In this document: positions 1 to 64,000 of the stretch, piece by piece
How the letters are laid out: every line of letters begins with the position of its first letter
Position numbering within the stretch: position 1 is the stretch's first letter
Notes under the pieces: generated by a model
Told to the model about the DNA's origin: nothing
The model's database searches: none
Seen by the model: the letters and a program-made list of their open reading frames with translations, nothing else
Position numbers and translations under genes: made by a program
NCBI GenBank assembly: GCA_902621205.1
Contig: CACNLH010000002.1
Coordinates: forward strand, 62,001-126,000
DNA length: 64,000 nt
Direction of reading: 5' to 3'
Source: an uncultured Alphaproteobacteria bacterium
GTDB lineage: Bacteria; Pseudomonadota; Alphaproteobacteria; HIMB59

Positions 1-1
1 T

Positions 2-1903
2 CCTAATAAAAAAAGTTTTGATGGAATGAAGATTGAGGATCAAATTAAAATTGTTGACTCATTAACAAGAGGTTTGATTAAAAGGCAAAATGAATCGTAT
101 GGTCAAATTGAAAAAGAATTAAAAAAAAATAAAATCTATATTTTAAGAGATAAGTTTTTAAAAAAACATTTGTCCCACATAAAAAATTATTATTTGAATG
201 AAATTATTTCGATTCTGACACCAATTACAGTTGATAGCACACACCCTTTGCCCTTTATACCAAATTTAAGTTTGTGTCTTATCGCTAAAATTAAAAATAA
301 AAAATCAAAAAAAGAATTTATCTCAGTTATGAGAGTATCAGATTTAAAACAACGCTTTCTTAAAATTATTGATAAACAGGGTATTTATTTTTATCCCGTA
401 GAGTCAATAATTAACAATTATGTTGGGGATGTATTCCATGATTTTGATGTTATTGATACAAATCTATTTCGCGTAATAAGGGACAGTGATTTAGAGGTTT
501 TGGAGGAGGCAGACGATCTTATCAGAGAGTTTAAAAAACTTGTCAGGGAAAGAAAAAGAGGACAGGTAATCAGATTAGATGTTCAAAAAAGTCTTAATAA
601 TAATTTTAAATCATTCATCATTAACGAGTTGAATGTATCTGAAAATGAAATTTTTGAATACGAAGATCTACTGGGGTTCGACCAATTATCAGAAGTCTTT
701 GGAAATATAAAAAACAAGAATTTAAATTATAAAAAATTTAAACCTCGTTTCCCACAGCGAATAAATGATTTTGGCGGTGATTGTTTTGCAGCAATCAAAA
801 AAAAGGATTTAGTTGTACACCACCCTTTTGAGTCTTTTAATGTTGTTGTTAGTTTTTTAGATCAAGCATCAAACGACAAAAACGTTGTGGCAATTAAGCA
901 AACTTTGTATCGTACTAGCGATCAATCGCCAATCATTGATGCACTCATTCGTGCTGCTGATGCTGGTAAATCTGTAACAGCAGTTGTTGAGTTAAAAGCA
1001 AGGTTTGATGAAGAAAAAAATCTACAGTGGGCATCAAATTTGGAAAAAGCTGGAGTTCAAGTAGTGTATGGTTTTTTAAATCTAAAAATTCATGCAAAAG
1101 TTTCCTTAGTTACTAGAAGAGAAAAAAAAAATTTAGTCCATTACGTTCACTATGGTACTGGTAACTATCATCCTCAAACAGCAAAGGTTTATACAGATCT
1201 ATCATTTTTTACTTGTAATAAAGATCTAGCATCTGATGCTATAAAATTATTTCATTATATGAGTAGTTACAACATGGCAAAAGATTTTAAACGAATATCT
1301 TTCTCTCCATATAACTTAAGACAAAAACTATACGAACATATTGACTACGAAATAGGTTTATCAAAAATTAAAAAGCCAGCTAACATATGGATCAAGATGA
1401 ATAATTTAGTTGATCAAGAAATAATTAACAAACTTTACGAAGCATCTAAAGCAGGAGTGAAAATTACTTGTTTAATTAGAGGTATCTGCTGCTTAGTTCC
1501 TGGTGTTAAAGGAATGTCAGAAAACATAGAAGTTAAAAGTATTGTAGGAAGATTTTTAGAGCATTCACGTGTAGTTTGTTTCGGAAAAGGCAATAAACTA
1601 CCCAGTAAAAAAGCAAAAATTTATATTTCATCTGCTGACTGGATGACTAGAAATTTTGACAGGCGCGTGGAAACATTAGTTCCTATCGATAACAAAACTG
1701 TTCACGAACAAATTTTATATCAAATTATGTACACTGCCATTAACGATAATCAAAATACTTGGATACTCGACTCAGATGGAAATTATCAAAAAATAAACTC
1801 TAAACTAAAAATAGACTCACATAAATATTTTATGACCAACCCTAGTCTCTCAGGGAGAGGCACTGCTGCCAAAAAGGTCTATAAAAAAATAGAAAAACAA
1901 TAA
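2..1903 (+). CDS. ppk: Polyphosphate kinase 1 (5' end outside window)
   Basis: PPK1 makes long-chain polyphosphate reversibly from ATP and stores phosphate. The frame is open to the window edge, so the ATG at 26 is internal; about 634 residues remain of a usual ~690. The missing part is the start of the N-terminal domain. Visible hallmarks, counted from the ATG at 26, are the phospho-acceptor histidine H356 in LKIHAK and the HYGTGNYH segment about 20 residues later, followed by the TDLSFFT strand. The C-terminal SSADWMTRNFDRRVE motif is intact. phoR starts 1 base after the stop, so the gene appears to head the Pho cluster; its promoter is not visible. Confidence 0.96.
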   Translation, partial: PNKKSFDGMKIEDQIKIVDSLTRGLIKRQNESYGQIEKELKKNKIYILRDKFLKKHLSHIKNYYLNEIISILTPITVDSTHPLPFIPNLSLCLIAKIKNKKSKKEFISVMRVSDLKQRFLKIIDKQGIYFYPVESIINNYVGDVFHDFDVIDTNLFRVIRDSDLEVLEEADDLIREFKKLVRERKRGQVIRLDVQKSLNNNFKSFIINELNVSENEIFEYEDLLGFDQLSEVFGNIKNKNLNYKKFKPRFPQRINDFGGDCFAAIKKKDLVVHHPFESFNVVVSFLDQASNDKNVVAIKQTLYRTSDQSPIIDALIRAADAGKSVTAVVELKARFDEEKNLQWASNLEKAGVQVVYGFLNLKIHAKVSLVTRREKKNLVHYVHYGTGNYHPQTAKVYTDLSFFTCNKDLASDAIKLFHYMSSYNMAKDFKRISFSPYNLRQKLYEHIDYEIGLSKIKKPANIWIKMNNLVDQEIINKLYEASKAGVKITCLIRGICCLVPGVKGMSENIEVKSIVGRFLEHSRVVCFGKGNKLPSKKAKIYISSADWMTRNFDRRVETLVPIDNKTVHEQILYQIMYTAINDNQNTWILDSDGNYQKINSKLKIDSHKYFMTNPSLSGRGTAAKKVYKKIEKQ

Positions 1904-1904
1904 A

Positions 1905-3170
1905 ATGTTATTTGTATTTTCTATTGCTGTTCTCTCATTAAACTTATTTTTGTTTTTTAGTACTTCAATTAATATTTTTTTAATATCAATTATTTCTCAG
2001 AGTTTAGTTTATTTCATTTCTTATTATTTCTTTGAGAGCTATCTTGAAAAAAAAACTTTTGACCTAAGAAAATCTGACAATATGTTATTTACAAAAGTCC
2101 GAAATATTTTAGAAGAGACTCTTTTAGACAAAGAAAGACGCATCGAAGTTGGTGACAAACAAAGTTTGGAGTATCAAGACATTCTTAACTCCTTAGACCT
2201 CTCAATAGTTATTATAGATTACGATTATAATATCATATTCGTTAATAATATTTTCAAAGAGACATTTAATTTAGAAAATGCAGATAACCTTAAAATAGGT
2301 TTAAGAGACTTATCTTTGTCTGAAAATCTAAGTAACGCACTTAAAACTAAATCAAAAAAAAATTTTGAGTGGAACAGATTAATACCAAATGACCGATATT
2401 ACGACGTTACAGGATTTCCAATTAACGATTTTTTTTGCGTTGCTTTTAAAGACATTACTGCAATTAAAAATCTTGAGATGGTAAGAACTGACTTCGTAGC
2501 TAATGTAAGTCACGAATTAAAAACTCCACTCTCTTCAATAATAGGATATTTAGAAACACTTTTAACTGTTGACGATGAAAAAAATAAAAAAAAATTTATT
2601 TCAATTATTCAAGATCAGTCAAATCGAATGAACTCTTTGATTGATGATCTATTAAGTTTAAGTTCCATCGAGAATAAAAAAACTAATGAGAATGACCAAT
2701 TTTGTAATTTATTAAATACCGTTAAAATTGGAATAAACTCATTGGAGTCAAAAATTTTAAAGAAAAAAATAAATGTTGATATTAATTTAGACCAATCTCT
2801 TTTAGTTGGATGTCCTCATGAAGAATTTATTCAAGTGGTTGTCAATATCGTTAACAACGCTGTTAAATATTCAAAAGATGGTGCTAAAATTTTAATTAAA
2901 GCTCGTGAAAAAATGAATACTAGCAATATGACTGAATATGTCGAAATTTCCTTCAAGGATAATGGCATAGGCATTGCAGAAGAGCACATCTCAAGGCTTA
3001 CCGAGAGATTTTACAGAGTGGACAGTGCTCGATCCAAAGAGGTTGGTGGTACTGGATTAGGCCTTTCAATTGTGAAACATATTTTGAATAAAAACATGGG
3101 TTTTATTGACATAAAAAGTGAAGTTGGAAAAGGCTCAGAGTTTTTAATCACAATTCCAAAGCATGCTTAA
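1905..3170 (+). CDS. phoR: Phosphate regulon sensor histidine kinase PhoR
   Basis: This membrane kinase senses phosphate status through the Pst/PhoU complex and phosphorylates PhoB. The 421 residues show two hydrophobic segments at about 1-43, a PAS-like region at about 90-185, the HisKA motif VSHELKTP with phospho-acceptor H203, and an ATPase domain with NIVNNAVKY, DNGIGI and GGTGLGLSIVKH. Its place between ppk and pstS, with phoB at the far end of the pst genes, supports PhoR over a generic kinase. The ATG lies 1 base after the ppk stop, suggesting co-transcription. Confidence 0.93.
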   Translation: MLFVFSIAVLSLNLFLFFSTSINIFLISIISQSLVYFISYYFFESYLEKKTFDLRKSDNMLFTKVRNILEETLLDKERRIEVGDKQSLEYQDILNSLDLSIVIIDYDYNIIFVNNIFKETFNLENADNLKIGLRDLSLSENLSNALKTKSKKNFEWNRLIPNDRYYDVTGFPINDFFCVAFKDITAIKNLEMVRTDFVANVSHELKTPLSSIIGYLETLLTVDDEKNKKKFISIIQDQSNRMNSLIDDLLSLSSIENKKTNENDQFCNLLNTVKIGINSLESKILKKKINVDINLDQSLLVGCPHEEFIQVVVNIVNNAVKYSKDGAKILIKAREKMNTSNMTEYVEISFKDNGIGIAEEHISRLTERFYRVDSARSKEVGGTGLGLSIVKHILNKNMGFIDIKSEVGKGSEFLITIPKHA

Positions 3171-3211
3171 TAAAACTTTAACATATTTGTAACATAAGAT
3201 TTACTTCTAAT
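3166..3211 (+). promoter_or_regulatory. Pho box and -10 of the pstS promoter
   Basis: Three imperfect 11-base direct repeats occur in tandem: CTTAATAAAAC (3166-3176), TTTAACATATT (3177-3187) and TGTAACATAAG (3188-3198). The last two share TNTAACAT at exactly 11-base spacing, the arrangement PhoB dimers bind. A -10-like TCTAAT (5 of 6 to TATAAT) sits at 3206-3211, about 10 bases beyond the repeats, so the repeats take the place of a -35. This fits a PhoB-activated promoter driving pstS onward. The repeats are read directly; PhoB binding is inferred. Confidence 0.75.
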
Positions 3212-3254
3212 GGATATTTTTAGCTCAATTTAAACAACATAAAGGAACTTAACT

Positions 3255-4331
3255 ATGAAAAAATCTATGTTAACTTTTCTTGCTCTAGCAGTAAGCGTAC
3301 TTTTCTCTGCTGAAACTTTTGCAAGAGATCAAATTAATATTGTTGGCTCATCAACAGTATACCCATATGGAACAGTAAACGCACAAAGACTCGGCGAGTC
3401 AGGTTTTAAAACCCCCACTTACAATCCAATTGGAACTGGTGGTGGAATGAAAGCATTTTGTGCTGGTGTGGGAGTTGAATTTCCAGATATTACTGGAGCG
3501 TCACGACCAATGAAAGCTAAAGAAGCTAAATTATGTCTTGAAGCCGGTGTAACAAACGTAATTGAAGTGATGTGGGCTAATGACGGTATTACTTTTTCTC
3601 ACTCCAACGAAGCAGAACCTTTTTCTCTAACAAGAGAAGAAATCTTTACAGCTATGGCTGCAAAAGTTGTTGTTGATGGTGAAGTGGTCGAAAATCCATA
3701 TCAAACTTGGAACGAAATTAACCCAAGCCTTCCTGCATATAAAATTGAAGTATTAGTAGCTCCTCCAACCTCAGGAACAAGAGATGCATTTGATGGTAAA
3801 GTAATGGAAGCTGGATGTACATTAGAAGCAGTAACTGGCAGTGACGATGGATGTACTGATTACAGAGAAGATGGAAAAATCATCGAGATGGGTGAGAATG
3901 ACACTCTTATTGTTCAAAAACTAGTTGAGGATCCAGAACGTTTTGGTTACTTTGGTTATTCTTATCTAAAAGACAACGGAGATAAATTACAACCATCTAC
4001 TGTTGAGGGAGTAGTACCATCTGCTGAATCCATTGCAACTTATGAGTATCCAATGGCAAGACCTCTTTTCATATACTTAAAAGCAGATCACATCGGGGTT
4101 GTACCTGGCATTCAGGAGTTTGCACAAATGATGGTAAGTGATGAAGCAATTGGTGATAACGGTTACCTAACAAAAATTGGTGCTGCACCTATGGTACCAG
4201 ACCTTATCAATAGAGTAAGAAACGTTACTGACAGCTTAGATGCAATGGGATTTGATATTGCAGCATGTGCTGAAAAAAAACATCCATTAAAAGATGCTGG
4301 TTACGCTTTTTCAAGCGGACTTTGTAAGTAA
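3255..4331 (+). CDS. pstS: Phosphate ABC transporter substrate-binding protein PstS
   Basis: This periplasmic protein captures phosphate for PstCAB. Residues 1-23 form a signal peptide ending ETFA before RDQINIVGSSTVYPYG, where the GSSTVYP phosphate-binding loop begins. GTGGGMKAFC, TGASRPMK and PTSGTRDAFDG are further ligand-loop segments of the family. It has 358 residues, normal for the long alphaproteobacterial form. AAGGAA lies upstream of the ATG. A Pho box is 57-89 bases upstream and a strong stem-loop separates it from pstC, as expected for a binding protein needed in excess over its permease. Confidence 0.95.
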   Translation: MKKSMLTFLALAVSVLFSAETFARDQINIVGSSTVYPYGTVNAQRLGESGFKTPTYNPIGTGGGMKAFCAGVGVEFPDITGASRPMKAKEAKLCLEAGVTNVIEVMWANDGITFSHSNEAEPFSLTREEIFTAMAAKVVVDGEVVENPYQTWNEINPSLPAYKIEVLVAPPTSGTRDAFDGKVMEAGCTLEAVTGSDDGCTDYREDGKIIEMGENDTLIVQKLVEDPERFGYFGYSYLKDNGDKLQPSTVEGVVPSAESIATYEYPMARPLFIYLKADHIGVVPGIQEFAQMMVSDEAIGDNGYLTKIGAAPMVPDLINRVRNVTDSLDAMGFDIAACAEKKHPLKDAGYAFSSGLCK

Positions 4332-4353
4332 GCATTAATTAATTATCTTATTT

Positions 4354-4379
4354 TTAGGGGCAAGATTTCTTGCCCCTAA
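4354..4379 (+). promoter_or_regulatory. Intercistronic stem-loop between pstS and pstC
   Basis: TTAGGGGCAAG (4354-4364) pairs perfectly with CTTGCCCCTAA (4369-4379) around an ATTT loop. Such GC content is exceptional here. No T-run follows on the plus strand, so I read it as an mRNA-stabilising or partial-termination hairpin that raises pstS over pstC, not a full terminator. Confidence 0.7.
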
Positions 4380-4411
4380 GACAAAATCAGTTTATAGAGG
4401 AATAGGACAAT

Positions 4412-5848
4412 ATGCTTTATTTATCACTTGTTTTTGTTTTTATACTTTCTTACTCTTTTTACTTCTATGGTAAAAAAAGAGCATTAAGCCTAAAATTTAA
4501 AAAAAATGAAAATCTTTCCTCTCTTCCAGATTATTATGGATATTACGTTGTCCTTTTAGTTTTTTTTCCAGCAATAATTATTTGGTTCTTTTTACTTATT
4601 TTTAAATCAAACTTTCAAGAGATGTTTGTAATGTCCCCTGTGTTATTTCCAGATGTCGCTACATGGAGCTCTGGAAAATTCGGTTTAATTATGAATAAGA
4701 TTAGCAACCTATCTATAATTGTTAATTTATCAGAAATTGATTTGACCGTAGGCGATAAATCAATTTTAAAAATGGCCAGTGAGAGTGAGATAATTGCAGC
4801 AAAAAATTTAGCAAATTTTGACAAGATCTACGGATGGTCGAATTTAACTCTATTTATTATTCTACCTGTGCTTTTAGGATTTTTGGCTACGAAATCAATA
4901 TCAGGAAAACTAAATGCACAGCCAATTGTTGAGAAAATAATTTCATATGTTATCAAGGGCAGTTCTTATATTGCAATATTCATTACTTTTGGAATCTTCT
5001 TTTCTCTTGTTTTCGAGGCCATTAATTTTTTTCGGTACGTAAATTTTATGGACTTTTTCTTTAATACGGCATGGAATCCCAATAGAGCTTTTGTTATCAA
5101 TGCATCAGAAGGCTTCGATCAAGAGGCTTTAAAAGAGGCTTTTGGTTTTGTACCTTTGCTTACCGGAACGCTTTTAATTGCATCTGTTGCCATGTTAGTC
5201 GCTGTTCCTTTAGGACTGCTAACAGCAATTTATTTAGCAGAGTATGCGTCATCAAAAGTAAGAGATATAGCTAAACCAATAATTGAAATTCTTGCTGGCA
5301 TACCCACAGTTGTTTATGGATTTTTTGCTGCTTTATCACTGGCACCTTTCATAAAAGATGTCGGTGAAGGCGTTGGATTACCGGTGTCCGCTGAAAGTGC
5401 TCTAGCTGCAGGTTTAGCGATGGGGGTTATGATCATACCTTTTGTTTCCTCTCTTAGTGACGATGTCATAAAAGCAGTTCCTCAATCTTTAAGAGAGGGC
5501 TCTTATGCAATTGGAGCAACTAAATCAGAAACTATTAAAAAAGTAATTTTACCAGCAGCTCTAGCTGGAATAATGGGCTCATTTTTATTAGCTATATCTA
5601 GGGCAATAGGTGAGACAATGATTGTCGTTATGGCCGCCAGCCTAAGAGCAAATCTTACTTTTAATCCCTTGGAGCCAGCGACTACAATAACAACACAGAT
5701 TGTTACAAGTTTGATAGGAGATGTCGAGTTTGATAATCCAAAAACCTTAGTTGCTTTTGCCTTAGGCCTAACTTTATTTGTAATGACATTAATTCTTAAT
5801 ATTGCTGCTATAACAATAGTAAAAAAGTACAGAGAAAAATATGAGTAG
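4412..5848 (+). CDS. pstC: Phosphate ABC transporter permease PstC
   Basis: One of two membrane subunits of the high-affinity phosphate importer. It has 478 residues with several transmembrane segments. Residues 1-240 hold N-terminal membrane helices and a long extracytoplasmic stretch typical of alphaproteobacterial PstC. The permease domain follows, with ETMIVVMAA and the EGSYAIGATKSETIKKVILPAA coupling loop that contacts PstB. AGAGGAATAGG upstream of the ATG provides the ribosome site. Its 3' end overlaps pstA by 8 bases. Confidence 0.93.
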   Translation: MLYLSLVFVFILSYSFYFYGKKRALSLKFKKNENLSSLPDYYGYYVVLLVFFPAIIIWFFLLIFKSNFQEMFVMSPVLFPDVATWSSGKFGLIMNKISNLSIIVNLSEIDLTVGDKSILKMASESEIIAAKNLANFDKIYGWSNLTLFIILPVLLGFLATKSISGKLNAQPIVEKIISYVIKGSSYIAIFITFGIFFSLVFEAINFFRYVNFMDFFFNTAWNPNRAFVINASEGFDQEALKEAFGFVPLLTGTLLIASVAMLVAVPLGLLTAIYLAEYASSKVRDIAKPIIEILAGIPTVVYGFFAALSLAPFIKDVGEGVGLPVSAESALAAGLAMGVMIIPFVSSLSDDVIKAVPQSLREGSYAIGATKSETIKKVILPAALAGIMGSFLLAISRAIGETMIVVMAASLRANLTFNPLEPATTITTQIVTSLIGDVEFDNPKTLVAFALGLTLFVMTLILNIAAITIVKKYREKYE

Positions 5849-7091
5849 TTTAGAAAAGAGACTTGCAGCAGAGAAACGTTTCAAATTTTATGGAATGTTT
5901 GCGATGACTCTCTCTTTGTTCTTCGTGCTTATTTTAATGTATAAAATTTTTTCTACCGGCAGTGGTGCTTTTGTTAGAACAACTATTAATGCTGATGTTT
6001 ATTTTGACCCAAATTTTATAGAGGTTTCTAGTAACTCCTCCAAAAAAGAAATAATGAAAGCATCTTATGTTGATCTTGCTGATCAAGTGATTAACCAAAA
6101 CCATCCTGGATTAGATGAAGAAAATTTTATTAAAGTCAGAGAAATGTACACAAGAAAATTTGATTATCAGCTGAGAGATTATATTGCAAACAATCCAAAT
6201 GTAATTGGAAAAACTGTCAATTTAGATATATCTGCCTCATCAGATCTTGACCAAATTGTCAAAGGAAACTATCCAAGAAATGTTCCCGAAGCACAACGAA
6301 AAATAAATGATTATCAACTTTCTATCTTAGACTCTTTAGACTCCAAAGGTAAAATGTCTAAGACATTCAATTTTTGGTTTTTCACAAATGGAGACTCAAG
6401 AGATCCAGAAACAGCCGGAATACTTGGAGCACTTATGGGGTCTTTTTATGCTTTATTGATCTGTTTTAGTTTTGCTTTTCCAATCGGACTTTTGGCTTCT
6501 GTGTACTTAGAGGAATTTGTTAAACCAGGAAAAATAACTGACATTATTGAAGTAAATATAAATAACCTTGCGGCGGTTCCCTCTATTGTTTACGGACTTT
6601 TAGGCTTAGGTATGCTAATTGGAGTTTTTGGGATGCCATATCAAGTCCCTTTAGTTGGAGGATTAGTTTTAGGTTTTATGACTTTACCAACAATTATTAT
6701 AGCATCTAGGGCATCGCTCAGAGGCGTCCCCCCTTCAATTAGAGAGGGAGCACTTGCTGTGGGGGCTACTAAAATGCAAACTGTATTTCATCATGTAATC
6801 CCTTTATCTTTGCCAGGTACTCTTACTGGAACAATTATTGGAATGGCACAAGCTTTGGGTGAGACAGCCCCTTTATTATTGGTAGGTATGGTTGCTTTTG
6901 TGATGGAAATACCGGGAGGGGCATTCGACCCTGCCACTGGTCTTCCTTCACAAATATATCTATGGTCTGAGAGCGCTGAAAGAGGTTTCCTCGAAAAAAC
7001 ATCTGCAGGAATAATGCTACTTTTATCTTTTTTGATTATAATGAATACTGTGGCAGTGTTGGTAAGAAGAAAATTGGAGGTGAAATGGTAG
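5841..7091 (+). CDS. pstA: Phosphate ABC transporter permease PstA
   Basis: Second membrane subunit of the phosphate importer. It has 416 residues: one N-terminal membrane segment at about 18-38, a periplasmic domain to about residue 190, then the permease core with [20 protein letters not shown] as the ATPase-coupling loop and [10 protein letters not shown]. The long N-terminal domain is the form known in alphaproteobacteria. It overlaps pstC by 8 bases and pstB by 7, which indicates translational coupling of the whole set. Confidence 0.93.
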
Positions 7092-7861
7092 ATCAAAACA
7101 GCAATTATGCTTTGCAAACAAGTGAGGTATATGTCCACTATGGAAAAAAAATGGCAATCAATAACGTTGCTCTTAATTTTCCAAAAAATGAAGTAACTTC
7201 TCTTATAGGACCCTCAGGTTGTGGTAAGTCGACATTTTTGCGATGTTTAAACCGTATGAATGATGTAATAGATATTTGTAATGTTAAAGGTAAGTTTTTG
7301 TTGAATGGCAATGTTGATATATATAGCCCTGATATACAGGTAGAAACTCTTCGCGAAAAAGTTGGAATGGTTTTTCAAAAACCCAATCCTTTTCCAAAAA
7401 CTATTTATGAAAATGTTGCCTACGGACCAAAAATTCATGGTATTGCTTCTTCTCAAAATGAATTAGATGAAATAGTAAAAGACTCACTTCACAGAGCGGG
7501 TCTTTATGAAGAGGTAAAAGATAGAATGGATGATATTGCTACCGGTTTATCAGGAGGACAACAGCAAAGATTGTGCATTGCAAGAGCGATTGCTATAAGA
7601 CCGGAAATCATTTTGATGGACGAACCTTGTTCTGCATTAGATCCAATAGCAACCGCAAAAATAGAAGATTTAATTAACGAATTGAAAGAAAATTACACAA
7701 TTATTATAGTAACTCATTCTATGTCTCAAGCATCACGAGTATCATCTAAAACTGCGTTTTTTCATTTAGGTAACCTTGTCGAATATGGAGAAACTGGTAA
7801 GATATTTACAAAACCTGATAAAGAACAAACAAATGACTACATAACTGGAAGGTTTGGTTAA
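7085..7861 (+). CDS. pstB: Phosphate ABC transporter ATPase PstB
   Basis: Cytoplasmic ATPase that powers phosphate import and takes part in PhoR signalling. The 258 residues contain Walker [10 protein letters not shown], the Q-loop in [11 protein letters not shown], signature LSGGQQQRL, Walker B IILMDEP and the switch histidine in VTHSM. All are intact. TTGGAGGTGAA precedes the ATG inside pstA. phoU begins 1 base after its stop. Confidence 0.96.
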
Positions 7862-7862
7862 A

Positions 7863-8546
7863 ATGGAAACAGCACACACAGATAAAAACTTTGAACAAAA
7901 GTTAAATCATCTTACAGATAATTTAATTAAAATGAGTAATATTGTTGAGAAACAAATTGAAATTGCAGTAAATGTTATTAAATCTAAAGACTCATCTGAT
8001 GCACAGACAACACAGAATCTTGATGAACAAGTTGATGAAGTGGAAAGAGATGTTAGGGATTTAAGTTTCGAAATTATGACTTTACATAGACCCGTTGCCA
8101 GTGATTTAAGACTAGTTTTCACTGCCCTCAAAGTTTCAAAAGAGCTTGAGAGAATGGGAGATCACTCTAGAAATTTAGCAAAAAGAGCTATTTCAATTTC
8201 TTCTTCATTTGACGAGGATTTAACGGACCAAATGCATAATTTAGGTAAAGGTGTCCAAAAAATGGTTAATCAAACACTTGAGAGTTTTTTTAAAAAAGAT
8301 GAGGTACAGGCAAGGATCTCATGGAATCAAGATGCAGAAATTGACAGGCAGTACAAATCTTTATTATCTGATTTAATAGAAAGAATGCACAATAAAGAAA
8401 CAAGTGTTGTTGATGAAGGCACTAAGCCAATTTTAATTGCAAAGTCCTTAGAAAGAATAGGTGATCATGCTACTAACATAGCTGAAGAGGTCATTTTTAA
8501 CATTACAGGTCATTATATTGATTTAAAAAAATCTGATTTTGAATGA
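7863..8546 (+). CDS. phoU: Phosphate signalling protein PhoU
   Basis: PhoU links the PstSCAB transporter to PhoR and keeps the Pho regulon off when phosphate is plentiful. The 227 residues form two PhoU repeats, each with a metal-binding E/D-rich motif (ERMGDHSRNLAKRA and ERIGDHATNIAEEV). I place the start at the ATG 7863-7865, 1 base after the pstB stop with GGAAGG upstream; an in-frame TTG at 7854 is less likely. It overlaps phoB by 4 bases (ATGA). Confidence 0.95.
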   Translation: METAHTDKNFEQKLNHLTDNLIKMSNIVEKQIEIAVNVIKSKDSSDAQTTQNLDEQVDEVERDVRDLSFEIMTLHRPVASDLRLVFTALKVSKELERMGDHSRNLAKRAISISSSFDEDLTDQMHNLGKGVQKMVNQTLESFFKKDEVQARISWNQDAEIDRQYKSLLSDLIERMHNKETSVVDEGTKPILIAKSLERIGDHATNIAEEVIFNITGHYIDLKKSDFE

Positions 8547-9232
8547 CAGACAAGATTTTAGTTGTAGAGGATGAAAAACCAATCTCAGAATTAATTGGAT
8601 TTCATTTAGAACAACAAAACTACCAAATAAAATTTTCATACGACGGAGAATCTGCAATCCAAGAGATCGAACATTGGCTGCCTGATTTAATTTTATTAGA
8701 TTGGATGCTACCAAATATATCGGGCATTGAAGTTTTAAAGAGAATTAAAAGAAAAGATAATCTAAAAAAAATTCCAATTATAATGTTAACAGCTAAAGGT
8801 CAAGAGGATGATAAAATTAGAGGTTTTGAATTAGGTGTGGAGGATTATGTAACCAAACCTTTTCTTCCAAGTGAGATCCTTGCTAGAATTAAATCATTAC
8901 TTAAAAGAACAAAAGCAAGAGAAGAGAACGACTCACTCAAGTTTCATGATATTAACATTAATCTTACCAACAGAAGGGTATCAAGGGGTGAGAGAAAATT
9001 AAATTTAGGACCGACTGAATTTAATCTTTTAAAATTTTTTATTGAAAATAAAGGTAGAGTCTATTCTAGGCAGCAACTATTGGATAATGTTTGGTTAAAT
9101 GACGCTTACGTTGAACCTAGAACAGTTGATGTTCACATAAGAAGACTCAGAAAAGAGCTGAATTTACCAGGAGAAAAAGATTTCATTCGAACAGTTAGAT
9201 CCGCTGGCTACTCTATCGATTCAGAAAATTAA
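8543..9232 (+). CDS. phoB: Phosphate regulon response regulator PhoB
   Basis: Transcription activator of phosphate-starvation genes. The receiver domain has acidic pocket EDE at 9-11, phospho-acceptor D53, T83 and K105. A linker at about 120-135 leads to a winged-helix domain with RTVDVHIRRLRKELN as the DNA-recognition region. It has 229 residues, the family norm. The start overlaps phoU. The recognition helix is conventional, which supports reading the 11-base repeats before pstS as its site. Confidence 0.95.
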   Translation: MTDKILVVEDEKPISELIGFHLEQQNYQIKFSYDGESAIQEIEHWLPDLILLDWMLPNISGIEVLKRIKRKDNLKKIPIIMLTAKGQEDDKIRGFELGVEDYVTKPFLPSEILARIKSLLKRTKAREENDSLKFHDININLTNRRVSRGERKLNLGPTEFNLLKFFIENKGRVYSRQQLLDNVWLNDAYVEPRTVDVHIRRLRKELNLPGEKDFIRTVRSAGYSIDSEN

Positions 9233-9233
9233 A

Positions 9234-9704
9234 ATGATTAAAATTCTTGTACTTTGTACAGGTAACTCTTGTCGATCAATTATAACAGAGGGGCTTTTAA
9301 ACCATTATGGTAAAGACTTTTTTAATGCTTATAGTGCAGGAAGCCACCCTGCAGGATATGTGCATCCATTAAGTATCAAAACATTAGAAAAAAATAAAAT
9401 TTTCCTAGACAATTTTAAAAGTCAATCATGGAATGATTTTTCAGATATTAATTTTGATTTGGTTATTACTGTGTGTGATAATGCAGCTGGAGAAACTTGC
9501 CCCCTGTATCTCAAAAATACATTAAAGGCACATTGGAGTGTAGCTGATCCTGCAAAATTTAAAGGCACTGAAGAGGAAGTTGAGATAGAATTTTTAAAAG
9601 TATTCAATGTTCTTAAAAAAAGATGTCTTGCACTAGTTCAAAATTATAAGCAAAACAACTTATTAAATATCGATCAAATAAAAGAAATTGGAAATTTAAT
9701 CTAA
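9234..9704 (+). CDS. arsC: Thioredoxin-type arsenate reductase, LMW phosphatase fold
   Basis: This protein probably reduces arsenate to arsenite. The 156 residues start with the phosphatase loop CTGNSCRS (C8, R14). C81 and C89 in VCDNAAGETCP complete the cysteine triad used by the Staphylococcus-type ArsC disulfide relay, and HWSVADP follows as in that family. A plain tyrosine phosphatase would lack the second pair. It starts 1 base after phoB, so it is probably co-expressed with the Pho regulon. This makes sense because Pst-type uptake admits arsenate. No arsenite efflux gene is visible here. Confidence 0.88.
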   Translation: MIKILVLCTGNSCRSIITEGLLNHYGKDFFNAYSAGSHPAGYVHPLSIKTLEKNKIFLDNFKSQSWNDFSDINFDLVITVCDNAAGETCPLYLKNTLKAHWSVADPAKFKGTEEEVEIEFLKVFNVLKKRCLALVQNYKQNNLLNIDQIKEIGNLI

Positions 9705-9744
9705 ATTTAACTTTAATTTAATATAAATGATTATTTTATTAGGT

Positions 9745-9816
9745 GGAAGATTGGCATTTCCCCTGTGATTGAAACATAGACCTCCTCTACTTGTAGAAAA
9801 ATCATGTCAATCTTCC
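9745..9816. other. Structured element of unknown identity between arsC and dgkA
   Basis: A 13-bp stem pairs GGAAGATTGGCAT (9745-9757) with ATGTCAATCTTCC (9804-9816). The one non-Watson-Crick position is a G-U pair in plus-strand RNA but C-A in minus-strand RNA, so plus polarity folds better. Inside are TGATT/AATCA (9766-9770, 9800-9804) and the small palindrome TCTACTTGTAGA (9786-9797). On the minus strand the loop holds AGGAGG (9781-9786) and a 12-codon frame at 9777-9739. No T-run follows on either strand. It lies between two convergent genes and could be a small RNA or a shared 3' structure. Confidence 0.5.
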
Positions 9817-9820
9817 CAAA

Positions 9821-10168
9821 TTAATTAAATAAACCTAAGAATAAAACTATTCCATAGGCTGTTAGAGATAAAAAAATTGCAGCAGAGCCCAAATCTTTAG
9901 CTTTCTTTATTTTGTTTGACTTATCCATAGTAATTTTATCACAGGTATATTCTATTGCAGTGTTTAGAGCCTCAATACTAAGTATGAGCAAAGGTAAAAT
10001 TATCAGCCAAAGTATGAACAAAAGAGCCGGTTGAAAAATTACGATGTATAGAGCAGACAAGGGAAGCAATAATAGCTCTCTTCTTGCTGCTTTTTCTTGA
10101 AGGAGAATTTTTAGGCCTTCAATTGAACACCAAAAAGCATCTACTATATTTTTATTTTTAAAATCCAT
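9821..10168 (-). CDS. dgkA: Diacylglycerol kinase (prokaryotic DgkA type)
   Basis: Small membrane enzyme that phosphorylates diacylglycerol to phosphatidic acid. The 115 residues show the family's active-site segments EALNTAIEYTCDKI and KDLGSAAIFLSL, plus three membrane helices at about 33-50, 50-66 and 95-112. It follows the SET-domain gene by 17 bases, probably in one transcript. Its position opposite plcP-agt suggests it recycles or competes for diacylglycerol released during lipid remodelling; that link is inferred. Confidence 0.92.
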   Translation of the reverse strand: MDFKNKNIVDAFWCSIEGLKILLQEKAARRELLLLPLSALYIVIFQPALLFILWLIILPLLILSIEALNTAIEYTCDKITMDKSNKIKKAKDLGSAAIFLSLTAYGIVLFLGLFN

Positions 10169-10185
10169 ATCTGAAGTTTAACTAC

Positions 10186-10704
10186 TTATGTGAAGTTTTT
10201 GTTAAATCTTGACTTTTTATTTTCAATTAACCTTTTTTTAACTCTCCATCTAAGATTGCTTCGAACAATATATCCAATACAGTTTTGAGACCCACATCGA
10301 CACGGGTGATCCTCGAAACAAAACATGTCATATCCATAGTCGTAGGACAGCTCCTCGCCTTTCTTAATATCTTTAATTGCGCTAATCCATATTTTTCCTT
10401 TGATGATATCAGTTTCACAATTAGGGTCGCAGGAATGATTAATATATTTTGCTAAATTCCATGTTACTTTTCCATTGATGTCGTATTTTTGATTCAGTGT
10501 AAAAATGTAAACAGACCCGACTGTTTTAGCCCTTTTGTTTGCCTCTATGTGAACATCAGCAATCTTGTCGGATTGAGCTTTAGTTATCTTTAACCCGCGA
10601 TATTCAATGATTCTAGTGCCAGCACTGATATCAGCTTTTGCAAAAAGACCAGATGCATGAATTTTAGAATTTTTTCTAATATAAAGCTTTTGTGAAGAGT
10701 CCAT
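10186..10704 (-). CDS. SET-domain protein-lysine methyltransferase
   Basis: Probable S-adenosylmethionine-dependent protein lysine methyltransferase, substrate unknown. The 172 residues run from SKIHASGLFAKADISAGTRI, through the pseudoknot motif YINHSCDPNCE and GEELSYDYGYD, to a post-SET zinc cluster CRCGSQNC. Bacterial SET proteins of this size are widespread and few have known targets. The ATG directly abuts a 17-base sequence shared with the pstS promoter. dgkA lies downstream on the same strand. Confidence 0.88.
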   Translation of the reverse strand: MDSSQKLYIRKNSKIHASGLFAKADISAGTRIIEYRGLKITKAQSDKIADVHIEANKRAKTVGSVYIFTLNQKYDINGKVTWNLAKYINHSCDPNCETDIIKGKIWISAIKDIKKGEELSYDYGYDMFCFEDHPCRCGSQNCIGYIVRSNLRWRVKKRLIENKKSRFNKNFT

Positions 10705-10721
10705 TTAATAAAACTTTAACA
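10705..10721. promoter_or_regulatory. 17-base sequence identical to part of the pstS Pho box
   Basis: TTAATAAAACTTTAACA here is identical to 3167-3183 before pstS and covers the first two 11-base repeats of that Pho box. It lies in the 61-base gap between the divergent SET-domain gene and plcP, touching the SET start codon. The third repeat is poorly preserved (TCAATACTATC). I infer a PhoB site for plcP-agt, perhaps acting on the SET-dgkA side too. Confidence 0.55.
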
Positions 10722-10765
10722 ATCCTCAATACTATCAATCGTAGATATATCTATTTTTAGATTCT

Positions 10766-11554
10766 ATGCAAATCAAAAAACATCGATCTATATTTATTTC
10801 AGACATTCATATTGGCATACGTGCTTCAAAAGTAAAGGAGCTCTTACACTTTTTAAAATATAATGATTGTGATCATCTTTATTTACTTGGAGATATTATA
10901 GACGGATGGCGTCTAAAAAAAAATTGGTTTTGGAATCCTGATTTTAATACTTTCATACAAAAAGTTTTACGAAAAGCACGCTCAGGTACCAAAGTCTATT
11001 ATATACCTGGAAACCATGATGAAGTTTTTTCAGATTATTGTGGTTTTTCATTTGCAAACATTAAAGTTCGAAAAAATAGAATTCATACAACAGCGAACAA
11101 TAAAAGACTTCTCTTAATGCATGGGCATGAATTTGATGGAATAGTTCTAAATTCAAAATGGTTAGCAAAGATAGGTGCCGTCCTTTATGACTACTCTGTT
11201 TGGTTTAATAATATTTTAAATTTCTGTCGAAGAAAACTTGGTCTTTCGTATTGGTCTTTATCAGGATATTTAAAAACACGAGTAAAAGATGCTCAACGAT
11301 ATATTGAAAATTTTGAAAATGCATGTCTTGAGAGAATAAAAAAAAATAATTGTGATGGAATTGTTTGTGGTCATATTCACCATCCCCAAATAAAAAAAAT
11401 TGGTGACAAGACATATCATAATCTAGGAGATTGGGTAGATAGCTGTAGTGCAATGGTTGAGGACTTTAAAGGCAACTTGGAGTTAGTCTTTTGGAATGAA
11501 AAAAAAATCCAGTCTTTAGAAAAACAAACTCTTAATAAGGTATCTGTAGCTTGA
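10766..11554 (+). CDS. plcP: PlcP-type phospholipase C, metallophosphoesterase
   Basis: Calcineurin-fold enzyme that, in the PlcP family, removes the phosphate head group from membrane phospholipids to give diacylglycerol when phosphate is scarce. Metal-binding motifs appear in order: SDIHIG, GDIIDGW, PGNHDE, HGHEFDG and CGHIHHPQ. The segment RRKLGLSYWSLSGYLKTRVKDA and the GDWVDSCSA end match rhizobial PlcP as I remember it. LpxH is the same superfamily and the main alternative. A glycosyltransferase overlapping by 4 bases, a Pho-like site upstream and adjacent pho genes favour PlcP. It has 262 residues. Confidence 0.82.
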   Translation: MQIKKHRSIFISDIHIGIRASKVKELLHFLKYNDCDHLYLLGDIIDGWRLKKNWFWNPDFNTFIQKVLRKARSGTKVYYIPGNHDEVFSDYCGFSFANIKVRKNRIHTTANNKRLLLMHGHEFDGIVLNSKWLAKIGAVLYDYSVWFNNILNFCRRKLGLSYWSLSGYLKTRVKDAQRYIENFENACLERIKKNNCDGIVCGHIHHPQIKKIGDKTYHNLGDWVDSCSAMVEDFKGNLELVFWNEKKIQSLEKQTLNKVSVA

Positions 11555-12543
11555 AATTATTATTAGTAACAGATGCATGGAAACCTCAGGTAAACGGCGT
11601 CGTCCGTTCTTATCTGAATACCATACCGGAATTGGAAAAAATGGGTATGCAGGTAGAAGTAATACACCCTGAGTTATTTAAAGTTCGCTTTGGCCTTCCT
11701 TCGTATAATGAGATTAAAGTTGTGATTACTCGCAAAAAAACATTGAAAAATATGATGGATCAGATCAATCCTGATCATATTCACATTGCTACAGAGGGGC
11801 CCCTAGGTTTTTTGGCCAGAAAAATATGTCTTTCAGAAAAAATTATTTTTACAACTTCATTTCATACTCGTTTCCCTGAGTATATTCAACAACGTATAAA
11901 AATACCTGCAAGTTTCTTTTACTTCTTCATAAAGCATTTTCACAATAAAGCGAAAAAAGTTCTTGTTCCTACCCCATCCATGCAGGCCGAATTAATAAAT
12001 ATGAATTTTAAAAATACCGTTGTTTGGTCAAGAGGTGTCGATCATCAAAAATTTGGCAACTATCAAAAATTAGACTTAGGCCCGGGACCAATATTTTCTT
12101 ATATCGGTCGAGTGGCTACTGAAAAAAATATTCAAGCTTTTTTAGATTTAGATTTAGAAGGTACTAAAGTTGTCGTTGGCGATGGACCACAGTTAAATAA
12201 ACTAAAAAAAAAATATACAGATATAAAATTTGTTGGTTACCAGTTTGGCCAGAATTTAGTGAATTACTATGCTAGTTCAGATGTAATGGTTTTCCCTAGC
12301 AAGACTGATACCTTTGGAAATGTGGTAACTGAGGCAAATGCAACCGGCACACCAGTCGCTGCTTATGATGTAACAGGTCCTAAAGATATTATTGTTAATG
12401 GGGTCAACGGTTTTATTGGTGATAACTTAAAAGATAATGTTTTGAATTGTTTGACTATCGATCGAAAAAAATGTCAAGAATATACAAAAAAATTTAACTG
12501 GTATGAGTGTTCCAAGGTTTTTTATGATAATATTGTGGCTTGA
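11551..12543 (+). CDS. agt: Family 4 glycosyltransferase, probable Agt for glycolipid synthesis
   Basis: Probably glycosylates diacylglycerol to make phosphorus-free glycolipids. The GT-B fold is visible: N-terminal VTDAWKPQVNGVVRSY, HIATEGPLG and a C-terminal donor-binding region FPSKTDTFGNVVTEANATGTPVAAYD, whose glutamate is the family's conserved residue. Start is TTG overlapping the plcP stop. Known Agt enzymes sit directly after plcP in the same order in alphaproteobacteria. Sugar specificity (glucose or glucuronate) cannot be read from the sequence. It has 330 residues. Confidence 0.8.
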   Translation: MKLLLVTDAWKPQVNGVVRSYLNTIPELEKMGMQVEVIHPELFKVRFGLPSYNEIKVVITRKKTLKNMMDQINPDHIHIATEGPLGFLARKICLSEKIIFTTSFHTRFPEYIQQRIKIPASFFYFFIKHFHNKAKKVLVPTPSMQAELINMNFKNTVVWSRGVDHQKFGNYQKLDLGPGPIFSYIGRVATEKNIQAFLDLDLEGTKVVVGDGPQLNKLKKKYTDIKFVGYQFGQNLVNYYASSDVMVFPSKTDTFGNVVTEANATGTPVAAYDVTGPKDIIVNGVNGFIGDNLKDNVLNCLTIDRKKCQEYTKKFNWYECSKVFYDNIVA

Positions 12544-13019
12544 ACTTTACACATACTCTATCTGATTCTAAAAATTGGATTATCAATCATAAAGACCAAC
12601 TAGAGATTAATTGGAGTGAAAAAGATATTGAGCTTCACCTCAATAAAGAAACAAGTTTTAATATTTATCTTCTAGATCAAACTAACGTCAAAGGTGCTTT
12701 GATAGGACATTTTTTATATCAAGATCAAAAGGTCAGTGAATTTGAAATTTTACATATTGCTGTTTTGCCTGAATTTAGAAACCAAGGGTTGGGAAGAATG
12801 ATTTTAGAAGAGCTTGAAAAACAACTCAAAAGTACTGGAAAATCATTTAAAATCTTTCTGGAAGCGAGTGCTATTAATAAATTTGCTATTAAACTTTATG
12901 AAAAATTAGGCTATAAAGCCTACAATGAAAGAAAAAACTATTATCGGAGTAAGTCTATAAACGCTCCAAATACGCAAGACGCAATTTTGTTTGCAAAATC
13001 CCTTAATGCCATCAAATAA
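12540..13019 (+). CDS. rimI: GNAT N-acetyltransferase, RimI-like
   Basis: Probable N-terminal acetyltransferase of ribosomal protein S18. The 159 residues show the acetyl-CoA loop RNQGLGRMILEELE and the family's IFLEASAINKFAIKLYEKLGYKAYNERKNYY. The N-terminal third is poorly conserved. The TTG start overlaps the glycosyltransferase stop (TTGA), and its end overlaps miaB by 14 bases. rimI before miaB is common in alphaproteobacteria, which supports the call over other GNAT proteins. Confidence 0.83.
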   Translation: MNFTHTLSDSKNWIINHKDQLEINWSEKDIELHLNKETSFNIYLLDQTNVKGALIGHFLYQDQKVSEFEILHIAVLPEFRNQGLGRMILEELEKQLKSTGKSFKIFLEASAINKFAIKLYEKLGYKAYNERKNYYRSKSINAPNTQDAILFAKSLNAIK

Positions 13020-14319
13020 GAAATTTTATATTAGAACATTTGGTTGTCAGATGAATGTTTATGACTCTGATAAAATGAAAGATATTTTTCTATCGCATAA
13101 TATTAATCAAACCGATGACTTTCAAAATGCAGACTATGTAGTTTTAAATACTTGCCACATCCGTGAAAAGGCAACAGAAAAAACATTTTCAGATTTAGGA
13201 AAAATTCATAAAAAGGGGAAAGAAGATCAAAAAGTTATTGTTGCTGGTTGTGTAGCTCAAGCTGAAGGTGAATTAATTCAAAAAAGGGCACCTTACGTGG
13301 ACTTAGTGATCGGACCACAATCTATTCAGTCATTAAATAAATTTTTAGATAAAAATAACTTACCAAAAACCTCTATCACTGAATTTGATGTGATTGAAAA
13401 ATTTGACACGCTCAATCATATTAAAACGAATACATCGAATAAATCTGCATTTGTGACTATCCAAGAAGGCTGTGATAAGTTTTGTCATTTCTGCGTTGTT
13501 CCTTATACAAGAGGATCAGAATATTCAAGAACAGTTAAGGAAATCTCTGATGAGGTTAAATCTTTAATTGATCAGGGGGTGGTGGAATTCACACTTTTAG
13601 GTCAAAATGTTAACGCCTATCATGGTTTAGACACTCAAGGTCAATCAAATAATCTAGCAACTCTTATTAACAGTATTAGTTTAATAGATGGAGTTGAAAG
13701 AATTACCTATTCTACAAGTCACCCTGTGAATATGACTGATGACCTAATTTCCCTTCATGGTGAAAACTCAAAACTTATGCCCTATCTTCACCTTCCTGTT
13801 CAATCAGGTTCTGACAAAGTTTTAAAATTAATGAATAGAAAACATACTAGGGATTATTATTTTGAAATCATCGAAAAGGTCAGAAAAGTAAAACCCGATA
13901 TAGCACTTTCCTCGGACTTTATTATTGGTTTTCCTGGAGAAACAGACAAAGATTTTGAAGACACAATCGATCTAATTGAAAGAGTTAAATACATGAATTC
14001 TTATTCTTTTAAGTATAGCCCAAGACCAGGTACACCTGCAGCCGATCGTGAAGAAATAGATGAAGCAATTCTCAATGAGCGATTAAAGATCACACAAGAT
14101 TTACTCAATGAACAACAAATTGAATACAACAACCAGTTTGTAAAAAAGACAGTGCAAGTATTAATTGATGGTGCTGGTAAACACTCGGGACAAATCAAAG
14201 GCAAGTCACAATTTAATCAAAGTGTAGCCCTACAGGGAGATAAAGAAATAATAGGTCAAATAATTCCTGTTCAAATCAAAGAGGTTTTAACACACTCATT
14301 ATTAGGAGAAAAAATTTAG
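13006..14319 (+). CDS. miaB: tRNA-2-methylthio-N6-dimethylallyladenosine synthase
   Basis: Radical-SAM methylthiotransferase that modifies A37 of tRNAs reading UNN codons. The N-terminal domain carries cluster ligands in FGCQMN, LNTCHIREKA and AGCVAQAEG. The radical-SAM motif is GCDKFCHFCVVPYTRG, and a TRAM domain ends the protein. I use the ATG at 13006 (MPSNKKFYIRTFGCQMN), giving 437 residues; a TTG at 12991 is also in frame. phoH follows directly. Confidence 0.96.
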   Translation: MPSNKKFYIRTFGCQMNVYDSDKMKDIFLSHNINQTDDFQNADYVVLNTCHIREKATEKTFSDLGKIHKKGKEDQKVIVAGCVAQAEGELIQKRAPYVDLVIGPQSIQSLNKFLDKNNLPKTSITEFDVIEKFDTLNHIKTNTSNKSAFVTIQEGCDKFCHFCVVPYTRGSEYSRTVKEISDEVKSLIDQGVVEFTLLGQNVNAYHGLDTQGQSNNLATLINSISLIDGVERITYSTSHPVNMTDDLISLHGENSKLMPYLHLPVQSGSDKVLKLMNRKHTRDYYFEIIEKVRKVKPDIALSSDFIIGFPGETDKDFEDTIDLIERVKYMNSYSFKYSPRPGTPAADREEIDEAILNERLKITQDLLNEQQIEYNNQFVKKTVQVLIDGAGKHSGQIKGKSQFNQSVALQGDKEIIGQIIPVQIKEVLTHSLLGEKI

Positions 14320-15276
14320 TTGAGTCCTGTAAATATTTCTTCCCATCAAAAACAACTTGAGTTTGAGGATAATCAATTTCTATCAAGCCTATTTGGTTAC
14401 CACGATAAAAATTTAAAGGTCTTAGAGAATAAATTTAAAGTAAAGCTATACACAAGAGGCAACCTTCTATCTATAAAAGGCAATAGAGATCCAGTTGAAA
14501 AAGCCTACTTTATTATTCAAGGCTTATATCAAAAATTGAAGAATAACGATATTTCTGCAGAAGAAATAGAAAACAATATTGATTTAGCAAAACCTACATA
14601 TATCAAAGAACAAATCGAACAAGATCAGAAATTTCAAATCAATACAAAATTAAAAACAATTTATCCCAAGACTAAAAACCAAGAGCTCTTTTTAAAAGAA
14701 ATGAGATCAAAAGATGTCGTTTTTGCTGTTGGTCCAGCGGGAACAGGAAAAACTTATTTAGCTGTTGCATATGCAGTTAGTCTTTTTGTAGAGGGTAAAA
14801 TTAATCGATTAATATTATCAAGACCAGCAGTTGAAGCGGGTGAACGATTAGGTTTTTTACCTGGAGATATGAAAGAGAAAATTGATCCCTATTTACGACC
14901 ACTCTACGATGCCTTGTATGAGATGATGCCAGGTGAGGAAATTGACCGAAAAATGGTAAATAATTTAATAGAAATAGCTCCTCTTGCCTTTATGAGAGGA
15001 AGAACATTAAATAAATCATTTATAATTTTAGATGAAGCACAAAACACCTTATCGACACAGATGAAAATGTTCTTAACTAGATTAGGACAAAACTCAAAAA
15101 TGGTAATCACGGGAGATTTAAGTCAAAAAGATTTACCCGATAATGCAAAAAGTGGAATGCAGGACGCAATGGAAAAATTAGAAAAAGTTAAAGACATCGG
15201 GTTTGTTCATTTAAATAGTAGTGATGTATGCAGACATACACTAGTAGAAAAAATAATTAATGCTTACGATAAGTAA
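14320..15276 (+). CDS. ybeZ: PhoH-family ATPase (YbeZ)
   Basis: P-loop ATPase associated with YbeY in RNA processing. The 318 residues carry an N-terminal KH-like region, Walker A GPAGTGKT, Walker B in FIILDEAQNT and GDLSQKDLP. The TTG start directly follows the miaB stop, and AGGAGA lies about 12 bases upstream. Despite the PhoH name, position between miaB and ybeY argues for the housekeeping member and not a Pho-regulon protein. Confidence 0.93.
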   Translation: MSPVNISSHQKQLEFEDNQFLSSLFGYHDKNLKVLENKFKVKLYTRGNLLSIKGNRDPVEKAYFIIQGLYQKLKNNDISAEEIENNIDLAKPTYIKEQIEQDQKFQINTKLKTIYPKTKNQELFLKEMRSKDVVFAVGPAGTGKTYLAVAYAVSLFVEGKINRLILSRPAVEAGERLGFLPGDMKEKIDPYLRPLYDALYEMMPGEEIDRKMVNNLIEIAPLAFMRGRTLNKSFIILDEAQNTLSTQMKMFLTRLGQNSKMVITGDLSQKDLPDNAKSGMQDAMEKLEKVKDIGFVHLNSSDVCRHTLVEKIINAYDK

Positions 15277-15278
15277 TT

Positions 15279-15728
15279 TTGAGGATTAGTAATAAAAAAT
15301 TTGTGATTGAGATAATTGGAGACAAGAATTTAGAGCAATTTCTAAAATCCTCCAAGGAAAAGCTAAAAAAGTTGTCAGAATATTTTCAAACAATCCACCA
15401 AGCTGATCATCAAACACAACTGACAATAAAAATAGTTTCTAATGAAGAAATTAAAAGCATGAACAAAAAATTTAAAAATAAAAATAAAATCACTGATGTG
15501 TTATCTTTTCCTGATGGAGACTTTTCTGGTGATATTGCTATTGCAGATAGTTATATTTTAAATCGCAATAAAAAAATTAACGAACAAAACTTTTTTATGC
15601 TAGTGAGTCATGGATTACATCATTTATTTGGTTATCATCACTACGATAAACAATCGAGAAGTAACATGAGATTTTTAGAAAACACACTGATGAAACTATT
15701 AGGTTTAAAAAAAGTACATGAAAATTAA
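15279..15728 (+). CDS. ybeY: Endoribonuclease YbeY
   Basis: Metal-dependent RNase for 16S rRNA maturation and ribosome quality control. The zinc motif reads HGLHHLFGYHHYD, the normal HGxLHLxGYDH with histidine where many members have aspartate. TDVLSFP and GDIAIA are typical upstream segments. It has 149 residues. The TTG start is 3 bases after the phoH stop and the end overlaps corC by 11 bases. Confidence 0.9.
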   Translation: MRISNKKFVIEIIGDKNLEQFLKSSKEKLKKLSEYFQTIHQADHQTQLTIKIVSNEEIKSMNKKFKNKNKITDVLSFPDGDFSGDIAIADSYILNRNKKINEQNFFMLVSHGLHHLFGYHHYDKQSRSNMRFLENTLMKLLGLKKVHEN

Positions 15729-16545
15729 AAAAAATTTAGCGATAAAATTAGTCAAAGAACTAATTCAAGACGAGAATTTTAAAAAAGATATTATTGATCT
15801 TATCTCGGCGACTTCAGATAGTTCAGGGATTGCCAAGAATGAAGAAAAAAAAATCTTTAATAATCTTTTAAAGGTTCACAAAAAAACTGTTGATGATGTA
15901 ATGGTTCCAAGAGGTGAAATAATTTTTATTGATCAAAATATTGACAAAGAAAACATCATTAAAATTATCAATAAAGAAGCTCACTCAAGAATGCCAGTCG
16001 TAAAAAAGGACTTAGAACATTGCTTGGGAATGGTTCATATCAAGGATTTATTCAAGAAAATCAATAATAAGTCCTTTAATATTAAGAGTTTGTTAAGAGA
16101 GGTCATTTATATCCCCTCTGCTACACCTGTTTTTAACCTTCTTCAAAAAATGAAAAAACAAAATATCCATTTGGCGATTGTTATGGATGAATTTAATAGT
16201 GTTACTGGTTTAGTTACCATTGAAGACTTAGTGGAAGAAATAGTTGGTGAGATTGAAGACGAGCACGATAAGGATGAAGCACCGATGTTTCGACAAAAAA
16301 ACAATAATATAATCATGGATGCCGCAATGCTTGTTGATGATTTTGAAAGAGAATTTGATGTCAATATCCCAGATGATTTAAAAGAGGATGTGGGAACTAT
16401 AGGCGGTATCATATTTAATATAGCTGGTCGTATACCAAAGAAAAAAGAAAAATTTACAATAAATAAAAAATTATCTTTCACCATTCACAAGGTATCAACA
16501 AGAAAAATTCTTGAAGTTGTGGTTAGTGGTGTCAAATCGCAATAA
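15718..16545 (+). CDS. corC: CorC/HlyC-type CBS-domain protein
   Basis: Soluble protein with two CBS domains (about 55-115 and 120-180) and a C-terminal CorC_HlyC domain (about 200-275). Anchors include DVMVPRGEI, HSRMPVVKK and VTGLVTIEDLVEEIVGEIEDE. Usually tied to magnesium or cobalt handling; the precise role is unsettled. There is no membrane domain. It fits the conserved ybeY-corC-lnt order. 275 residues. Confidence 0.9.
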   Translation: MKIKKNLAIKLVKELIQDENFKKDIIDLISATSDSSGIAKNEEKKIFNNLLKVHKKTVDDVMVPRGEIIFIDQNIDKENIIKIINKEAHSRMPVVKKDLEHCLGMVHIKDLFKKINNKSFNIKSLLREVIYIPSATPVFNLLQKMKKQNIHLAIVMDEFNSVTGLVTIEDLVEEIVGEIEDEHDKDEAPMFRQKNNNIIMDAAMLVDDFEREFDVNIPDDLKEDVGTIGGIIFNIAGRIPKKKEKFTINKKLSFTIHKVSTRKILEVVVSGVKSQ

Positions 16546-18025
16546 TCTACTGCCCTATCTCTCTAGGCCAATAAGCTTAATAATTATTTTTTCTATTGTT
16601 TATGTATTTTCTCTTCCTCCATTTGGAGTATCTGTTTTCTATTACTTATCATTTTCAATCATTTTTTATAATATTCTAACCAATAATAATTTTTCAAAAA
16701 AAAATATATTTTATTTTTTCTTATTTACTCAAATAATTACATTAAGTTGGATTACTCAGTCCTTTTATTCAGGGGGTTTTGGGTATTTATTCTTAGGTAT
16801 TATTTTAGTTGGTGTACTCTCTATATTTATTGCATTCCTGCATTATTCAGCAACAATTCTCATCTTAGTAACATTTAAAAAAAAATTATTACAGATTTTC
16901 TTATTACCACTAGGTTTATCTATAGTAGAAATACTAAAGGAATTTATTTTTGGAGGCTTCCCTTGGAATCCTAGTGCAATTATATATTACAAAAATATTT
17001 GGATCTTAAAATCACTACCATTTTTAGGCGTTTATGGTTTGGGATTAGTTATCCATTTGATTGTGGGTTTAATTATTTATTTTCTCTATTGCAAAAATAA
17101 AGTTGTAACTTTTAGTCTGTCATCAGTGCTTGTTTTAATTTATGCATTTGGTTTTTTTGAAAATAATACTGAGAGAAAAACAAACAATGAAACTTTAAAC
17201 ATTCTTTTAATTCAACCTAATCTTTATGAGTCATTAGTAGAATTTGATGTTCTAAGAAACCTTGAAATATATGAAAAATTAACCTTAGAAGCTCTTATTA
17301 ATTCTCCAAAAGCAGATTTAATAATTTGGCCTGAAGGCTCATTACCAATTGATTTGAATAACAGGGACGGACTTCTTAGTAGATTATCTTCTTTAATTAA
17401 CGAGGATCAAAAAATAATAGTTGGGTCGAGTGCTATCGAGGAAAACCAATTATTTAATCGTCTATATATCATCGATCATCAAGGAAAGATTATTGATTTT
17501 TATGATAAACAAAAGTTGGTTTTATTTGGAGAATACATTCCCTTTGTAAAACCTTTTGTAAGCAAGTTTTTAAATTTAGGAATGAACTATACTCCTGGAA
17601 TTAATCAAAAAATCTTAAAATTACCTAAAAATATAAATGCTGTTCCAATGATTTGTTTTGAGTCTATTTTTAATTACAAATCAATTAATACTGAGGTTTG
17701 TAATGCTGATATGGTAATACAAATTTCAAATGACTCTTGGTTTGGTAAATGGTACGGGCCACATCAACACCTGGCTAATTCCCTTTTAAGAAGTGTTGAA
17801 TTCCAAAAGCCTCTCATAAGATCAACACCTTCAGGTATTACATCTGTTGTTGATTATTCGGGTAAAATTATTGAGACTATTTCAACAAACAAAAAAGGTT
17901 ACCTCTATTATCAACATCCAATTAATAAATATAAATCAAATTGTTCATCAACTTTATTTCCAGTTACTCTTATGATTTTCTTAATTTTTTTATTTAGTTT
18001 TTTATATGTTCGAATCAAAAAATAA
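16529..18025 (+). CDS. lnt: Apolipoprotein N-acyltransferase
   Basis: Inner-membrane enzyme that adds the third acyl chain to lipoproteins. Six to seven membrane helices fill residues 1-200, followed by a nitrilase-like domain with the catalytic Glu in IIWPEGSLP, Lys in KLVLFGEYIPF and Cys in MICFESIF. A last helix lies near the C terminus. I choose the GTG at 16529 (VSNRNNLLP); an earlier TTG at 16511 would add six residues inside corC. The end overlaps trmB by 20 bases. Confidence 0.93.
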   Translation: MSNRNNLLPYLSRPISLIIIFSIVYVFSLPPFGVSVFYYLSFSIIFYNILTNNNFSKKNIFYFFLFTQIITLSWITQSFYSGGFGYLFLGIILVGVLSIFIAFLHYSATILILVTFKKKLLQIFLLPLGLSIVEILKEFIFGGFPWNPSAIIYYKNIWILKSLPFLGVYGLGLVIHLIVGLIIYFLYCKNKVVTFSLSSVLVLIYAFGFFENNTERKTNNETLNILLIQPNLYESLVEFDVLRNLEIYEKLTLEALINSPKADLIIWPEGSLPIDLNNRDGLLSRLSSLINEDQKIIVGSSAIEENQLFNRLYIIDHQGKIIDFYDKQKLVLFGEYIPFVKPFVSKFLNLGMNYTPGINQKILKLPKNINAVPMICFESIFNYKSINTEVCNADMVIQISNDSWFGKWYGPHQHLANSLLRSVEFQKPLIRSTPSGITSVVDYSGKIIETISTNKKGYLYYQHPINKYKSNCSSTLFPVTLMIFLIFLFSFLYVRIKK

Positions 18026-18650
18026 ATACTTTGGTAGAAAAAAAGGAAAGTCATTTGTAAGACTCGAGCAATACTCGAAATTTCTTAAAGAACCAAACAA
18101 AAGGTTATTTAATAAAATCAAAACACCAAGAATTTTAGAAATTGGAATTGGTGATGGAGAAAAAATTAGTGAAGATGCAAAACTATATTCAAAAATTAAC
18201 TTTATTGGTTGTGATATTTTTGCTGATGGAGTTCTAAGAGCTATCAGAAACTCTGTTGATGATAATCTGAAAAACCTTCAAGTATTCCATTTAAACATTC
18301 AAGATCTTTTACCATTCATACCAAACAATTATCTTCAAGAAATAAGAATATATTTTCCAGATCCGTGGCCAAAAAATAAACACAAAAAAAGACGAACTGT
18401 TAACCAACCACTTGTAAAAGATCTCACTAAAAAACTAAAAAAAAATGGATTTGTTCGTTTTGCAACTGATCACGGTGACTATTTTATCGAAGCTTTAGCC
18501 TTGATGAAAAAGTTCAAATACACCATGCCAGATATCAGCCCTAAATGTTGGAAATATAGTGATTCCAACGCTTTGCACACTAAATTTGAGAAAAAAGCCT
18601 TAGACAAAAATCATAAATTATTCTATTTTAGCGTTCTTAAAAATTATTAA
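18006..18650 (+). CDS. trmB: tRNA (guanine-N7)-methyltransferase
   Basis: Methylates G46 of tRNA using S-adenosylmethionine. The 214 residues have the cofactor loop LEIGIGDGE and the family signature YFPDPWPKNKHKKRR. It also retains the N-terminal basic GRKKGKS and the late TKFE segment. It starts within the last codons of lnt. A rho-independent terminator follows. Confidence 0.95.
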   Translation: MFESKNKYFGRKKGKSFVRLEQYSKFLKEPNKRLFNKIKTPRILEIGIGDGEKISEDAKLYSKINFIGCDIFADGVLRAIRNSVDDNLKNLQVFHLNIQDLLPFIPNNYLQEIRIYFPDPWPKNKHKKRRTVNQPLVKDLTKKLKKNGFVRFATDHGDYFIEALALMKKFKYTMPDISPKCWKYSDSNALHTKFEKKALDKNHKLFYFSVLKNY

Positions 18651-18662
18651 CCAACGATGAGG

Positions 18663-18688
18663 AGGTGGGTTATCCCGCCTTTTTTTTT
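18663..18688 (+). terminator. Rho-independent terminator between trmB and nusA
   Basis: AGGTGGG (18663-18669) pairs with CCCGCCT (18674-18680) around TTAT, with one G-U pair, followed by eight T residues. It ends only 14 bases before the nusA ATG, leaving no room for a nusA promoter downstream. It should end the rimI-to-trmB transcript or act as an attenuator for nusA. Confidence 0.88.
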
Positions 18689-18702
18689 AACTAGAAAAGA
18701 TA

Positions 18703-20205
18703 ATGCTAAATAACACAGAAATATTAAAAGTTGCCGAAGTCGTCTCACAAGAGAAGGGCATCGAAATGGATATAGTAATGGAGGCTCTTGAAGAGTCTTT
18801 TGAAATTATTGGAAAATCAAAATACGGAATGGACAATAACATTAAAGCATCTATTGACCGCATGACAGGAAATATAAGTTTATCTCATATTAAAGATGTG
18901 GTTGAAAAAATTGATCCTGTTTTGCAGGCAAATCAAATTTTATTAGATCACGCTAAAAAATATGATGCTGATACTGAAATTGGAAAACAAATAACAATTC
19001 CTTTACCGTCCGTAAACTTTGGAAGAGTTACTGCCAATATGGCAAGGCAAGTTATTTACTCCAGAGTTAGAGAAGCTGAAAAAAGAAGACAGTTTAATGA
19101 TTTTAAAGATCGTGTCGGAGAAGTTTTGTCGGGTATTGTTAAAAGAATTGAATTTGGAAATATTATTGTTGATCTTGGTAAAGCTGAGGGATTTTTGAGA
19201 AAAGATGAACTCATTCCAAGAGAGAATTTTAAAAATGGTGATCGTATAAGAGCTTATTTCTTCGATATAAAAGAAGAGGCCAAAGGACACCAAATTTTTC
19301 TTTCAAGAACTCACCCTCAGTTTATGGCAAAATTATTTGAACAGGAAGTACCTGAAATATATGAAGGTCAAATAGAAATTTTATCTGTTGCAAGAGACCC
19401 TGGTAGTAGAGGAAAGATTACAGTTCGTGCGAACGATAAGTCCATCGATCCAGTTGGGGCATGCGTAGGTATGAGGGGTTCAAGAGTTCAGGCTATTGTT
19501 AATGAATTACAAGGTGAAAAAATCGATATCGTAAATTGGTCAGAGCTAAAGTCAATGTATGTCCAAAATGCCATTGCGCCCGCACAAGTTGCAAAAGTTA
19601 ACGAATTTGAAGACTCTAATAGAGTAGAGATAGTCTTACCTGAGGATCAGTTAAGTATTGCTATTGGTAGAAGAGGTCAAAATGTAAAATTAGCTTCAAT
19701 ACTTACCAATCTTGAAATTGATATACTAACTGAAAAAGAAGACGCAGAAAGAAGACAAGAGGAATTTAAAAAAATCACTTCTCTTTTCGCCGAAAAACTT
19801 GATCTCGAAGATATGATTGCACAATTATTGGCCGTCGAGGGATATACTAGTATTGAAAAAATTGCTAATGCTTCAATCCAAGACATAGAGAAAATTGAAG
19901 GATTTGATAATGAGCTTGCTGCTGAGATATATGCGCGTGCAACGCAGTATATGGAAAACGAGAAGGCAGAACTTGAGAAATTAATTCAATCTTCGAAGCT
20001 AGATGATTACGTCAAAGGAATTTCAGAGTTTGATAATAAAATTTTAGCTACATTGATTGAGAACAATATTTTTTCACGTCAAGATCTTGCAGATTTAGCT
20101 ACTGATGAATTAGTAGGTAGAGACGGCATACTACAAAAAAGAGTTGAAAAATCTGCTGCAGAAAAAATTATTATGGATGCTAGGGAGATTTATCTTAATA
20201 GCTAA
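18703..20205 (+). CDS. nusA: Transcription termination/antitermination protein NusA
   Basis: RNA-polymerase-associated factor controlling pausing and termination. The 500 residues comprise the N-terminal domain (1-125), S1 domain (about 135-200), two KH domains (ending near 345; GACVGMRGSRVQAIVNEL and AIGRRGQNVKLAS), and two C-terminal helix-hairpin acidic repeats (about 360-500). This is the long, E. coli-like form. The usual upstream rimP and downstream ylxR are absent. infB begins 6 bases later. Confidence 0.96.
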   Translation: MLNNTEILKVAEVVSQEKGIEMDIVMEALEESFEIIGKSKYGMDNNIKASIDRMTGNISLSHIKDVVEKIDPVLQANQILLDHAKKYDADTEIGKQITIPLPSVNFGRVTANMARQVIYSRVREAEKRRQFNDFKDRVGEVLSGIVKRIEFGNIIVDLGKAEGFLRKDELIPRENFKNGDRIRAYFFDIKEEAKGHQIFLSRTHPQFMAKLFEQEVPEIYEGQIEILSVARDPGSRGKITVRANDKSIDPVGACVGMRGSRVQAIVNELQGEKIDIVNWSELKSMYVQNAIAPAQVAKVNEFEDSNRVEIVLPEDQLSIAIGRRGQNVKLASILTNLEIDILTEKEDAERRQEEFKKITSLFAEKLDLEDMIAQLLAVEGYTSIEKIANASIQDIEKIEGFDNELAAEIYARATQYMENEKAELEKLIQSSKLDDYVKGISEFDNKILATLIENNIFSRQDLADLATDELVGRDGILQKRVEKSAAEKIIMDAREIYLNS

Positions 20206-20211
20206 TTTTGA

Positions 20212-22224
20212 ATGACAAAAGAGACAAAGAACACAAATACATCTTCGGCTAAACCTTCTACGCCTACCTCTACAACATCTGCTCCTCCCAGAAAAAAATT
20301 GACTCTCAATACAACAGCATTTCAAAAAAAACTGTCTTCTATTTCAGTTAATAATCTTTTAGATGAAGAACCAGACTACGAAAAAATGCCCAGTCTTGCA
20401 AAGACTAAAAGAAATAGAGAAAAACAAAAAACAAAATTTAAACCAAATTTAACTAGCTCTCAAAAAATTGTCCGTGAAGTTGACATACCTGTAAAAATTT
20501 CTGTGCAGGAATTAGCAAGTAGAATGTCAGAAAAAACAGGTGATGTTGTAAAAGCTCTTATGAAAAGTGGAATTATGGCTACTGCTAATCAATACATAGA
20601 TGGAGACACTGCAGAACTTATTGTTACAGAATTAGGGCATACACCGAAAAGAGAAGAGGCGATCAGTTTAAAAGATGAAATTGCAAATCACCAAAAAACA
20701 AAAATATCCAAAATTTCGCCCAGACCTCCAATTGTAACTGTGATGGGCCATGTTGATCACGGTAAAACATCTTTGTTGGATGCACTTAGAAATACAAATG
20801 TAACTTCAAAAGAGTCTGGTGGAATAACTCAACATATTGGTGCGTATCAAATTCAACATAAAAACAATCCTATTACTTTTTTGGATACACCTGGTCACGC
20901 AGCTTTCTCAAATATTCGCTCTAGGGGAGCAAATTTAACAGATCTTGTTGTATTGGTAGTTGCTGCTAACGATAGTGTTAAACCTCAAACAATTGAAGCA
21001 ATTTCTCATGCTAAAGCAGCAAAAGTTCCTATTGTTCTTGCAATTAATAAAATGGACTTACCAGATGTTGATCCAAGCATTGTTAGAAATGATTTGTTAA
21101 CTCACGAGGTAGTTGTAGAAAGCTACAGTGGAGATGTATTAGAAACTGAAATATCTGCAATTAAAAAAACAAATCTAGAAAAATTATTAGATAACATTTT
21201 ATTACAAGTAGAAATTCTAGATCTTAACGTCGAACATAACAAACTCGCTGAAGCAATTGTAGTTGAGTCTAAAATAGAAACAGGAAAAGGACCTGTTGCA
21301 ACAGTAATAGTAAAAAATGGAACTTTTAAAGAAGGCGACCATTTTACTTGTGGTTCGTCTTATGGAAGAGTTAGAGCTTTACTTGATGAAAATGGTAGCA
21401 GAATTAAATCAGCTAGCCCAGGCATGCCTATTGAAGTGTTGGGTTTTGACTCAGTGCCACAAGCAGGTGATACAGTTTATGTTATGCCAAATGAGGATAT
21501 TGCGAAAGATATTACAGAAAAAGTAAAAGAACAAAAAAAATTAGAAAATACTGAAGCAGTTAAAAAATCATCACTAGAGGAAATGATGGCTAATGTATCA
21601 AAGGGAGATATGAAAAAACTTCCAATCATTGTCAAAGCAGATGTTCAAGGATCTCTTGAAGCAATAGTTTCCTCACTAGAAAAAGTCGGCAATGAAGAAG
21701 TTAAAATCAATGTCGTCCATAACGCTATTGGTGCAATTAATGAAAGTGATGTAAGTTTAGCAAATTCTGCACAAGGGCTAGTAATTGGTTTTAACATCAG
21801 AGCTATCCCACAAGCCCGAACAATCGCAAAACGTGATAAAGTAGATATACGATATTATTCAATTATTTATGAATTAATTGATGATATGAAAAAAATGCTC
21901 TCTGGTCTCCTCACTCCAGACACTAAAGAGGAAATTATTGGTCATGCTGAGGTTCGTGATACTTTCAAATCCTCAAAGTTTGGTACAATTGCAGGCTGTT
22001 TTGTTACTGATGGTATAGTCCAAAATTCTGCTAAAATCAGGCTTGTTAGAGAAGGTAAAATCATACATGAAGGAGAAGTTGGTACTCTTAAACGATTTAA
22101 AGATGATGTTAAAGAGGTTAGAGAAAATTACGAGTGTGGTATTTCATTTAAAGACTATTCAGATATTTTGGAAAAAGATGAAATTGAATTTTACGTAACT
22201 AAGGAAGTTCAAAAAGAATTATAG
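20212..22224 (+). CDS. infB: Translation initiation factor IF-2
   Basis: GTPase that brings initiator tRNA to the 30S subunit. The 670 residues have a short basic and Ser/Thr-rich N terminus, the IF2_N domain (about 95-150), the G domain with GHVDHGKTS, DTPGHAAF and NKMDL, then domains II-IV. It is much shorter than E. coli IF-2 (890) owing to the reduced N terminus. Nothing required for GTP or fMet-tRNA binding looks missing. Confidence 0.96.
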   Translation: MTKETKNTNTSSAKPSTPTSTTSAPPRKKLTLNTTAFQKKLSSISVNNLLDEEPDYEKMPSLAKTKRNREKQKTKFKPNLTSSQKIVREVDIPVKISVQELASRMSEKTGDVVKALMKSGIMATANQYIDGDTAELIVTELGHTPKREEAISLKDEIANHQKTKISKISPRPPIVTVMGHVDHGKTSLLDALRNTNVTSKESGGITQHIGAYQIQHKNNPITFLDTPGHAAFSNIRSRGANLTDLVVLVVAANDSVKPQTIEAISHAKAAKVPIVLAINKMDLPDVDPSIVRNDLLTHEVVVESYSGDVLETEISAIKKTNLEKLLDNILLQVEILDLNVEHNKLAEAIVVESKIETGKGPVATVIVKNGTFKEGDHFTCGSSYGRVRALLDENGSRIKSASPGMPIEVLGFDSVPQAGDTVYVMPNEDIAKDITEKVKEQKKLENTEAVKKSSLEEMMANVSKGDMKKLPIIVKADVQGSLEAIVSSLEKVGNEEVKINVVHNAIGAINESDVSLANSAQGLVIGFNIRAIPQARTIAKRDKVDIRYYSIIYELIDDMKKMLSGLLTPDTKEEIIGHAEVRDTFKSSKFGTIAGCFVTDGIVQNSAKIRLVREGKIIHEGEVGTLKRFKDDVKEVRENYECGISFKDYSDILEKDEIEFYVTKEVQKEL

Positions 22225-22225
22225 T

Positions 22226-22570
22226 GTGGACAATAAGCCAAGTTTTCGAACCAAAAAAGTTGAGCTTTCAATTAAAAGACTCGTCTCTGAATATCTCGTA
22301 ACTCAAAAAGATTATCTTTTAAAATTTCCAACTGTTCGTTTCGAAATAACTGAAGTAAGAGTAAGTAAAGATCTAAGATTTGCAAAAATTTATCTTATTC
22401 ATAATATTTCTGAGGAGGATTTTAAAGAATTTAATAAACTTTATCTGAGAGAAATACAAAGTTTAATCGCAAGAACTCTTACAAGTAAATATACTCCAAA
22501 AATATCTTTAATTTTTGATGAATCTTTTCAAGAGTCTTTAAAAGTACAATCACTTCTAGATAAATTATAG
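22226..22570 (+). CDS. rbfA: Ribosome-binding factor A
   Basis: Small KH-like factor for late 30S assembly. The 114 residues show ITEVRVSKDLRFAKIYL and the family ending SLIFDESFQESLKVQSLLDKL. GTG start directly after the infB stop. Position between infB and truB is the standard one and supports the call despite low conservation. Confidence 0.9.
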   Translation: MDNKPSFRTKKVELSIKRLVSEYLVTQKDYLLKFPTVRFEITEVRVSKDLRFAKIYLIHNISEEDFKEFNKLYLREIQSLIARTLTSKYTPKISLIFDESFQESLKVQSLLDKL

Positions 22571-22573
22571 ATC

Positions 22574-23272
22574 TTGGTAAAAGAAAACTTTCACAGTGAT
22601 GGATGGTTATTAATAAATAAACCACAGGGTATAGAGTCATTTGGAGTGATAAGAAAATTAAAATTTCGTTATTCATTTAAAAAAATTGGCTTTGCTGGAA
22701 CTCTGGACCCTTTAGCTTCTGGTTTATTATTAGTAGGTATAAATAAAGCTACGAAGAAAATACCAAATATACATCAAGAAAAAAAAAGTTATGAGGTTGA
22801 GATAAGATTTGGTGCTTTAACAAATACTTTAGACTCAGAGGGTAGATTCTTTAAAATGGAGTCGTCCTCGCATAATATAAATGAAAGAGTTTCACATTTA
22901 AAAAAGTTCATAGGAACATATCAACAAAAAATACCAGACTTTTCTGCGCATAAATTAAATGGTAAAAATTTTTATGAACTCGCTAGAGATAATAAAGCTA
23001 TAGAGGATCGTTATAAAAAAGTATCACTTCAAAGTTTAAAAATTCTATCTTCTAATAGCTCAAAAATGAGAGTTGAGTTGAATTGCCATTCAGGGTTTTA
23101 TGTGAGGGCATTTGCAGAAGAATTTGCACATTCCTTGGGTGATATAGCTTATGCAAGTATGATTAAAAGATTGAAAATAGGGACTTTTGATATAAATCAA
23201 GCTATTCCTTATGAAAAAATTCTTGATTTCTCAAGTATAAATGATTTACATACCAATCTGATTACCATTTGA
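22574..23272 (+). CDS. truB: tRNA pseudouridine-55 synthase
   Basis: Forms pseudouridine in the T-loop of tRNAs. WLLINKPQGIESF and FAGTLDPLASGLL hold the catalytic aspartate; KSYEVEIRFG and GFYVRAFAEE are further family segments. The 232 residues are on the short side because the C-terminal PUA-like extension of longer TruB proteins is missing. The start is TTG (22574). Confidence 0.93.
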   Translation: MVKENFHSDGWLLINKPQGIESFGVIRKLKFRYSFKKIGFAGTLDPLASGLLLVGINKATKKIPNIHQEKKSYEVEIRFGALTNTLDSEGRFFKMESSSHNINERVSHLKKFIGTYQQKIPDFSAHKLNGKNFYELARDNKAIEDRYKKVSLQSLKILSSNSSKMRVELNCHSGFYVRAFAEEFAHSLGDIAYASMIKRLKIGTFDINQAIPYEKILDFSSINDLHTNLITI

Positions 23273-23320
23273 ACTGGGCGACATCCTGGTCAGATGATGT
23301 TTACTTTGAAAGGAGTATTG

Positions 23321-23575
23321 ATGTCGGAAATACAAATTAACGATATAGCTCGTGCTGATAATGACACTGGTTCACCAGAGTCCCAAATTTTTTTTCTCAC
23401 AAAGAAAATTAATCTGTTAACAGAACATATCAAAATCCATAAGAAAGATTTTCATTCTCGAAGAGGTCTGCTGATGATGGTTGGTAAAAGAAATAGATTG
23501 ATGGCGTATTTAAAGAAGAGGAATGTAGGAAAGTACACAGAAGTAGCAGATAAACTAAAGCTAAGAAAAAAATAA
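23321..23575 (+). CDS. rpsO: 30S ribosomal protein S15
   Basis: Primary 16S rRNA-binding protein. I choose the ATG at 23321, giving 84 residues starting [22 protein letters not shown], because AAAGGAG at 23309-23315 is at ideal spacing; the ATG at 23294 would add nine unconserved residues. [25 protein letters not shown] is the canonical RNA-binding segment. It precedes pnp, as in most bacteria. Confidence 0.96.
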
Positions 23576-23604
23576 TTTTTAATTAGCTATAAAGAAAGAG
23601 GAAG

Positions 23605-25668
23605 ATGAAAATAGAACATAAATTTGAGTTGGGTAACCAACAAATTACACTTGAAACAAATCGAATAGCAAAACAAGCAGACGCATCTGTGGTTGTAACC
23701 TGCGGCGAAACAATGGTTATGGCTAATATTTGTGCAGCAAAAACACAAAAACCTGATATTGATTTTTTCCCATTAACAGTTAACTATCAGGAAAAATATT
23801 ATGCCTCAGGTAAAATACCAGGGGGTTTTTTTAAAAGAGAGGCAAGACCGACTGAAAGAGAAACATTAACAAGTCGTTTAATTGATAGACCTATTAGGCC
23901 TCTATTTCACAAAAACTTTAAAAATGAAACTCAAGTAACATTAACTGTGCTATCTTACGATAGCGTTGTTGATCCTGATATTATTGCTATGTATGCAACT
24001 GGCGCAGCATTAGCGATTTCAGGTCTTCCTGTGGCAGGTACTTTGGGTTCAGCTAGAGTTGGATATATAGATGGAAAGCTAGTTGCAAATCCATCTATCC
24101 AAGATATGGAAAACTCTGAACTAGATCTTGTTGTAGCTGGAACAGAAGAGGGTGTCCTAATGGTTGAGTCTGAAGCCCAAGAACTCTCTGAGAACATCAT
24201 GCTAGAGGCAGTAATGTTTGGACATGATTTTTATCAGACATTTATTAAAGAAGTTCAAAGCTTTGCAAGCAAAACAGAAATTAAGACTTTTGAAGTCCCA
24301 AGCCTACCTGATTTTTATGAAGGTTTACAAAAAGATGTTGAAAGTAAAATTTCAGATCCTATTCGTGAAGCATATGGTTTAGTTGATAAACAAGAGCGAA
24401 GTCAAAAACTTACAGAGATCAGATCTTCTATTATCGACAACGTTGAAGATGATCAGATTTTAGCCGCTACAACAATTATCAAAGATATAGAAAAAGAAGT
24501 AGTTCGAGGCGATATAATCAAAAATAAAAGCCGTATTGATGGAAGAAAATTAGATGAGGTAAGACAAATTACATGTGAATTAGACATTCTTCCTCGAGCT
24601 CATGGTTCAAGTCTCTTTACTCGTGGAGAAACTCAAGCATTAGTTGTTACCACATTAGGAACGGGCGATGATGAGCAAATGATTGACTCTCTTGATCCTA
24701 TGCACAAACAACATTTTATGTTGCATTATAATTTTCCTCCTTACTCTGTAGGAGAAGTAGGAAGAGTAGGAGCAACTGGTAGAAGAGAAATTGGTCATGG
24801 AAAACTAGCATGGCGTGCAGTTCATCCAATGTTACCAAAAAAAGAGGATTTTCCATACACACTAAGATTAGTATCTGAGATAACTGAATCCAATGGTTCT
24901 AGTTCTATGGCTACAGTATGTGGCTCATCCCTTGCTTTGATGGCAGCGGGTGTACCAATTAAAAAACATATTGGTGGCATAGCGATGGGTCTAATCAAAG
25001 AAGGCGAGGAGTTTGTAGTGCTTAGCGATATCTTAGGTGATGAAGATCACTTAGGAGATATGGACTTCAAAGTTGCTGGTACTATGGATGGTATTACTTC
25101 TCTTCAAATGGATATTAAGATTACCAGTATTACTAAAGAAATTATGGAAATTGCTTTAAATCAAGCATCAGGTGGAAGAAAACACATTATTGGTGTCATG
25201 TCAGATGCCTTACCAGAAGCTCGAACAAAATTTTCTAAGCATGCTCCTCAAGTAATCTCAATCACTATTGATAAAGCTAAAATAAAAGATGTTATTGGCT
25301 CAGGTGGTAAAGTAATTAAAAACATAGTCGAAGTTTCTGGAGCAAAACTAGAAGTCAATGATGATGGAATTGTAAAAATTGCATCCAGCAATGAAGAGTC
25401 AATTAATAAAGCTAAACAAATGGTGGAAGACATTGTAGCAGAACCTGAAGTTGGAAAAGTCTACACAGGTAAAGTTGTAAAAATTGTTGAGTTTGGAGCT
25501 TTTGTAAACTTTATGGGTGCAAGAGACGGATTACTCCATGTCTCACAAATTTCACAAAAAAGAGTCGAGAATGTCTCCGATGTTTTATCTGAAGGACAAG
25601 AAGTTCAAGTTAAAGTGCTCGACGTAGATCGTTCGGGTAAAGTAAAGCTCAGCATGAAAGAAGTCTAA
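23605..25668 (+). CDS. pnp: Polyribonucleotide nucleotidyltransferase (PNPase)
   Basis: 3'-5' phosphorolytic exoribonuclease of RNA decay. Two RNase PH domains are present (1-215 and about 305-540, with [17 protein letters not shown] and [22 protein letters not shown]). A KH domain ([18 protein letters not shown]) and a C-terminal S1 domain follow. It has 687 residues, full length. GAGGAAG precedes the ATG, and a terminator follows. Confidence 0.97.
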
Positions 25669-25677
25669 AAAATAATC

Positions 25678-25715
25678 AGTAGCGCAGATTTTAGAAAAAT
25701 TTGTGCTACTTTTTC
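25678..25715 (+). terminator. Rho-independent terminator after pnp
   Basis: AGTAGCGCA (25678-25686) pairs with TGTGCTACT (25702-25710), one G-U pair and a 15-base loop, followed directly by TTTTTC. It closes the nusA-to-pnp operon and sits before the end of the convergent minus-strand cluster. Confidence 0.85.
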
Positions 25716-25727
25716 TAAGATTAGATA

Positions 25728-26087
25728 TTAGTTTTCTCCAAACCACTCCCAAATGACTGTAGCCATCGTATCACAGTCAGTTTCACCAGCAGATATTACA
25801 GCTGATGCTCCTAACCCACCTCTCTCCCAAGCAAGTTCTTGATCGTTTGTTAAGTGCTCTAATTCAGAAGAATATCTGTCAAATCTAGGACTGTTCGGCA
25901 ATCTGTCTAATATTACCTCGTAGTATTGATTATCGGCACAATACTCTTCATACACATATATTTGAGTCCACAAACCACCTAAAGCCGCTACATCTTCATT
26001 TGCAACTTCAACATCGTGAAAAGCAAATGCAAATTTACTTAAAAACAAAAATAAAAATATTACAGGAACTAAAAAGATTTTCTTCAT
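25728..26087 (-). CDS. Small secreted protein of unknown function
   Basis: I do not recognise this 119-residue protein. It begins with a clear signal peptide (basic MKK, hydrophobic core, likely cleavage after AFA near residue 22). The mature part is acidic, has two cysteines (in EEYCADN and ETDCDTM) that could form a disulfide in the periplasm, and is rich in aromatic residues. It is 28 bases downstream of fabI on the same strand, so it may be the last gene of that operon. Confidence 0.7.
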   Translation of the reverse strand: MKKIFLVPVIFLFLFLSKFAFAFHDVEVANEDVAALGGLWTQIYVYEEYCADNQYYEVILDRLPNSPRFDRYSSELEHLTNDQELAWERGGLGASAVISAGETDCDTMATVIWEWFGEN

Positions 26088-26115
26088 TGGGTCAGTTTAT
26101 ATACTTTTTTTATTT

Positions 26116-26892
26116 CTACAAATCTTGAATGCTCATTCCTACATTGTTATAGCCATTATCTACATAAAGAATTTCACCTGTAACGCCTTTAGAAAGATCG
26201 CTCATTAAGTAAACAGATGACTTACCAATATCTTCCAATGACAATGGTTTTTTTATAGGAGAATTTTCAATAGTATAATTATAAATCTTTCTTGATTTGT
26301 TTATAACGGCACCTGCTAAAGTTCTCATCGGGCCAGCTGAAATTGCATTAACCCTAATACCTCTGTCACCCATATCAACAGCAAGATACTTTATAGAGGT
26401 TTCCAATGCAGCCTTTGCAACACCCATTACATTATAACTTTGCATATATCTTGTGGACCCATAATAAGTAAGGGCCATGATTGATGCACCATCATTCATT
26501 TTTGGCGAAAGCATTCTCACCATTTCAGTTAAAGAGTATGCAGAAATATGTAGTGTTTTAAGAAAATTTTCTCTTGTGGTATTTAAATATTTACCTGATA
26601 GCTCATTTTTATCTGAATAGGCAACGGCATGGACAAAAAAATCAATATTACCCTCAATTCCATTAAAAACATTTTCAAGAGAAGATGTGTCAGATACATC
26701 ACAAGGCATAATTCCTAAGCAGTTAATTTTCTCAGATAGGGGCTCAACTCTTTTTTTTATTGAGTCATTCTGATAGGTTAAATACATACTTGCACCTTCA
26801 TCACTCAAGGACTTTGCAATGCCCCACGCAATAGAATGATCATTGGCTATACCAACAACCAATCCTTTTTTGCCCTCTAAAATTTTACTCAT
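26116..26892 (-). CDS. fabI: Enoyl-[acyl-carrier-protein] reductase FabI
   Basis: NADH-dependent reductase that completes each round of fatty-acid elongation. The 258 residues have the modified Rossmann start [20 protein letters not shown] and the catalytic Y-x6-K in [12 protein letters not shown], preceded by LTYYGS. This is FabI and not a general short-chain dehydrogenase. The start overlaps the end of fabB by 8 bases, within a fabA-fabB-fabI operon. Confidence 0.95.
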
Positions 26893-28102
26893 TAAAGCTA
26901 GTTAAATAGATAGATGCATTCGTTCCGCCAAAACCAAAACTATTTGAAAGTATAGAATTGATTTTGATATCATTTTTATTCTCTAAGAGAATGTTCATTC
27001 CTTCAGCCTTTTCATCTAAGTTTGTAATATTGGCCGACTCAACCATAAAATCATTTTCCATCATTAAAAGAGAGTAAACGGCCTCTTGCACACCAGTTGC
27101 TCCTAATGAATGACCCGTTAGCGACTTAGTAGAGCTGGTTGGAGGAATGCTATCTCCAAAAACCTCTTTAATACCTTGTAACTCAATCATGTCTCCGACA
27201 GGTGTTGATGTTCCATGAGCGTTGATATAATCAACAGGTCTACCCTGTGTTGCCATCTGCATACACCTTACTGCCCCTTCTCCAGAGGGTTGAACCATGT
27301 CATATCCATCTGAAGTCTGACCGAAACCTTGAATTTCTGCAACAATATTGGCCCCTCTTGCTTTTGCACTATAAAGGCTCTCAACTACTAAAACACCTGC
27401 ACCTCCCCCAATGACAAACCCATCTCTTGAGGAGTCGTAAGCTCGAGAAGCAACTTCAGGTGTTTCATTATATTTACTTGATAAAGCACCCATAGCATCA
27501 AATAAAATTGACATTGTCCAATGTGTTTCTTCGCCACCACCAGCAAATACAATCTCTTGTTGCCCATGTCTAATGAGATCATAAGCATTGCCAATGCAGT
27601 GCAAACTTGTCGAACAAGCTGAACTAATGGAGTAATTTACACCTTTAATTTTAAAAGGAGTTGCTAAAGTAGCAGAATTTCCTGATGCCATTGTTCTAGT
27701 AACCATATAAGGTCCAATTTTTTTAACACCTTTTTCTCTCGCTATATCAAATGCTTGTTGTAGTTGATACGTTGAAGGCCCACCTGACCCCATCACTAAC
27801 CCGGTATTAACATTAGATATAAGTTCCTCATCAAGACCTGAGTGTTCAATTGCCTCTTTCATTGCAATATAATTATATGCTGCGCCTTCCCCCATAAAAC
27901 GCAAAATTTTTCGATCTACATTTTCTTCAATATTTATTTTAGGTTTTCCATGTACATGACTTCTCATTCCAAGCTCTTCATATTCCTTGCAATGACTAAT
28001 CCCAGATTTCACATCTCTTAAGCTCTGTAAGACTTCTTTTTTATTATCTCCTATACAAGAAACAATACCGTATCCAGTAACGACAACTCTTCTATTACTC
28101 AT
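26885..28102 (-). CDS. fabB: Beta-ketoacyl-ACP synthase I (FabB)
   Basis: Condensing enzyme needed for unsaturated fatty-acid synthesis. The 405 residues show the catalytic cysteine in SACSTSLHC and histidines in [12 protein letters not shown] and [12 protein letters not shown]. Pairing with fabA identifies FabB and not FabF. It overlaps fabA and fabI by 8 bases each, so the three are translationally coupled. Confidence 0.95.
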
Positions 28103-28610
28103 TGAATAAACCCACTCTTAAATCATTGGCGTGGTAAATTATTTTTTCTTTGTGAATTATCTGTCCATCTCCATACCCTATTGATAAACCTTTTTTATTT
28201 AAAGATTTTTTTAAACTAACTTTATATTTTATTAATTCTTTGTCCGGTTTTATTTCTTCAACAAATTTTATTTCCCCAACACCCAAAGCACGACCTTTTC
28301 CAGGATACCCAAGCCAGCCTAGATAAAAACCCAACATTTGCCATAAAGCGTCAAGACCCAAACATCCTGGCATTATAGGATCACCTAAGAAATGACATTT
28401 AAAGAACCATAAATCTGCATTTATATCCAGTTCAGCAGTTATCTCTCCTTTTCCATGTACCCCGCCATCTTTATTGACATTAGTGATGCGATCAAACATA
28501 AGCATAGGAGGTGCTGGTAGTTGGGCATTTCCCTCTCCAAATAAATTTCCTTTCCCACACTCAATGATTTCTTCATAACTATAACTAGATTGAGGTGTAA
28601 ATGTATTCAT
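28095..28610 (-). CDS. fabA: 3-hydroxydecanoyl-ACP dehydratase/isomerase FabA
   Basis: Introduces the cis double bond that begins anaerobic unsaturated fatty-acid synthesis. The 171 residues carry the hot-dog helix motif [20 protein letters not shown], containing the catalytic histidine and aspartate. The start is 1 base from the moeB-like stop. This is the first fab gene of the operon. Confidence 0.95.
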
Positions 28611-28611
28611 C

Positions 28612-29355
28612 TTAATGAGGACAATCTTTAATACTTAATTGTAGTTTGTTTATGTCTGAAGTCAAAAGGTCTATTAAATTGATTTCACTTTTCAATTGAG
28701 TTTTTATTTTGGCAAGAGCAAATATAATTTTCATACAAGCAAAACTAGTAACAAATCCTGCAACTGGACCTATCATTGCGCTGTTAAGACAACGGTGATT
28801 CTGATCGGCTTTAGGAAACAGACACTCAAAACATGATGGATTATTTTCTTCATTGTTTTGTGCAAAGTATATGCCCTCCGAAGAGTTTATTGATATAGAT
28901 ACAAATGAGATTTTATTAGCTTTAGAATATTTTGAAGAAAAAATTTTGTTCTGATGATTATCCGTGCAATCAAATATTAAATCAAAATTATTATTTGGAT
29001 TTTTTTTTATGAAAGACTCAAAATTTATAGAATGCTCTTTTATTATTGTTGAGTCATTTATATTTTTAAGTTTATGTTTTGAAGTGTTTGATTTAGATTT
29101 ACCAACATCATCTTTATCATAATTTATTTGACGATGTATATTTGACTTCTCTATAATATCATAATCAACAAGATGAATTTCACCAACCCCAGCTCGAACA
29201 AGATATTGTGATGCAACAGTTCCTAGAGCACCTAAGCCGATTATACAAATTTTTTTCTTAGAGATATTTATTTGCCCCTCCTCATTAATCCCAGGAACTA
29301 AAATTTGTCTTCCAAACTCTTCAATCAGTTTTTCACTTTGTTCCTGTTGATCCAA
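28612..29355 (-). CDS. MoeB/ThiF-family adenylyltransferase
   Basis: E1-like enzyme that adenylates a ubiquitin-like sulfur carrier for molybdopterin, thiamine or tRNA thiolation. The ATP-binding loop is GLGALGTVASQYLVRAGVGEI, followed by HRQINY. A zinc pair is seen in CFEC; the usual second CxxC is reduced to CPH at the C-terminal end. No rhodanese domain. The start is uncertain: I favour TTG 29355, while GTG codons at 29361, 29364 and 29382 also fit and all lie within the end of dut. MoeB and ThiF cannot be separated here. Confidence 0.82.
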   Translation of the reverse strand: MDQQEQSEKLIEEFGRQILVPGINEEGQINISKKKICIIGLGALGTVASQYLVRAGVGEIHLVDYDIIEKSNIHRQINYDKDDVGKSKSNTSKHKLKNINDSTIIKEHSINFESFIKKNPNNNFDLIFDCTDNHQNKIFSSKYSKANKISFVSISINSSEGIYFAQNNEENNPSCFECLFPKADQNHRCLNSAMIGPVAGFVTSFACMKIIFALAKIKTQLKSEINLIDLLTSDINKLQLSIKDCPH

Positions 29356-29776
29356 AACCACCACTCCCCCTCTCGCTTTCACTTAAATCTCTTACCAGTT
29401 CAAAATTAACCTTTTCATATTTTGACACAACCATTTGTGCAATCCTCATTTTATCTTCAATTTCAAACATTTTTGATCCATGATTTATTAAAATCACTTT
29501 TATTTCCCCTCGATAGTCAGCATCTATAGTTCCTGGGCTGTTTAGAACAGTAATAAAGTTTTTTGCAGCTAGCCCACTTCGAGGTCTTATTTGAACCTCT
29601 AATCCATTTGGAATTTCAAAAAATAATCCAGTTCCAATTAGTTTTGTTTCTTTTGGTAGTATGCTAACTTTTCCATTTGGCAAAAATGCTCTTATATCCA
29701 TTCCTGCACTAGATGATGTCTCATAAGTTGGTAGAATAACTTTATCATTTATCTTTTTTACTTTTATACAAACCAC
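29333..29776 (-). CDS. dut: dUTP diphosphatase
   Basis: Hydrolyses dUTP to dUMP, preventing uracil incorporation. All five motifs of the trimeric family are present: SAGMDIRA, PRSGLAAK, GTIDADYRGEI, RIAQMVV and the C-terminal RGSGGFGSTG. GTG start 1 base after the coaB stop. 147 residues, standard length. Downstream of coaBC is the usual alphaproteobacterial position. Confidence 0.95.
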   Translation of the reverse strand: MVCIKVKKINDKVILPTYETSSSAGMDIRAFLPNGKVSILPKETKLIGTGLFFEIPNGLEVQIRPRSGLAAKNFITVLNSPGTIDADYRGEIKVILINHGSKMFEIEDKMRIAQMVVSKYEKVNFELVRDLSESERGSGGFGSTGTK

Positions 29777-29777
29777 T

Positions 29778-30416
29778 CTAATTCTCTCTATTGCTAATGT
29801 ATTTTATAATTTTATTTGCAAAAATTGTTTTACTTACATTTCCTAGATTTAAAAAGTCACCTGATCTTCCAATTAAAATACCATTATTGTATTTTGAATT
29901 AAAAATTTTATCTTCCGTTGTTGGAAAGTTCAAAACTAGATAATCACAATTTTTGGAAAGCAATTTTTTTTTTGCATTTTGAAATACATCATTTGTTTCA
30001 TAAGCAAATCCGACTGTAATCTTAGGTTTATATTTTCCAAATGACATTGATCTTAAAATATCAGGGTTATTAATTAATTTTAAAGACATTCCATTTTTTT
30101 TCTTAATTTTAAGTTTATTATATTTTTTAGCTTTATAATCACTAACCGCAGCATTAAAAATTCCTAAGTCGACAGACTTATATTTTTTTGCTTCTTTTAA
30201 CATTTCATCTGCTGTTGGTGTGAAGATAAACTTAACATTTTTTAAAACTATTTGTTTTGTTTGAAGATATCCGTGTAAACAAATAACTTTATAATTAAAT
30301 TTTAACAGGCTTTTTATTAAAGCTATGCCTTGCCGACCTGATGACTCATTTGATATATATCTTACTGGATCTATATACTCTCGAGTGCACCCAATAGTTA
30401 TTAATGCGCGTTTCAA
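29778..30416 (-). CDS. coaB: Phosphopantothenate-cysteine ligase, separate CoaB unit
   Basis: Joins cysteine to phosphopantothenate in coenzyme A synthesis. The 212 residues match the C-terminal half of the bifunctional Dfp: TIGCTREYIDPVRYISNESSGRQG, the NAAVSDY segment, and KINNPD-like LKLINNPDILRSM. The frame continues directly from coaC, interrupted only by one TAA, and restarts at a TTG immediately after it. Either it is a genuine split or a nonsense change in a fused gene. Confidence 0.85.
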   Translation of the reverse strand: MKRALITIGCTREYIDPVRYISNESSGRQGIALIKSLLKFNYKVICLHGYLQTKQIVLKNVKFIFTPTADEMLKEAKKYKSVDLGIFNAAVSDYKAKKYNKLKIKKKNGMSLKLINNPDILRSMSFGKYKPKITVGFAYETNDVFQNAKKKLLSKNCDYLVLNFPTTEDKIFNSKYNNGILIGRSGDFLNLGNVSKTIFANKIIKYISNREN

Positions 30417-30935
30417 TTACTTAAGTTGACTAATTATTTCACTAGGATTAACTAATCGACCACTACCATACTCACCACAAGCTAAAGATCCATCATCTGG
30501 GCCAATAAAATGATGCCCAATTTTCTTTAAATAGCCCACATTGTCTTGAATAATTTGATTAGCCCACATTTCTTTATTCATTGAAGGTGCGAAATATATA
30601 GGTTTGTTTGCAGCAATCATACATGTCAGAGCTAGGTCATCACAAAAACCTTTTGCAAATTTTGAAATTATATTTGCTGTCGCAGGGTAAACAATAATAT
30701 GAGTATTATCTCGCGCTAATTTTATATGACCAATTTTTTTTTCCATATCCAAATCAAAGAGCTCTGAATACACTGGCTTATTGGAAATTGTTTCAAGTAG
30801 TAGTTTAGAAATAAACTCATAAGTGTTTTTTGTTGCAATAACTTCATATTCAATGGCTTTTTTTTGGCACTCACGAATTAGATCTAAAGATTTATAACAG
30901 CCAACACTACCCGTTATTATTATTAAAATTTTCAT
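30417..30935 (-). CDS. coaC: Phosphopantothenoylcysteine decarboxylase, separate CoaC unit
   Basis: FMN enzyme that decarboxylates phosphopantothenoylcysteine. The 172 residues show ITGSVGCYKSLDLIREC, catalytic histidine in GHIKLAR, PSMNKEMW, and the substrate clamp ACGEYGSGRL. In most proteobacteria this is the N-terminal half of Dfp; here the open frame ends at a TAA and coaB restarts in the same frame. Its ATG overlaps the ubiE stop (ATGA). Confidence 0.88.
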   Translation of the reverse strand: MKILIIITGSVGCYKSLDLIRECQKKAIEYEVIATKNTYEFISKLLLETISNKPVYSELFDLDMEKKIGHIKLARDNTHIIVYPATANIISKFAKGFCDDLALTCMIAANKPIYFAPSMNKEMWANQIIQDNVGYLKKIGHHFIGPDDGSLACGEYGSGRLVNPSEIISQLK

Positions 30936-31633
30936 TTTTTCTGCACTATATATATGCTGTTAGCTCCAGAAATGAAATCAATAGTTTTAACATGAGAAAA
31001 ACCTGTATTTATGAGCTCTTTAAGCAGGTTATTTTGATTAGGAAAAGAAATAATACTGTCAGCTAAGTATTTATAACTATGTCTATCATTTGAGATGATG
31101 CTACCAGTAAAAGGTAAAACATATTTTAAAAAGTTTTTGTAAGGATTTTTTAATAAATCTCTTTTTGGAATACCAAATTCCATAATAAAAAAATAACCAT
31201 TTTTTTTAAGACATCTATAAATCTCAGAAAAACCATTTTTTCGATTATTAAAATTTCTTACTCCGTAGGTACATGTTATAATTTGAAAAAAATTTTTTTT
31301 ATAAGGCAAATTTTCTGCATAACCAACTTCGTAATTAATTTTTTTAGAACTATTTTTTTTTCTAGATATATTGTGCATTTCGGAAACAGGATCTAAAGCA
31401 TAAAGATTTTTTGAAATAGGAAGCAAATTAAAAATATCCCCACTGCCGCTAGCAATATCTAAAATTTTCTCATTATCGGTACGTTTTGATAATACAAGGT
31501 CAACAAAATATTTTTTCCAAAGCCTATGTATGCCAAGACTCATAATATCGTTCATTAAATCATATTTTGCATGAGATACATTTTCAAAAATATCTGTAAT
31601 ATTATAATGATTTGAATTATTTTTAGTTATCAT
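30932..31633 (-). CDS. ubiE: Ubiquinone/menaquinone C-methyltransferase UbiE
   Basis: SAM-dependent C-methylation step in ubiquinone synthesis. Family features: YDLMNDIMSLGIHRLWK, the cofactor loop ILDIASGSGD, and TCTYGVRNFNNRKNG. I choose the ATG complementary to 31631-31633 (MITKNNSNHYN), giving 233 residues; upstream residues do not resemble UbiE. This start codon shares two bases with the mutM start on the other strand. ubiB, often next in alphaproteobacteria, is absent. Confidence 0.92.
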   Translation of the reverse strand: MITKNNSNHYNITDIFENVSHAKYDLMNDIMSLGIHRLWKKYFVDLVLSKRTDNEKILDIASGSGDIFNLLPISKNLYALDPVSEMHNISRKKNSSKKINYEVGYAENLPYKKNFFQIITCTYGVRNFNNRKNGFSEIYRCLKKNGYFFIMEFGIPKRDLLKNPYKNFLKYVLPFTGSIISNDRHSYKYLADSIISFPNQNNLLKELINTGFSHVKTIDFISGANSIYIVQKK

Positions 31634-32450
31634 GCCTGAATTACCTGAAGTAGAAACCACAATAAGATATTTAAAGTCAAAAGTTAAAGGAAAAAAAATT
31701 ATTTCTATCAATAGGTCACAAAAAAAACTAAGGAAAAATTTAAACTTTAAAGATCTTGAGCAAATATCTCAGAAAAAAATCATATCCGTTGAACGTTTTG
31801 CAAAATACATAATCATAGGATTAGAAAATCATAATTACGTAATTATTCATTTGGGAATGAGCGGTCGATTAAAGTTTTATTTAAACGAGAATTATAAAAA
31901 AGAAAAACATGATCATGTTGTTCTACAATTTAACGAATTTAAAATTATTTTTAATGATCCTCGTAGGTTTGGCATGTTTTTTAGACTTAAAGATTCAAAA
32001 GAAGTTAAATTTTTTTTTAATAAATATGGCACTGACTTACTAGTCAACAAAGTTAATTTAAATAAGATATACAATATACTTACAAAGAAAAAAATTTCTT
32101 TGAAACAAGCTCTCCTAGATCAAAGTTTAATAGTGGGTATTGGAAACATATACGCTAATGAGGCTCTTTTTCACTCAAGGTTAAATCCTCAAAGACTTAC
32201 ACACACACTTAAAAAAGCTGAAATATCTAAGTTATTAAGCTCTTGTAAATTTGTATTGAAATTATCTTTAAAAAATGGTGGCTCTTCAATAAATGATTAT
32301 AAATCCCCAGATGGAACCCTCGGAAGTTTTCAAAGTTTATTTAAGGTTTATCAAAAGAAACATGTTATATACAAAAAAAAGACCTATAAGATAAAAAAAA
32401 TCATCCAAAATGGGCGTTCAACTTTTTTTTCACCTGCTTTACAAAAATAA
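31632..32450 (+). CDS. mutM: Formamidopyrimidine-DNA glycosylase with zinc-less finger
   Basis: Base-excision enzyme removing oxidised purines. The mature N terminus PELPEVE supplies the catalytic proline and glutamate and fixes the start. The lysine in FAKY, IVGIGNIYANEALF and the C-terminal NGRST (R262) are all kept. The zinc finger is not: where the family has two CxxC pairs this protein has HVIYK and SPALQK, and the only cysteine lies elsewhere. The fold may persist as a zinc-less finger, as in NEIL1. 272 residues. Confidence 0.93.
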   Translation: MPELPEVETTIRYLKSKVKGKKIISINRSQKKLRKNLNFKDLEQISQKKIISVERFAKYIIIGLENHNYVIIHLGMSGRLKFYLNENYKKEKHDHVVLQFNEFKIIFNDPRRFGMFFRLKDSKEVKFFFNKYGTDLLVNKVNLNKIYNILTKKKISLKQALLDQSLIVGIGNIYANEALFHSRLNPQRLTHTLKKAEISKLLSSCKFVLKLSLKNGGSSINDYKSPDGTLGSFQSLFKVYQKKHVIYKKKTYKIKKIIQNGRSTFFSPALQK

Positions 32451-32455
32451 AAAAA

Positions 32456-32500
32456 TGTGTATAAGTTATTAACGCTTTTAGACGAACAACCTGTTAATAA
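32456..32500. promoter_or_regulatory. Cluster of DnaA-box-like sites before rpsT-dnaA
   Basis: TTATACACA lies on the minus strand at 32456-32464 and equals the E. coli R2 box. TTATTAACG (plus, 32466-32474) and TTATTAACA (minus, 32492-32500) are weaker matches to TTATNCACA. All are in the 59-base gap between mutM and rpsT. They may mediate DnaA autoregulation or form part of an origin; in this AT-rich DNA the weak two could be chance. Confidence 0.4.
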
Positions 32501-32509
32501 TATTTTTAT

Positions 32510-32776
32510 ATGCCACAACATAAATCAGCAAAAAAAAGACTTCGACAGTCTGATAGAAAAAAAACAGTTAACAAAGCTGTAAAATCTAATGTTTCAACCC
32601 AACTAAAGACAATTGATAAACTCATTAAAGATAAAAAGGTAGAGGAATCAATGGCGAAACTAAAAGTAGTTATGTCTGTATTGCATAAATCTACTAAAAA
32701 GAAAATTATGCACCTTAATAAGGCATCTAGAACTATCTCAAAACTACAAAAAGATATAACTGCAATTTCAAAATAA
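32510..32776 (+). CDS. rpsT: 30S ribosomal protein S20
   Basis: 16S rRNA-binding protein of the small subunit. The 88 residues start MPQHKSAKKRLRQSDRKK, matching the family MANHKSAKKR start, and are lysine-rich helices throughout (HKSTKKKIMHLNKASRTISKL). rpsT before dnaA is the alphaproteobacterial arrangement. Confidence 0.95.
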   Translation: MPQHKSAKKRLRQSDRKKTVNKAVKSNVSTQLKTIDKLIKDKKVEESMAKLKVVMSVLHKSTKKKIMHLNKASRTISKLQKDITAISK

Positions 32777-32820
32777 TTTTTTTTTTCAAGCAATTTATTT
32801 TAAAAAAACATTTTTTTTTA

Positions 32821-32871
32821 TTCCTCTTTTTTAACTTTTCGTGCTTAAATAGCACATCTTTTAGAGGAAGG
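32821..32871 (+). promoter_or_regulatory. dnaA leader with nested hairpins covering the ribosome site
   Basis: TTCCTCT (32821-32827) is complementary to AGAGGAA (32863-32869), which is part of the Shine-Dalgarno AGGAAGG before the dnaA GTG. Between them GTGCT (32841-32845) pairs with AGCAC (32851-32855). If formed, the outer stem would occlude ribosome binding. The rest of the 105-base rpsT-dnaA gap is A and T runs, including an A7-cat-T9 foldback. Confidence 0.45.
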
Positions 32872-32881
32872 AATTAAGTTA

Positions 32882-34249
32882 GTGGAAGACGAAAAGCATC
32901 AAGGTGGCATAGATGTGTCCTGGCCGAAGATCACATCTGAATTAAAAAAATCACTTGATAAAGATACCTTCCAAAACTGGATTAAACCGATTTATTTTGA
33001 GTCTTTAATTGACACTTCTCTTACTCTCTCAGTTCCAACTAGGTTTTTACGTGACTGGATAATAAAAAATTATGCTTCTGTTATTAAAAAAGCTTATATG
33101 GACCAAGGCCATAGCATTGATAAATTAGCTATACTCGTTAAAGAGAATAATAATCGAATTATTCCTGGCACAGAAGTCATCTATGAAGATAAAGATGATG
33201 ACGAAGACACATATTACGATGATATTTCTGCACCATTAGATCCAAAATTTACTTTTGATAATTTTATAGTAGGTAAACCCAATGAGTTGGCATACGCAGC
33301 AGCCCAACGTGTAGCACAATCAGAAGTTGTAAGCTTTAATCCATTATTTTTGTATGGTGGTGTTGGATTAGGAAAAACACATCTTATGCATGCAGTTGCA
33401 TGGAATATTAAAAAAAGAAATCCTAAAAAAAATGTTGTTTATTTAACAGCTGAAAAATTTATGTATCAGTTTATTAAAGCTCTTAGATTTAAAAATATTA
33501 TGAGCTTTAAAGAACAATTTAGATCAGTAGATGTTCTAATGATCGATGATGTGCAATTTATTATTGGTAAAGATAACACACAGGAAGAATTCTTTCATAC
33601 TTTCAATACTTTAATCGACAAAAAAAGACAAATTATTATTTCAGCTGATAAATCCCCTGCTGACCTTGATGGATTAGAGGACAGATTAAAGTCCAGATTA
33701 GGCTGGGGATTAGTAGCAGATATACATCCTTTAACTTATGAATTGCGATTAGGTATTTTGCAGGCTAAAGCAGAACAAAAATCAATAAAACTAAAACAAG
33801 AAGTAATGGAATTTTTAGCAAATAAAATTACCAATAATGTAAGAGAAATGGAAGGAGCATTAAATAGATTAGCAGTTCATGCTTCAATTCAGGACTCAGA
33901 AATATCTGTTGACCTAGTAAAAGATGTCTTAAAAGACTTACTGAGGACTAATTCAAGAAAAATTACAATTGATGAAATTCAAAAGAAAGTTGTTGAGCAT
34001 TACAACATCAAACTTTCAGATATGCATTCACCGAGAAGATCAAGGTCTGTTGCACGTCCAAGACAAGTTGCAATGTATTTAGCTAAGTCAATTACCACAA
34101 GATCTTTACCTGAAATTGGTAGAAAATTTGGTGGTAGAGATCATACCACTGTTATTCATGCTATTAAAACTATCGAAGAAATTATGGTAAATGATCCTAA
34201 CCTTGCAGAAGATATTGAACTTTTGACTAGAATATTGCAAACTTCTTAA
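32882..34249 (+). CDS. dnaA: Chromosomal replication initiator DnaA
   Basis: AAA+ protein that opens the origin. The 455 residues comprise domain I (1-90), a short acidic linker (about 95-120), the ATPase domain with YGGVGLGKTH and VLMIDDVQFI, and domain IV with the box-recognition segment GRDHTTVIHAIKTIE. The GTG start is preceded by AGGAAGG. dnaN begins directly after its stop. Confidence 0.97.
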   Translation: MEDEKHQGGIDVSWPKITSELKKSLDKDTFQNWIKPIYFESLIDTSLTLSVPTRFLRDWIIKNYASVIKKAYMDQGHSIDKLAILVKENNNRIIPGTEVIYEDKDDDEDTYYDDISAPLDPKFTFDNFIVGKPNELAYAAAQRVAQSEVVSFNPLFLYGGVGLGKTHLMHAVAWNIKKRNPKKNVVYLTAEKFMYQFIKALRFKNIMSFKEQFRSVDVLMIDDVQFIIGKDNTQEEFFHTFNTLIDKKRQIIISADKSPADLDGLEDRLKSRLGWGLVADIHPLTYELRLGILQAKAEQKSIKLKQEVMEFLANKITNNVREMEGALNRLAVHASIQDSEISVDLVKDVLKDLLRTNSRKITIDEIQKKVVEHYNIKLSDMHSPRRSRSVARPRQVAMYLAKSITTRSLPEIGRKFGGRDHTTVIHAIKTIEEIMVNDPNLAEDIELLTRILQTS

Positions 34250-35359
34250 ATGGATTTTAGAGTAAGTCGAGAGGCTTTTTTAAGAGTCTTAACTCACGTT
34301 AGTTCAATTGTCGACAGTAGATCCACAATTCCAATTCTTTCTAACATTTATATAAAATGTGATAATAACCAAATAGAAATTAGATCGACAGATATGGATA
34401 TTTCCATCAGAGAATTTGTATCAACCGATTCTTCAAAAAATGGCGAAGCAACTGTAAATTCAAGAATTTTAACTGATATAATTCGCAAGACAAAAAAAAA
34501 CTCTATTGTAAAATGTAAATTAGAGGGAAATAGATTAATAATAAATTCTGATAACTCAGTCTTTGAGTTAAATGCATTAACTGCAGATGAATTCCCGAAA
34601 TTTGTTCCTTTAGAACAAACAAACTCATTCGAACTAACAATCTCTCAGATTAAAAGGCTTTTTAATAAAACTAAATTTGCAATATCTTCTGAAGAGACGA
34701 GATACTACCTAAATGGCATATACTTCCATACTGTTACTAACGGACCAAAGTCAACTTTGAGGTGTGTTGCTACTGACGGCCATAGACTTGCTAAAACAGA
34801 GCTAGATTTAACAAATGTCATAAATATATCTGGAATTATACTCCCAAGAAAATTTATACTTCAATTAGACCGTATTTTAGGTGATTTTGAAGGTAAGGTT
34901 AAAATAATATGTACTGACACTCAAGTGAGTCTAGAAGCAGATAATTTCATTATAATCAGTAAACTAATAGATGGAACATTTCCAGATTATGAAAAAGTTA
35001 TACCTGTATCCAATGACAAATTATTACAAGTTGAGGCAGAGCCTTTTTTTAATGCCATTGATAGGGTTTCAACTGTTAATCAAGACAAAACACCAACAGT
35101 TAAGTTACAATTTGAAAATAATAGCATTAAGATAATGGCCACTAGCACTGACAGTAACAAAGGCGATGAAGAGGTTGCAGCAAATTACGCTGCCGATGGT
35201 CTTGAAATTCTTTTTAATTCAAAATATATATTGGATTTACAAGATGTTGTTGAAGGAGACACTTTGATTTTAGAGTTACTAAATCAATCATCGCCAGTAA
35301 TAGTAAAGGACCCTAAAGATACAACAAGTTTATTTATTTTAATGCCTATGAGAGTTTAA
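34250..35359 (+). CDS. dnaN: DNA polymerase III beta sliding clamp
   Basis: Ring-shaped processivity clamp. The 369 residues form three clamp domains. Recognisable pieces are LRCVATDGHRLA, LPRKFILQL, DGTFPDYEKVIP and the C-terminal VIVKDPKDTTSLFILMPMRV that shapes the partner-binding pocket. ATG immediately follows the dnaA stop, and recF follows with no spacing. Confidence 0.97.
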   Translation: MDFRVSREAFLRVLTHVSSIVDSRSTIPILSNIYIKCDNNQIEIRSTDMDISIREFVSTDSSKNGEATVNSRILTDIIRKTKKNSIVKCKLEGNRLIINSDNSVFELNALTADEFPKFVPLEQTNSFELTISQIKRLFNKTKFAISSEETRYYLNGIYFHTVTNGPKSTLRCVATDGHRLAKTELDLTNVINISGIILPRKFILQLDRILGDFEGKVKIICTDTQVSLEADNFIIISKLIDGTFPDYEKVIPVSNDKLLQVEAEPFFNAIDRVSTVNQDKTPTVKLQFENNSIKIMATSTDSNKGDEEVAANYAADGLEILFNSKYILDLQDVVEGDTLILELLNQSSPVIVKDPKDTTSLFILMPMRV

Positions 35360-38895
<3,536 letters not shown>

Positions 38896-40140
38896 TTGAA
38901 TAATCAAAAAAACTTTCTTTTTGTTAATTCATCAGATTTTTTAATTATACGTGCAATTGCTTTTGGAGGTCAGGCCGCTACTTTATTTATAACACAGTAT
39001 TTTTTCGAAATTTCTAAGACAGTAGCAATGAGCTCTTGGATAATAGCTTTTATCTTAATGGCAAGTATTCTCTTAGGATTTTATTTAAATAAAGGAGATA
39101 AAATTATTTCTGAAAAACAAGTCTTCTTATTTTTATGTTTTGATATTGTTCAAATTTCAAGTTTGATCGCTTTAAATGGTGGACACACTAATCCTTTTAT
39201 ATTTATCATCTTAGCTCCTATTGCTATCGCAGCATCATATCTTACGATAGAAAGAATAATAATTATTTTAAGTTTAGCGTTAGTTTGTTTTGCTTTGATA
39301 TTTAACTTTTATATTAATCTTCCTTTGTCTGTGCATCCTAATATTAATTTTACATACAGCTTAGCTATTATGATTTCTTTATTTATAAGTAGTATTTTTT
39401 TAGTTTTTTATCTTTATTACTTTTCATTAAATTACAAAAGCACCCAAAAGGCATATGAGTTAGCTAGTAAGCAACTTCAAAATGAAAAAGAGCTTTTAAA
39501 AGTTGGAGGTTTAGCAGCTGCAGCTGTTCATGAATTAGGCACACCATTAAACACCATAAATTTAATTGTTGATGATTTAAAAAAAGATCAAAAATTAAAA
39601 GATGATTATGGGAAAGATATTAAAACTCTATTATTAGAGTTAGACAGGTGTAAGGAAATACTAAAAGAGCTCTCAACAAATCCAGAGTCAAAAGAACTTT
39701 CTTCTGAAATTACAAATATGTCACTAGACGCCTATGTGCAATCTTTATGTGATCAATTTTCAAATAACTATCGAGCTGTGAAACTAGATTATAGATCTGA
39801 TGAAAATTCTAAAAATATCAACATTAAAATCACACCTGAACTGAACATAGCGATGAATAATATTATAAAAAATGCCATAAGCTTCGCTTATAGACAAATA
39901 TTAGTAATTTCAGAAACATCGAAAAATTCTTATTCAATTAAAATCAGAGATGATGGCCCTGGTTTTGACAAGAAGTTTATAGCTAATTTTGGAAAACCAT
40001 TCTATTCTAGTAGATCTGAAAAAGGGGTAAATATGGGCCTCGGCTTATTCATAACAAAACAAATGATTGAAAATCTAAATGGTGAAATATTAGTACAAAG
40101 TAATGATGGAGCAGAAGTAACTTTAACATGGCGGATTTAG
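38896..40140 (+). CDS. regB: Redox sensor histidine kinase RegB/PrrB type
   Basis: Membrane kinase sensing respiratory redox state. The 414 residues have about six helices up to residue 180. GGHTNPF (95-101) matches the quinone-binding GGxxNPF motif, the H-box is AVHELGTPLNTI with H212, C252 in RCKEIL matches the redox cysteine of RegB, and the ATPase domain has GMGL-type MGLGLFITKQM. Three independent hallmarks make RegB firm. It abuts gyrB and overlaps regA by 13 bases. Confidence 0.9.
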   Translation: MNNQKNFLFVNSSDFLIIRAIAFGGQAATLFITQYFFEISKTVAMSSWIIAFILMASILLGFYLNKGDKIISEKQVFLFLCFDIVQISSLIALNGGHTNPFIFIILAPIAIAASYLTIERIIIILSLALVCFALIFNFYINLPLSVHPNINFTYSLAIMISLFISSIFLVFYLYYFSLNYKSTQKAYELASKQLQNEKELLKVGGLAAAAVHELGTPLNTINLIVDDLKKDQKLKDDYGKDIKTLLLELDRCKEILKELSTNPESKELSSEITNMSLDAYVQSLCDQFSNNYRAVKLDYRSDENSKNINIKITPELNIAMNNIIKNAISFAYRQILVISETSKNSYSIKIRDDGPGFDKKFIANFGKPFYSSRSEKGVNMGLGLFITKQMIENLNGEILVQSNDGAEVTLTWRI

Positions 40141-40688
40141 ATCAAAACACATTAGTCAAAGATAAAACGCTTTTTATTATCGAAGATGATAAACCCTTTC
40201 GTGAGCGTTTGACCACCTCATTTCAACGTAAAGATTTCACAGTAACAGCAGCAGCTTCAAAAAAAGAGGCTTTAGATGTTTTAGCTGGAAATAATTTTAA
40301 TTATGCCATAGTTGACCTACGTTTAGGAGACGGCTCAGGACTCGATGTCATTAAGGTGATCAAGGAGCAAAATCCAGAATGTAGAACAGTAATGTTGACA
40401 AGTTACGGCAACATAGCTACAGCTGTATCTTCAGTTAAATTAGGTGCTGACGATTACTTAACCAAACCTGCAAACATAGATGATATCGAAAAATCATTAA
40501 TGTCTGCTACCGCTACATCCTTGCCCCCACCACCTGAGAACCCAATGTCTGCTGATAGAATAAGGTGGGAACATATTCAAAGAGTTTTTACACAGTGTAA
40601 TCGTAATGTTTCTGAAACTGCTAGAAGACTAAAAATGCACCGAAGAACTCTTCAACGAATTTTAAATAAGCACGCTCCTAAAGAATAG
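40128..40688 (+). CDS. regA: Redox response regulator RegA/PrrA/ActR type
   Basis: Partner of RegB controlling respiration and related redox genes. The receiver has D63, T91 and K113. A proline-rich hinge (SLPPPPENP) leads to a Fis-type helix-turn-helix, CNRNVSETARRLKMHRRTLQRIL, nearly invariant in this family. 186 residues, standard. Start ATG lies inside the regB end. polA follows after 32 bases. Confidence 0.93.
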   Translation: MADLDQNTLVKDKTLFIIEDDKPFRERLTTSFQRKDFTVTAAASKKEALDVLAGNNFNYAIVDLRLGDGSGLDVIKVIKEQNPECRTVMLTSYGNIATAVSSVKLGADDYLTKPANIDDIEKSLMSATATSLPPPPENPMSADRIRWEHIQRVFTQCNRNVSETARRLKMHRRTLQRILNKHAPKE

Positions 40689-40720
40689 AAACTCACTACA
40701 ATCTTTGTTATTCTGCTAAA

Positions 40721-43399
40721 ATGTCTAAGCCAAGACTAATACTTGTAGATGGTTCCGGATATATTTTCCGAGCTTATTACGCCTTACCCCCAATGAATAA
40801 TTCTAAGGGTATTCCCACAAATGCAGTTTATGGGTTTTGCAATATGATGCTTAGACTTATTGAAGAACATCCAAATGACAAAATACTAATCATTCTTGAT
40901 GCAGGAAGGAATACTTTTCGAAATACTTTATTTCCTGAATACAAAGCAAATCGTGGTGAGGCACCAGAAGATTTGATTCCTCAATTTAGTATTATTCGTG
41001 AAGCTATTGATGCGTTTGGTTTAGATGTTATTGAAAAAAAAGACTTTGAGGCCGATGATGTTATAGCAAGTTACGTCAAATATGGTGAAGACAATAAGAT
41101 ACCCACCACAGTATTTAGTTCAGACAAAGACCTTTTTCAACTGTTATCAGCTAATAATCGCATCATGGATCCAATGAAAAATATTGAAATTGATGATGCA
41201 AAGGTAATGGAAAAATTTGGTGTTGGCCCTGACAAGATTACAGACGTACAAGCTTTAATTGGTGATAGTGTTGATAATATTCCTGGCGTCCCTGGCATTG
41301 GACCAAAAACAGCCTCTAAATTAATTAATGAATTTGGTTCTTTTGAGGGCCTTCTTGCAAATAAAGAGAAAATATCAAATGAAAGAATTAAAAATCTTAT
41401 ACATGACCATGAGGAAAAAGCAAAAATAAGCCACCAACTAGTAATTTTAAAAAATGATCTTGAACTACCTATAACAATCGAAAAGTTAAAAGACTTTGAA
41501 GACTCACCAAAACTTAATAACTTTTTCAAAAAATATGAATTTAAATCATTAGTTAGAAACAGCGCTCATGAAACAAAACCGCATGCGGCCAAAAAAAACT
41601 TAGAATTTAAATCACTTATAACGACAAAAGATATAATCGAATATCTTAAGTCTCTTCAATCTGAAAAAACTTTAGCGATAGATCTGGAGACAGATAGTTT
41701 AGACGTCAATGAAGCAAATATCATTGGCATTTCATTATCTAATGCACAGCAAGCTTATTACCTACCTTTTAAATCACCTGAAAATGAAATATCTGAGACA
41801 GATCAAAAAAAAATATTGAAAGAGTTGAATTTATTATGTGAAGATCCTTCAATTTTAAAGATTTTTCATAATGCTAAATACGATAGTGTTATTTTAAAAC
41901 GCTTTAATGTAAATACTATTTCTTTTCAAGATACCTTATTAATGTCTTTTTTTGTCAATAACGGTTTAACAAAACACAATCTTGAGGATTTGTATTATTA
42001 TTATTTTGGAGAAGAAAAAGAAAAATTTAAAGATGTCATTAAAAATGAATCTAAAAGAAATTATAAAGATTTTTCTGAAGTGCCTTTACAGTCTGCAACA
42101 AATTACGCTGCTCATGATGCTTATGCCACTTATAAATTATATGAAACATTACACGATCAAATATTAGATGCCCCAGATAGTTATATATATTTTGATATCG
42201 ATAAAAAATTAAGCTTAGTCCTTCAACAGGTTGAAAACAATGGTTGTAAGATTGATCTTAAATTTTTAACAAAACTTGAAAAAGATCTAAATAAAGAAAT
42301 TGAAAAAATTGAACAGAAAATTTTCAAAATCGCAGGTGAGGAGTTCAATATTGGTTCGCCAAAGCAACTTACCGAAATCTTCAAGAAACTTGATGTGAAG
42401 GTAACAAAAAAAACAAAAGCAGGAGATTTTCAAACTAATGTCAAAGTCTTAGAACAATTAGAATCTGAGGGAGTAGAGATTGCCTCGCATATTCTACAAT
42501 GGCGTCAATACTCCAAGCTCGTGTCGACCTACACATCTTCTTTAGCTGAACATGCTGATAATAACGATCGAGTTCACAGTACATTTAATATTGCAGCTAC
42601 TATTACGGGTAGATTAAGTTCATCTGAACCTAATTTACAAAATATCCCTATTAGAACTGAGATCGGAAAGAAAATTAGAACAGCATTTATTGCAGAAAAA
42701 GATCATGAGTTATATAGCTTCGATTACTCCCAAATCGAGCTTCGTGTACTTTGTGAAGCGTGCGAAGACCCTAATTTATTAAAAGCTTTCCAAGAGGATC
42801 AAGATATTCATCAAAGTACAGGCCAATTAGTTTTTAACAAAAAAACAATTAATGCTAATGATCGAAGAATGGCCAAGATTATTAATTTTGGAATAATTTA
42901 TGGAATTAGCCAATATGGTTTAGCTAAACAGTTAGGTGTTAGCAATGCTGAAGCAAAGCTTTTCATAGATAACTATTTTCAAAAATTTCCAAACATTAGT
43001 GACTTTATGAAATCAACTACCGATAAAGCAAAAAAACTAGGCTATGTTGAAAACCTTTTTGGAAGAAAGTCTCACATTAAAGACATCAATGCTAAAAATT
43101 TTATGCTCCGATCTTTTGCTGAAAGACAAGCTATCAATGCACCTATTCAAGGCACCGCATCTGAGTTAATTAAAATTGCAATGTTGGACATTCATAGCTA
43201 TTTAGAGAAAAATAAATGTAAATCTAAAATGACATCTCAAGTTCATGACGAGCTTTTATTTGAAATTCATAAAAAAGAAAAAGATATTATTCCACAAATA
43301 ACTAAATTGATGGAAACATCACATCAAAAATATAAATCTTTTAAAACTCCTATAAAAGTTGACTTCGGTGGCGGCTTGAACTGGGGATTAGCTCACTAA
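40721..43399 (+). CDS. polA: DNA polymerase I
   Basis: Gap-filling and Okazaki-fragment polymerase. The 892 residues contain the 5' nuclease domain (1-290; GDSVDNIPGVPGIGPKTA), an active-looking 3'-5' exonuclease with IDLETDSLD, HNAKYDSVIL and YAAHDAYAT, then the polymerase with motif A YSFDYSQIELRVL, motif B RRMAKIINFGIIYG and motif C QVHDELLFEI. The proofreading residues are all kept, which is not universal in alphaproteobacteria. Confidence 0.97.
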   Translation: MSKPRLILVDGSGYIFRAYYALPPMNNSKGIPTNAVYGFCNMMLRLIEEHPNDKILIILDAGRNTFRNTLFPEYKANRGEAPEDLIPQFSIIREAIDAFGLDVIEKKDFEADDVIASYVKYGEDNKIPTTVFSSDKDLFQLLSANNRIMDPMKNIEIDDAKVMEKFGVGPDKITDVQALIGDSVDNIPGVPGIGPKTASKLINEFGSFEGLLANKEKISNERIKNLIHDHEEKAKISHQLVILKNDLELPITIEKLKDFEDSPKLNNFFKKYEFKSLVRNSAHETKPHAAKKNLEFKSLITTKDIIEYLKSLQSEKTLAIDLETDSLDVNEANIIGISLSNAQQAYYLPFKSPENEISETDQKKILKELNLLCEDPSILKIFHNAKYDSVILKRFNVNTISFQDTLLMSFFVNNGLTKHNLEDLYYYYFGEEKEKFKDVIKNESKRNYKDFSEVPLQSATNYAAHDAYATYKLYETLHDQILDAPDSYIYFDIDKKLSLVLQQVENNGCKIDLKFLTKLEKDLNKEIEKIEQKIFKIAGEEFNIGSPKQLTEIFKKLDVKVTKKTKAGDFQTNVKVLEQLESEGVEIASHILQWRQYSKLVSTYTSSLAEHADNNDRVHSTFNIAATITGRLSSSEPNLQNIPIRTEIGKKIRTAFIAEKDHELYSFDYSQIELRVLCEACEDPNLLKAFQEDQDIHQSTGQLVFNKKTINANDRRMAKIINFGIIYGISQYGLAKQLGVSNAEAKLFIDNYFQKFPNISDFMKSTTDKAKKLGYVENLFGRKSHIKDINAKNFMLRSFAERQAINAPIQGTASELIKIAMLDIHSYLEKNKCKSKMTSQVHDELLFEIHKKEKDIIPQITKLMETSHQKYKSFKTPIKVDFGGGLNWGLAH

Positions 43400-43405
43400 T
43401 TAAAA

Positions 43406-43645
43406 CTAAAAATCATCGTCAGGTTTATTAAATGCCATCCAACGTTCTAGCTCATGGTAGCCACCAATTTTTTCACCGTTGATTATGATTTGGGGAAACG
43501 TTTTGGCAGTTGGAAATATTTCAAAAAACTGATCACGGCTGTAATCCTCATCAAGCATTAATACTTGGGGGTTATGTGAGGATAAAACTGCCTTGGCTTT
43601 AGTGCAAAAAATACAGTTGTCTTTACTATAAATTTTGACTTCCAC
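43406..43645 (-). CDS. Glutaredoxin
   Basis: Small dithiol oxidoreductase; 79 residues with active site CIFC at 12-15 (classically CPYC), TFPQIIINGEKIGGYHEL for glutathione binding. It follows nrdB with no gap, so it probably serves as the reductant for the ribonucleotide reductase. It resembles GrxC more than NrdH, but the CxxC is atypical, so I leave the symbol blank. Confidence 0.88.
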   Translation of the reverse strand: MEVKIYSKDNCIFCTKAKAVLSSHNPQVLMLDEDYSRDQFFEIFPTAKTFPQIIINGEKIGGYHELERWMAFNKPDDDF

Positions 43646-44635
43646 TTAGAAAGACTCGTCAAAAGACAAAGAACGATCTGTTGGACGCTGGTATTCAGAC
43701 ACCCTTTTTTCGAAGAAATTAGTCACGTTTTGAACATCAAGAGCTCTCATGAAATCAAATGGATTTTCGGTATTAAATACCCTTTCAAATCCAAAAAGAT
43801 CAGCAATTCGATCTGAAACAGCTTCAATATACATACACATCATTTCCTTGTTCATACCAATGAGATCAACAGGAAGTGCGTCAGTAACAAACTCTTTTTC
43901 AAACTCTACCGCTTCTCTCACTATTTCTTCGAACTCAGACTGTGCGACAGGACCAGGTATTAAATCCATTGATTTAATATCTTCATCTGACAAGGTTCCT
44001 TTATTAAACTTTTCACTTAATGTTTTAAACATCAAAGCTGAGAAACTAAAGTGCATTCCTTCATCTCTAGCTATCCAGTCATTTGATAAGGCTAAGCCTG
44101 GAAGTAAACCTCTTTTTCTAAAATAATAAATGGCACAAAAGGATCCAGCAAAAAATAATCCTTCAACTAAACCAAAGGCGATTAAGCGTGTTAATAAATT
44201 TTGATTTCCATTCAGCCATTTTGAAACCCACTGTGCTTTTTTATTAATACAAGGAACGTTTTGAATAGCAGAAAATAGCTTATCTTTTTCTGATGGGTCC
44301 TCTACATAAGCTTCAATTTGTAAACCATACATTTCTGCGTGAATAGACTCATTTAGCATTTGCATGGTGATAAACAATCGAGACTCAGGAATTAAAATCT
44401 CATTATAAAATCTGGATGCTAGATTTTCATTTATCATTGCCTCTGAATTTGCAAAAAATGCAAGCACATGTTTGATAAAATGTATTTCTCCTTCTCCTAG
44501 AGTTTTTAGATCTCTTAAATCATCTTGAAGAGACACCTCCTCAGGCGTCCAAAATGCTTGAACGTGTTGCTTGTAACGATCAAAAATTTCTTGGTGTTGA
44601 ATAGGGAAAATTGATTTGCATCCTTTAGATATCAT
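43646..44635 (-). CDS. nrdB: Class I ribonucleotide reductase, radical-generating beta subunit
   Basis: Carries the di-metal centre that initiates deoxynucleotide synthesis. Metal ligands appear in FFANSEAMINENL, ESIHAEMY, GLVEGLFFAGSFC and ARDEGMHFSF. The radical tyrosine is the Y of HAEMY. The first ligand is glutamate where mouse and E. coli have aspartate. 329 residues. AAGGAGC precedes the ATG. It sits between nrdA and the glutaredoxin. Confidence 0.94.
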   Translation of the reverse strand: MISKGCKSIFPIQHQEIFDRYKQHVQAFWTPEEVSLQDDLRDLKTLGEGEIHFIKHVLAFFANSEAMINENLASRFYNEILIPESRLFITMQMLNESIHAEMYGLQIEAYVEDPSEKDKLFSAIQNVPCINKKAQWVSKWLNGNQNLLTRLIAFGLVEGLFFAGSFCAIYYFRKRGLLPGLALSNDWIARDEGMHFSFSALMFKTLSEKFNKGTLSDEDIKSMDLIPGPVAQSEFEEIVREAVEFEKEFVTDALPVDLIGMNKEMMCMYIEAVSDRIADLFGFERVFNTENPFDFMRALDVQNVTNFFEKRVSEYQRPTDRSLSFDESF

Positions 44636-44668
44636 GACTTGCTCCTTAAATTAAATTGATTGAAAATC

Positions 44669-47407
44669 TTACGCACTACATGTTACACAATCTTCCGGTT
44701 CATTAGATTGCGCCTCTTTGACATAAGACTCTTTTGCTTTTTTTTCAGAAGACACTGTTACTTTAACTGCGTCTACGGCTGATCGGCTTCGCAGGTAATA
44801 CATGCCTGTTTTTAAGCCTTTTTTCCAAGCATACATGTGCATGGAGTTTACTTTTCCAAAAGTAGGTGTTGCCAACCATAAGTTCATGGATTGGGTTTGG
44901 TCAATAAATGGCGCTCTATCAGCTGCCATATCTATAACTGTTTTTTGAGATGTTTCCCAAACAGTTTTATAAACATCTTTTAAGTCTTCAGGAAATCCTT
45001 CAATATTTTGTACAGAGCCATTTTCCAAAATAATTTGATCACGTAATTCTTTGCTCCATAAGTTTCTTTTCATAAGTTCTTTAACAAGGTGACGATTTAC
45101 TAATAAAAATTCACCTGAGAGAGTTTGTCTTTTATAAATGTTTGATGTTTGTACTTGGAACGTTTCAGTATTTCCTAGGATAATACCAGTGGAGGCTGTA
45201 GGCATACATGCAGTGGTCAAAGAGTTTCGAACACCATGCTTTTGGATTTTCTCCATTAATCCCTTCCAGTCCCACATACTTGACGGTTTAACACCCCAAA
45301 GATCAAATTGGAATTTCCCTTCAGATAGAGGGGATCCTTTAAAAGTAGAGTAAGGCCCTTTATCAGTAGCAAGTTCCATTGATGCTTCTAAAGCTCCAAA
45401 ATAAATTGTCTCAAAAATTTGTTTATTAATTATTTGCGCTTGAACAGAGTCATAAGGGATATTCATTTTAAAATAAACATCTGCTAAACCCTGTATACCG
45501 AGACCGATAGGACGGTGACGACTATTTGAGTTTTCAGTTTTATTAGTAGGATAGAAATTTATATCAATAACTTGATCTAAATTCTTAGTCGCCAGTTTTG
45601 CAACTTGATATAAGTTTTGATAATCAAATTTACTTTCATCAGTTACAAATTTTGGCAATGCAATTGACGCAAGGTTACAAACAGCAGTTTCATCTTTTTC
45701 AGAATACTCCACTATCTCTGCACAGAGATTAGAAGATTTAATGACACCAATATTTTTTTGGTTAGACTTATTATTAACAGCATCTTTGTAAAGCATGTAT
45801 GGCTGACCAGTTTCAATTTGGGCTTCGATTATTTTAGACATTAAAGCTCTTGCCTTTATTCTTTTTAAGTCAGGCATTTCATTTTCATATTTTGTATAAA
45901 GATCAACAAACTCCTTGCCATATGTATCCGATAAACCAGGGCATTCGTGTTCACTCATTAGAGTCCAATCGGCATCTTCTTCGACTCTTTCCATAAATAA
46001 ATCAGGGATCCATAATGCATAGAATAAGTCTCTGGCTCTAAATTCTTCAGCTCCCGTATTTTTTCTAAGCTCTAAAAAAGCCTCAATATCTGCATGCCAT
46101 GGCTCCAAATAGACAGCAAAAGAACCCTTTCTTTTACCTCCACCCTGATCAACAGACCTTGCTGTTTCATTAAAAATTTTAAGGAAAGGTATCAATCCAT
46201 TAGACTTGCCATTGGTTGACTTAATACGGCTACCGCCACCTCTAATGTTATGAGCATGAAGACCAATGCCACCAGCGGTTTTTGAAATTAAAGCGCAGTC
46301 TTTTACAGTATTAAAAATTCCTTCGATAGAGTCATCTTCCATTCCAATTAGAAAACAGGACGACAATTGTTGCATCTTTAAACCACTATTAAATAGAGTG
46401 GGGGTTGCGTGTGTGTAGAAACCCTGAGATAGGCTGTCATAAGTTTTCTTAACCTGATAAAAATCAAACTTATCTCCGGACACACATAAAGCGACTCTCA
46501 TCCATAAATCCTGAGGTCTTTCTGCTGTTTTATTGTTTGATTGTAAAAGATAAGCTCTGAACAAAGTAGTCAATGCAAAATAATCAAAGTAATAATCACG
46601 ATCGTAGTCAATAATTTTTTCAATCTCTTCAGCGTTAGCTTTTACTTTTTCATAATATTCATCGCGCAATAAACCATCCTCATAAAGATTTTTTGTTGCA
46701 ATAATAAAACCTGGTGTTTCTTTATGTAGAGCATTAGCTTTAATCCTCCCAGCTAGATATGAGTAATCGGGATGTTCTACTGTCAGAGCAGCAGCTGTTT
46801 CAGCTAGGTAAGTGTCTATTTCATTTGTTGTGATACCATCGTAAAGACCTTGAATTGCCTTTTGAGCAATTGTAATAGGATCTATCTCTAAACCGTTTGA
46901 CAAAATAGAAATGCGATTTGTAATTTTTTCTAAAGAGATATCCTCTTTGTTACCATCTCTTTTGGTAACAGCCATTGTGGATACTTTGGCACCAATTTGT
47001 TCATTCAGTTGAGCAGTCTTATAACGTTGGTTAGCTCTTTGTTCTCTGTAGAGTACATAGGCGCGAGCTACTTTATGATGTTCACCCCTCATGAGGGCTA
47101 ATTCCACTTGGTCTTGGATATCCTCGATATGAATCATATCACCGTTTGCAATACGTCTAGTTAGAGCCGCGGTGACTGTTTCAGTTAAAACTGAAACATT
47201 TTTGTCAATTTGTTTGCTATCACGAAGATCAGTTTGTGCCAAAAATGCTTTTCTTATAGCATTTGCAATTTTGTCAGATTTAAAAGGTGTTATCGATCCA
47301 TCACGCCTTACAACACTGAGACTTAGCAAGTTTATTTCTTCGTTTTGCTTATTTATAACTGTGTTTTTTGTTGAATTTTCAAGTGATTCTGCGTTATTTG
47401 TTTCCAT
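44669..47407 (-). CDS. nrdA: Class I ribonucleotide reductase, catalytic alpha subunit
   Basis: Reduces ribonucleoside diphosphates to deoxy forms. I start at the ATG complementary to 47405-47407 (METNNAESL), with AGGAAG just upstream, giving 912 residues. Two ATP-cone regulatory domains lie at about 30-130 and 145-235, then the catalytic barrel with NLCAEI and PTASTGIILGNTE. The C-terminal redox pair is CVTC. Two ATP cones suggest layered allosteric control. NrdR-like boxes lie upstream. Confidence 0.95.
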   Translation of the reverse strand: METNNAESLENSTKNTVINKQNEEINLLSLSVVRRDGSITPFKSDKIANAIRKAFLAQTDLRDSKQIDKNVSVLTETVTAALTRRIANGDMIHIEDIQDQVELALMRGEHHKVARAYVLYREQRANQRYKTAQLNEQIGAKVSTMAVTKRDGNKEDISLEKITNRISILSNGLEIDPITIAQKAIQGLYDGITTNEIDTYLAETAAALTVEHPDYSYLAGRIKANALHKETPGFIIATKNLYEDGLLRDEYYEKVKANAEEIEKIIDYDRDYYFDYFALTTLFRAYLLQSNNKTAERPQDLWMRVALCVSGDKFDFYQVKKTYDSLSQGFYTHATPTLFNSGLKMQQLSSCFLIGMEDDSIEGIFNTVKDCALISKTAGGIGLHAHNIRGGGSRIKSTNGKSNGLIPFLKIFNETARSVDQGGGKRKGSFAVYLEPWHADIEAFLELRKNTGAEEFRARDLFYALWIPDLFMERVEEDADWTLMSEHECPGLSDTYGKEFVDLYTKYENEMPDLKRIKARALMSKIIEAQIETGQPYMLYKDAVNNKSNQKNIGVIKSSNLCAEIVEYSEKDETAVCNLASIALPKFVTDESKFDYQNLYQVAKLATKNLDQVIDINFYPTNKTENSNSRHRPIGLGIQGLADVYFKMNIPYDSVQAQIINKQIFETIYFGALEASMELATDKGPYSTFKGSPLSEGKFQFDLWGVKPSSMWDWKGLMEKIQKHGVRNSLTTACMPTASTGIILGNTETFQVQTSNIYKRQTLSGEFLLVNRHLVKELMKRNLWSKELRDQIILENGSVQNIEGFPEDLKDVYKTVWETSQKTVIDMAADRAPFIDQTQSMNLWLATPTFGKVNSMHMYAWKKGLKTGMYYLRSRSAVDAVKVTVSSEKKAKESYVKEAQSNEPEDCVTCSA

Positions 47408-47443
47408 TCTTCCTACCAAGTTAAAGTGTACTTTTTTGAATAA

Positions 47444-47502
47444 TCACTAGATGTAGTGTTTATTGCCTAGTGACTATACAATCTATAGACAATCTTAGTC
47501 AA
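47444..47502 (-). promoter_or_regulatory. nrdA promoter with tandem NrdR boxes
   Basis: Reading toward nrdA, -35 TTGACT (complement of 47497-47502) and -10 TATAGT (complement of 47473-47478) are 18 bases apart. TCACTAGATGTAGTGT (47444-47459) matches the 16-base NrdR consensus ACACWATATATWGTGT at 13 positions. ATACAATCTATAGACA (47476-47491) matches at 11 and lies between the -35 and -10. The boxes are 32 bases apart, three helical turns, as known for NrdR. Repression by NrdR-ATP/dATP is inferred. Confidence 0.75.
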
Positions 47503-47777
47503 TTTATTTTGTATTAAATTCTGAAAAGCCAATAAATTCAATTGGAAATTAAAGATTCAATTAACAAGTAATTTGAAAATATTCACAGGTTTTTATCAAA
47601 TTTTCCAAAACTACGAATATCTCTTAAAAAATACTATTTAGGTCCATTTTTAATAGCCCTAATTCTGACCTGATTCGCATTTTGCAAATCAAAAACAATT
47701 CACATTTATGTTCAACTTTCATAAGGAATTCAGGATTTTTTAATAGATCTCTGTTTAAAATCCCTTACTTTCATTTG
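47503..47777 (+). promoter_or_regulatory. Untranslated leader before the methyl-cycle operon, possible switching structure
   Basis: No gene is evident. TGATTCGCA pairs with TGCAAATCA (about 47671-47691), one mismatch, around a TTT loop. Alternatively CCTGATTC (47670-47677) can pair with GAATTCAGG (47736-47744), one bulge, followed by ATTTTTT. The two pairings exclude each other, as in attenuators. I recognise no known riboswitch consensus. An alternative is that the upstream 32 codons (from 47682) are an N-terminal extension of the kinase, but they do not resemble the family. Confidence 0.3.
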
Positions 47778-48728
47778 GTGAAAAAAATTCTAGGGGTAGG
47801 AACTGCTTTGGTTGATGTAATATGCCAGGTAGAGGACAGTGTTATCAATAATTTGAAATTAACTAAAGGCTCTATGACATTGATTGAGGAGTCTCAAATT
47901 AAGGAAATTAGGTCAAATTTCGATAATCCATTAATTACTTCGGGTGGATCAGTATGTAATACTATCCATGAATTAAACTTTAGCTCTCATGAGGCAAGTT
48001 TTTACGGCAAGGTCAATGATGATGAGTATGGAAATGCTTTTGTTCAAGATTTACAAAAAGAAAATATCTCGTTTAAAGGTGTCTCCAATAAAACAGATCT
48101 TCCAACTGGCTGCTGTAATATTTTAGTTTCACCCGATGGTGAAAGAACCATGGCTACACACATCGGAATAGGATCACAATTAAACCCTGACGAAGTTAAT
48201 GAAGATATACTCAATTCAATTGATCATGTGTACATGGAGTCATATCTTTGGGATCATGAACTTACAAAAAAAACACTCAAAAAATTTTCAGATATTGCAA
48301 AATCAAAAAACATAGAAATATCTCTTTCATTGTCAGACCCCTTTTGTGTTGATCGACACAGAGATGAATTAAAAAATTTTATAACTGATAATGTAGATTT
48401 AGTTTTTTGTAATTTTGATGAAGCAAAGATGTTTACACAATCTGATTCAATGGCAGATGTGAGTTCTTTTTTTAAAAATTTTAGAAAAAAAATTGTTATG
48501 ACCTCTGGTGCTGAGGGTGCATATTATTTTTTTGAAGACGATGTAAAACATCAATCTGCTCAAAAAATAGAAAATGTTCTGGACACAACAGGTGCAGGAG
48601 ATAATTTTGCTGCAGGATTTTTAGATTTTTACTTATCTGGAAAACCTGTCGATGAAGCGCTTAAAAATGGTAATAGAAAGGCTGAAGAAGTTATTCAGCA
48701 GCTGGGACCAAGGATAAAAAGAGCTTGA
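47778..48728 (+). CDS. PfkB-family kinase, probable adenosine kinase
   Basis: Probably phosphorylates adenosine released by S-adenosylhomocysteine hydrolase, pulling that reaction forward. It starts VKKILGVGTALVDVICQVED at GTG 47778, 316 residues. SGGSVCNTI and the C-terminal DTTGAGDNFAAGF are PfkB signatures, with the catalytic aspartate in GAGD. Adjacent ahcY and metK point to adenosine over ribose or fructose. The start has no clear ribosome site. Confidence 0.82.
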   Translation: MKKILGVGTALVDVICQVEDSVINNLKLTKGSMTLIEESQIKEIRSNFDNPLITSGGSVCNTIHELNFSSHEASFYGKVNDDEYGNAFVQDLQKENISFKGVSNKTDLPTGCCNILVSPDGERTMATHIGIGSQLNPDEVNEDILNSIDHVYMESYLWDHELTKKTLKKFSDIAKSKNIEISLSLSDPFCVDRHRDELKNFITDNVDLVFCNFDEAKMFTQSDSMADVSSFFKNFRKKIVMTSGAEGAYYFFEDDVKHQSAQKIENVLDTTGAGDNFAAGFLDFYLSGKPVDEALKNGNRKAEEVIQQLGPRIKRA

Positions 48729-48783
48729 TAATGAAGAATAAATCATATTTTATTTTAAAAAGTCTGTCTAAAAGGAGGGTTAA

Positions 48784-50064
48784 GTGGATTACAAAGTAAA
48801 AGATATTTCCCAACATGAATTTGGGAGACAAGAAATTGAAATAGCAGAAACTGAAATGCCAGGATTAATGGCTATTCGTGAACAATATGGAGAGTCAAAA
48901 CCGTTGGCCGGGGCCAATATTATGGGCTGTCTTCACATGACCATCCAAACTGCTGTCTTAATTGAAACACTTGTAGCACTTGGCGCAAAATGTCGATGGA
49001 GCTCTTGTAATATTTACTCTACTCAAGATCATGCAGCTGCTGCTATTGCCCAAAGCGGCACACCTGTTTTTGCCTGGAAGGGTATGAATGAAGATGAATT
49101 TTGGTGGTGTATTGATCAAACAATTGAGGCAGATGGGTGGGAGCCTAATATGATACTAGATGATGGTGGAGACTTAACACTTCGAATGCATGAGAAGTAC
49201 CCTGAGCTTTTGAAAAATGTCAGAGGATTATCTGAAGAAACTACCACAGGTGTCCTTCGTTTAGAGCAAATGGCATCTAAAGGAACTCTTCAAGTTCCTG
49301 CTATAAATGTAAATGACTCTGTAACAAAAAGTAAATTTGATAATTTATATGGTTGTAAGGAAAGTTTAGTAGACGGAATTCGAAGAGGAACTGACGTAAT
49401 GATGGCGGGTAAAGTTGCTGTTGTAGCCGGGTTTGGAGATGTTGGAAAAGGCAGCGCAGCTTCATTAAGAGGAGCTGGAGCTAGAGTTCAAGTAACAGAA
49501 GTTGATCCTATTTGCGCACTACAAGCAGCAATGGAAGGCTATGAGGTTGTTACTATGGATGATGCATGTAAGTATGCTGATATCTTTGTAACTGCAACAG
49601 GTAATAAAGATATCATTACCCAAGACCACATGAGAGAAATGAAAGATCGTGCAATTGTCTGTAATATTGGACACTTTGATAATGAAATTCAAATAGATGA
49701 TTTGCAAAACTATAAATGGGAAGAGATAAAACCTCAAGTTGACCAAGTAACATTTCCAGATGGTAAGAAGCTAATAATACTTTCAAAGGGAAGGTTGGTG
49801 AACTTAGGTAATGCCACTGGCCATCCTAGTTTTGTGATGAGTGCATCATTCTCAAATCAGGTTTTAGCTCAAATTGAAATTTGGGAGAATTACAAAAACT
49901 ACGAAAATAAAGTCTATGTCCTTCCTAAAAAACTAGATGAAATGGTTGCGATGTTTCACCTGCAAAAAGTTGGTGCTAAACTGACTGAAATGTCCAAGGA
50001 ACAAAGCGATTATTTAGGTGTCGAACAGCAGGGTCCATTTAAGAAAGATACATATAGGTACTAA
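48784..50064 (+). CDS. ahcY: S-adenosylhomocysteine hydrolase
   Basis: Splits SAH into homocysteine and adenosine, relieving inhibition of methyltransferases. The 426 residues show [23 protein letters not shown], the NAD loop [12 protein letters not shown] and the C-terminal lysine-tyrosine end KKDTYRY. The GTG start has a strong AAGGAGG seven bases upstream. metK starts 1 base after its stop. Confidence 0.97.
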
Positions 50065-50065
50065 A

Positions 50066-51238
50066 ATGAGAAAAAATTACATTTTTACATCTGAGTCAGT
50101 GTCTGAGGGGCACCCAGATAAAGTTTCTGATCGAATTTCTGATGTAGTTGTCGATCATTTTATCTCCAAAGACCCATTTGCTAGAGTCGCTTGTGAAACA
50201 CTAACAACAACCAACAAAGTTGTTTTATCCGGTGAAGTAAGAGGGCCAGTCCAAGAAGACAAAGATGAAATTATTTCAAAAGTAAGGGAGTGCATAAAAG
50301 ATATCGGCTATGAGCAAGATGGTTTTCATTGGCAAACCGCAGATATTCAATATTTACTTCACGGACAATCTGCAGATATTGCAATGGGTGTAGACTCATC
50401 ATCTGACAAAGATGAGGGGGCGGGTGACCAAGGAATTATGTTTGGATACGCTTGTACGGAAACACCTGAGCTGATGCCGGCACCAATTTTTTATTCTCAT
50501 AAAATCTTAGAGATAATGGCTAAGGGAAGAAAAGACGGTAGCTTAAAAGGATTAGAGCCTGACTCAAAAAGCCAAGTAACTCTTAAATACGTTGATGGTA
50601 AACCAAGTGCAGTTACATCTGTCGTGATATCAACACAACATGCTGATGGATTATCTCCTGCTGATGTTAAAGAAATAGTAAACCCAGCATTAAAAGTGTC
50701 TATCCCTGAAGAGTTATTAAAAAATTTAGACGATAAGGAATACTACGTAAATCCAACAGGTAATTTTGTTATCGGAGGACCAGATGGTGATACGGGATTA
50801 ACAGGAAGAAAAATTATTGTCGACACCTATGGTGGTGCAGCACCTCATGGTGGAGGGGCTTTCTCCGGAAAAGATCCCACAAAAGTCGATCGCTCTGCAG
50901 CTTATGCTTCACGATACTTAGCAAAAAATATTGTTGCTGCTGGTTTATGTGATCAGTGTACTATCCAGTTGTCTTATGCAATCGGTGTAGCCAAACCATT
51001 GTCAATTTATGTGAACACTCAAGGCACTAATAAAATAGATGAAGCAAAAATTGAGTCTGCGATACCTGACATTATGAATCTTTCTCCAAGAGGAATCAGA
51101 GAGAAATTACAGTTAAATAAGCCAATTTACGAACAAACAGCAGCTTACGGTCATTTTGGTAGAACACATGACAGCTCATCAGGAGCTTTTTCATGGGAAG
51201 CTCTAGATTTAGTATCCGATTTCAAATCGCTAGCTTAA
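50066..51238 (+). CDS. metK: S-adenosylmethionine synthetase
   Basis: Makes SAM from methionine and ATP. The 390 residues begin [19 protein letters not shown], with [12 protein letters not shown] and [16 protein letters not shown] as family signatures. I place the start at ATG 50066, 1 base after the ahcY stop, so there is no room for a metK riboswitch. Together with the kinase and ahcY it completes most of the activated-methyl cycle. Confidence 0.97.
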
Positions 51239-51688
51239 TTGAGTTTGAGATTTGCAGTCTCTAATGAAATTGAGTTAAAAACTCTAGCTAGAAATATATC
51301 TAGGTCTATTTCTAAAAACCAGATTATTTTTTTTGAGGGAGAGGCTGGTTCTGGTAAGACAACTTTAATTAGATATATCTTAAGTGAAATTAGCAACTCA
51401 GAAAAAAAAACTTTTTACTTTCAAGGGAGCCCCACGTATCAAAGAGAACATATTTACAATTTTAATAAGTTTAATATTATTCACTTTGATTTTTATCAAG
51501 TTCAAAATAACAAACTAGATTTGGATGAGTATTTTAATGATAATTGTATTCTCATTGAGTGGCCATTAAAAAATCTTATGAAAAAATATAACCATATGGC
51601 CTTATCAATTAATATTTTGGTTACTGAAGAAAAAAGAAATATAGAGATAAAATCAAGTAATAAAAAATGGCTTCACAAAATAAAATAA
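51239..51688 (+). CDS. tsaE: tRNA threonylcarbamoyladenosine biosynthesis ATPase TsaE
   Basis: Works with TsaB and TsaD in making t6A37 in tRNAs. The 149 residues contain Walker A FEGEAGSGKTTL, SPTY and HFDFYQ, and ILIEWP near the end of the core. TTG start abuts the metK stop and its end overlaps the next gene by 22 bases. The fold and motifs are conventional. Confidence 0.93.
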   Translation: MSLRFAVSNEIELKTLARNISRSISKNQIIFFEGEAGSGKTTLIRYILSEISNSEKKTFYFQGSPTYQREHIYNFNKFNIIHFDFYQVQNNKLDLDEYFNDNCILIEWPLKNLMKKYNHMALSINILVTEEKRNIEIKSSNKKWLHKIK

Positions 51689-52635
51689 ATCTTATCAAAA
51701 TAAAAAACTACCTTCAAAATAAAAATTTTAAAATAGGGGGCTTTTTAAATTTCAAGTCTGATGCATCAGAAAAAATTTTCAAATTATGTAAAACAGCAAA
51801 TCAATCATTACTTGTACTCTCTTTTTTAAATAAACCTAGCGAATATAAAAAATATATTAAAGCAACTGATATTTTAATTTCTCAAAATATTAATACACCA
51901 AAAATAATTGATCAAAGTAATTTACATAAGTTTGTAATCATGGATTATTTCCCTATTGCAAATGCATCAAAATATTTCCAAAAACCTCAAATTAAAAAAA
52001 TACTTCCATTGGCTGTGAGAGCTCTTACAAATCTTCAAAAACCCAGGAAAAAGTTTTCAGGCGTTCGGGTAAAATCACAAAATAATTTACTTAATGATGC
52101 TTTGAACGGCATTGAGACTTTTATTGATCACTATGATCACAAGATCCAAATTGGTTTTTATCTCAATAAACTTGTGAAAGTATCTTTGAAAAAAAGTACT
52201 GAAAAATATAGAAAATTTAAGCCAACTTTAACTCACGGTGATTTTTTTTTAGATAATTTAATTTATTACAATCAAAAAATTTATGTTATTGATCATCAAG
52301 ATACTCACTACAACCACCCATTATTAGACATTTCTTCATTGATTTTTGATGCTAGGAGATCTTACTCTACTAAAGTCGAAGATAAATTAATGAAGCTTTA
52401 TGCAAGAAGAATGAAACTTAATCTCAAGGGGCTTAGGTCAGATATTCATATGATTAGTCTTTTACGTAATCTGAGAATTCTTGGTAATTGGGTGCAATTA
52501 TATAACGCTGGAAAACCAAAATATCTTAAAGTCTTTAGAAAAAATACATGGGCTCAAATATTTAAACATGTTGAATATTTAAGACTTTGGGATCTAAGAG
52601 AAATATTTATAGAGATATATAACAAAACAAGTTAA
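51667..52635 (+). CDS. AmgK-like sugar kinase (aminoglycoside phosphotransferase family)
   Basis: Probably phosphorylates N-acetylmuramate at its anomeric carbon in peptidoglycan recycling. The catalytic loop is THGDFFLDNLIYY and the metal site VIDHQDTHYNHPLLDISSL. The N-terminal lobe is short and lysine-rich. Adjacency to a MurU-like nucleotidyltransferase and tsaE is the usual alphaproteobacterial context for this pair. 322 residues. A drug-resistance role is not supported. Confidence 0.78.
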   Translation: MASQNKINLIKIKNYLQNKNFKIGGFLNFKSDASEKIFKLCKTANQSLLVLSFLNKPSEYKKYIKATDILISQNINTPKIIDQSNLHKFVIMDYFPIANASKYFQKPQIKKILPLAVRALTNLQKPRKKFSGVRVKSQNNLLNDALNGIETFIDHYDHKIQIGFYLNKLVKVSLKKSTEKYRKFKPTLTHGDFFLDNLIYYNQKIYVIDHQDTHYNHPLLDISSLIFDARRSYSTKVEDKLMKLYARRMKLNLKGLRSDIHMISLLRNLRILGNWVQLYNAGKPKYLKVFRKNTWAQIFKHVEYLRLWDLREIFIEIYNKTS

Positions 52636-53277
52636 ATGGACGCTCTAATATTAGCTGCAGGTTATGGAATGCGAATGGATAACTTAACCAAAGATATCCC
52701 TAAACCCTTATTAAAAATAAAAAATAAAACACTTATTAGCTATGCAGTTGATCTAATTAAAAACATGTCGTTTGATAAAATTTATATCAATACTCATTAC
52801 AAACATAATATGTTGGAGAAATTTGTCTCTGAAAATTACCCTGATATTTCAATTTCTTATGAGGAAACTATCTTAGGAACAGGAGGTGGTATCAAAAAAA
52901 TTCAAAAAAATGATATAGTAATTCTAAATACAGATAATTTATGGGACCAGTCCTTTGAAAATGAATTAGAGGGATCAATTAAATTTTTTGAAGAAAATAA
53001 AAATTTTGATAATGTCCTCCTTATAAATTCTAAAAATTATAATTTTGATCTTGAAGTAAATAATGATGGACTTATTAACTTTCCATCAAAAATCTACAAT
53101 ACTTCATTTCAAGGTTGTCATATTATAAGAAAAAACTCTTTGTATCCTTATCCTGAAATTTTTAACATTCAAGATTTTTGGAAAGATTGTTCTTTAAATG
53201 AAAAAATCTATGGATATGAGACCACTGTAACCAATGCTCATGTTGGAACTAAAGATGAGTATTTGAAATACAAATAA
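52636..53277 (+). CDS. MurU-like nucleotidyltransferase
   Basis: Probably makes UDP-MurNAc from MurNAc-1-phosphate, partner of the preceding kinase. The 213 residues carry the NTP-transfer start ALILAAGYGMRM followed by KPLLKIKNKTLI, and the metal aspartate in LNTDNLW. It begins directly at the preceding stop. It is shorter than glucose-1-phosphate thymidylyltransferases. trxA follows after 19 bases. Confidence 0.8.
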   Translation: MDALILAAGYGMRMDNLTKDIPKPLLKIKNKTLISYAVDLIKNMSFDKIYINTHYKHNMLEKFVSENYPDISISYEETILGTGGGIKKIQKNDIVILNTDNLWDQSFENELEGSIKFFEENKNFDNVLLINSKNYNFDLEVNNDGLINFPSKIYNTSFQGCHIIRKNSLYPYPEIFNIQDFWKDCSLNEKIYGYETTVTNAHVGTKDEYLKYK

Positions 53278-53296
53278 TCATTACCATATTAAGTAT

Positions 53297-53623
53297 ATGA
53301 TAGTTGAACAAATAAATGACGATGAATTTAATCAAAAAGTTCTTGAAGGATCAAAAGATAAGCCCGTTTTAGTAGATTTTTGGGCTGAGTGGTGTGGTCC
53401 ATGTAAGGCTATAGCCCCCATATTAGATAATTTAGCCTCTGAAATGAGCGATAAGATATCTATAAAAAAAATTAATATAGATGAAAACCCTCAAGCACCA
53501 GCAAACTTCAGTATTAGAAGCATACCCACAATGATACTCTTTAAAGATGGATCATTGGCTGACACAAAGATCGGTTTAGGCTCCGAAACAGACTTAAGAG
53601 ATTGGATTAATAGTAAACTTTAG
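53297..53623 (+). CDS. trxA: Thioredoxin
   Basis: General disulfide reductase; 108 residues with active site WAEWCGPCKAI and cis-proline in RSIPTMILF. It could reduce the ArsC of this window and ribonucleotide reductase. In the usual alphaproteobacterial order addB and addA lie before trxA; they are missing here. Confidence 0.95.
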   Translation: MIVEQINDDEFNQKVLEGSKDKPVLVDFWAEWCGPCKAIAPILDNLASEMSDKISIKKINIDENPQAPANFSIRSIPTMILFKDGSLADTKIGLGSETDLRDWINSKL

Positions 53624-53645
53624 AAAATATACATATCAAAATATA

Positions 53646-53677
53646 CTTTATTAAACGAGATTATATTTCGAATAAAG
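53646..53677. terminator. Weak hairpin between convergent trxA and dddP
   Basis: CTTTATT (53646-53652) pairs with AATAAAG (53671-53677), extended by CGA/TCG across an AAA bulge. It is AT-rich without a clear T-run, so termination would be weak; it directly abuts the stop codon of the minus-strand gene. Confidence 0.35.
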
Positions 53678-54964
53678 CTATATATCTATTTCATATGGGA
53701 ATGAGCTTAGTTGCTCCAAGCCATCTTTGGTTACAACGAACTGATCCTCAAGTTTAATTCCTTCTTTGCCGCCAACTTCACCAATATAACTCTCTACACA
53801 GATAGTCATATTTTCCTCAAAATTGGCTGAGTAATCCGCATTGCTAAAATCTTTATTTGGGTAAGCAACAAGTGGCCATTCATCACAAAGACCGACACCA
53901 TGAATAATGCAGGGGTAATGATTATCATAACAATTATCTGGCAATTTCCAGGATTTTTCTGCAAATTCTCTAAAATTTAAACCAGCTTTAATTAGAGATT
54001 TGTTATGATTGATATGCTCTAATGACATTGAGTAAAGCCTTTTTTGTTCATCATTGAGACGATTGCCCTCAACAAAGGTTCGAGAGATATCAGCACAGTA
54101 ACCGTACGGTCCAACCATATCTGTGTCAAAAGCAACTAAATCTCCAGACTCAATGACTCTGTTACTGCATTCTTGAAGCCAAGGATTTGTTCGTGGTCCA
54201 GATACTAAAAGACGAGTCTCAAACCATTCCCCACCATTTTCAATATTGACTTTATGCATGTATGACCAAAGTTCCTCTTCTGTCATACCTGCCTGAAGTT
54301 TATCTTTCATTAGCCACATTCCTTTTTCAGCAGTCTCAATAGAAGCTCTCATGCAAATTAGCTCATCATCAGATTTAATGGATCTTGCAAGCTCAATGTA
54401 CTTTTGGGCGTTCACTAGTTTAACATTAAACTGTTTAAGTAACATTTGTATTCCAACTGGATCGGAAACATCTATTGCAAGGCAATTATTATTAGGTGAA
54501 TGCTCTCTCATTAAATCTTGAACAGTGCCAGCCCATTTTTTTGCATTTTTATCAACAAAATTATTTGCTGAAAAAAAATCCCAACTATCAACTGCTCGAA
54601 TATCATCAATCGTGCATAAATGTTCTGAAAGATGTTCGCTCTTTGGATAATCAAATAGTATTACTTTTCCCTCTGCAGAAATAAATACAAATCGCACAAG
54701 TTCATGCATTGTAAATAAACTCATATTTCTACTGTCGGTTGCATACCTTATATTGATCGGATCAAATAATATGCAAGCACCAACATTATTTAATCGTAGT
54801 TGTTCTAAAACTCTATTGAGTCGGTACATACGCAAACGGTCGAAGTCTATTTTTTCTTCATAGAGTCTAGGTTTGTAAACTTGATTTTCAAAATTTTGGT
54901 TAATTGTTTCGAAAAACTTTGGGCCAATTTTACGGTCAGCAAACTTACTTGTAAAATTACTCAT
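53678..54964 (-). CDS. dddP: DddP-type DMSP lyase (M24 peptidase fold)
   Basis: Likely cleaves dimethylsulfoniopropionate to dimethyl sulfide and acrylate. The 428 residues match DddP across the length: ACILFDPINIRYATDSRNM, GGEWFETRLLVSGPRTNPW and HGVGLCDEWPLVAYP are nearly the roseobacter wording as I remember it. Metal ligands D280, D282, D292, H355, E391 and E406 are present, and D361, six residues after H355, corresponds to the proposed catalytic Asp377 of Ruegeria lacuscaerulensis DddP. An ordinary Xaa-Pro peptidase would not share these stretches. It overlaps an upstream methyltransferase by 8 bases. Activity remains inferred. Confidence 0.85.
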   Translation of the reverse strand: MSNFTSKFADRKIGPKFFETINQNFENQVYKPRLYEEKIDFDRLRMYRLNRVLEQLRLNNVGACILFDPINIRYATDSRNMSLFTMHELVRFVFISAEGKVILFDYPKSEHLSEHLCTIDDIRAVDSWDFFSANNFVDKNAKKWAGTVQDLMREHSPNNNCLAIDVSDPVGIQMLLKQFNVKLVNAQKYIELARSIKSDDELICMRASIETAEKGMWLMKDKLQAGMTEEELWSYMHKVNIENGGEWFETRLLVSGPRTNPWLQECSNRVIESGDLVAFDTDMVGPYGYCADISRTFVEGNRLNDEQKRLYSMSLEHINHNKSLIKAGLNFREFAEKSWKLPDNCYDNHYPCIIHGVGLCDEWPLVAYPNKDFSNADYSANFEENMTICVESYIGEVGGKEGIKLEDQFVVTKDGLEQLSSFPYEIDI

Positions 54965-56069
54965 CTAAATTAATTTTAACATAATTCTTTTCAAATCTTA
55001 AAAGATGATCACTAAATTGCAATTTGAGTTTTTTTGCACGGTTACTAATTTTATCAAGAAAATCAATACTTATTTTTATACTTTTTTGTTCATTTTCGGA
55101 TATTTGACCAACATAGGTTATAGCATTCCATAAACCAAGAGAGTTCATCGGTGAAAATTTTTTCTTGGAGGATAATGATAAGTTTATAAATGAAAATAAA
55201 AATGTAGATAAGGATACTTTAAATTTTTTTCTAAAATGAGGTATATTTTTATTCAGGTTTTCTACAAATTTTTTGGGATCACTAAATTGATAGGGATTAA
55301 TTTTTGGAAAGAATAATTTGAGAAGCTTTTTTGAAAAATCATTTCCAGATGAATAAATAAAAAATAGCTGACCTTTTACATCTAACATTTTTAATAATGG
55401 AATAAGTACAAGCTTAAGTGTTCTGTTGTAAGGAGATCTTAGCCTGAAAGCTTGAGATGCAATTATATAGTCGTAAAACTTTGGAATATTCTCTAACTTA
55501 CTTGGTATCAAATGCTTTAATGCAATTTTTTGATCCTTCCTATAAATAACCATCAGTGTCTTTTGCTTCGGTCTCAATATGGTTGAAGATGTATCCTCTT
55601 TTATGTCCCAATTTTTTCTTATAATCTCACCCATATTCATGAGTTGTTGATTGAAACTAAAACTTGTATTTCCAACTAATTCTTTTTTAATTAATTTACA
55701 ATCTGTGAATCGATTATCATTAATTTCTCTGTAGGATGCATTTGTTATACAGAAAACTAAATTCTTATGTTCAAAAAATCTATAACCAAGATAATTTAGA
55801 AGACTGTTAATATCATCAATACTAATTTCTTTTCCAACAACTATAATTGGATCTTCGGGAAATTTGTCATGAACAGCCGATAGCAATGTGCATATGACTG
55901 AGCCATCTCCTGTCCCAGCATCAAAAATTCTAAATGAGTCTTTAGTAATTTTTGAATTTTTTAAATACTTCGCTAATTGAAAAGCTATTCGACTTTTTTC
56001 ATTGGTAGAATTTACAAATGATAAATATTTATCTCTTGAGTCGAAAAAATCTGATTTTTTTGCCCCCAC
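54957..56069 (-). CDS. SAM-dependent methyltransferase-like protein of unknown substrate
   Basis: The 370-residue protein has a class I cofactor loop FRIFDAGTGDGSV at about 47-59 and a later YDYIIASQAFRLRSP segment where the catalytic region of such enzymes lies. I do not recognise its family, and it does not look like DsyB or UbiE. The lysine-rich C-terminal 150 residues are without assignment. It starts at GTG with AGGAGA upstream and its last codons overlap dddP, so the two are made together. A link to DMSP or another methylated osmolyte is possible but unproven. Confidence 0.65.
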   Translation of the reverse strand: MGAKKSDFFDSRDKYLSFVNSTNEKSRIAFQLAKYLKNSKITKDSFRIFDAGTGDGSVICTLLSAVHDKFPEDPIIVVGKEISIDDINSLLNYLGYRFFEHKNLVFCITNASYREINDNRFTDCKLIKKELVGNTSFSFNQQLMNMGEIIRKNWDIKEDTSSTILRPKQKTLMVIYRKDQKIALKHLIPSKLENIPKFYDYIIASQAFRLRSPYNRTLKLVLIPLLKMLDVKGQLFFIYSSGNDFSKKLLKLFFPKINPYQFSDPKKFVENLNKNIPHFRKKFKVSLSTFLFSFINLSLSSKKKFSPMNSLGLWNAITYVGQISENEQKSIKISIDFLDKISNRAKKLKLQFSDHLLRFEKNYVKINLDE

Positions 56070-56270
56070 CTTATTTCTCCTAGTTTTTTTTTAAACTAGA
56101 AATGCATTTATTACCATAATAGAGTTTACTGGTTAGTTTATTAATATGACCTTAGAAACCTCGCTTTTATTAGATATTTGTCGCAGTTTCAGCAATATCG
56201 ATAATGGTTTTTGATATTTTCAAAAGAAACAAATAATCTAACTCAAGTAACATTTATTATATAATAAGAC

Positions 56271-57305
56271 ATGACTAATATCATTAAATCAGGTGGAAGC
56301 CACGAAACAGACGTTGTTATTATAGGAGCTGGTCCGTGTGGTCTCTTTCAAGTTTTTGAATTGGGCCTTTTAGATATGAAGGCTCACTTAATCGACAACC
56401 TTGATAAAATAGGAGGTCAGTGCGCAGAATTATATCCTGATAAAAATTTATATGATATTCCAAGTAGGCCTGCTATTACCGGCCAAGAACTAACCGATGA
56501 TTTAATAAAACAAGCTGAGCCTTTCAATCCCTCTTATCATCTCAATCAATTAACCTCTAAAATATCTTTAAATGATAATGATATTTTAGTTGAAACCGAT
56601 AAAGGCACATCCATTAAATGCAAGTCTCTTGTGATTGCAGCAGGTGCTGGTAGTTTTGTTCCAAGAAAGCTTCCTGCAGAGGGTTCTCAGGAGCTAGAAA
56701 ATAAACATATTTTTTACTCTGTTAAAAAAAGATCTGATTTTCAAGATAAGAATATTTTAATAATTGGTGGTGGTGACTCTGCACTGGATTATGTTATGGG
56801 ATTTCAAGGAATAGCCAAAAAAGTTTCTTTGGTACACAGAAGAAAAGAATTTAAAGGAGTTCAAGACTCTGTAAATAAAGTTATGTCTTTAGTTGATAAA
56901 GGCGATGTAAATTTCAATATGGGAAGTTTAAAAAAGGTTGAAAAAAATGATAACGGTAAAGTCACAGCGACACTTGATGATGAGACAACCATAGATGATA
57001 TTGACGCAATATTCCCTTTTTTTGGTTTAAAAATAGAATTAGGCCCAATTGCAGACTGGGGTTTGAATTTAGAGAAAAATTTAATATCAGTGAATACTGA
57101 AAATTTTGAAACTTCTGTTCCAAGAGTTTTTGCTGTTGGAGATATTTGTATTTATCCTGGTAAATTAAAGTTAATCTTGAGTGGATTTCATGAAGCTGCA
57201 CTTGCAGCAAAAAAAATGTTTGAGTATTGTCATAGCGATAAAAAGTATGTTTTTAGATACACTACTTCTTCAAGTGATCTTCAAAAAAAACTTGGTGTAA
57301 AATAA
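56271..57305 (+). CDS. Ferredoxin--NADP(+) reductase, thioredoxin-reductase-like type
   Basis: FAD enzyme exchanging electrons between NADPH and ferredoxin or flavodoxin. The 344 residues show FAD loop VIIGAGPCGLFQ, IGGQCAELYPDKNLYDIP, NADPH loop IIGGGDSALDY and the distal VFAVGDICIYPGK. The CxxC of thioredoxin reductase is absent, and the C-terminal extension after the FAD motif is typical of the YumC type. It is divergently oriented from the dddP pair across 201 bases in which I see no firm element. Confidence 0.9.
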   Translation: MTNIIKSGGSHETDVVIIGAGPCGLFQVFELGLLDMKAHLIDNLDKIGGQCAELYPDKNLYDIPSRPAITGQELTDDLIKQAEPFNPSYHLNQLTSKISLNDNDILVETDKGTSIKCKSLVIAAGAGSFVPRKLPAEGSQELENKHIFYSVKKRSDFQDKNILIIGGGDSALDYVMGFQGIAKKVSLVHRRKEFKGVQDSVNKVMSLVDKGDVNFNMGSLKKVEKNDNGKVTATLDDETTIDDIDAIFPFFGLKIELGPIADWGLNLEKNLISVNTENFETSVPRVFAVGDICIYPGKLKLILSGFHEAALAAKKMFEYCHSDKKYVFRYTTSSSDLQKKLGVK

Positions 57306-57345
57306 CTGTTAAAATGTTTATAACCGGCGGTTTATTACTGACTGT

Positions 57346-58431
57346 ATGAAGATAATAATTTTTTCTAAAGCTATTTTTTTATTTATTTTTTGCTTCTTAA
57401 TACTTTTCAGCGCCCATTTATATTCAAAAACTTTAGAAAAAACCAGAGTTTCTCTGGATAATCCTTGGGGGATGAGTTGGACAGATGATCACTTATTGAT
57501 CACTCAAAAATCAGGTGAAATTTTCCTTGTAAATACAAACGATTATTCACAAACAAAAATTGATCACAATATTCCTTTTGTTCAACATGGCCAAGGAGGG
57601 CTTTTAGATATTGTAAGTGAAAAGAATCTTATATGGGTTACCGGCTCAATTAAGAAAAATAGCAAATACACAACTGCAGTGTATTCTGCTGAGCTTAAAG
57701 AAAATAAGCTTATTAATGAAAAACTTATTTATGAGGCTTTACCATATTTTGGCAATGGAAAACACTTTGGTTCTCGAATAGAAATTCTTGATGATTACCT
57801 TTATGTAAGCATTGGTGAGAGAGGAAAAGGCATGATTGCTCAGGACTTCTCAAATTCAATTGGTTCAATAATCAGAATACATAAAAATGGTGAGTACCCT
57901 AAAGATAATCCTTTCATATTGGGTAATGATTGGCTTCCTGAATTATTTCAAATTGGCGTTAGAAACCCTCAAGGGATGACTTTGGATCCTCATACTAAAT
58001 CTATTTATATATCTAATCATGGACCTAAAGGAGGAGATTTTATAGGTAAAGTTGTTGGAGGTACTAATTATGGTTGGAAGAAAATAGGATGGGGAGGAAC
58101 AAATTACTCTGGAACTAAAATTGGAGATGGTAATGCTTGGGAACCTGGTTTTTTAAAACCAGAATTTATTTGGGTTCCCTCTATCGCGGTAAGTGGCATT
58201 AAATTTTATGATGGTGATGCATTTCCTCAGTGGCAAAATTCACTTTTAGTATCTTCACTTAAGTTTCAGTACCTATCTGTTTTACACAGAATTGATAATA
58301 AATTTGTAAAAGAAGAAATTATTTTCAAAGATCAAATTGGAAGAGTCAGAGACATAGAAATAGACCAAATGGGCAATGTATACATTATTGCAGATGAGAC
58401 AGACTCAAATCTATTTATTTTAAAACCTTAA
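57346..58431 (+). CDS. Periplasmic PQQ-type aldose sugar dehydrogenase
   Basis: Probable soluble quinoprotein oxidising sugars in the periplasm (GSDH family, YliI-like). An N-terminal signal segment covers about residues 1-27. Beta-propeller repeats follow, with DNPWGMSW, GQGGLLDIV, the catalytic-type GSRIEIL, GERGKG, NPQGMTLDP and GGTNYGWKKIGWG. 361 residues, normal. No PQQ synthesis genes are in the window, so cofactor supply is open. Substrate unknown. Confidence 0.85.
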   Translation: MKIIIFSKAIFLFIFCFLILFSAHLYSKTLEKTRVSLDNPWGMSWTDDHLLITQKSGEIFLVNTNDYSQTKIDHNIPFVQHGQGGLLDIVSEKNLIWVTGSIKKNSKYTTAVYSAELKENKLINEKLIYEALPYFGNGKHFGSRIEILDDYLYVSIGERGKGMIAQDFSNSIGSIIRIHKNGEYPKDNPFILGNDWLPELFQIGVRNPQGMTLDPHTKSIYISNHGPKGGDFIGKVVGGTNYGWKKIGWGGTNYSGTKIGDGNAWEPGFLKPEFIWVPSIAVSGIKFYDGDAFPQWQNSLLVSSLKFQYLSVLHRIDNKFVKEEIIFKDQIGRVRDIEIDQMGNVYIIADETDSNLFILKP

Positions 58432-58436
58432 ATTTT

Positions 58437-59720
58437 CTATTTTTTTGTTACTAAGTCAGCAATGCCTCTGCATATACCAAGGTGATTGTCCTCAACTATA
58501 ACAGGATAATCCCATTTTTTTTCAATAGTACCTAAAAATGTTTTATTTTTCGCAAAAGGGCCTGAACAAATAATTGGTCCCTTTGAACCTATTGCTTGTA
58601 ATCCAATCAATGTTTGATTGGCAAGTAATTCGGAGATTATTGCCTCTGCTTTATTTGATTCAATGTCATGAAAATTTATTTCCTCATAAGATGCCTTATT
58701 TACAAACCTAGCCTTTTCTATATCTTCAAAATCAATGAGACTTATATCCGAGATATTGATATTTTCATGATTAAAAGAAGACTTATTCTTTTTAGAAATT
58801 TGTCTTTCATATATTTTTCCTCCAGGAAATCTGAAGTTGGGAACTAAGTTACCAAAACAATCGCAACTAAGCATTAAACCAGGTTTTTCCGAGATATCAA
58901 TGTAGTTTGAACCTAATGAAAAAAGAGTTACCCAAGTGCCTGTTGACAATATTGAACAAGGTAATTCTTGTTTTAAATATGCCGAAACTAAAGCTAAACT
59001 TGAGTCATGAGCCCCACAATAAACTGATGTATTCTCAGACAAGCCTGTTTTATTAGCCAACTCTTTTCTCAAATTTCCAAGTATATTTGATGCAGATTTT
59101 ATGGCCGGAAAACTAATCTCTGACTCAATGCCAAAAGTTTTAAGTTCAACAAATTTTTTCTCTCTAATATCCCATAAATCTGAATGACAGGTAGCATAAC
59201 TAATCTCACTTGCACAAATACCGGTTAACCAATAGGTCCAAAATTGTGGCCAAAACAAAATCTGATCAACTTTTGCAAACTCTTTTGGAAAATACTTATT
59301 TTGCCAGTATAATTGTGCTCCAAGATTTAATCCAGCACTCATTCGTGGACTGCCAGTTTGATTAAATGATGGGCGTATTCGGTCGTACTCTGATTTTAGA
59401 TTATCAGGGCCGTCAAATTCATAATCAATAACAGGAAGGGCCAGTTCTCCTTTAGACATCAAAGCTACACACGCGCCATGAGTTGATGTAAATATTGAGT
59501 CGACTAAGTATTTTTTTGCAATACTACTTAAAGAACTGATGATAAAGTTTTTTAGCGAGTCTATATCAAAGTGTGGATACAGCGAGTTAGTCAAAATAAA
59601 ATTTTCGGTTTGAAAAACCTCCAATTCTTCTAAATTATAAGCATCAAATAAGATTACCTTGGCATGTGTTTTACCAATATCCAATACAGCGATATTATTT
59701 CTGATATTAGGTTTTTTCAT
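58437..59720 (-). CDS. FGGY-family carbohydrate kinase
   Basis: ATP-dependent kinase for a sugar or ketose. The phosphate-1 loop is AVLDIGKTHAKVILFD and the adenosine-side STGTWVTLFSLG. I begin at the ATG complementary to 59718-59720, overlapping the aldolase TGA by 4 bases, giving 427 residues; the upstream 15 codons lie inside the aldolase. Pairing with a class II aldolase suggests L-rhamnulose, L-fuculose or a related ketose, but the substrate cannot be read. Confidence 0.82.
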   Translation of the reverse strand: MKKPNIRNNIAVLDIGKTHAKVILFDAYNLEELEVFQTENFILTNSLYPHFDIDSLKNFIISSLSSIAKKYLVDSIFTSTHGACVALMSKGELALPVIDYEFDGPDNLKSEYDRIRPSFNQTGSPRMSAGLNLGAQLYWQNKYFPKEFAKVDQILFWPQFWTYWLTGICASEISYATCHSDLWDIREKKFVELKTFGIESEISFPAIKSASNILGNLRKELANKTGLSENTSVYCGAHDSSLALVSAYLKQELPCSILSTGTWVTLFSLGSNYIDISEKPGLMLSCDCFGNLVPNFRFPGGKIYERQISKKNKSSFNHENINISDISLIDFEDIEKARFVNKASYEEINFHDIESNKAEAIISELLANQTLIGLQAIGSKGPIICSGPFAKNKTFLGTIEKKWDYPVIVEDNHLGICRGIADLVTKK

Positions 59721-60793
59721 AAGATTTTTTTGTTCTGACTCTGTCGATAATGTTCCGCTTCCCAATTTAAAAGAAAGCTCATTTCATTTTCACTTAAATA
59801 TTGAAGATCAACATTATCTGGTATTAGACATAGCAAATCATATATACACCGAATTATTTCAACTGTTCCTCTTAATGCATTATCACGAATTATAACGCCA
59901 TGCCCAATTAAAATTACACATGAGTTGAGGGGTAAAGGCTCTTTGGATATTTTATCTAGCTTCTCAACAAAACCATTAGCTTTTGGATCAAGAGCTAGAA
60001 GTTTTGGTCCAAGAAATACTAAAAAATCAGGTAGAAGCATTCCTTTAGTAAGTTTGTCAATCCAAGGTTGATGAAAGGCGAGATTATTGATTAGATTATC
60101 TTCACAAAATTTAAATCCAGTATTCTTTAGATTAACAATTTTAATTTTAGATTTATTTTTATCGACAATACTAGTTTTATCATTGAATTCTTCTAGGCGA
60201 TATCTTACAAGTTGATTTAGCTTTTTTATTTCCTCTAAATCCTCACCACAAATAATAAGACCATGGTTTTCTAATATAAAAATATTATCCTTCTCTGTCT
60301 TAACTTCCATTATTTTACGACAGAGTTCTATACCAGGTTTAACATATGGTATAAATTTCCAATTAAGATCTGAAAGTAGCTCTTTAAATTTTATGTGGGA
60401 ATTTTTCTGTACAGCTAATGCATTAATATAAATATCATGTGTATGAAAAATATATTTGAAATTAAGAATGGCATGCATTGGGGATTCAATTGATGGACGA
60501 AGCCTTTTTGGAGAATTTATTAAATCTACTGACTTTAGAATATCATCGTAAGAACAGTTATTATTTTTAAGAGCGTTTTTTATTTTAGAAATGCTTACTG
60601 CGACCATTGTTTCTGATGAACCTGTGTCGATAAGCCATTTACCAGATGCCTTAATCCACATTGTATCGCCGTCTTTGATCGAGGTATTTCCCCCAGCTGC
60701 CTGTACCATTGTTCGATCTAATCCTAATTCTTTAGAGTAATTGAGGAAAAGCTCATAATCTTTTGCTGAAATGTTACTACTTTTGCTTATCAT
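59717..60793 (-). CDS. Class II aldolase/adducin-family protein
   Basis: Probably cleaves a sugar phosphate by a zinc-enolate mechanism. Visible are AAGGNTSIKDGDTMWIKASG, zinc ligands in HTHDI and ENHGLIICGED, and a C-terminal NWEAEHYRQSQ. The length (358 from the ATG at 60793) exceeds simple fuculose aldolases (~215) and matches the aldolase half of RhaD-type bifunctional proteins, but the dehydrogenase half is missing. The kinase is translationally coupled downstream. Confidence 0.8.
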   Translation of the reverse strand: MISKSSNISAKDYELFLNYSKELGLDRTMVQAAGGNTSIKDGDTMWIKASGKWLIDTGSSETMVAVSISKIKNALKNNNCSYDDILKSVDLINSPKRLRPSIESPMHAILNFKYIFHTHDIYINALAVQKNSHIKFKELLSDLNWKFIPYVKPGIELCRKIMEVKTEKDNIFILENHGLIICGEDLEEIKKLNQLVRYRLEEFNDKTSIVDKNKSKIKIVNLKNTGFKFCEDNLINNLAFHQPWIDKLTKGMLLPDFLVFLGPKLLALDPKANGFVEKLDKISKEPLPLNSCVILIGHGVIIRDNALRGTVEIIRCIYDLLCLIPDNVDLQYLSENEMSFLLNWEAEHYRQSQNKKIL

Positions 60794-60906
60794 AGAAATT
60801 AGTAAAATTATGGCATTTAAATGAATTTTGAACAATTTAATTTAGTTTCATTTGAAAATAGAATTATTCCTATGAAATTTTTAATGAGCCATTATAAGGT
60901 TAATTC

Positions 60907-61887
60907 ATGAAAATCTTAGTAGTTGGCGGGGCAGGGTATATAGGTTCTCATATGTTAAAACGCTTTCAAGATACTGATTACGAAATAGAAATACTTGATA
61001 ATTTATCAACCGGGTTTGAATTAAATTCTCAAAACTACAAATTACACAATTGTGATTTATCTAATAAAGACCACGTTTATAAAATTCTTAAAGAAAATAA
61101 GTATGAAGTGGTTATGCATTTTGCTTCATCTATAAATGTTGGAGAGTCCTATATTAATCCAAAGAAATATTATGAAAATAACGTTATTAATACACTTAAT
61201 CTTCTTGACTGTATGTTAGAACTAAAAATTCTTAACTTTATATTTTCTTCCACTGCTGCAGTATATGGAGAGCCACAAAACATTCCTATTACAGAGGATG
61301 AAGAGATATCTCCTGTAAACCCTTACGGAAATACAAAGGCCGTTATCGAAAAAGTTTTAAAAGACTATGACAAAGCTTACGGTTTTAGATACATCTCACT
61401 CAGATATTTTAATGCATGCGGAGCTCATATAGATGGCTCAATTGGTGAGAGACATAAACCTGAAACACATCTTATTCCTCTCATTTTACAAACTGCGTCT
61501 GGCAGAAGAGAAAACTTTACTATTTATGGTGACGACTATGATACAAAGGATGGAACTTGCATACGTGACTATATACACGTTATGGACATTGCTGAAGCCC
61601 ACCTTCTATCTTTGGAAAATTTAATGCAAACAAAAAAATCTGATATTTACAACATTGGCAATAGCCAAGGTTTCAGTGTCATGGAAATATTCAATTTAGC
61701 TGAAAAAATCACAAATACTAAAATATCTTTTGAAATATCAGCTAGAAGAAAAGGAGATCCAACGCAATTAATTGCTGATAATAAAAAAATTAAAGATGAA
61801 TTAAATTGGTCTCCTAAATACTCAGATTTGCAAACCATATTAATGACTGCTTGGAAGTGGGAAAAGTATCTGTCAAAGTCCAACTAA
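60907..61887 (+). CDS. galE: UDP-glucose 4-epimerase
   Basis: Interconverts UDP-glucose and UDP-galactose. The 326 residues have NAD loop GGAGYIGSHM, DNLSTG, catalytic Ser/Tyr/Lys in SSTAAVYG and NPYGNTKAVIEK, and RYFNACGAH. GDDYDTKDGTCIRDYIHV is the GalE signature. It is divergent from the aldolase gene across about 110 bases. Could serve galactose use or envelope sugar supply. Confidence 0.93.
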   Translation: MKILVVGGAGYIGSHMLKRFQDTDYEIEILDNLSTGFELNSQNYKLHNCDLSNKDHVYKILKENKYEVVMHFASSINVGESYINPKKYYENNVINTLNLLDCMLELKILNFIFSSTAAVYGEPQNIPITEDEEISPVNPYGNTKAVIEKVLKDYDKAYGFRYISLRYFNACGAHIDGSIGERHKPETHLIPLILQTASGRRENFTIYGDDYDTKDGTCIRDYIHVMDIAEAHLLSLENLMQTKKSDIYNIGNSQGFSVMEIFNLAEKITNTKISFEISARRKGDPTQLIADNKKIKDELNWSPKYSDLQTILMTAWKWEKYLSKSN

Positions 61888-61891
61888 AACC

Positions 61892-61918
61892 TTTATTTTT
61901 AAGCTTTAATAAATTTTT
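61892..61918 (+). terminator. Weak AT-rich terminator after galE
   Basis: TTTATT (61892-61897) can pair with AATAAA (61908-61913) and is followed by TTTTT. Stem strength is low, so this is a marginal call. Confidence 0.3.
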
Positions 61919-61968
61919 CGAAATTAAATACTTATATTTTTGATTTCTAATAGTAGATAATTACTTGT

Positions 61969-61994
61969 ATATTGTCATCGTTATATAACAATAT
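61969..61994. promoter_or_regulatory. Inverted repeat upstream of the sugar-binding protein gene
   Basis: ATATTGT (61969-61975) is repeated inverted as ACAATAT (61988-61994) with a 12-base spacer containing TATAAC, a possible -10. It lies 43 bases before the gene start. It could be an operator for a sugar-responsive repressor, but no regulator gene is in the window. Confidence 0.35.
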
Positions 61995-62036
61995 TACCTT
62001 TATTATCTCAAATTGGTAATTGTAGGAGGAATAAAT

Positions 62037-63278
62037 ATGAGAAAAATCTTAGCTACAATAATTGCTGTAACTAGCTTAGGTTATTCTTCTGCTTTTGCAG
62101 GTACGCTGGTTATCAATACTGACTTAACTGATCCAGCTCCAAAGGCTGCATTTGAATGGGCTTTTAATAAGTTCCAAGAAGAAAATCCTGATGTGACTAT
62201 CGAGGTGAATAACTTTGATCATGAGGGTTACAAACAAGCAATTAGAAATTTTTTAACCACAAATCCACCAGATGTTTTTAACTGGTACGCAGGAAACAGA
62301 ATGTTACCTTTTGTAAGAGCAGGTCTTGTAGAAGACGTATCTGATATTTGGTCTGATACTGGTTGGGTTGATGGAAATTTGACAGAAGGAATGTCCCACG
62401 CAAAAAAACCAATGACAATTGGTGGAAAACAATGGGGTATCCCTTACACTTATTATCAATGGGGTGTATATTACAGAAAAGATCTTTTTGAAGCGAATGG
62501 CATATCAGTACCAACAACTTGGGATGAATTTGTAGCTGCTTGTGCAACACTCAAAGCTGCAGGCATCACTCCAATTACAATTGGATCAAAGTATCTTTGG
62601 ACAACAGCTGGTGTTTTTGACTATTTAAATTTAAGAACAAATGGTTATGAATTTCACATGGCTTTGACAAAAGGAGAGGTTCCATATACAGATCCTAAAG
62701 TTCATGCTGTATTTGATAAATGGGATGAATTAGTCAAACCAGGTTATTTTTTAGAAAATCATGCATCACTAGCTTGGCAGGAAGCAATTCCTCCAATGGT
62801 AAACGGAGAAGCTGCTATGTATGTCATGGGAAATTTCTCAGTAGCGTTATTTAAAGAGGGTGGACTAACTAATGATAATCTTGGTTTTTTCCAATTCCCT
62901 GAGATAACCCCAGGTATTCCAATGGCTGAAGAGGCTCCAACTGATACAATGCATATTGCATCAGGTGCAAAAAACAAGACAGACGCAAAAAGATTCCTAA
63001 TCTTTTTAAGTAGAGCTGATGTTCAAGAAGAGATGAATAAAACTCTTGGACAGTTGCCCGTCAATAGTGGCTCTAAAGTCGATCCAGATCCATTCTTAGA
63101 AGCAGGTTTAAATATGTTAAATAATGCCTACGCTATGGCACAATTTTACGATAGAGATGCTCCTGCAGAAATGGCTTCTGAAGGAATGAAGGGTTTTCAA
63201 GAGTATATGGTGAACCCAGATAGAAGAGACAAAATTCTTGAGCGTTTAGAAAAAGTACGTCAAAGAGTATATAAATAA
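62037..63278 (+). CDS. Sugar ABC transporter substrate-binding protein (family 1)
   Basis: Periplasmic binding protein for a mono- or oligosaccharide. I start at ATG 62037 with AGGAGG at 62024-62029, giving 413 residues with a signal peptide ending SSAFA near residue 22. The body shows typical MalE/UgpB-like pieces: PDVFNWYAGNRMLPFVRAGLV, VYYRKDLFEANGISVPTTWDEF and NGEAAMYVMGNF. The permease follows after a strong stem-loop. The ligand is unknown; the nearby kinase, aldolase and galE suggest a sugar handled by them. Confidence 0.93.
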   Translation: MRKILATIIAVTSLGYSSAFAGTLVINTDLTDPAPKAAFEWAFNKFQEENPDVTIEVNNFDHEGYKQAIRNFLTTNPPDVFNWYAGNRMLPFVRAGLVEDVSDIWSDTGWVDGNLTEGMSHAKKPMTIGGKQWGIPYTYYQWGVYYRKDLFEANGISVPTTWDEFVAACATLKAAGITPITIGSKYLWTTAGVFDYLNLRTNGYEFHMALTKGEVPYTDPKVHAVFDKWDELVKPGYFLENHASLAWQEAIPPMVNGEAAMYVMGNFSVALFKEGGLTNDNLGFFQFPEITPGIPMAEEAPTDTMHIASGAKNKTDAKRFLIFLSRADVQEEMNKTLGQLPVNSGSKVDPDPFLEAGLNMLNNAYAMAQFYDRDAPAEMASEGMKGFQEYMVNPDRRDKILERLEKVRQRVYK

Positions 63279-63289
63279 TTATTGAAATA

Positions 63290-63311
63290 GGGGTGGCCTT
63301 TGTGCCACCCC
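63290..63311 (+). promoter_or_regulatory. Intercistronic stem-loop between binding protein and permease
   Basis: GGGGTGGC (63290-63297) pairs perfectly with GCCACCCC (63304-63311) around CTTTGT. The following bases are CTAAAC, not a T-run, so it probably stabilises the upstream message or gives partial termination. The arrangement parallels the hairpin between pstS and pstC. Confidence 0.7.
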
Positions 63312-63321
63312 CTAAACAAAG

Positions 63322-64000
63322 GTGCCAAGCTCTACTCAAATATCTTATAGAAAATCATCATGGTGGAAGCTTAATCAACAAAGATTAACCCCTTGGATTT
63401 TTTTATTTCCAGGCCTAGTTTTATTTCTCGTTTACGTCATTTGGCCAATATTTAACTCTTTATATATATCTTTGTTACAGTGGGATGGTTTATCACCAGC
63501 AATTTACGTAGGATTTTCAAATTACATTGAATTACTAGATGATGAGTATTTTTATATATCTTTAATAAATAATATTAAGTGGTTAATATTTTTTATGTTG
63601 GCCGTTCCTATCGGACTAGGCTTGGCAATTTTTTTAAACCAAACAATTTTTGGAATTAGGCTAATTAAATCTCTTTTTTTCTTCCCTTTTGTAATCTCTC
63701 AAGTTGTAATTGGAATTATTTTTGCTTGGTTTTATAATCCACGCGGTGTGATTGGACCATTCCTTGAGACAATTGGTCTTGGCAATTACGCAATTTTAGC
63801 AGATGAAGATTTTGCAACTTATGGAATAATTTTTGCAGGCATATATCCACAAATTGCCTACTGTATGATTTTGTATCTTACTGGCTTAAACAATCTTAAT
63901 ACCGATCAAATTGAGGCTGGTAGAATGGATGGTGCTAAAGGTTTCTCTTTATTTAAAAATATTATTTTACCACAACTGAGACCCGCAACATTCTTAGCTA
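63322..64000 (+). CDS. Sugar ABC transporter permease, MalF-like (3' end outside window)
   Basis: First membrane subunit of the sugar importer. The frame opens at GTG 63322, after an in-frame stop at 63313, and is open to the window edge (226 residues visible). It shows a first helix (WIFLFPGLVLFLVYVIWPIF), the family's SLLQWDG, NNIKWLIFFMLAVPIGLGLAI, and the coupling loop EAGRMDGAKGFSLFKNIILPQLRP that contacts the ATPase. Residue spacing matches MalF/UgpA. It is cut off before the last helices. Confidence 0.9.
   Translation, partial: MPSSTQISYRKSSWWKLNQQRLTPWIFLFPGLVLFLVYVIWPIFNSLYISLLQWDGLSPAIYVGFSNYIELLDDEYFYISLINNIKWLIFFMLAVPIGLGLAIFLNQTIFGIRLIKSLFFFPFVISQVVIGIIFAWFYNPRGVIGPFLETIGLGNYAILADEDFATYGIIFAGIYPQIAYCMILYLTGLNNLNTDQIEAGRMDGAKGFSLFKNIILPQLRPATFLA

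Follow-up and report, generated by a model that had tools for sequence, protein, structure and literature searches.

A DddP-like protein of an uncultured HIMB59-order alphaproteobacterium lies outside the clade of characterized DMSP lyases

We analyzed a 64,000-nucleotide stretch of DNA (the window) from an uncultured alphaproteobacterium of the HIMB59/AEGEAN-169 order. Judging from sequence phylogeny, its DddP-like protein and the relatives of that protein in the order fall outside the clade that contains characterized DddP. We give roughly even chances to the reading that the protein is a metalloenzyme with the DddP fold that acts on a small onium zwitterion, with a betaine being a more likely substrate than DMSP. 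A preliminary description of this DNA had predicted a DMSP lyase that releases DMS, which is not supported by the position of the protein outside the DddP clade or by its score well below the family cut-off.

Results

The preliminary description placed the ends of the dddP-like gene exactly but did not mention its strand (Table 1). The GC content is 32% in the window and 35% in the gene, and the source genome is 1.30 Mb in 23 contigs at 86% completeness, in agreement with the AT-rich, small genome proposed earlier. The gene is under purifying selection relative to four relatives (pN 0.06-0.21; pS 0.75-0.82, with pS saturated). Most of the 41 related loci from named genomes come from uncultured Alphaproteobacteria, sequenced as single-cell or metagenome genomes.

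Table 1. Features at the dddP-like locus, in window positions
Feature	Position	Strand	Remarks
Thioredoxin gene, convergent neighbor	53297..53623	plus	
DddP-like M24-fold protein	53678..54964	minus	428 aa, ATG at 54964
D361 codon, equivalent of RlDddP catalytic base D377	53882..53884	minus	from alignment
F84 codon, W95 in RlDddP	54713..54715	minus	from alignment
370-aa ORF upstream of the dddP-like gene	54957..56069	minus	GTG start; overlaps dddP-like start by 8 bases
FAD/pyridine-nucleotide oxidoreductase gene, divergent from the 370-aa ORF	56271..57305	plus	

The neighbors are a thioredoxin gene, a 370-aa ORF and an FAD oxidoreductase gene, so the earlier remark that no acrylate gene is adjacent holds. 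The 370-aa ORF had no match in Pfam or NCBIfam. Its glycine-rich FDAGTGDG stretch suggests by eye a SAM-type fold, and its predicted model was uninterpretable (mean pLDDT 36.5, pTM 0.24). With no family match and no usable model, the ORF was set aside as a functional clue. Nor is it a fixed partner, since it is missing upstream of the gene in four related loci (L039, L040, L042 and L044). On the thioredoxin side, a block at 44669-53623 (ribonucleotide reductase, sugar kinase, ahcY, metK, tsaE-like, kinase, nucleotidyltransferase and trx genes, named partly by eye) keeps its place beside the dddP-like gene at many of the related loci.

DddP is the nearest characterized family, as had been proposed. 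A phmmer comparison with PDB sequences aligned residues 40-425 of the window protein with RlDddP (4rzy) at E=8.6e-91, a likeness well beyond chance; RdDddP (4b28) came next at 3.6e-86, and the best peptidase reached 2.1e-15. The predicted model, of moderate confidence (mean pLDDT 62.7, pTM 0.67), had DddP structures as its top four Foldseek matches (4s01, 4s00, 4rzy and 4b28), followed by prolidases, DoeA and creatinase. Pfam matches were to Peptidase_M24 and Creatinase_N. The best NCBIfam family was NF043017 (DddP) at 376.5 bits, below its equivalog cut-off of 600. A homologue scoring 358-384 bits is present in 33 of the 60 genomes of the relatives set, which includes the window's own, and the cut-off is exceeded in none of the 60; it was exceeded in 9 of 337 in a draw across the class. 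However, we do not treat 600 bits as an activity boundary, because a SAR116-type protein (L196) that is likely a genuine DddP also misses it, at 572 bits. An AcuI-family gene lies directly upstream of the L196 gene (TIGR02823, 428 bits; cut-off 297), an order that agrees with the accessible description of Ca. Puniceispirillum marinum (PMC3338564), a strain reported to cleave DMSP (PMC8547437). The window protein is 45.9% identical to a Paraburkholderia homologue (L078), 44.0% to one from Rhizobium (L079) and 38.3% to RlDddP; against SAR116-type DddP the identity is 43-44% over about 90% of the length. An M24 paralogue in the same genome (L005, positions 7525-8814; 24% identity, 113.6 bits to NF043017) was rejected as a DddP, as it has no equivalents of D297 and D377.

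Alignment with RlDddP confirmed the earlier statement that the six metal ligands and the catalytic aspartate are intact. RlDddP residues D295, D297, D307, H371, E406 and E421 correspond to D280, D282, D292, H355, E391 and E406 of the window protein, Y366 to Y350, and D377 to D361. All six ligands (three Asp, one His and two Glu) are reported to be required for DddP activity in the accessible text of two studies (PMC4108388, PMC5395565). The ligands are kept in 104 of 107 aligned homologues, and all eight residues (ligands plus Tyr366 and Asp377) in 86 of them. Since so many homologues keep them, the eight residues do not discriminate DddP. Motif evidence alone was accordingly discarded as proof of DMSP lysis, as 46 of the 86 lie outside both the DddP clade and the HIMB59/AEGEAN-169 order, and the stretches once described as family-specific are common to homologues well beyond verified DddP. 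The DddP clade has 95 conserved positions; the order retains 78 of them and differs at 17, with W95F and W312F among the changes. The equivalents of W277 and W379 are present in the window protein. The Trp of RlDddP at position 95 is replaced by Phe in all 12 order rows; across the 88 rows with D377, Phe occurs in these 12 and five others, and the remaining 71 have Trp. According to the accessible part of PMC5395565, which gives no residue numbers, the DMSP sulfur in DddP is bound by a Trp and a Tyr; the Trp may be W95.

A quick tree (95 rows) and a careful tree (52 rows) agree in their placement of the protein. RlDddP is their one characterized anchor by name, L094 and L196 being taken as SAR116-like by inference; Oceanimonas DddP1 and DddP2, the scallop-symbiont DddP and fungal DddP were left out. 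The DddP rows (RlDddP with SAR116-type and Roseobacter-type rows) form one clade, with an SH-aLRT support of 99 in the quick tree (26 rows) and 100/100 in the careful tree (16 rows). The HIMB59-order rows, including the window protein, form a separate clade (100/100, careful tree). Two starred branches (97/92 and 96/88) unite DddP with non-HIMB59 rows first, to the exclusion of HIMB59; the branch above them (85/96) was not starred. Forcing DddP and HIMB59 together cost 49.2 log-likelihood units and was rejected by the AU test (p=0.000105). The preliminary description had named placement outside the DMSP-active clade as the outcome that would count against it, and this is the placement obtained. 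The row nearest to the HIMB59 clade is L148, with a support of only 87/76, and the tree program flagged six rows, the window protein among them, for skewed amino-acid composition.

The neighbors of homologues outside the order point in several cases to the breakdown of N-methyl compounds or betaines. On a Rhizobium plasmid, a Rieske oxygenase and a reductase gene lie directly upstream of the homologue, with formaldehyde-detoxification and cupin genes near, and the same kind of pair lies directly upstream in Paraburkholderia. These oxygenases are GbcA-like, although they score below the GbcA cut-off of 670 (411.9 bits in Rhizobium and 389.8 in Paraburkholderia). Downstream of the homologue in S. 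meliloti come an isochorismatase and a glycine-betaine ABC system, and MttB and a betaine ATPase gene are near the homologue in Mesorhizobium. Rieske, MttB or DMGDH-type genes occurred within about 9 kb in 16 of the 31 loci that bear D377 and belong to neither the DddP clade nor the order, compared with 3 of 21 DddP-clade loci (Fisher p=0.008); these counts are not independent, as several Rhizobium rows are close kin, and a machine recount gave 17 of 31, the extra one being a 60-bit reductase. MttB alone was found near 10 of the 31 and none of the 21. The G377 group, betaine-linked in S. meliloti, had the Rieske, MttB or DMGDH-type markers in only 2 of 11 loci. AcuI-family neighbors were seen at 3 of 21 DddP-clade loci, none of the 31 D377 loci and none of 43 order loci, with one weak match in the G377 set. 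The neighbor counts exclude L226 (D377N, Y366A) and L082 (a long, unsure branch), and some loci in them are shorter than the full flank, L202 being only 4 kb.

Within the order (43 loci, mostly close kin, so that counts are not independent), a Rieske gene is near 17 loci and a homocysteine S-methyltransferase-family gene near 14; MttB is near none of the 43. A Rieske gene of at least 300 bits is present in 22 of 60 genomes, 18 of which also have a DddP-like gene. In 16 of these 18 the two genes lie within 19 kb of each other (0.2 to 18.6 kb), and in the other two they are on different contigs. Conversely, four of the 60 genomes have the Rieske gene without a DddP-like gene, 14 of the 32 genomes besides the window's own that carry a strong DddP-like gene have no Rieske gene, and the window's own genome, at 86% completeness, had no match to the order's Rieske gene at E<=1e-25. 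The link is frequent in the order but not obligatory. Because the own genome and those 14 lack the Rieske gene, the enzyme does not depend on it, and the idea that its role is tied to this gene is weakened.

A small multidrug-resistance-type exporter gene is near 25 of the 43 order loci and none is in the window; in locus L027 it directly follows the dddP-like gene (11290-11610). Divergent from the 370-aa ORF and the dddP-like gene of L027, positions 4204-8796 hold genes for a Rieske oxygenase, a DapA-family protein, an FAD amino-acid-oxidase-family protein and a homocysteine S-methyltransferase; together these could be a betaine catabolic set. In L009 and similar loci, about 9.7 kb that is absent from the window (L009 11285-21033) separates the dddP-like gene from thioredoxin. 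This stretch is a phosphonate island, with phosphonoacetate hydrolase and phosphonoacetaldehyde dehydrogenase over their NCBIfam cut-offs, and it also carries a methionine-synthase catalytic domain, a PsrA-like Fe alcohol dehydrogenase and an ABC system.

The preliminary description had suggested a genome search for DMSP and acrylate genes. The window's genome encodes a 367-aa DmdA (482.9 bits; DMSP-demethylase NCBIfam cut-off 410) and three OpuAC-type binding proteins, one of which, of the betaine type (L193 5921-6958), is two genes from DmdA (L193 2688-3791) on contig C6. Neither AcuI-family TIGR02823 nor PrpE TIGR02316 was over its cut-off in any of 40 genomes, while two control genomes passed for TIGR02823; the best PrpE match in the own genome reached 520 of 827 bits. 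Absences from the own genome alone are weak, because it is only 86% complete. Within its 1.3 Mb the genome also has ten GCV_T-domain matches, five of which fall in proteins roughly 780-1000 aa long, and is on this count rich in methylated-amine breakdown.

Discussion

The window protein is a DddP homologue of the M24 'pita-bread' type, and its D280, D282, D292, H355, E391 and E406 are predicted to hold two metal ions. It is part of a broad family in which this active site is retained beyond the clade of characterized DddP. By analogy with DddP, the carboxylate of an onium substrate most likely binds the metals, the onium group would lie near Y350, and D361 is the candidate general base that would drive cleavage of a C-N (or C-S) bond, by elimination or hydrolysis. 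We consider a betaine-type quaternary amine a more likely substrate than DMSP because of the neighbors of the relatives. The tree and AU test, the higher identity to non-marine homologues than to RlDddP, and a DmdA that would already give the organism a DMSP route were also counted for a betaine. Counted against it were the own genome without a Rieske gene, the lack of MttB near all 43 order loci, the scarcity of markers in the G377 group, the conservation of D361 and Y350, and the skewed composition of the HIMB59 rows.

An alternative is a true but diverged lyase of DMSP (or DMSOP), in which the metals would bind the substrate carboxylate and D361 would abstract the alpha proton, so that DMS (or DMSO) and acrylate leave. 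We regard this as possible, if somewhat unlikely. All ligands, Y350 and D361 are kept, as are most DddP-clade-conserved positions, the top fold matches are DddP entries, and known DddP also cleave DMSOP in the accessible account of PMC10686828. The marine origin of the organism, its DmdA and its three OpuAC-type binding proteins also fit a lyase. The placement outside the DddP clade argues the other way, as does the change of W95, the presumed sulfur contact, to Phe throughout the order. The lack of AcuI and PrpE over cut-off in the 40 genomes also counts against a lyase, although there are PrpE-like matches of about 520 bits and acrylate may be consumed by another route. A role as an M24 peptidase (of the Xaa-Pro dipeptidase or aminopeptidase P type) or as a creatinase- or ectoine-hydrolase-like M24 hydrolase is quite improbable, despite the Pfam matches, the rank of prolidases, DoeA and creatinase next after DddP in the fold search, and the annotation of rhizobial relatives as 'Xaa-Pro peptidase family protein'. 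The match to DddP is far stronger than that to any peptidase, and the peptidase active-site His, which is placed at the DddP D377 position in the accessible text of PMC5395565, is D361 in the window protein. DddP itself is reported, in the available part of a review, to be inactive on Val-Pro.

The preferred reading, an enzyme for a betaine-type zwitterion, suggests a broader and more tentative scenario. DddP may be one branch of a wider binuclear-metal family that cleaves betaine-type zwitterions in demethylation clusters (with Rieske, MttB, DMGDH and homocysteine methyltransferase neighbors); DMSP lyase would have arisen within this family, and the HIMB59/AEGEAN-169 form would be a distinct enzyme acting on an onium substrate of its own.

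The assignment bears on ocean surveys, in which the window protein may be miscounted as a sulfide producer; it could pass a survey filter if the SAR116-type DddP is among the ratified sequences. Were the HIMB59-order proteins unable to cleave DMSP, the DMS source predicted for oligotrophic waters would be partly mis-assigned; were they able to, the active family would extend far beyond the current clade, into soil bacteria. Within the HIMB59/AEGEAN-169 literature on DddP or DMSP, we found no description of the gene in passages of PMC12421898 and PMC7487153, and the main texts of PMC10308909 and PMC10734472, on this clade, contain no DMSP or dddP.

Among known systems, RlDddP (4RZY) and RdDddP (4B28) share with the window protein the fold, the six ligands, the Tyr366 and Asp377 equivalents and the GVGLCDEWPLVAYP stretch. 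However, the window protein is only 38.3% identical to RlDddP, lies outside its clade, differs at 17 of the 95 conserved positions and scores 376.5 bits where the family cut-off is 600. The 'Xaa-Pro peptidase family protein' of Rhizobium leguminosarum WSM1689 and the Paraburkholderia plasmid homologue have the same eight residues and are closer in sequence (44-46% identity), but they keep Trp95 and adjoin a GbcA-like Rieske oxygenase and reductase that are absent from the window. Prolidase, aminopeptidase P and ectoine hydrolase have the M24 fold in common with the window protein, at about 20% identity and with much weaker scores.
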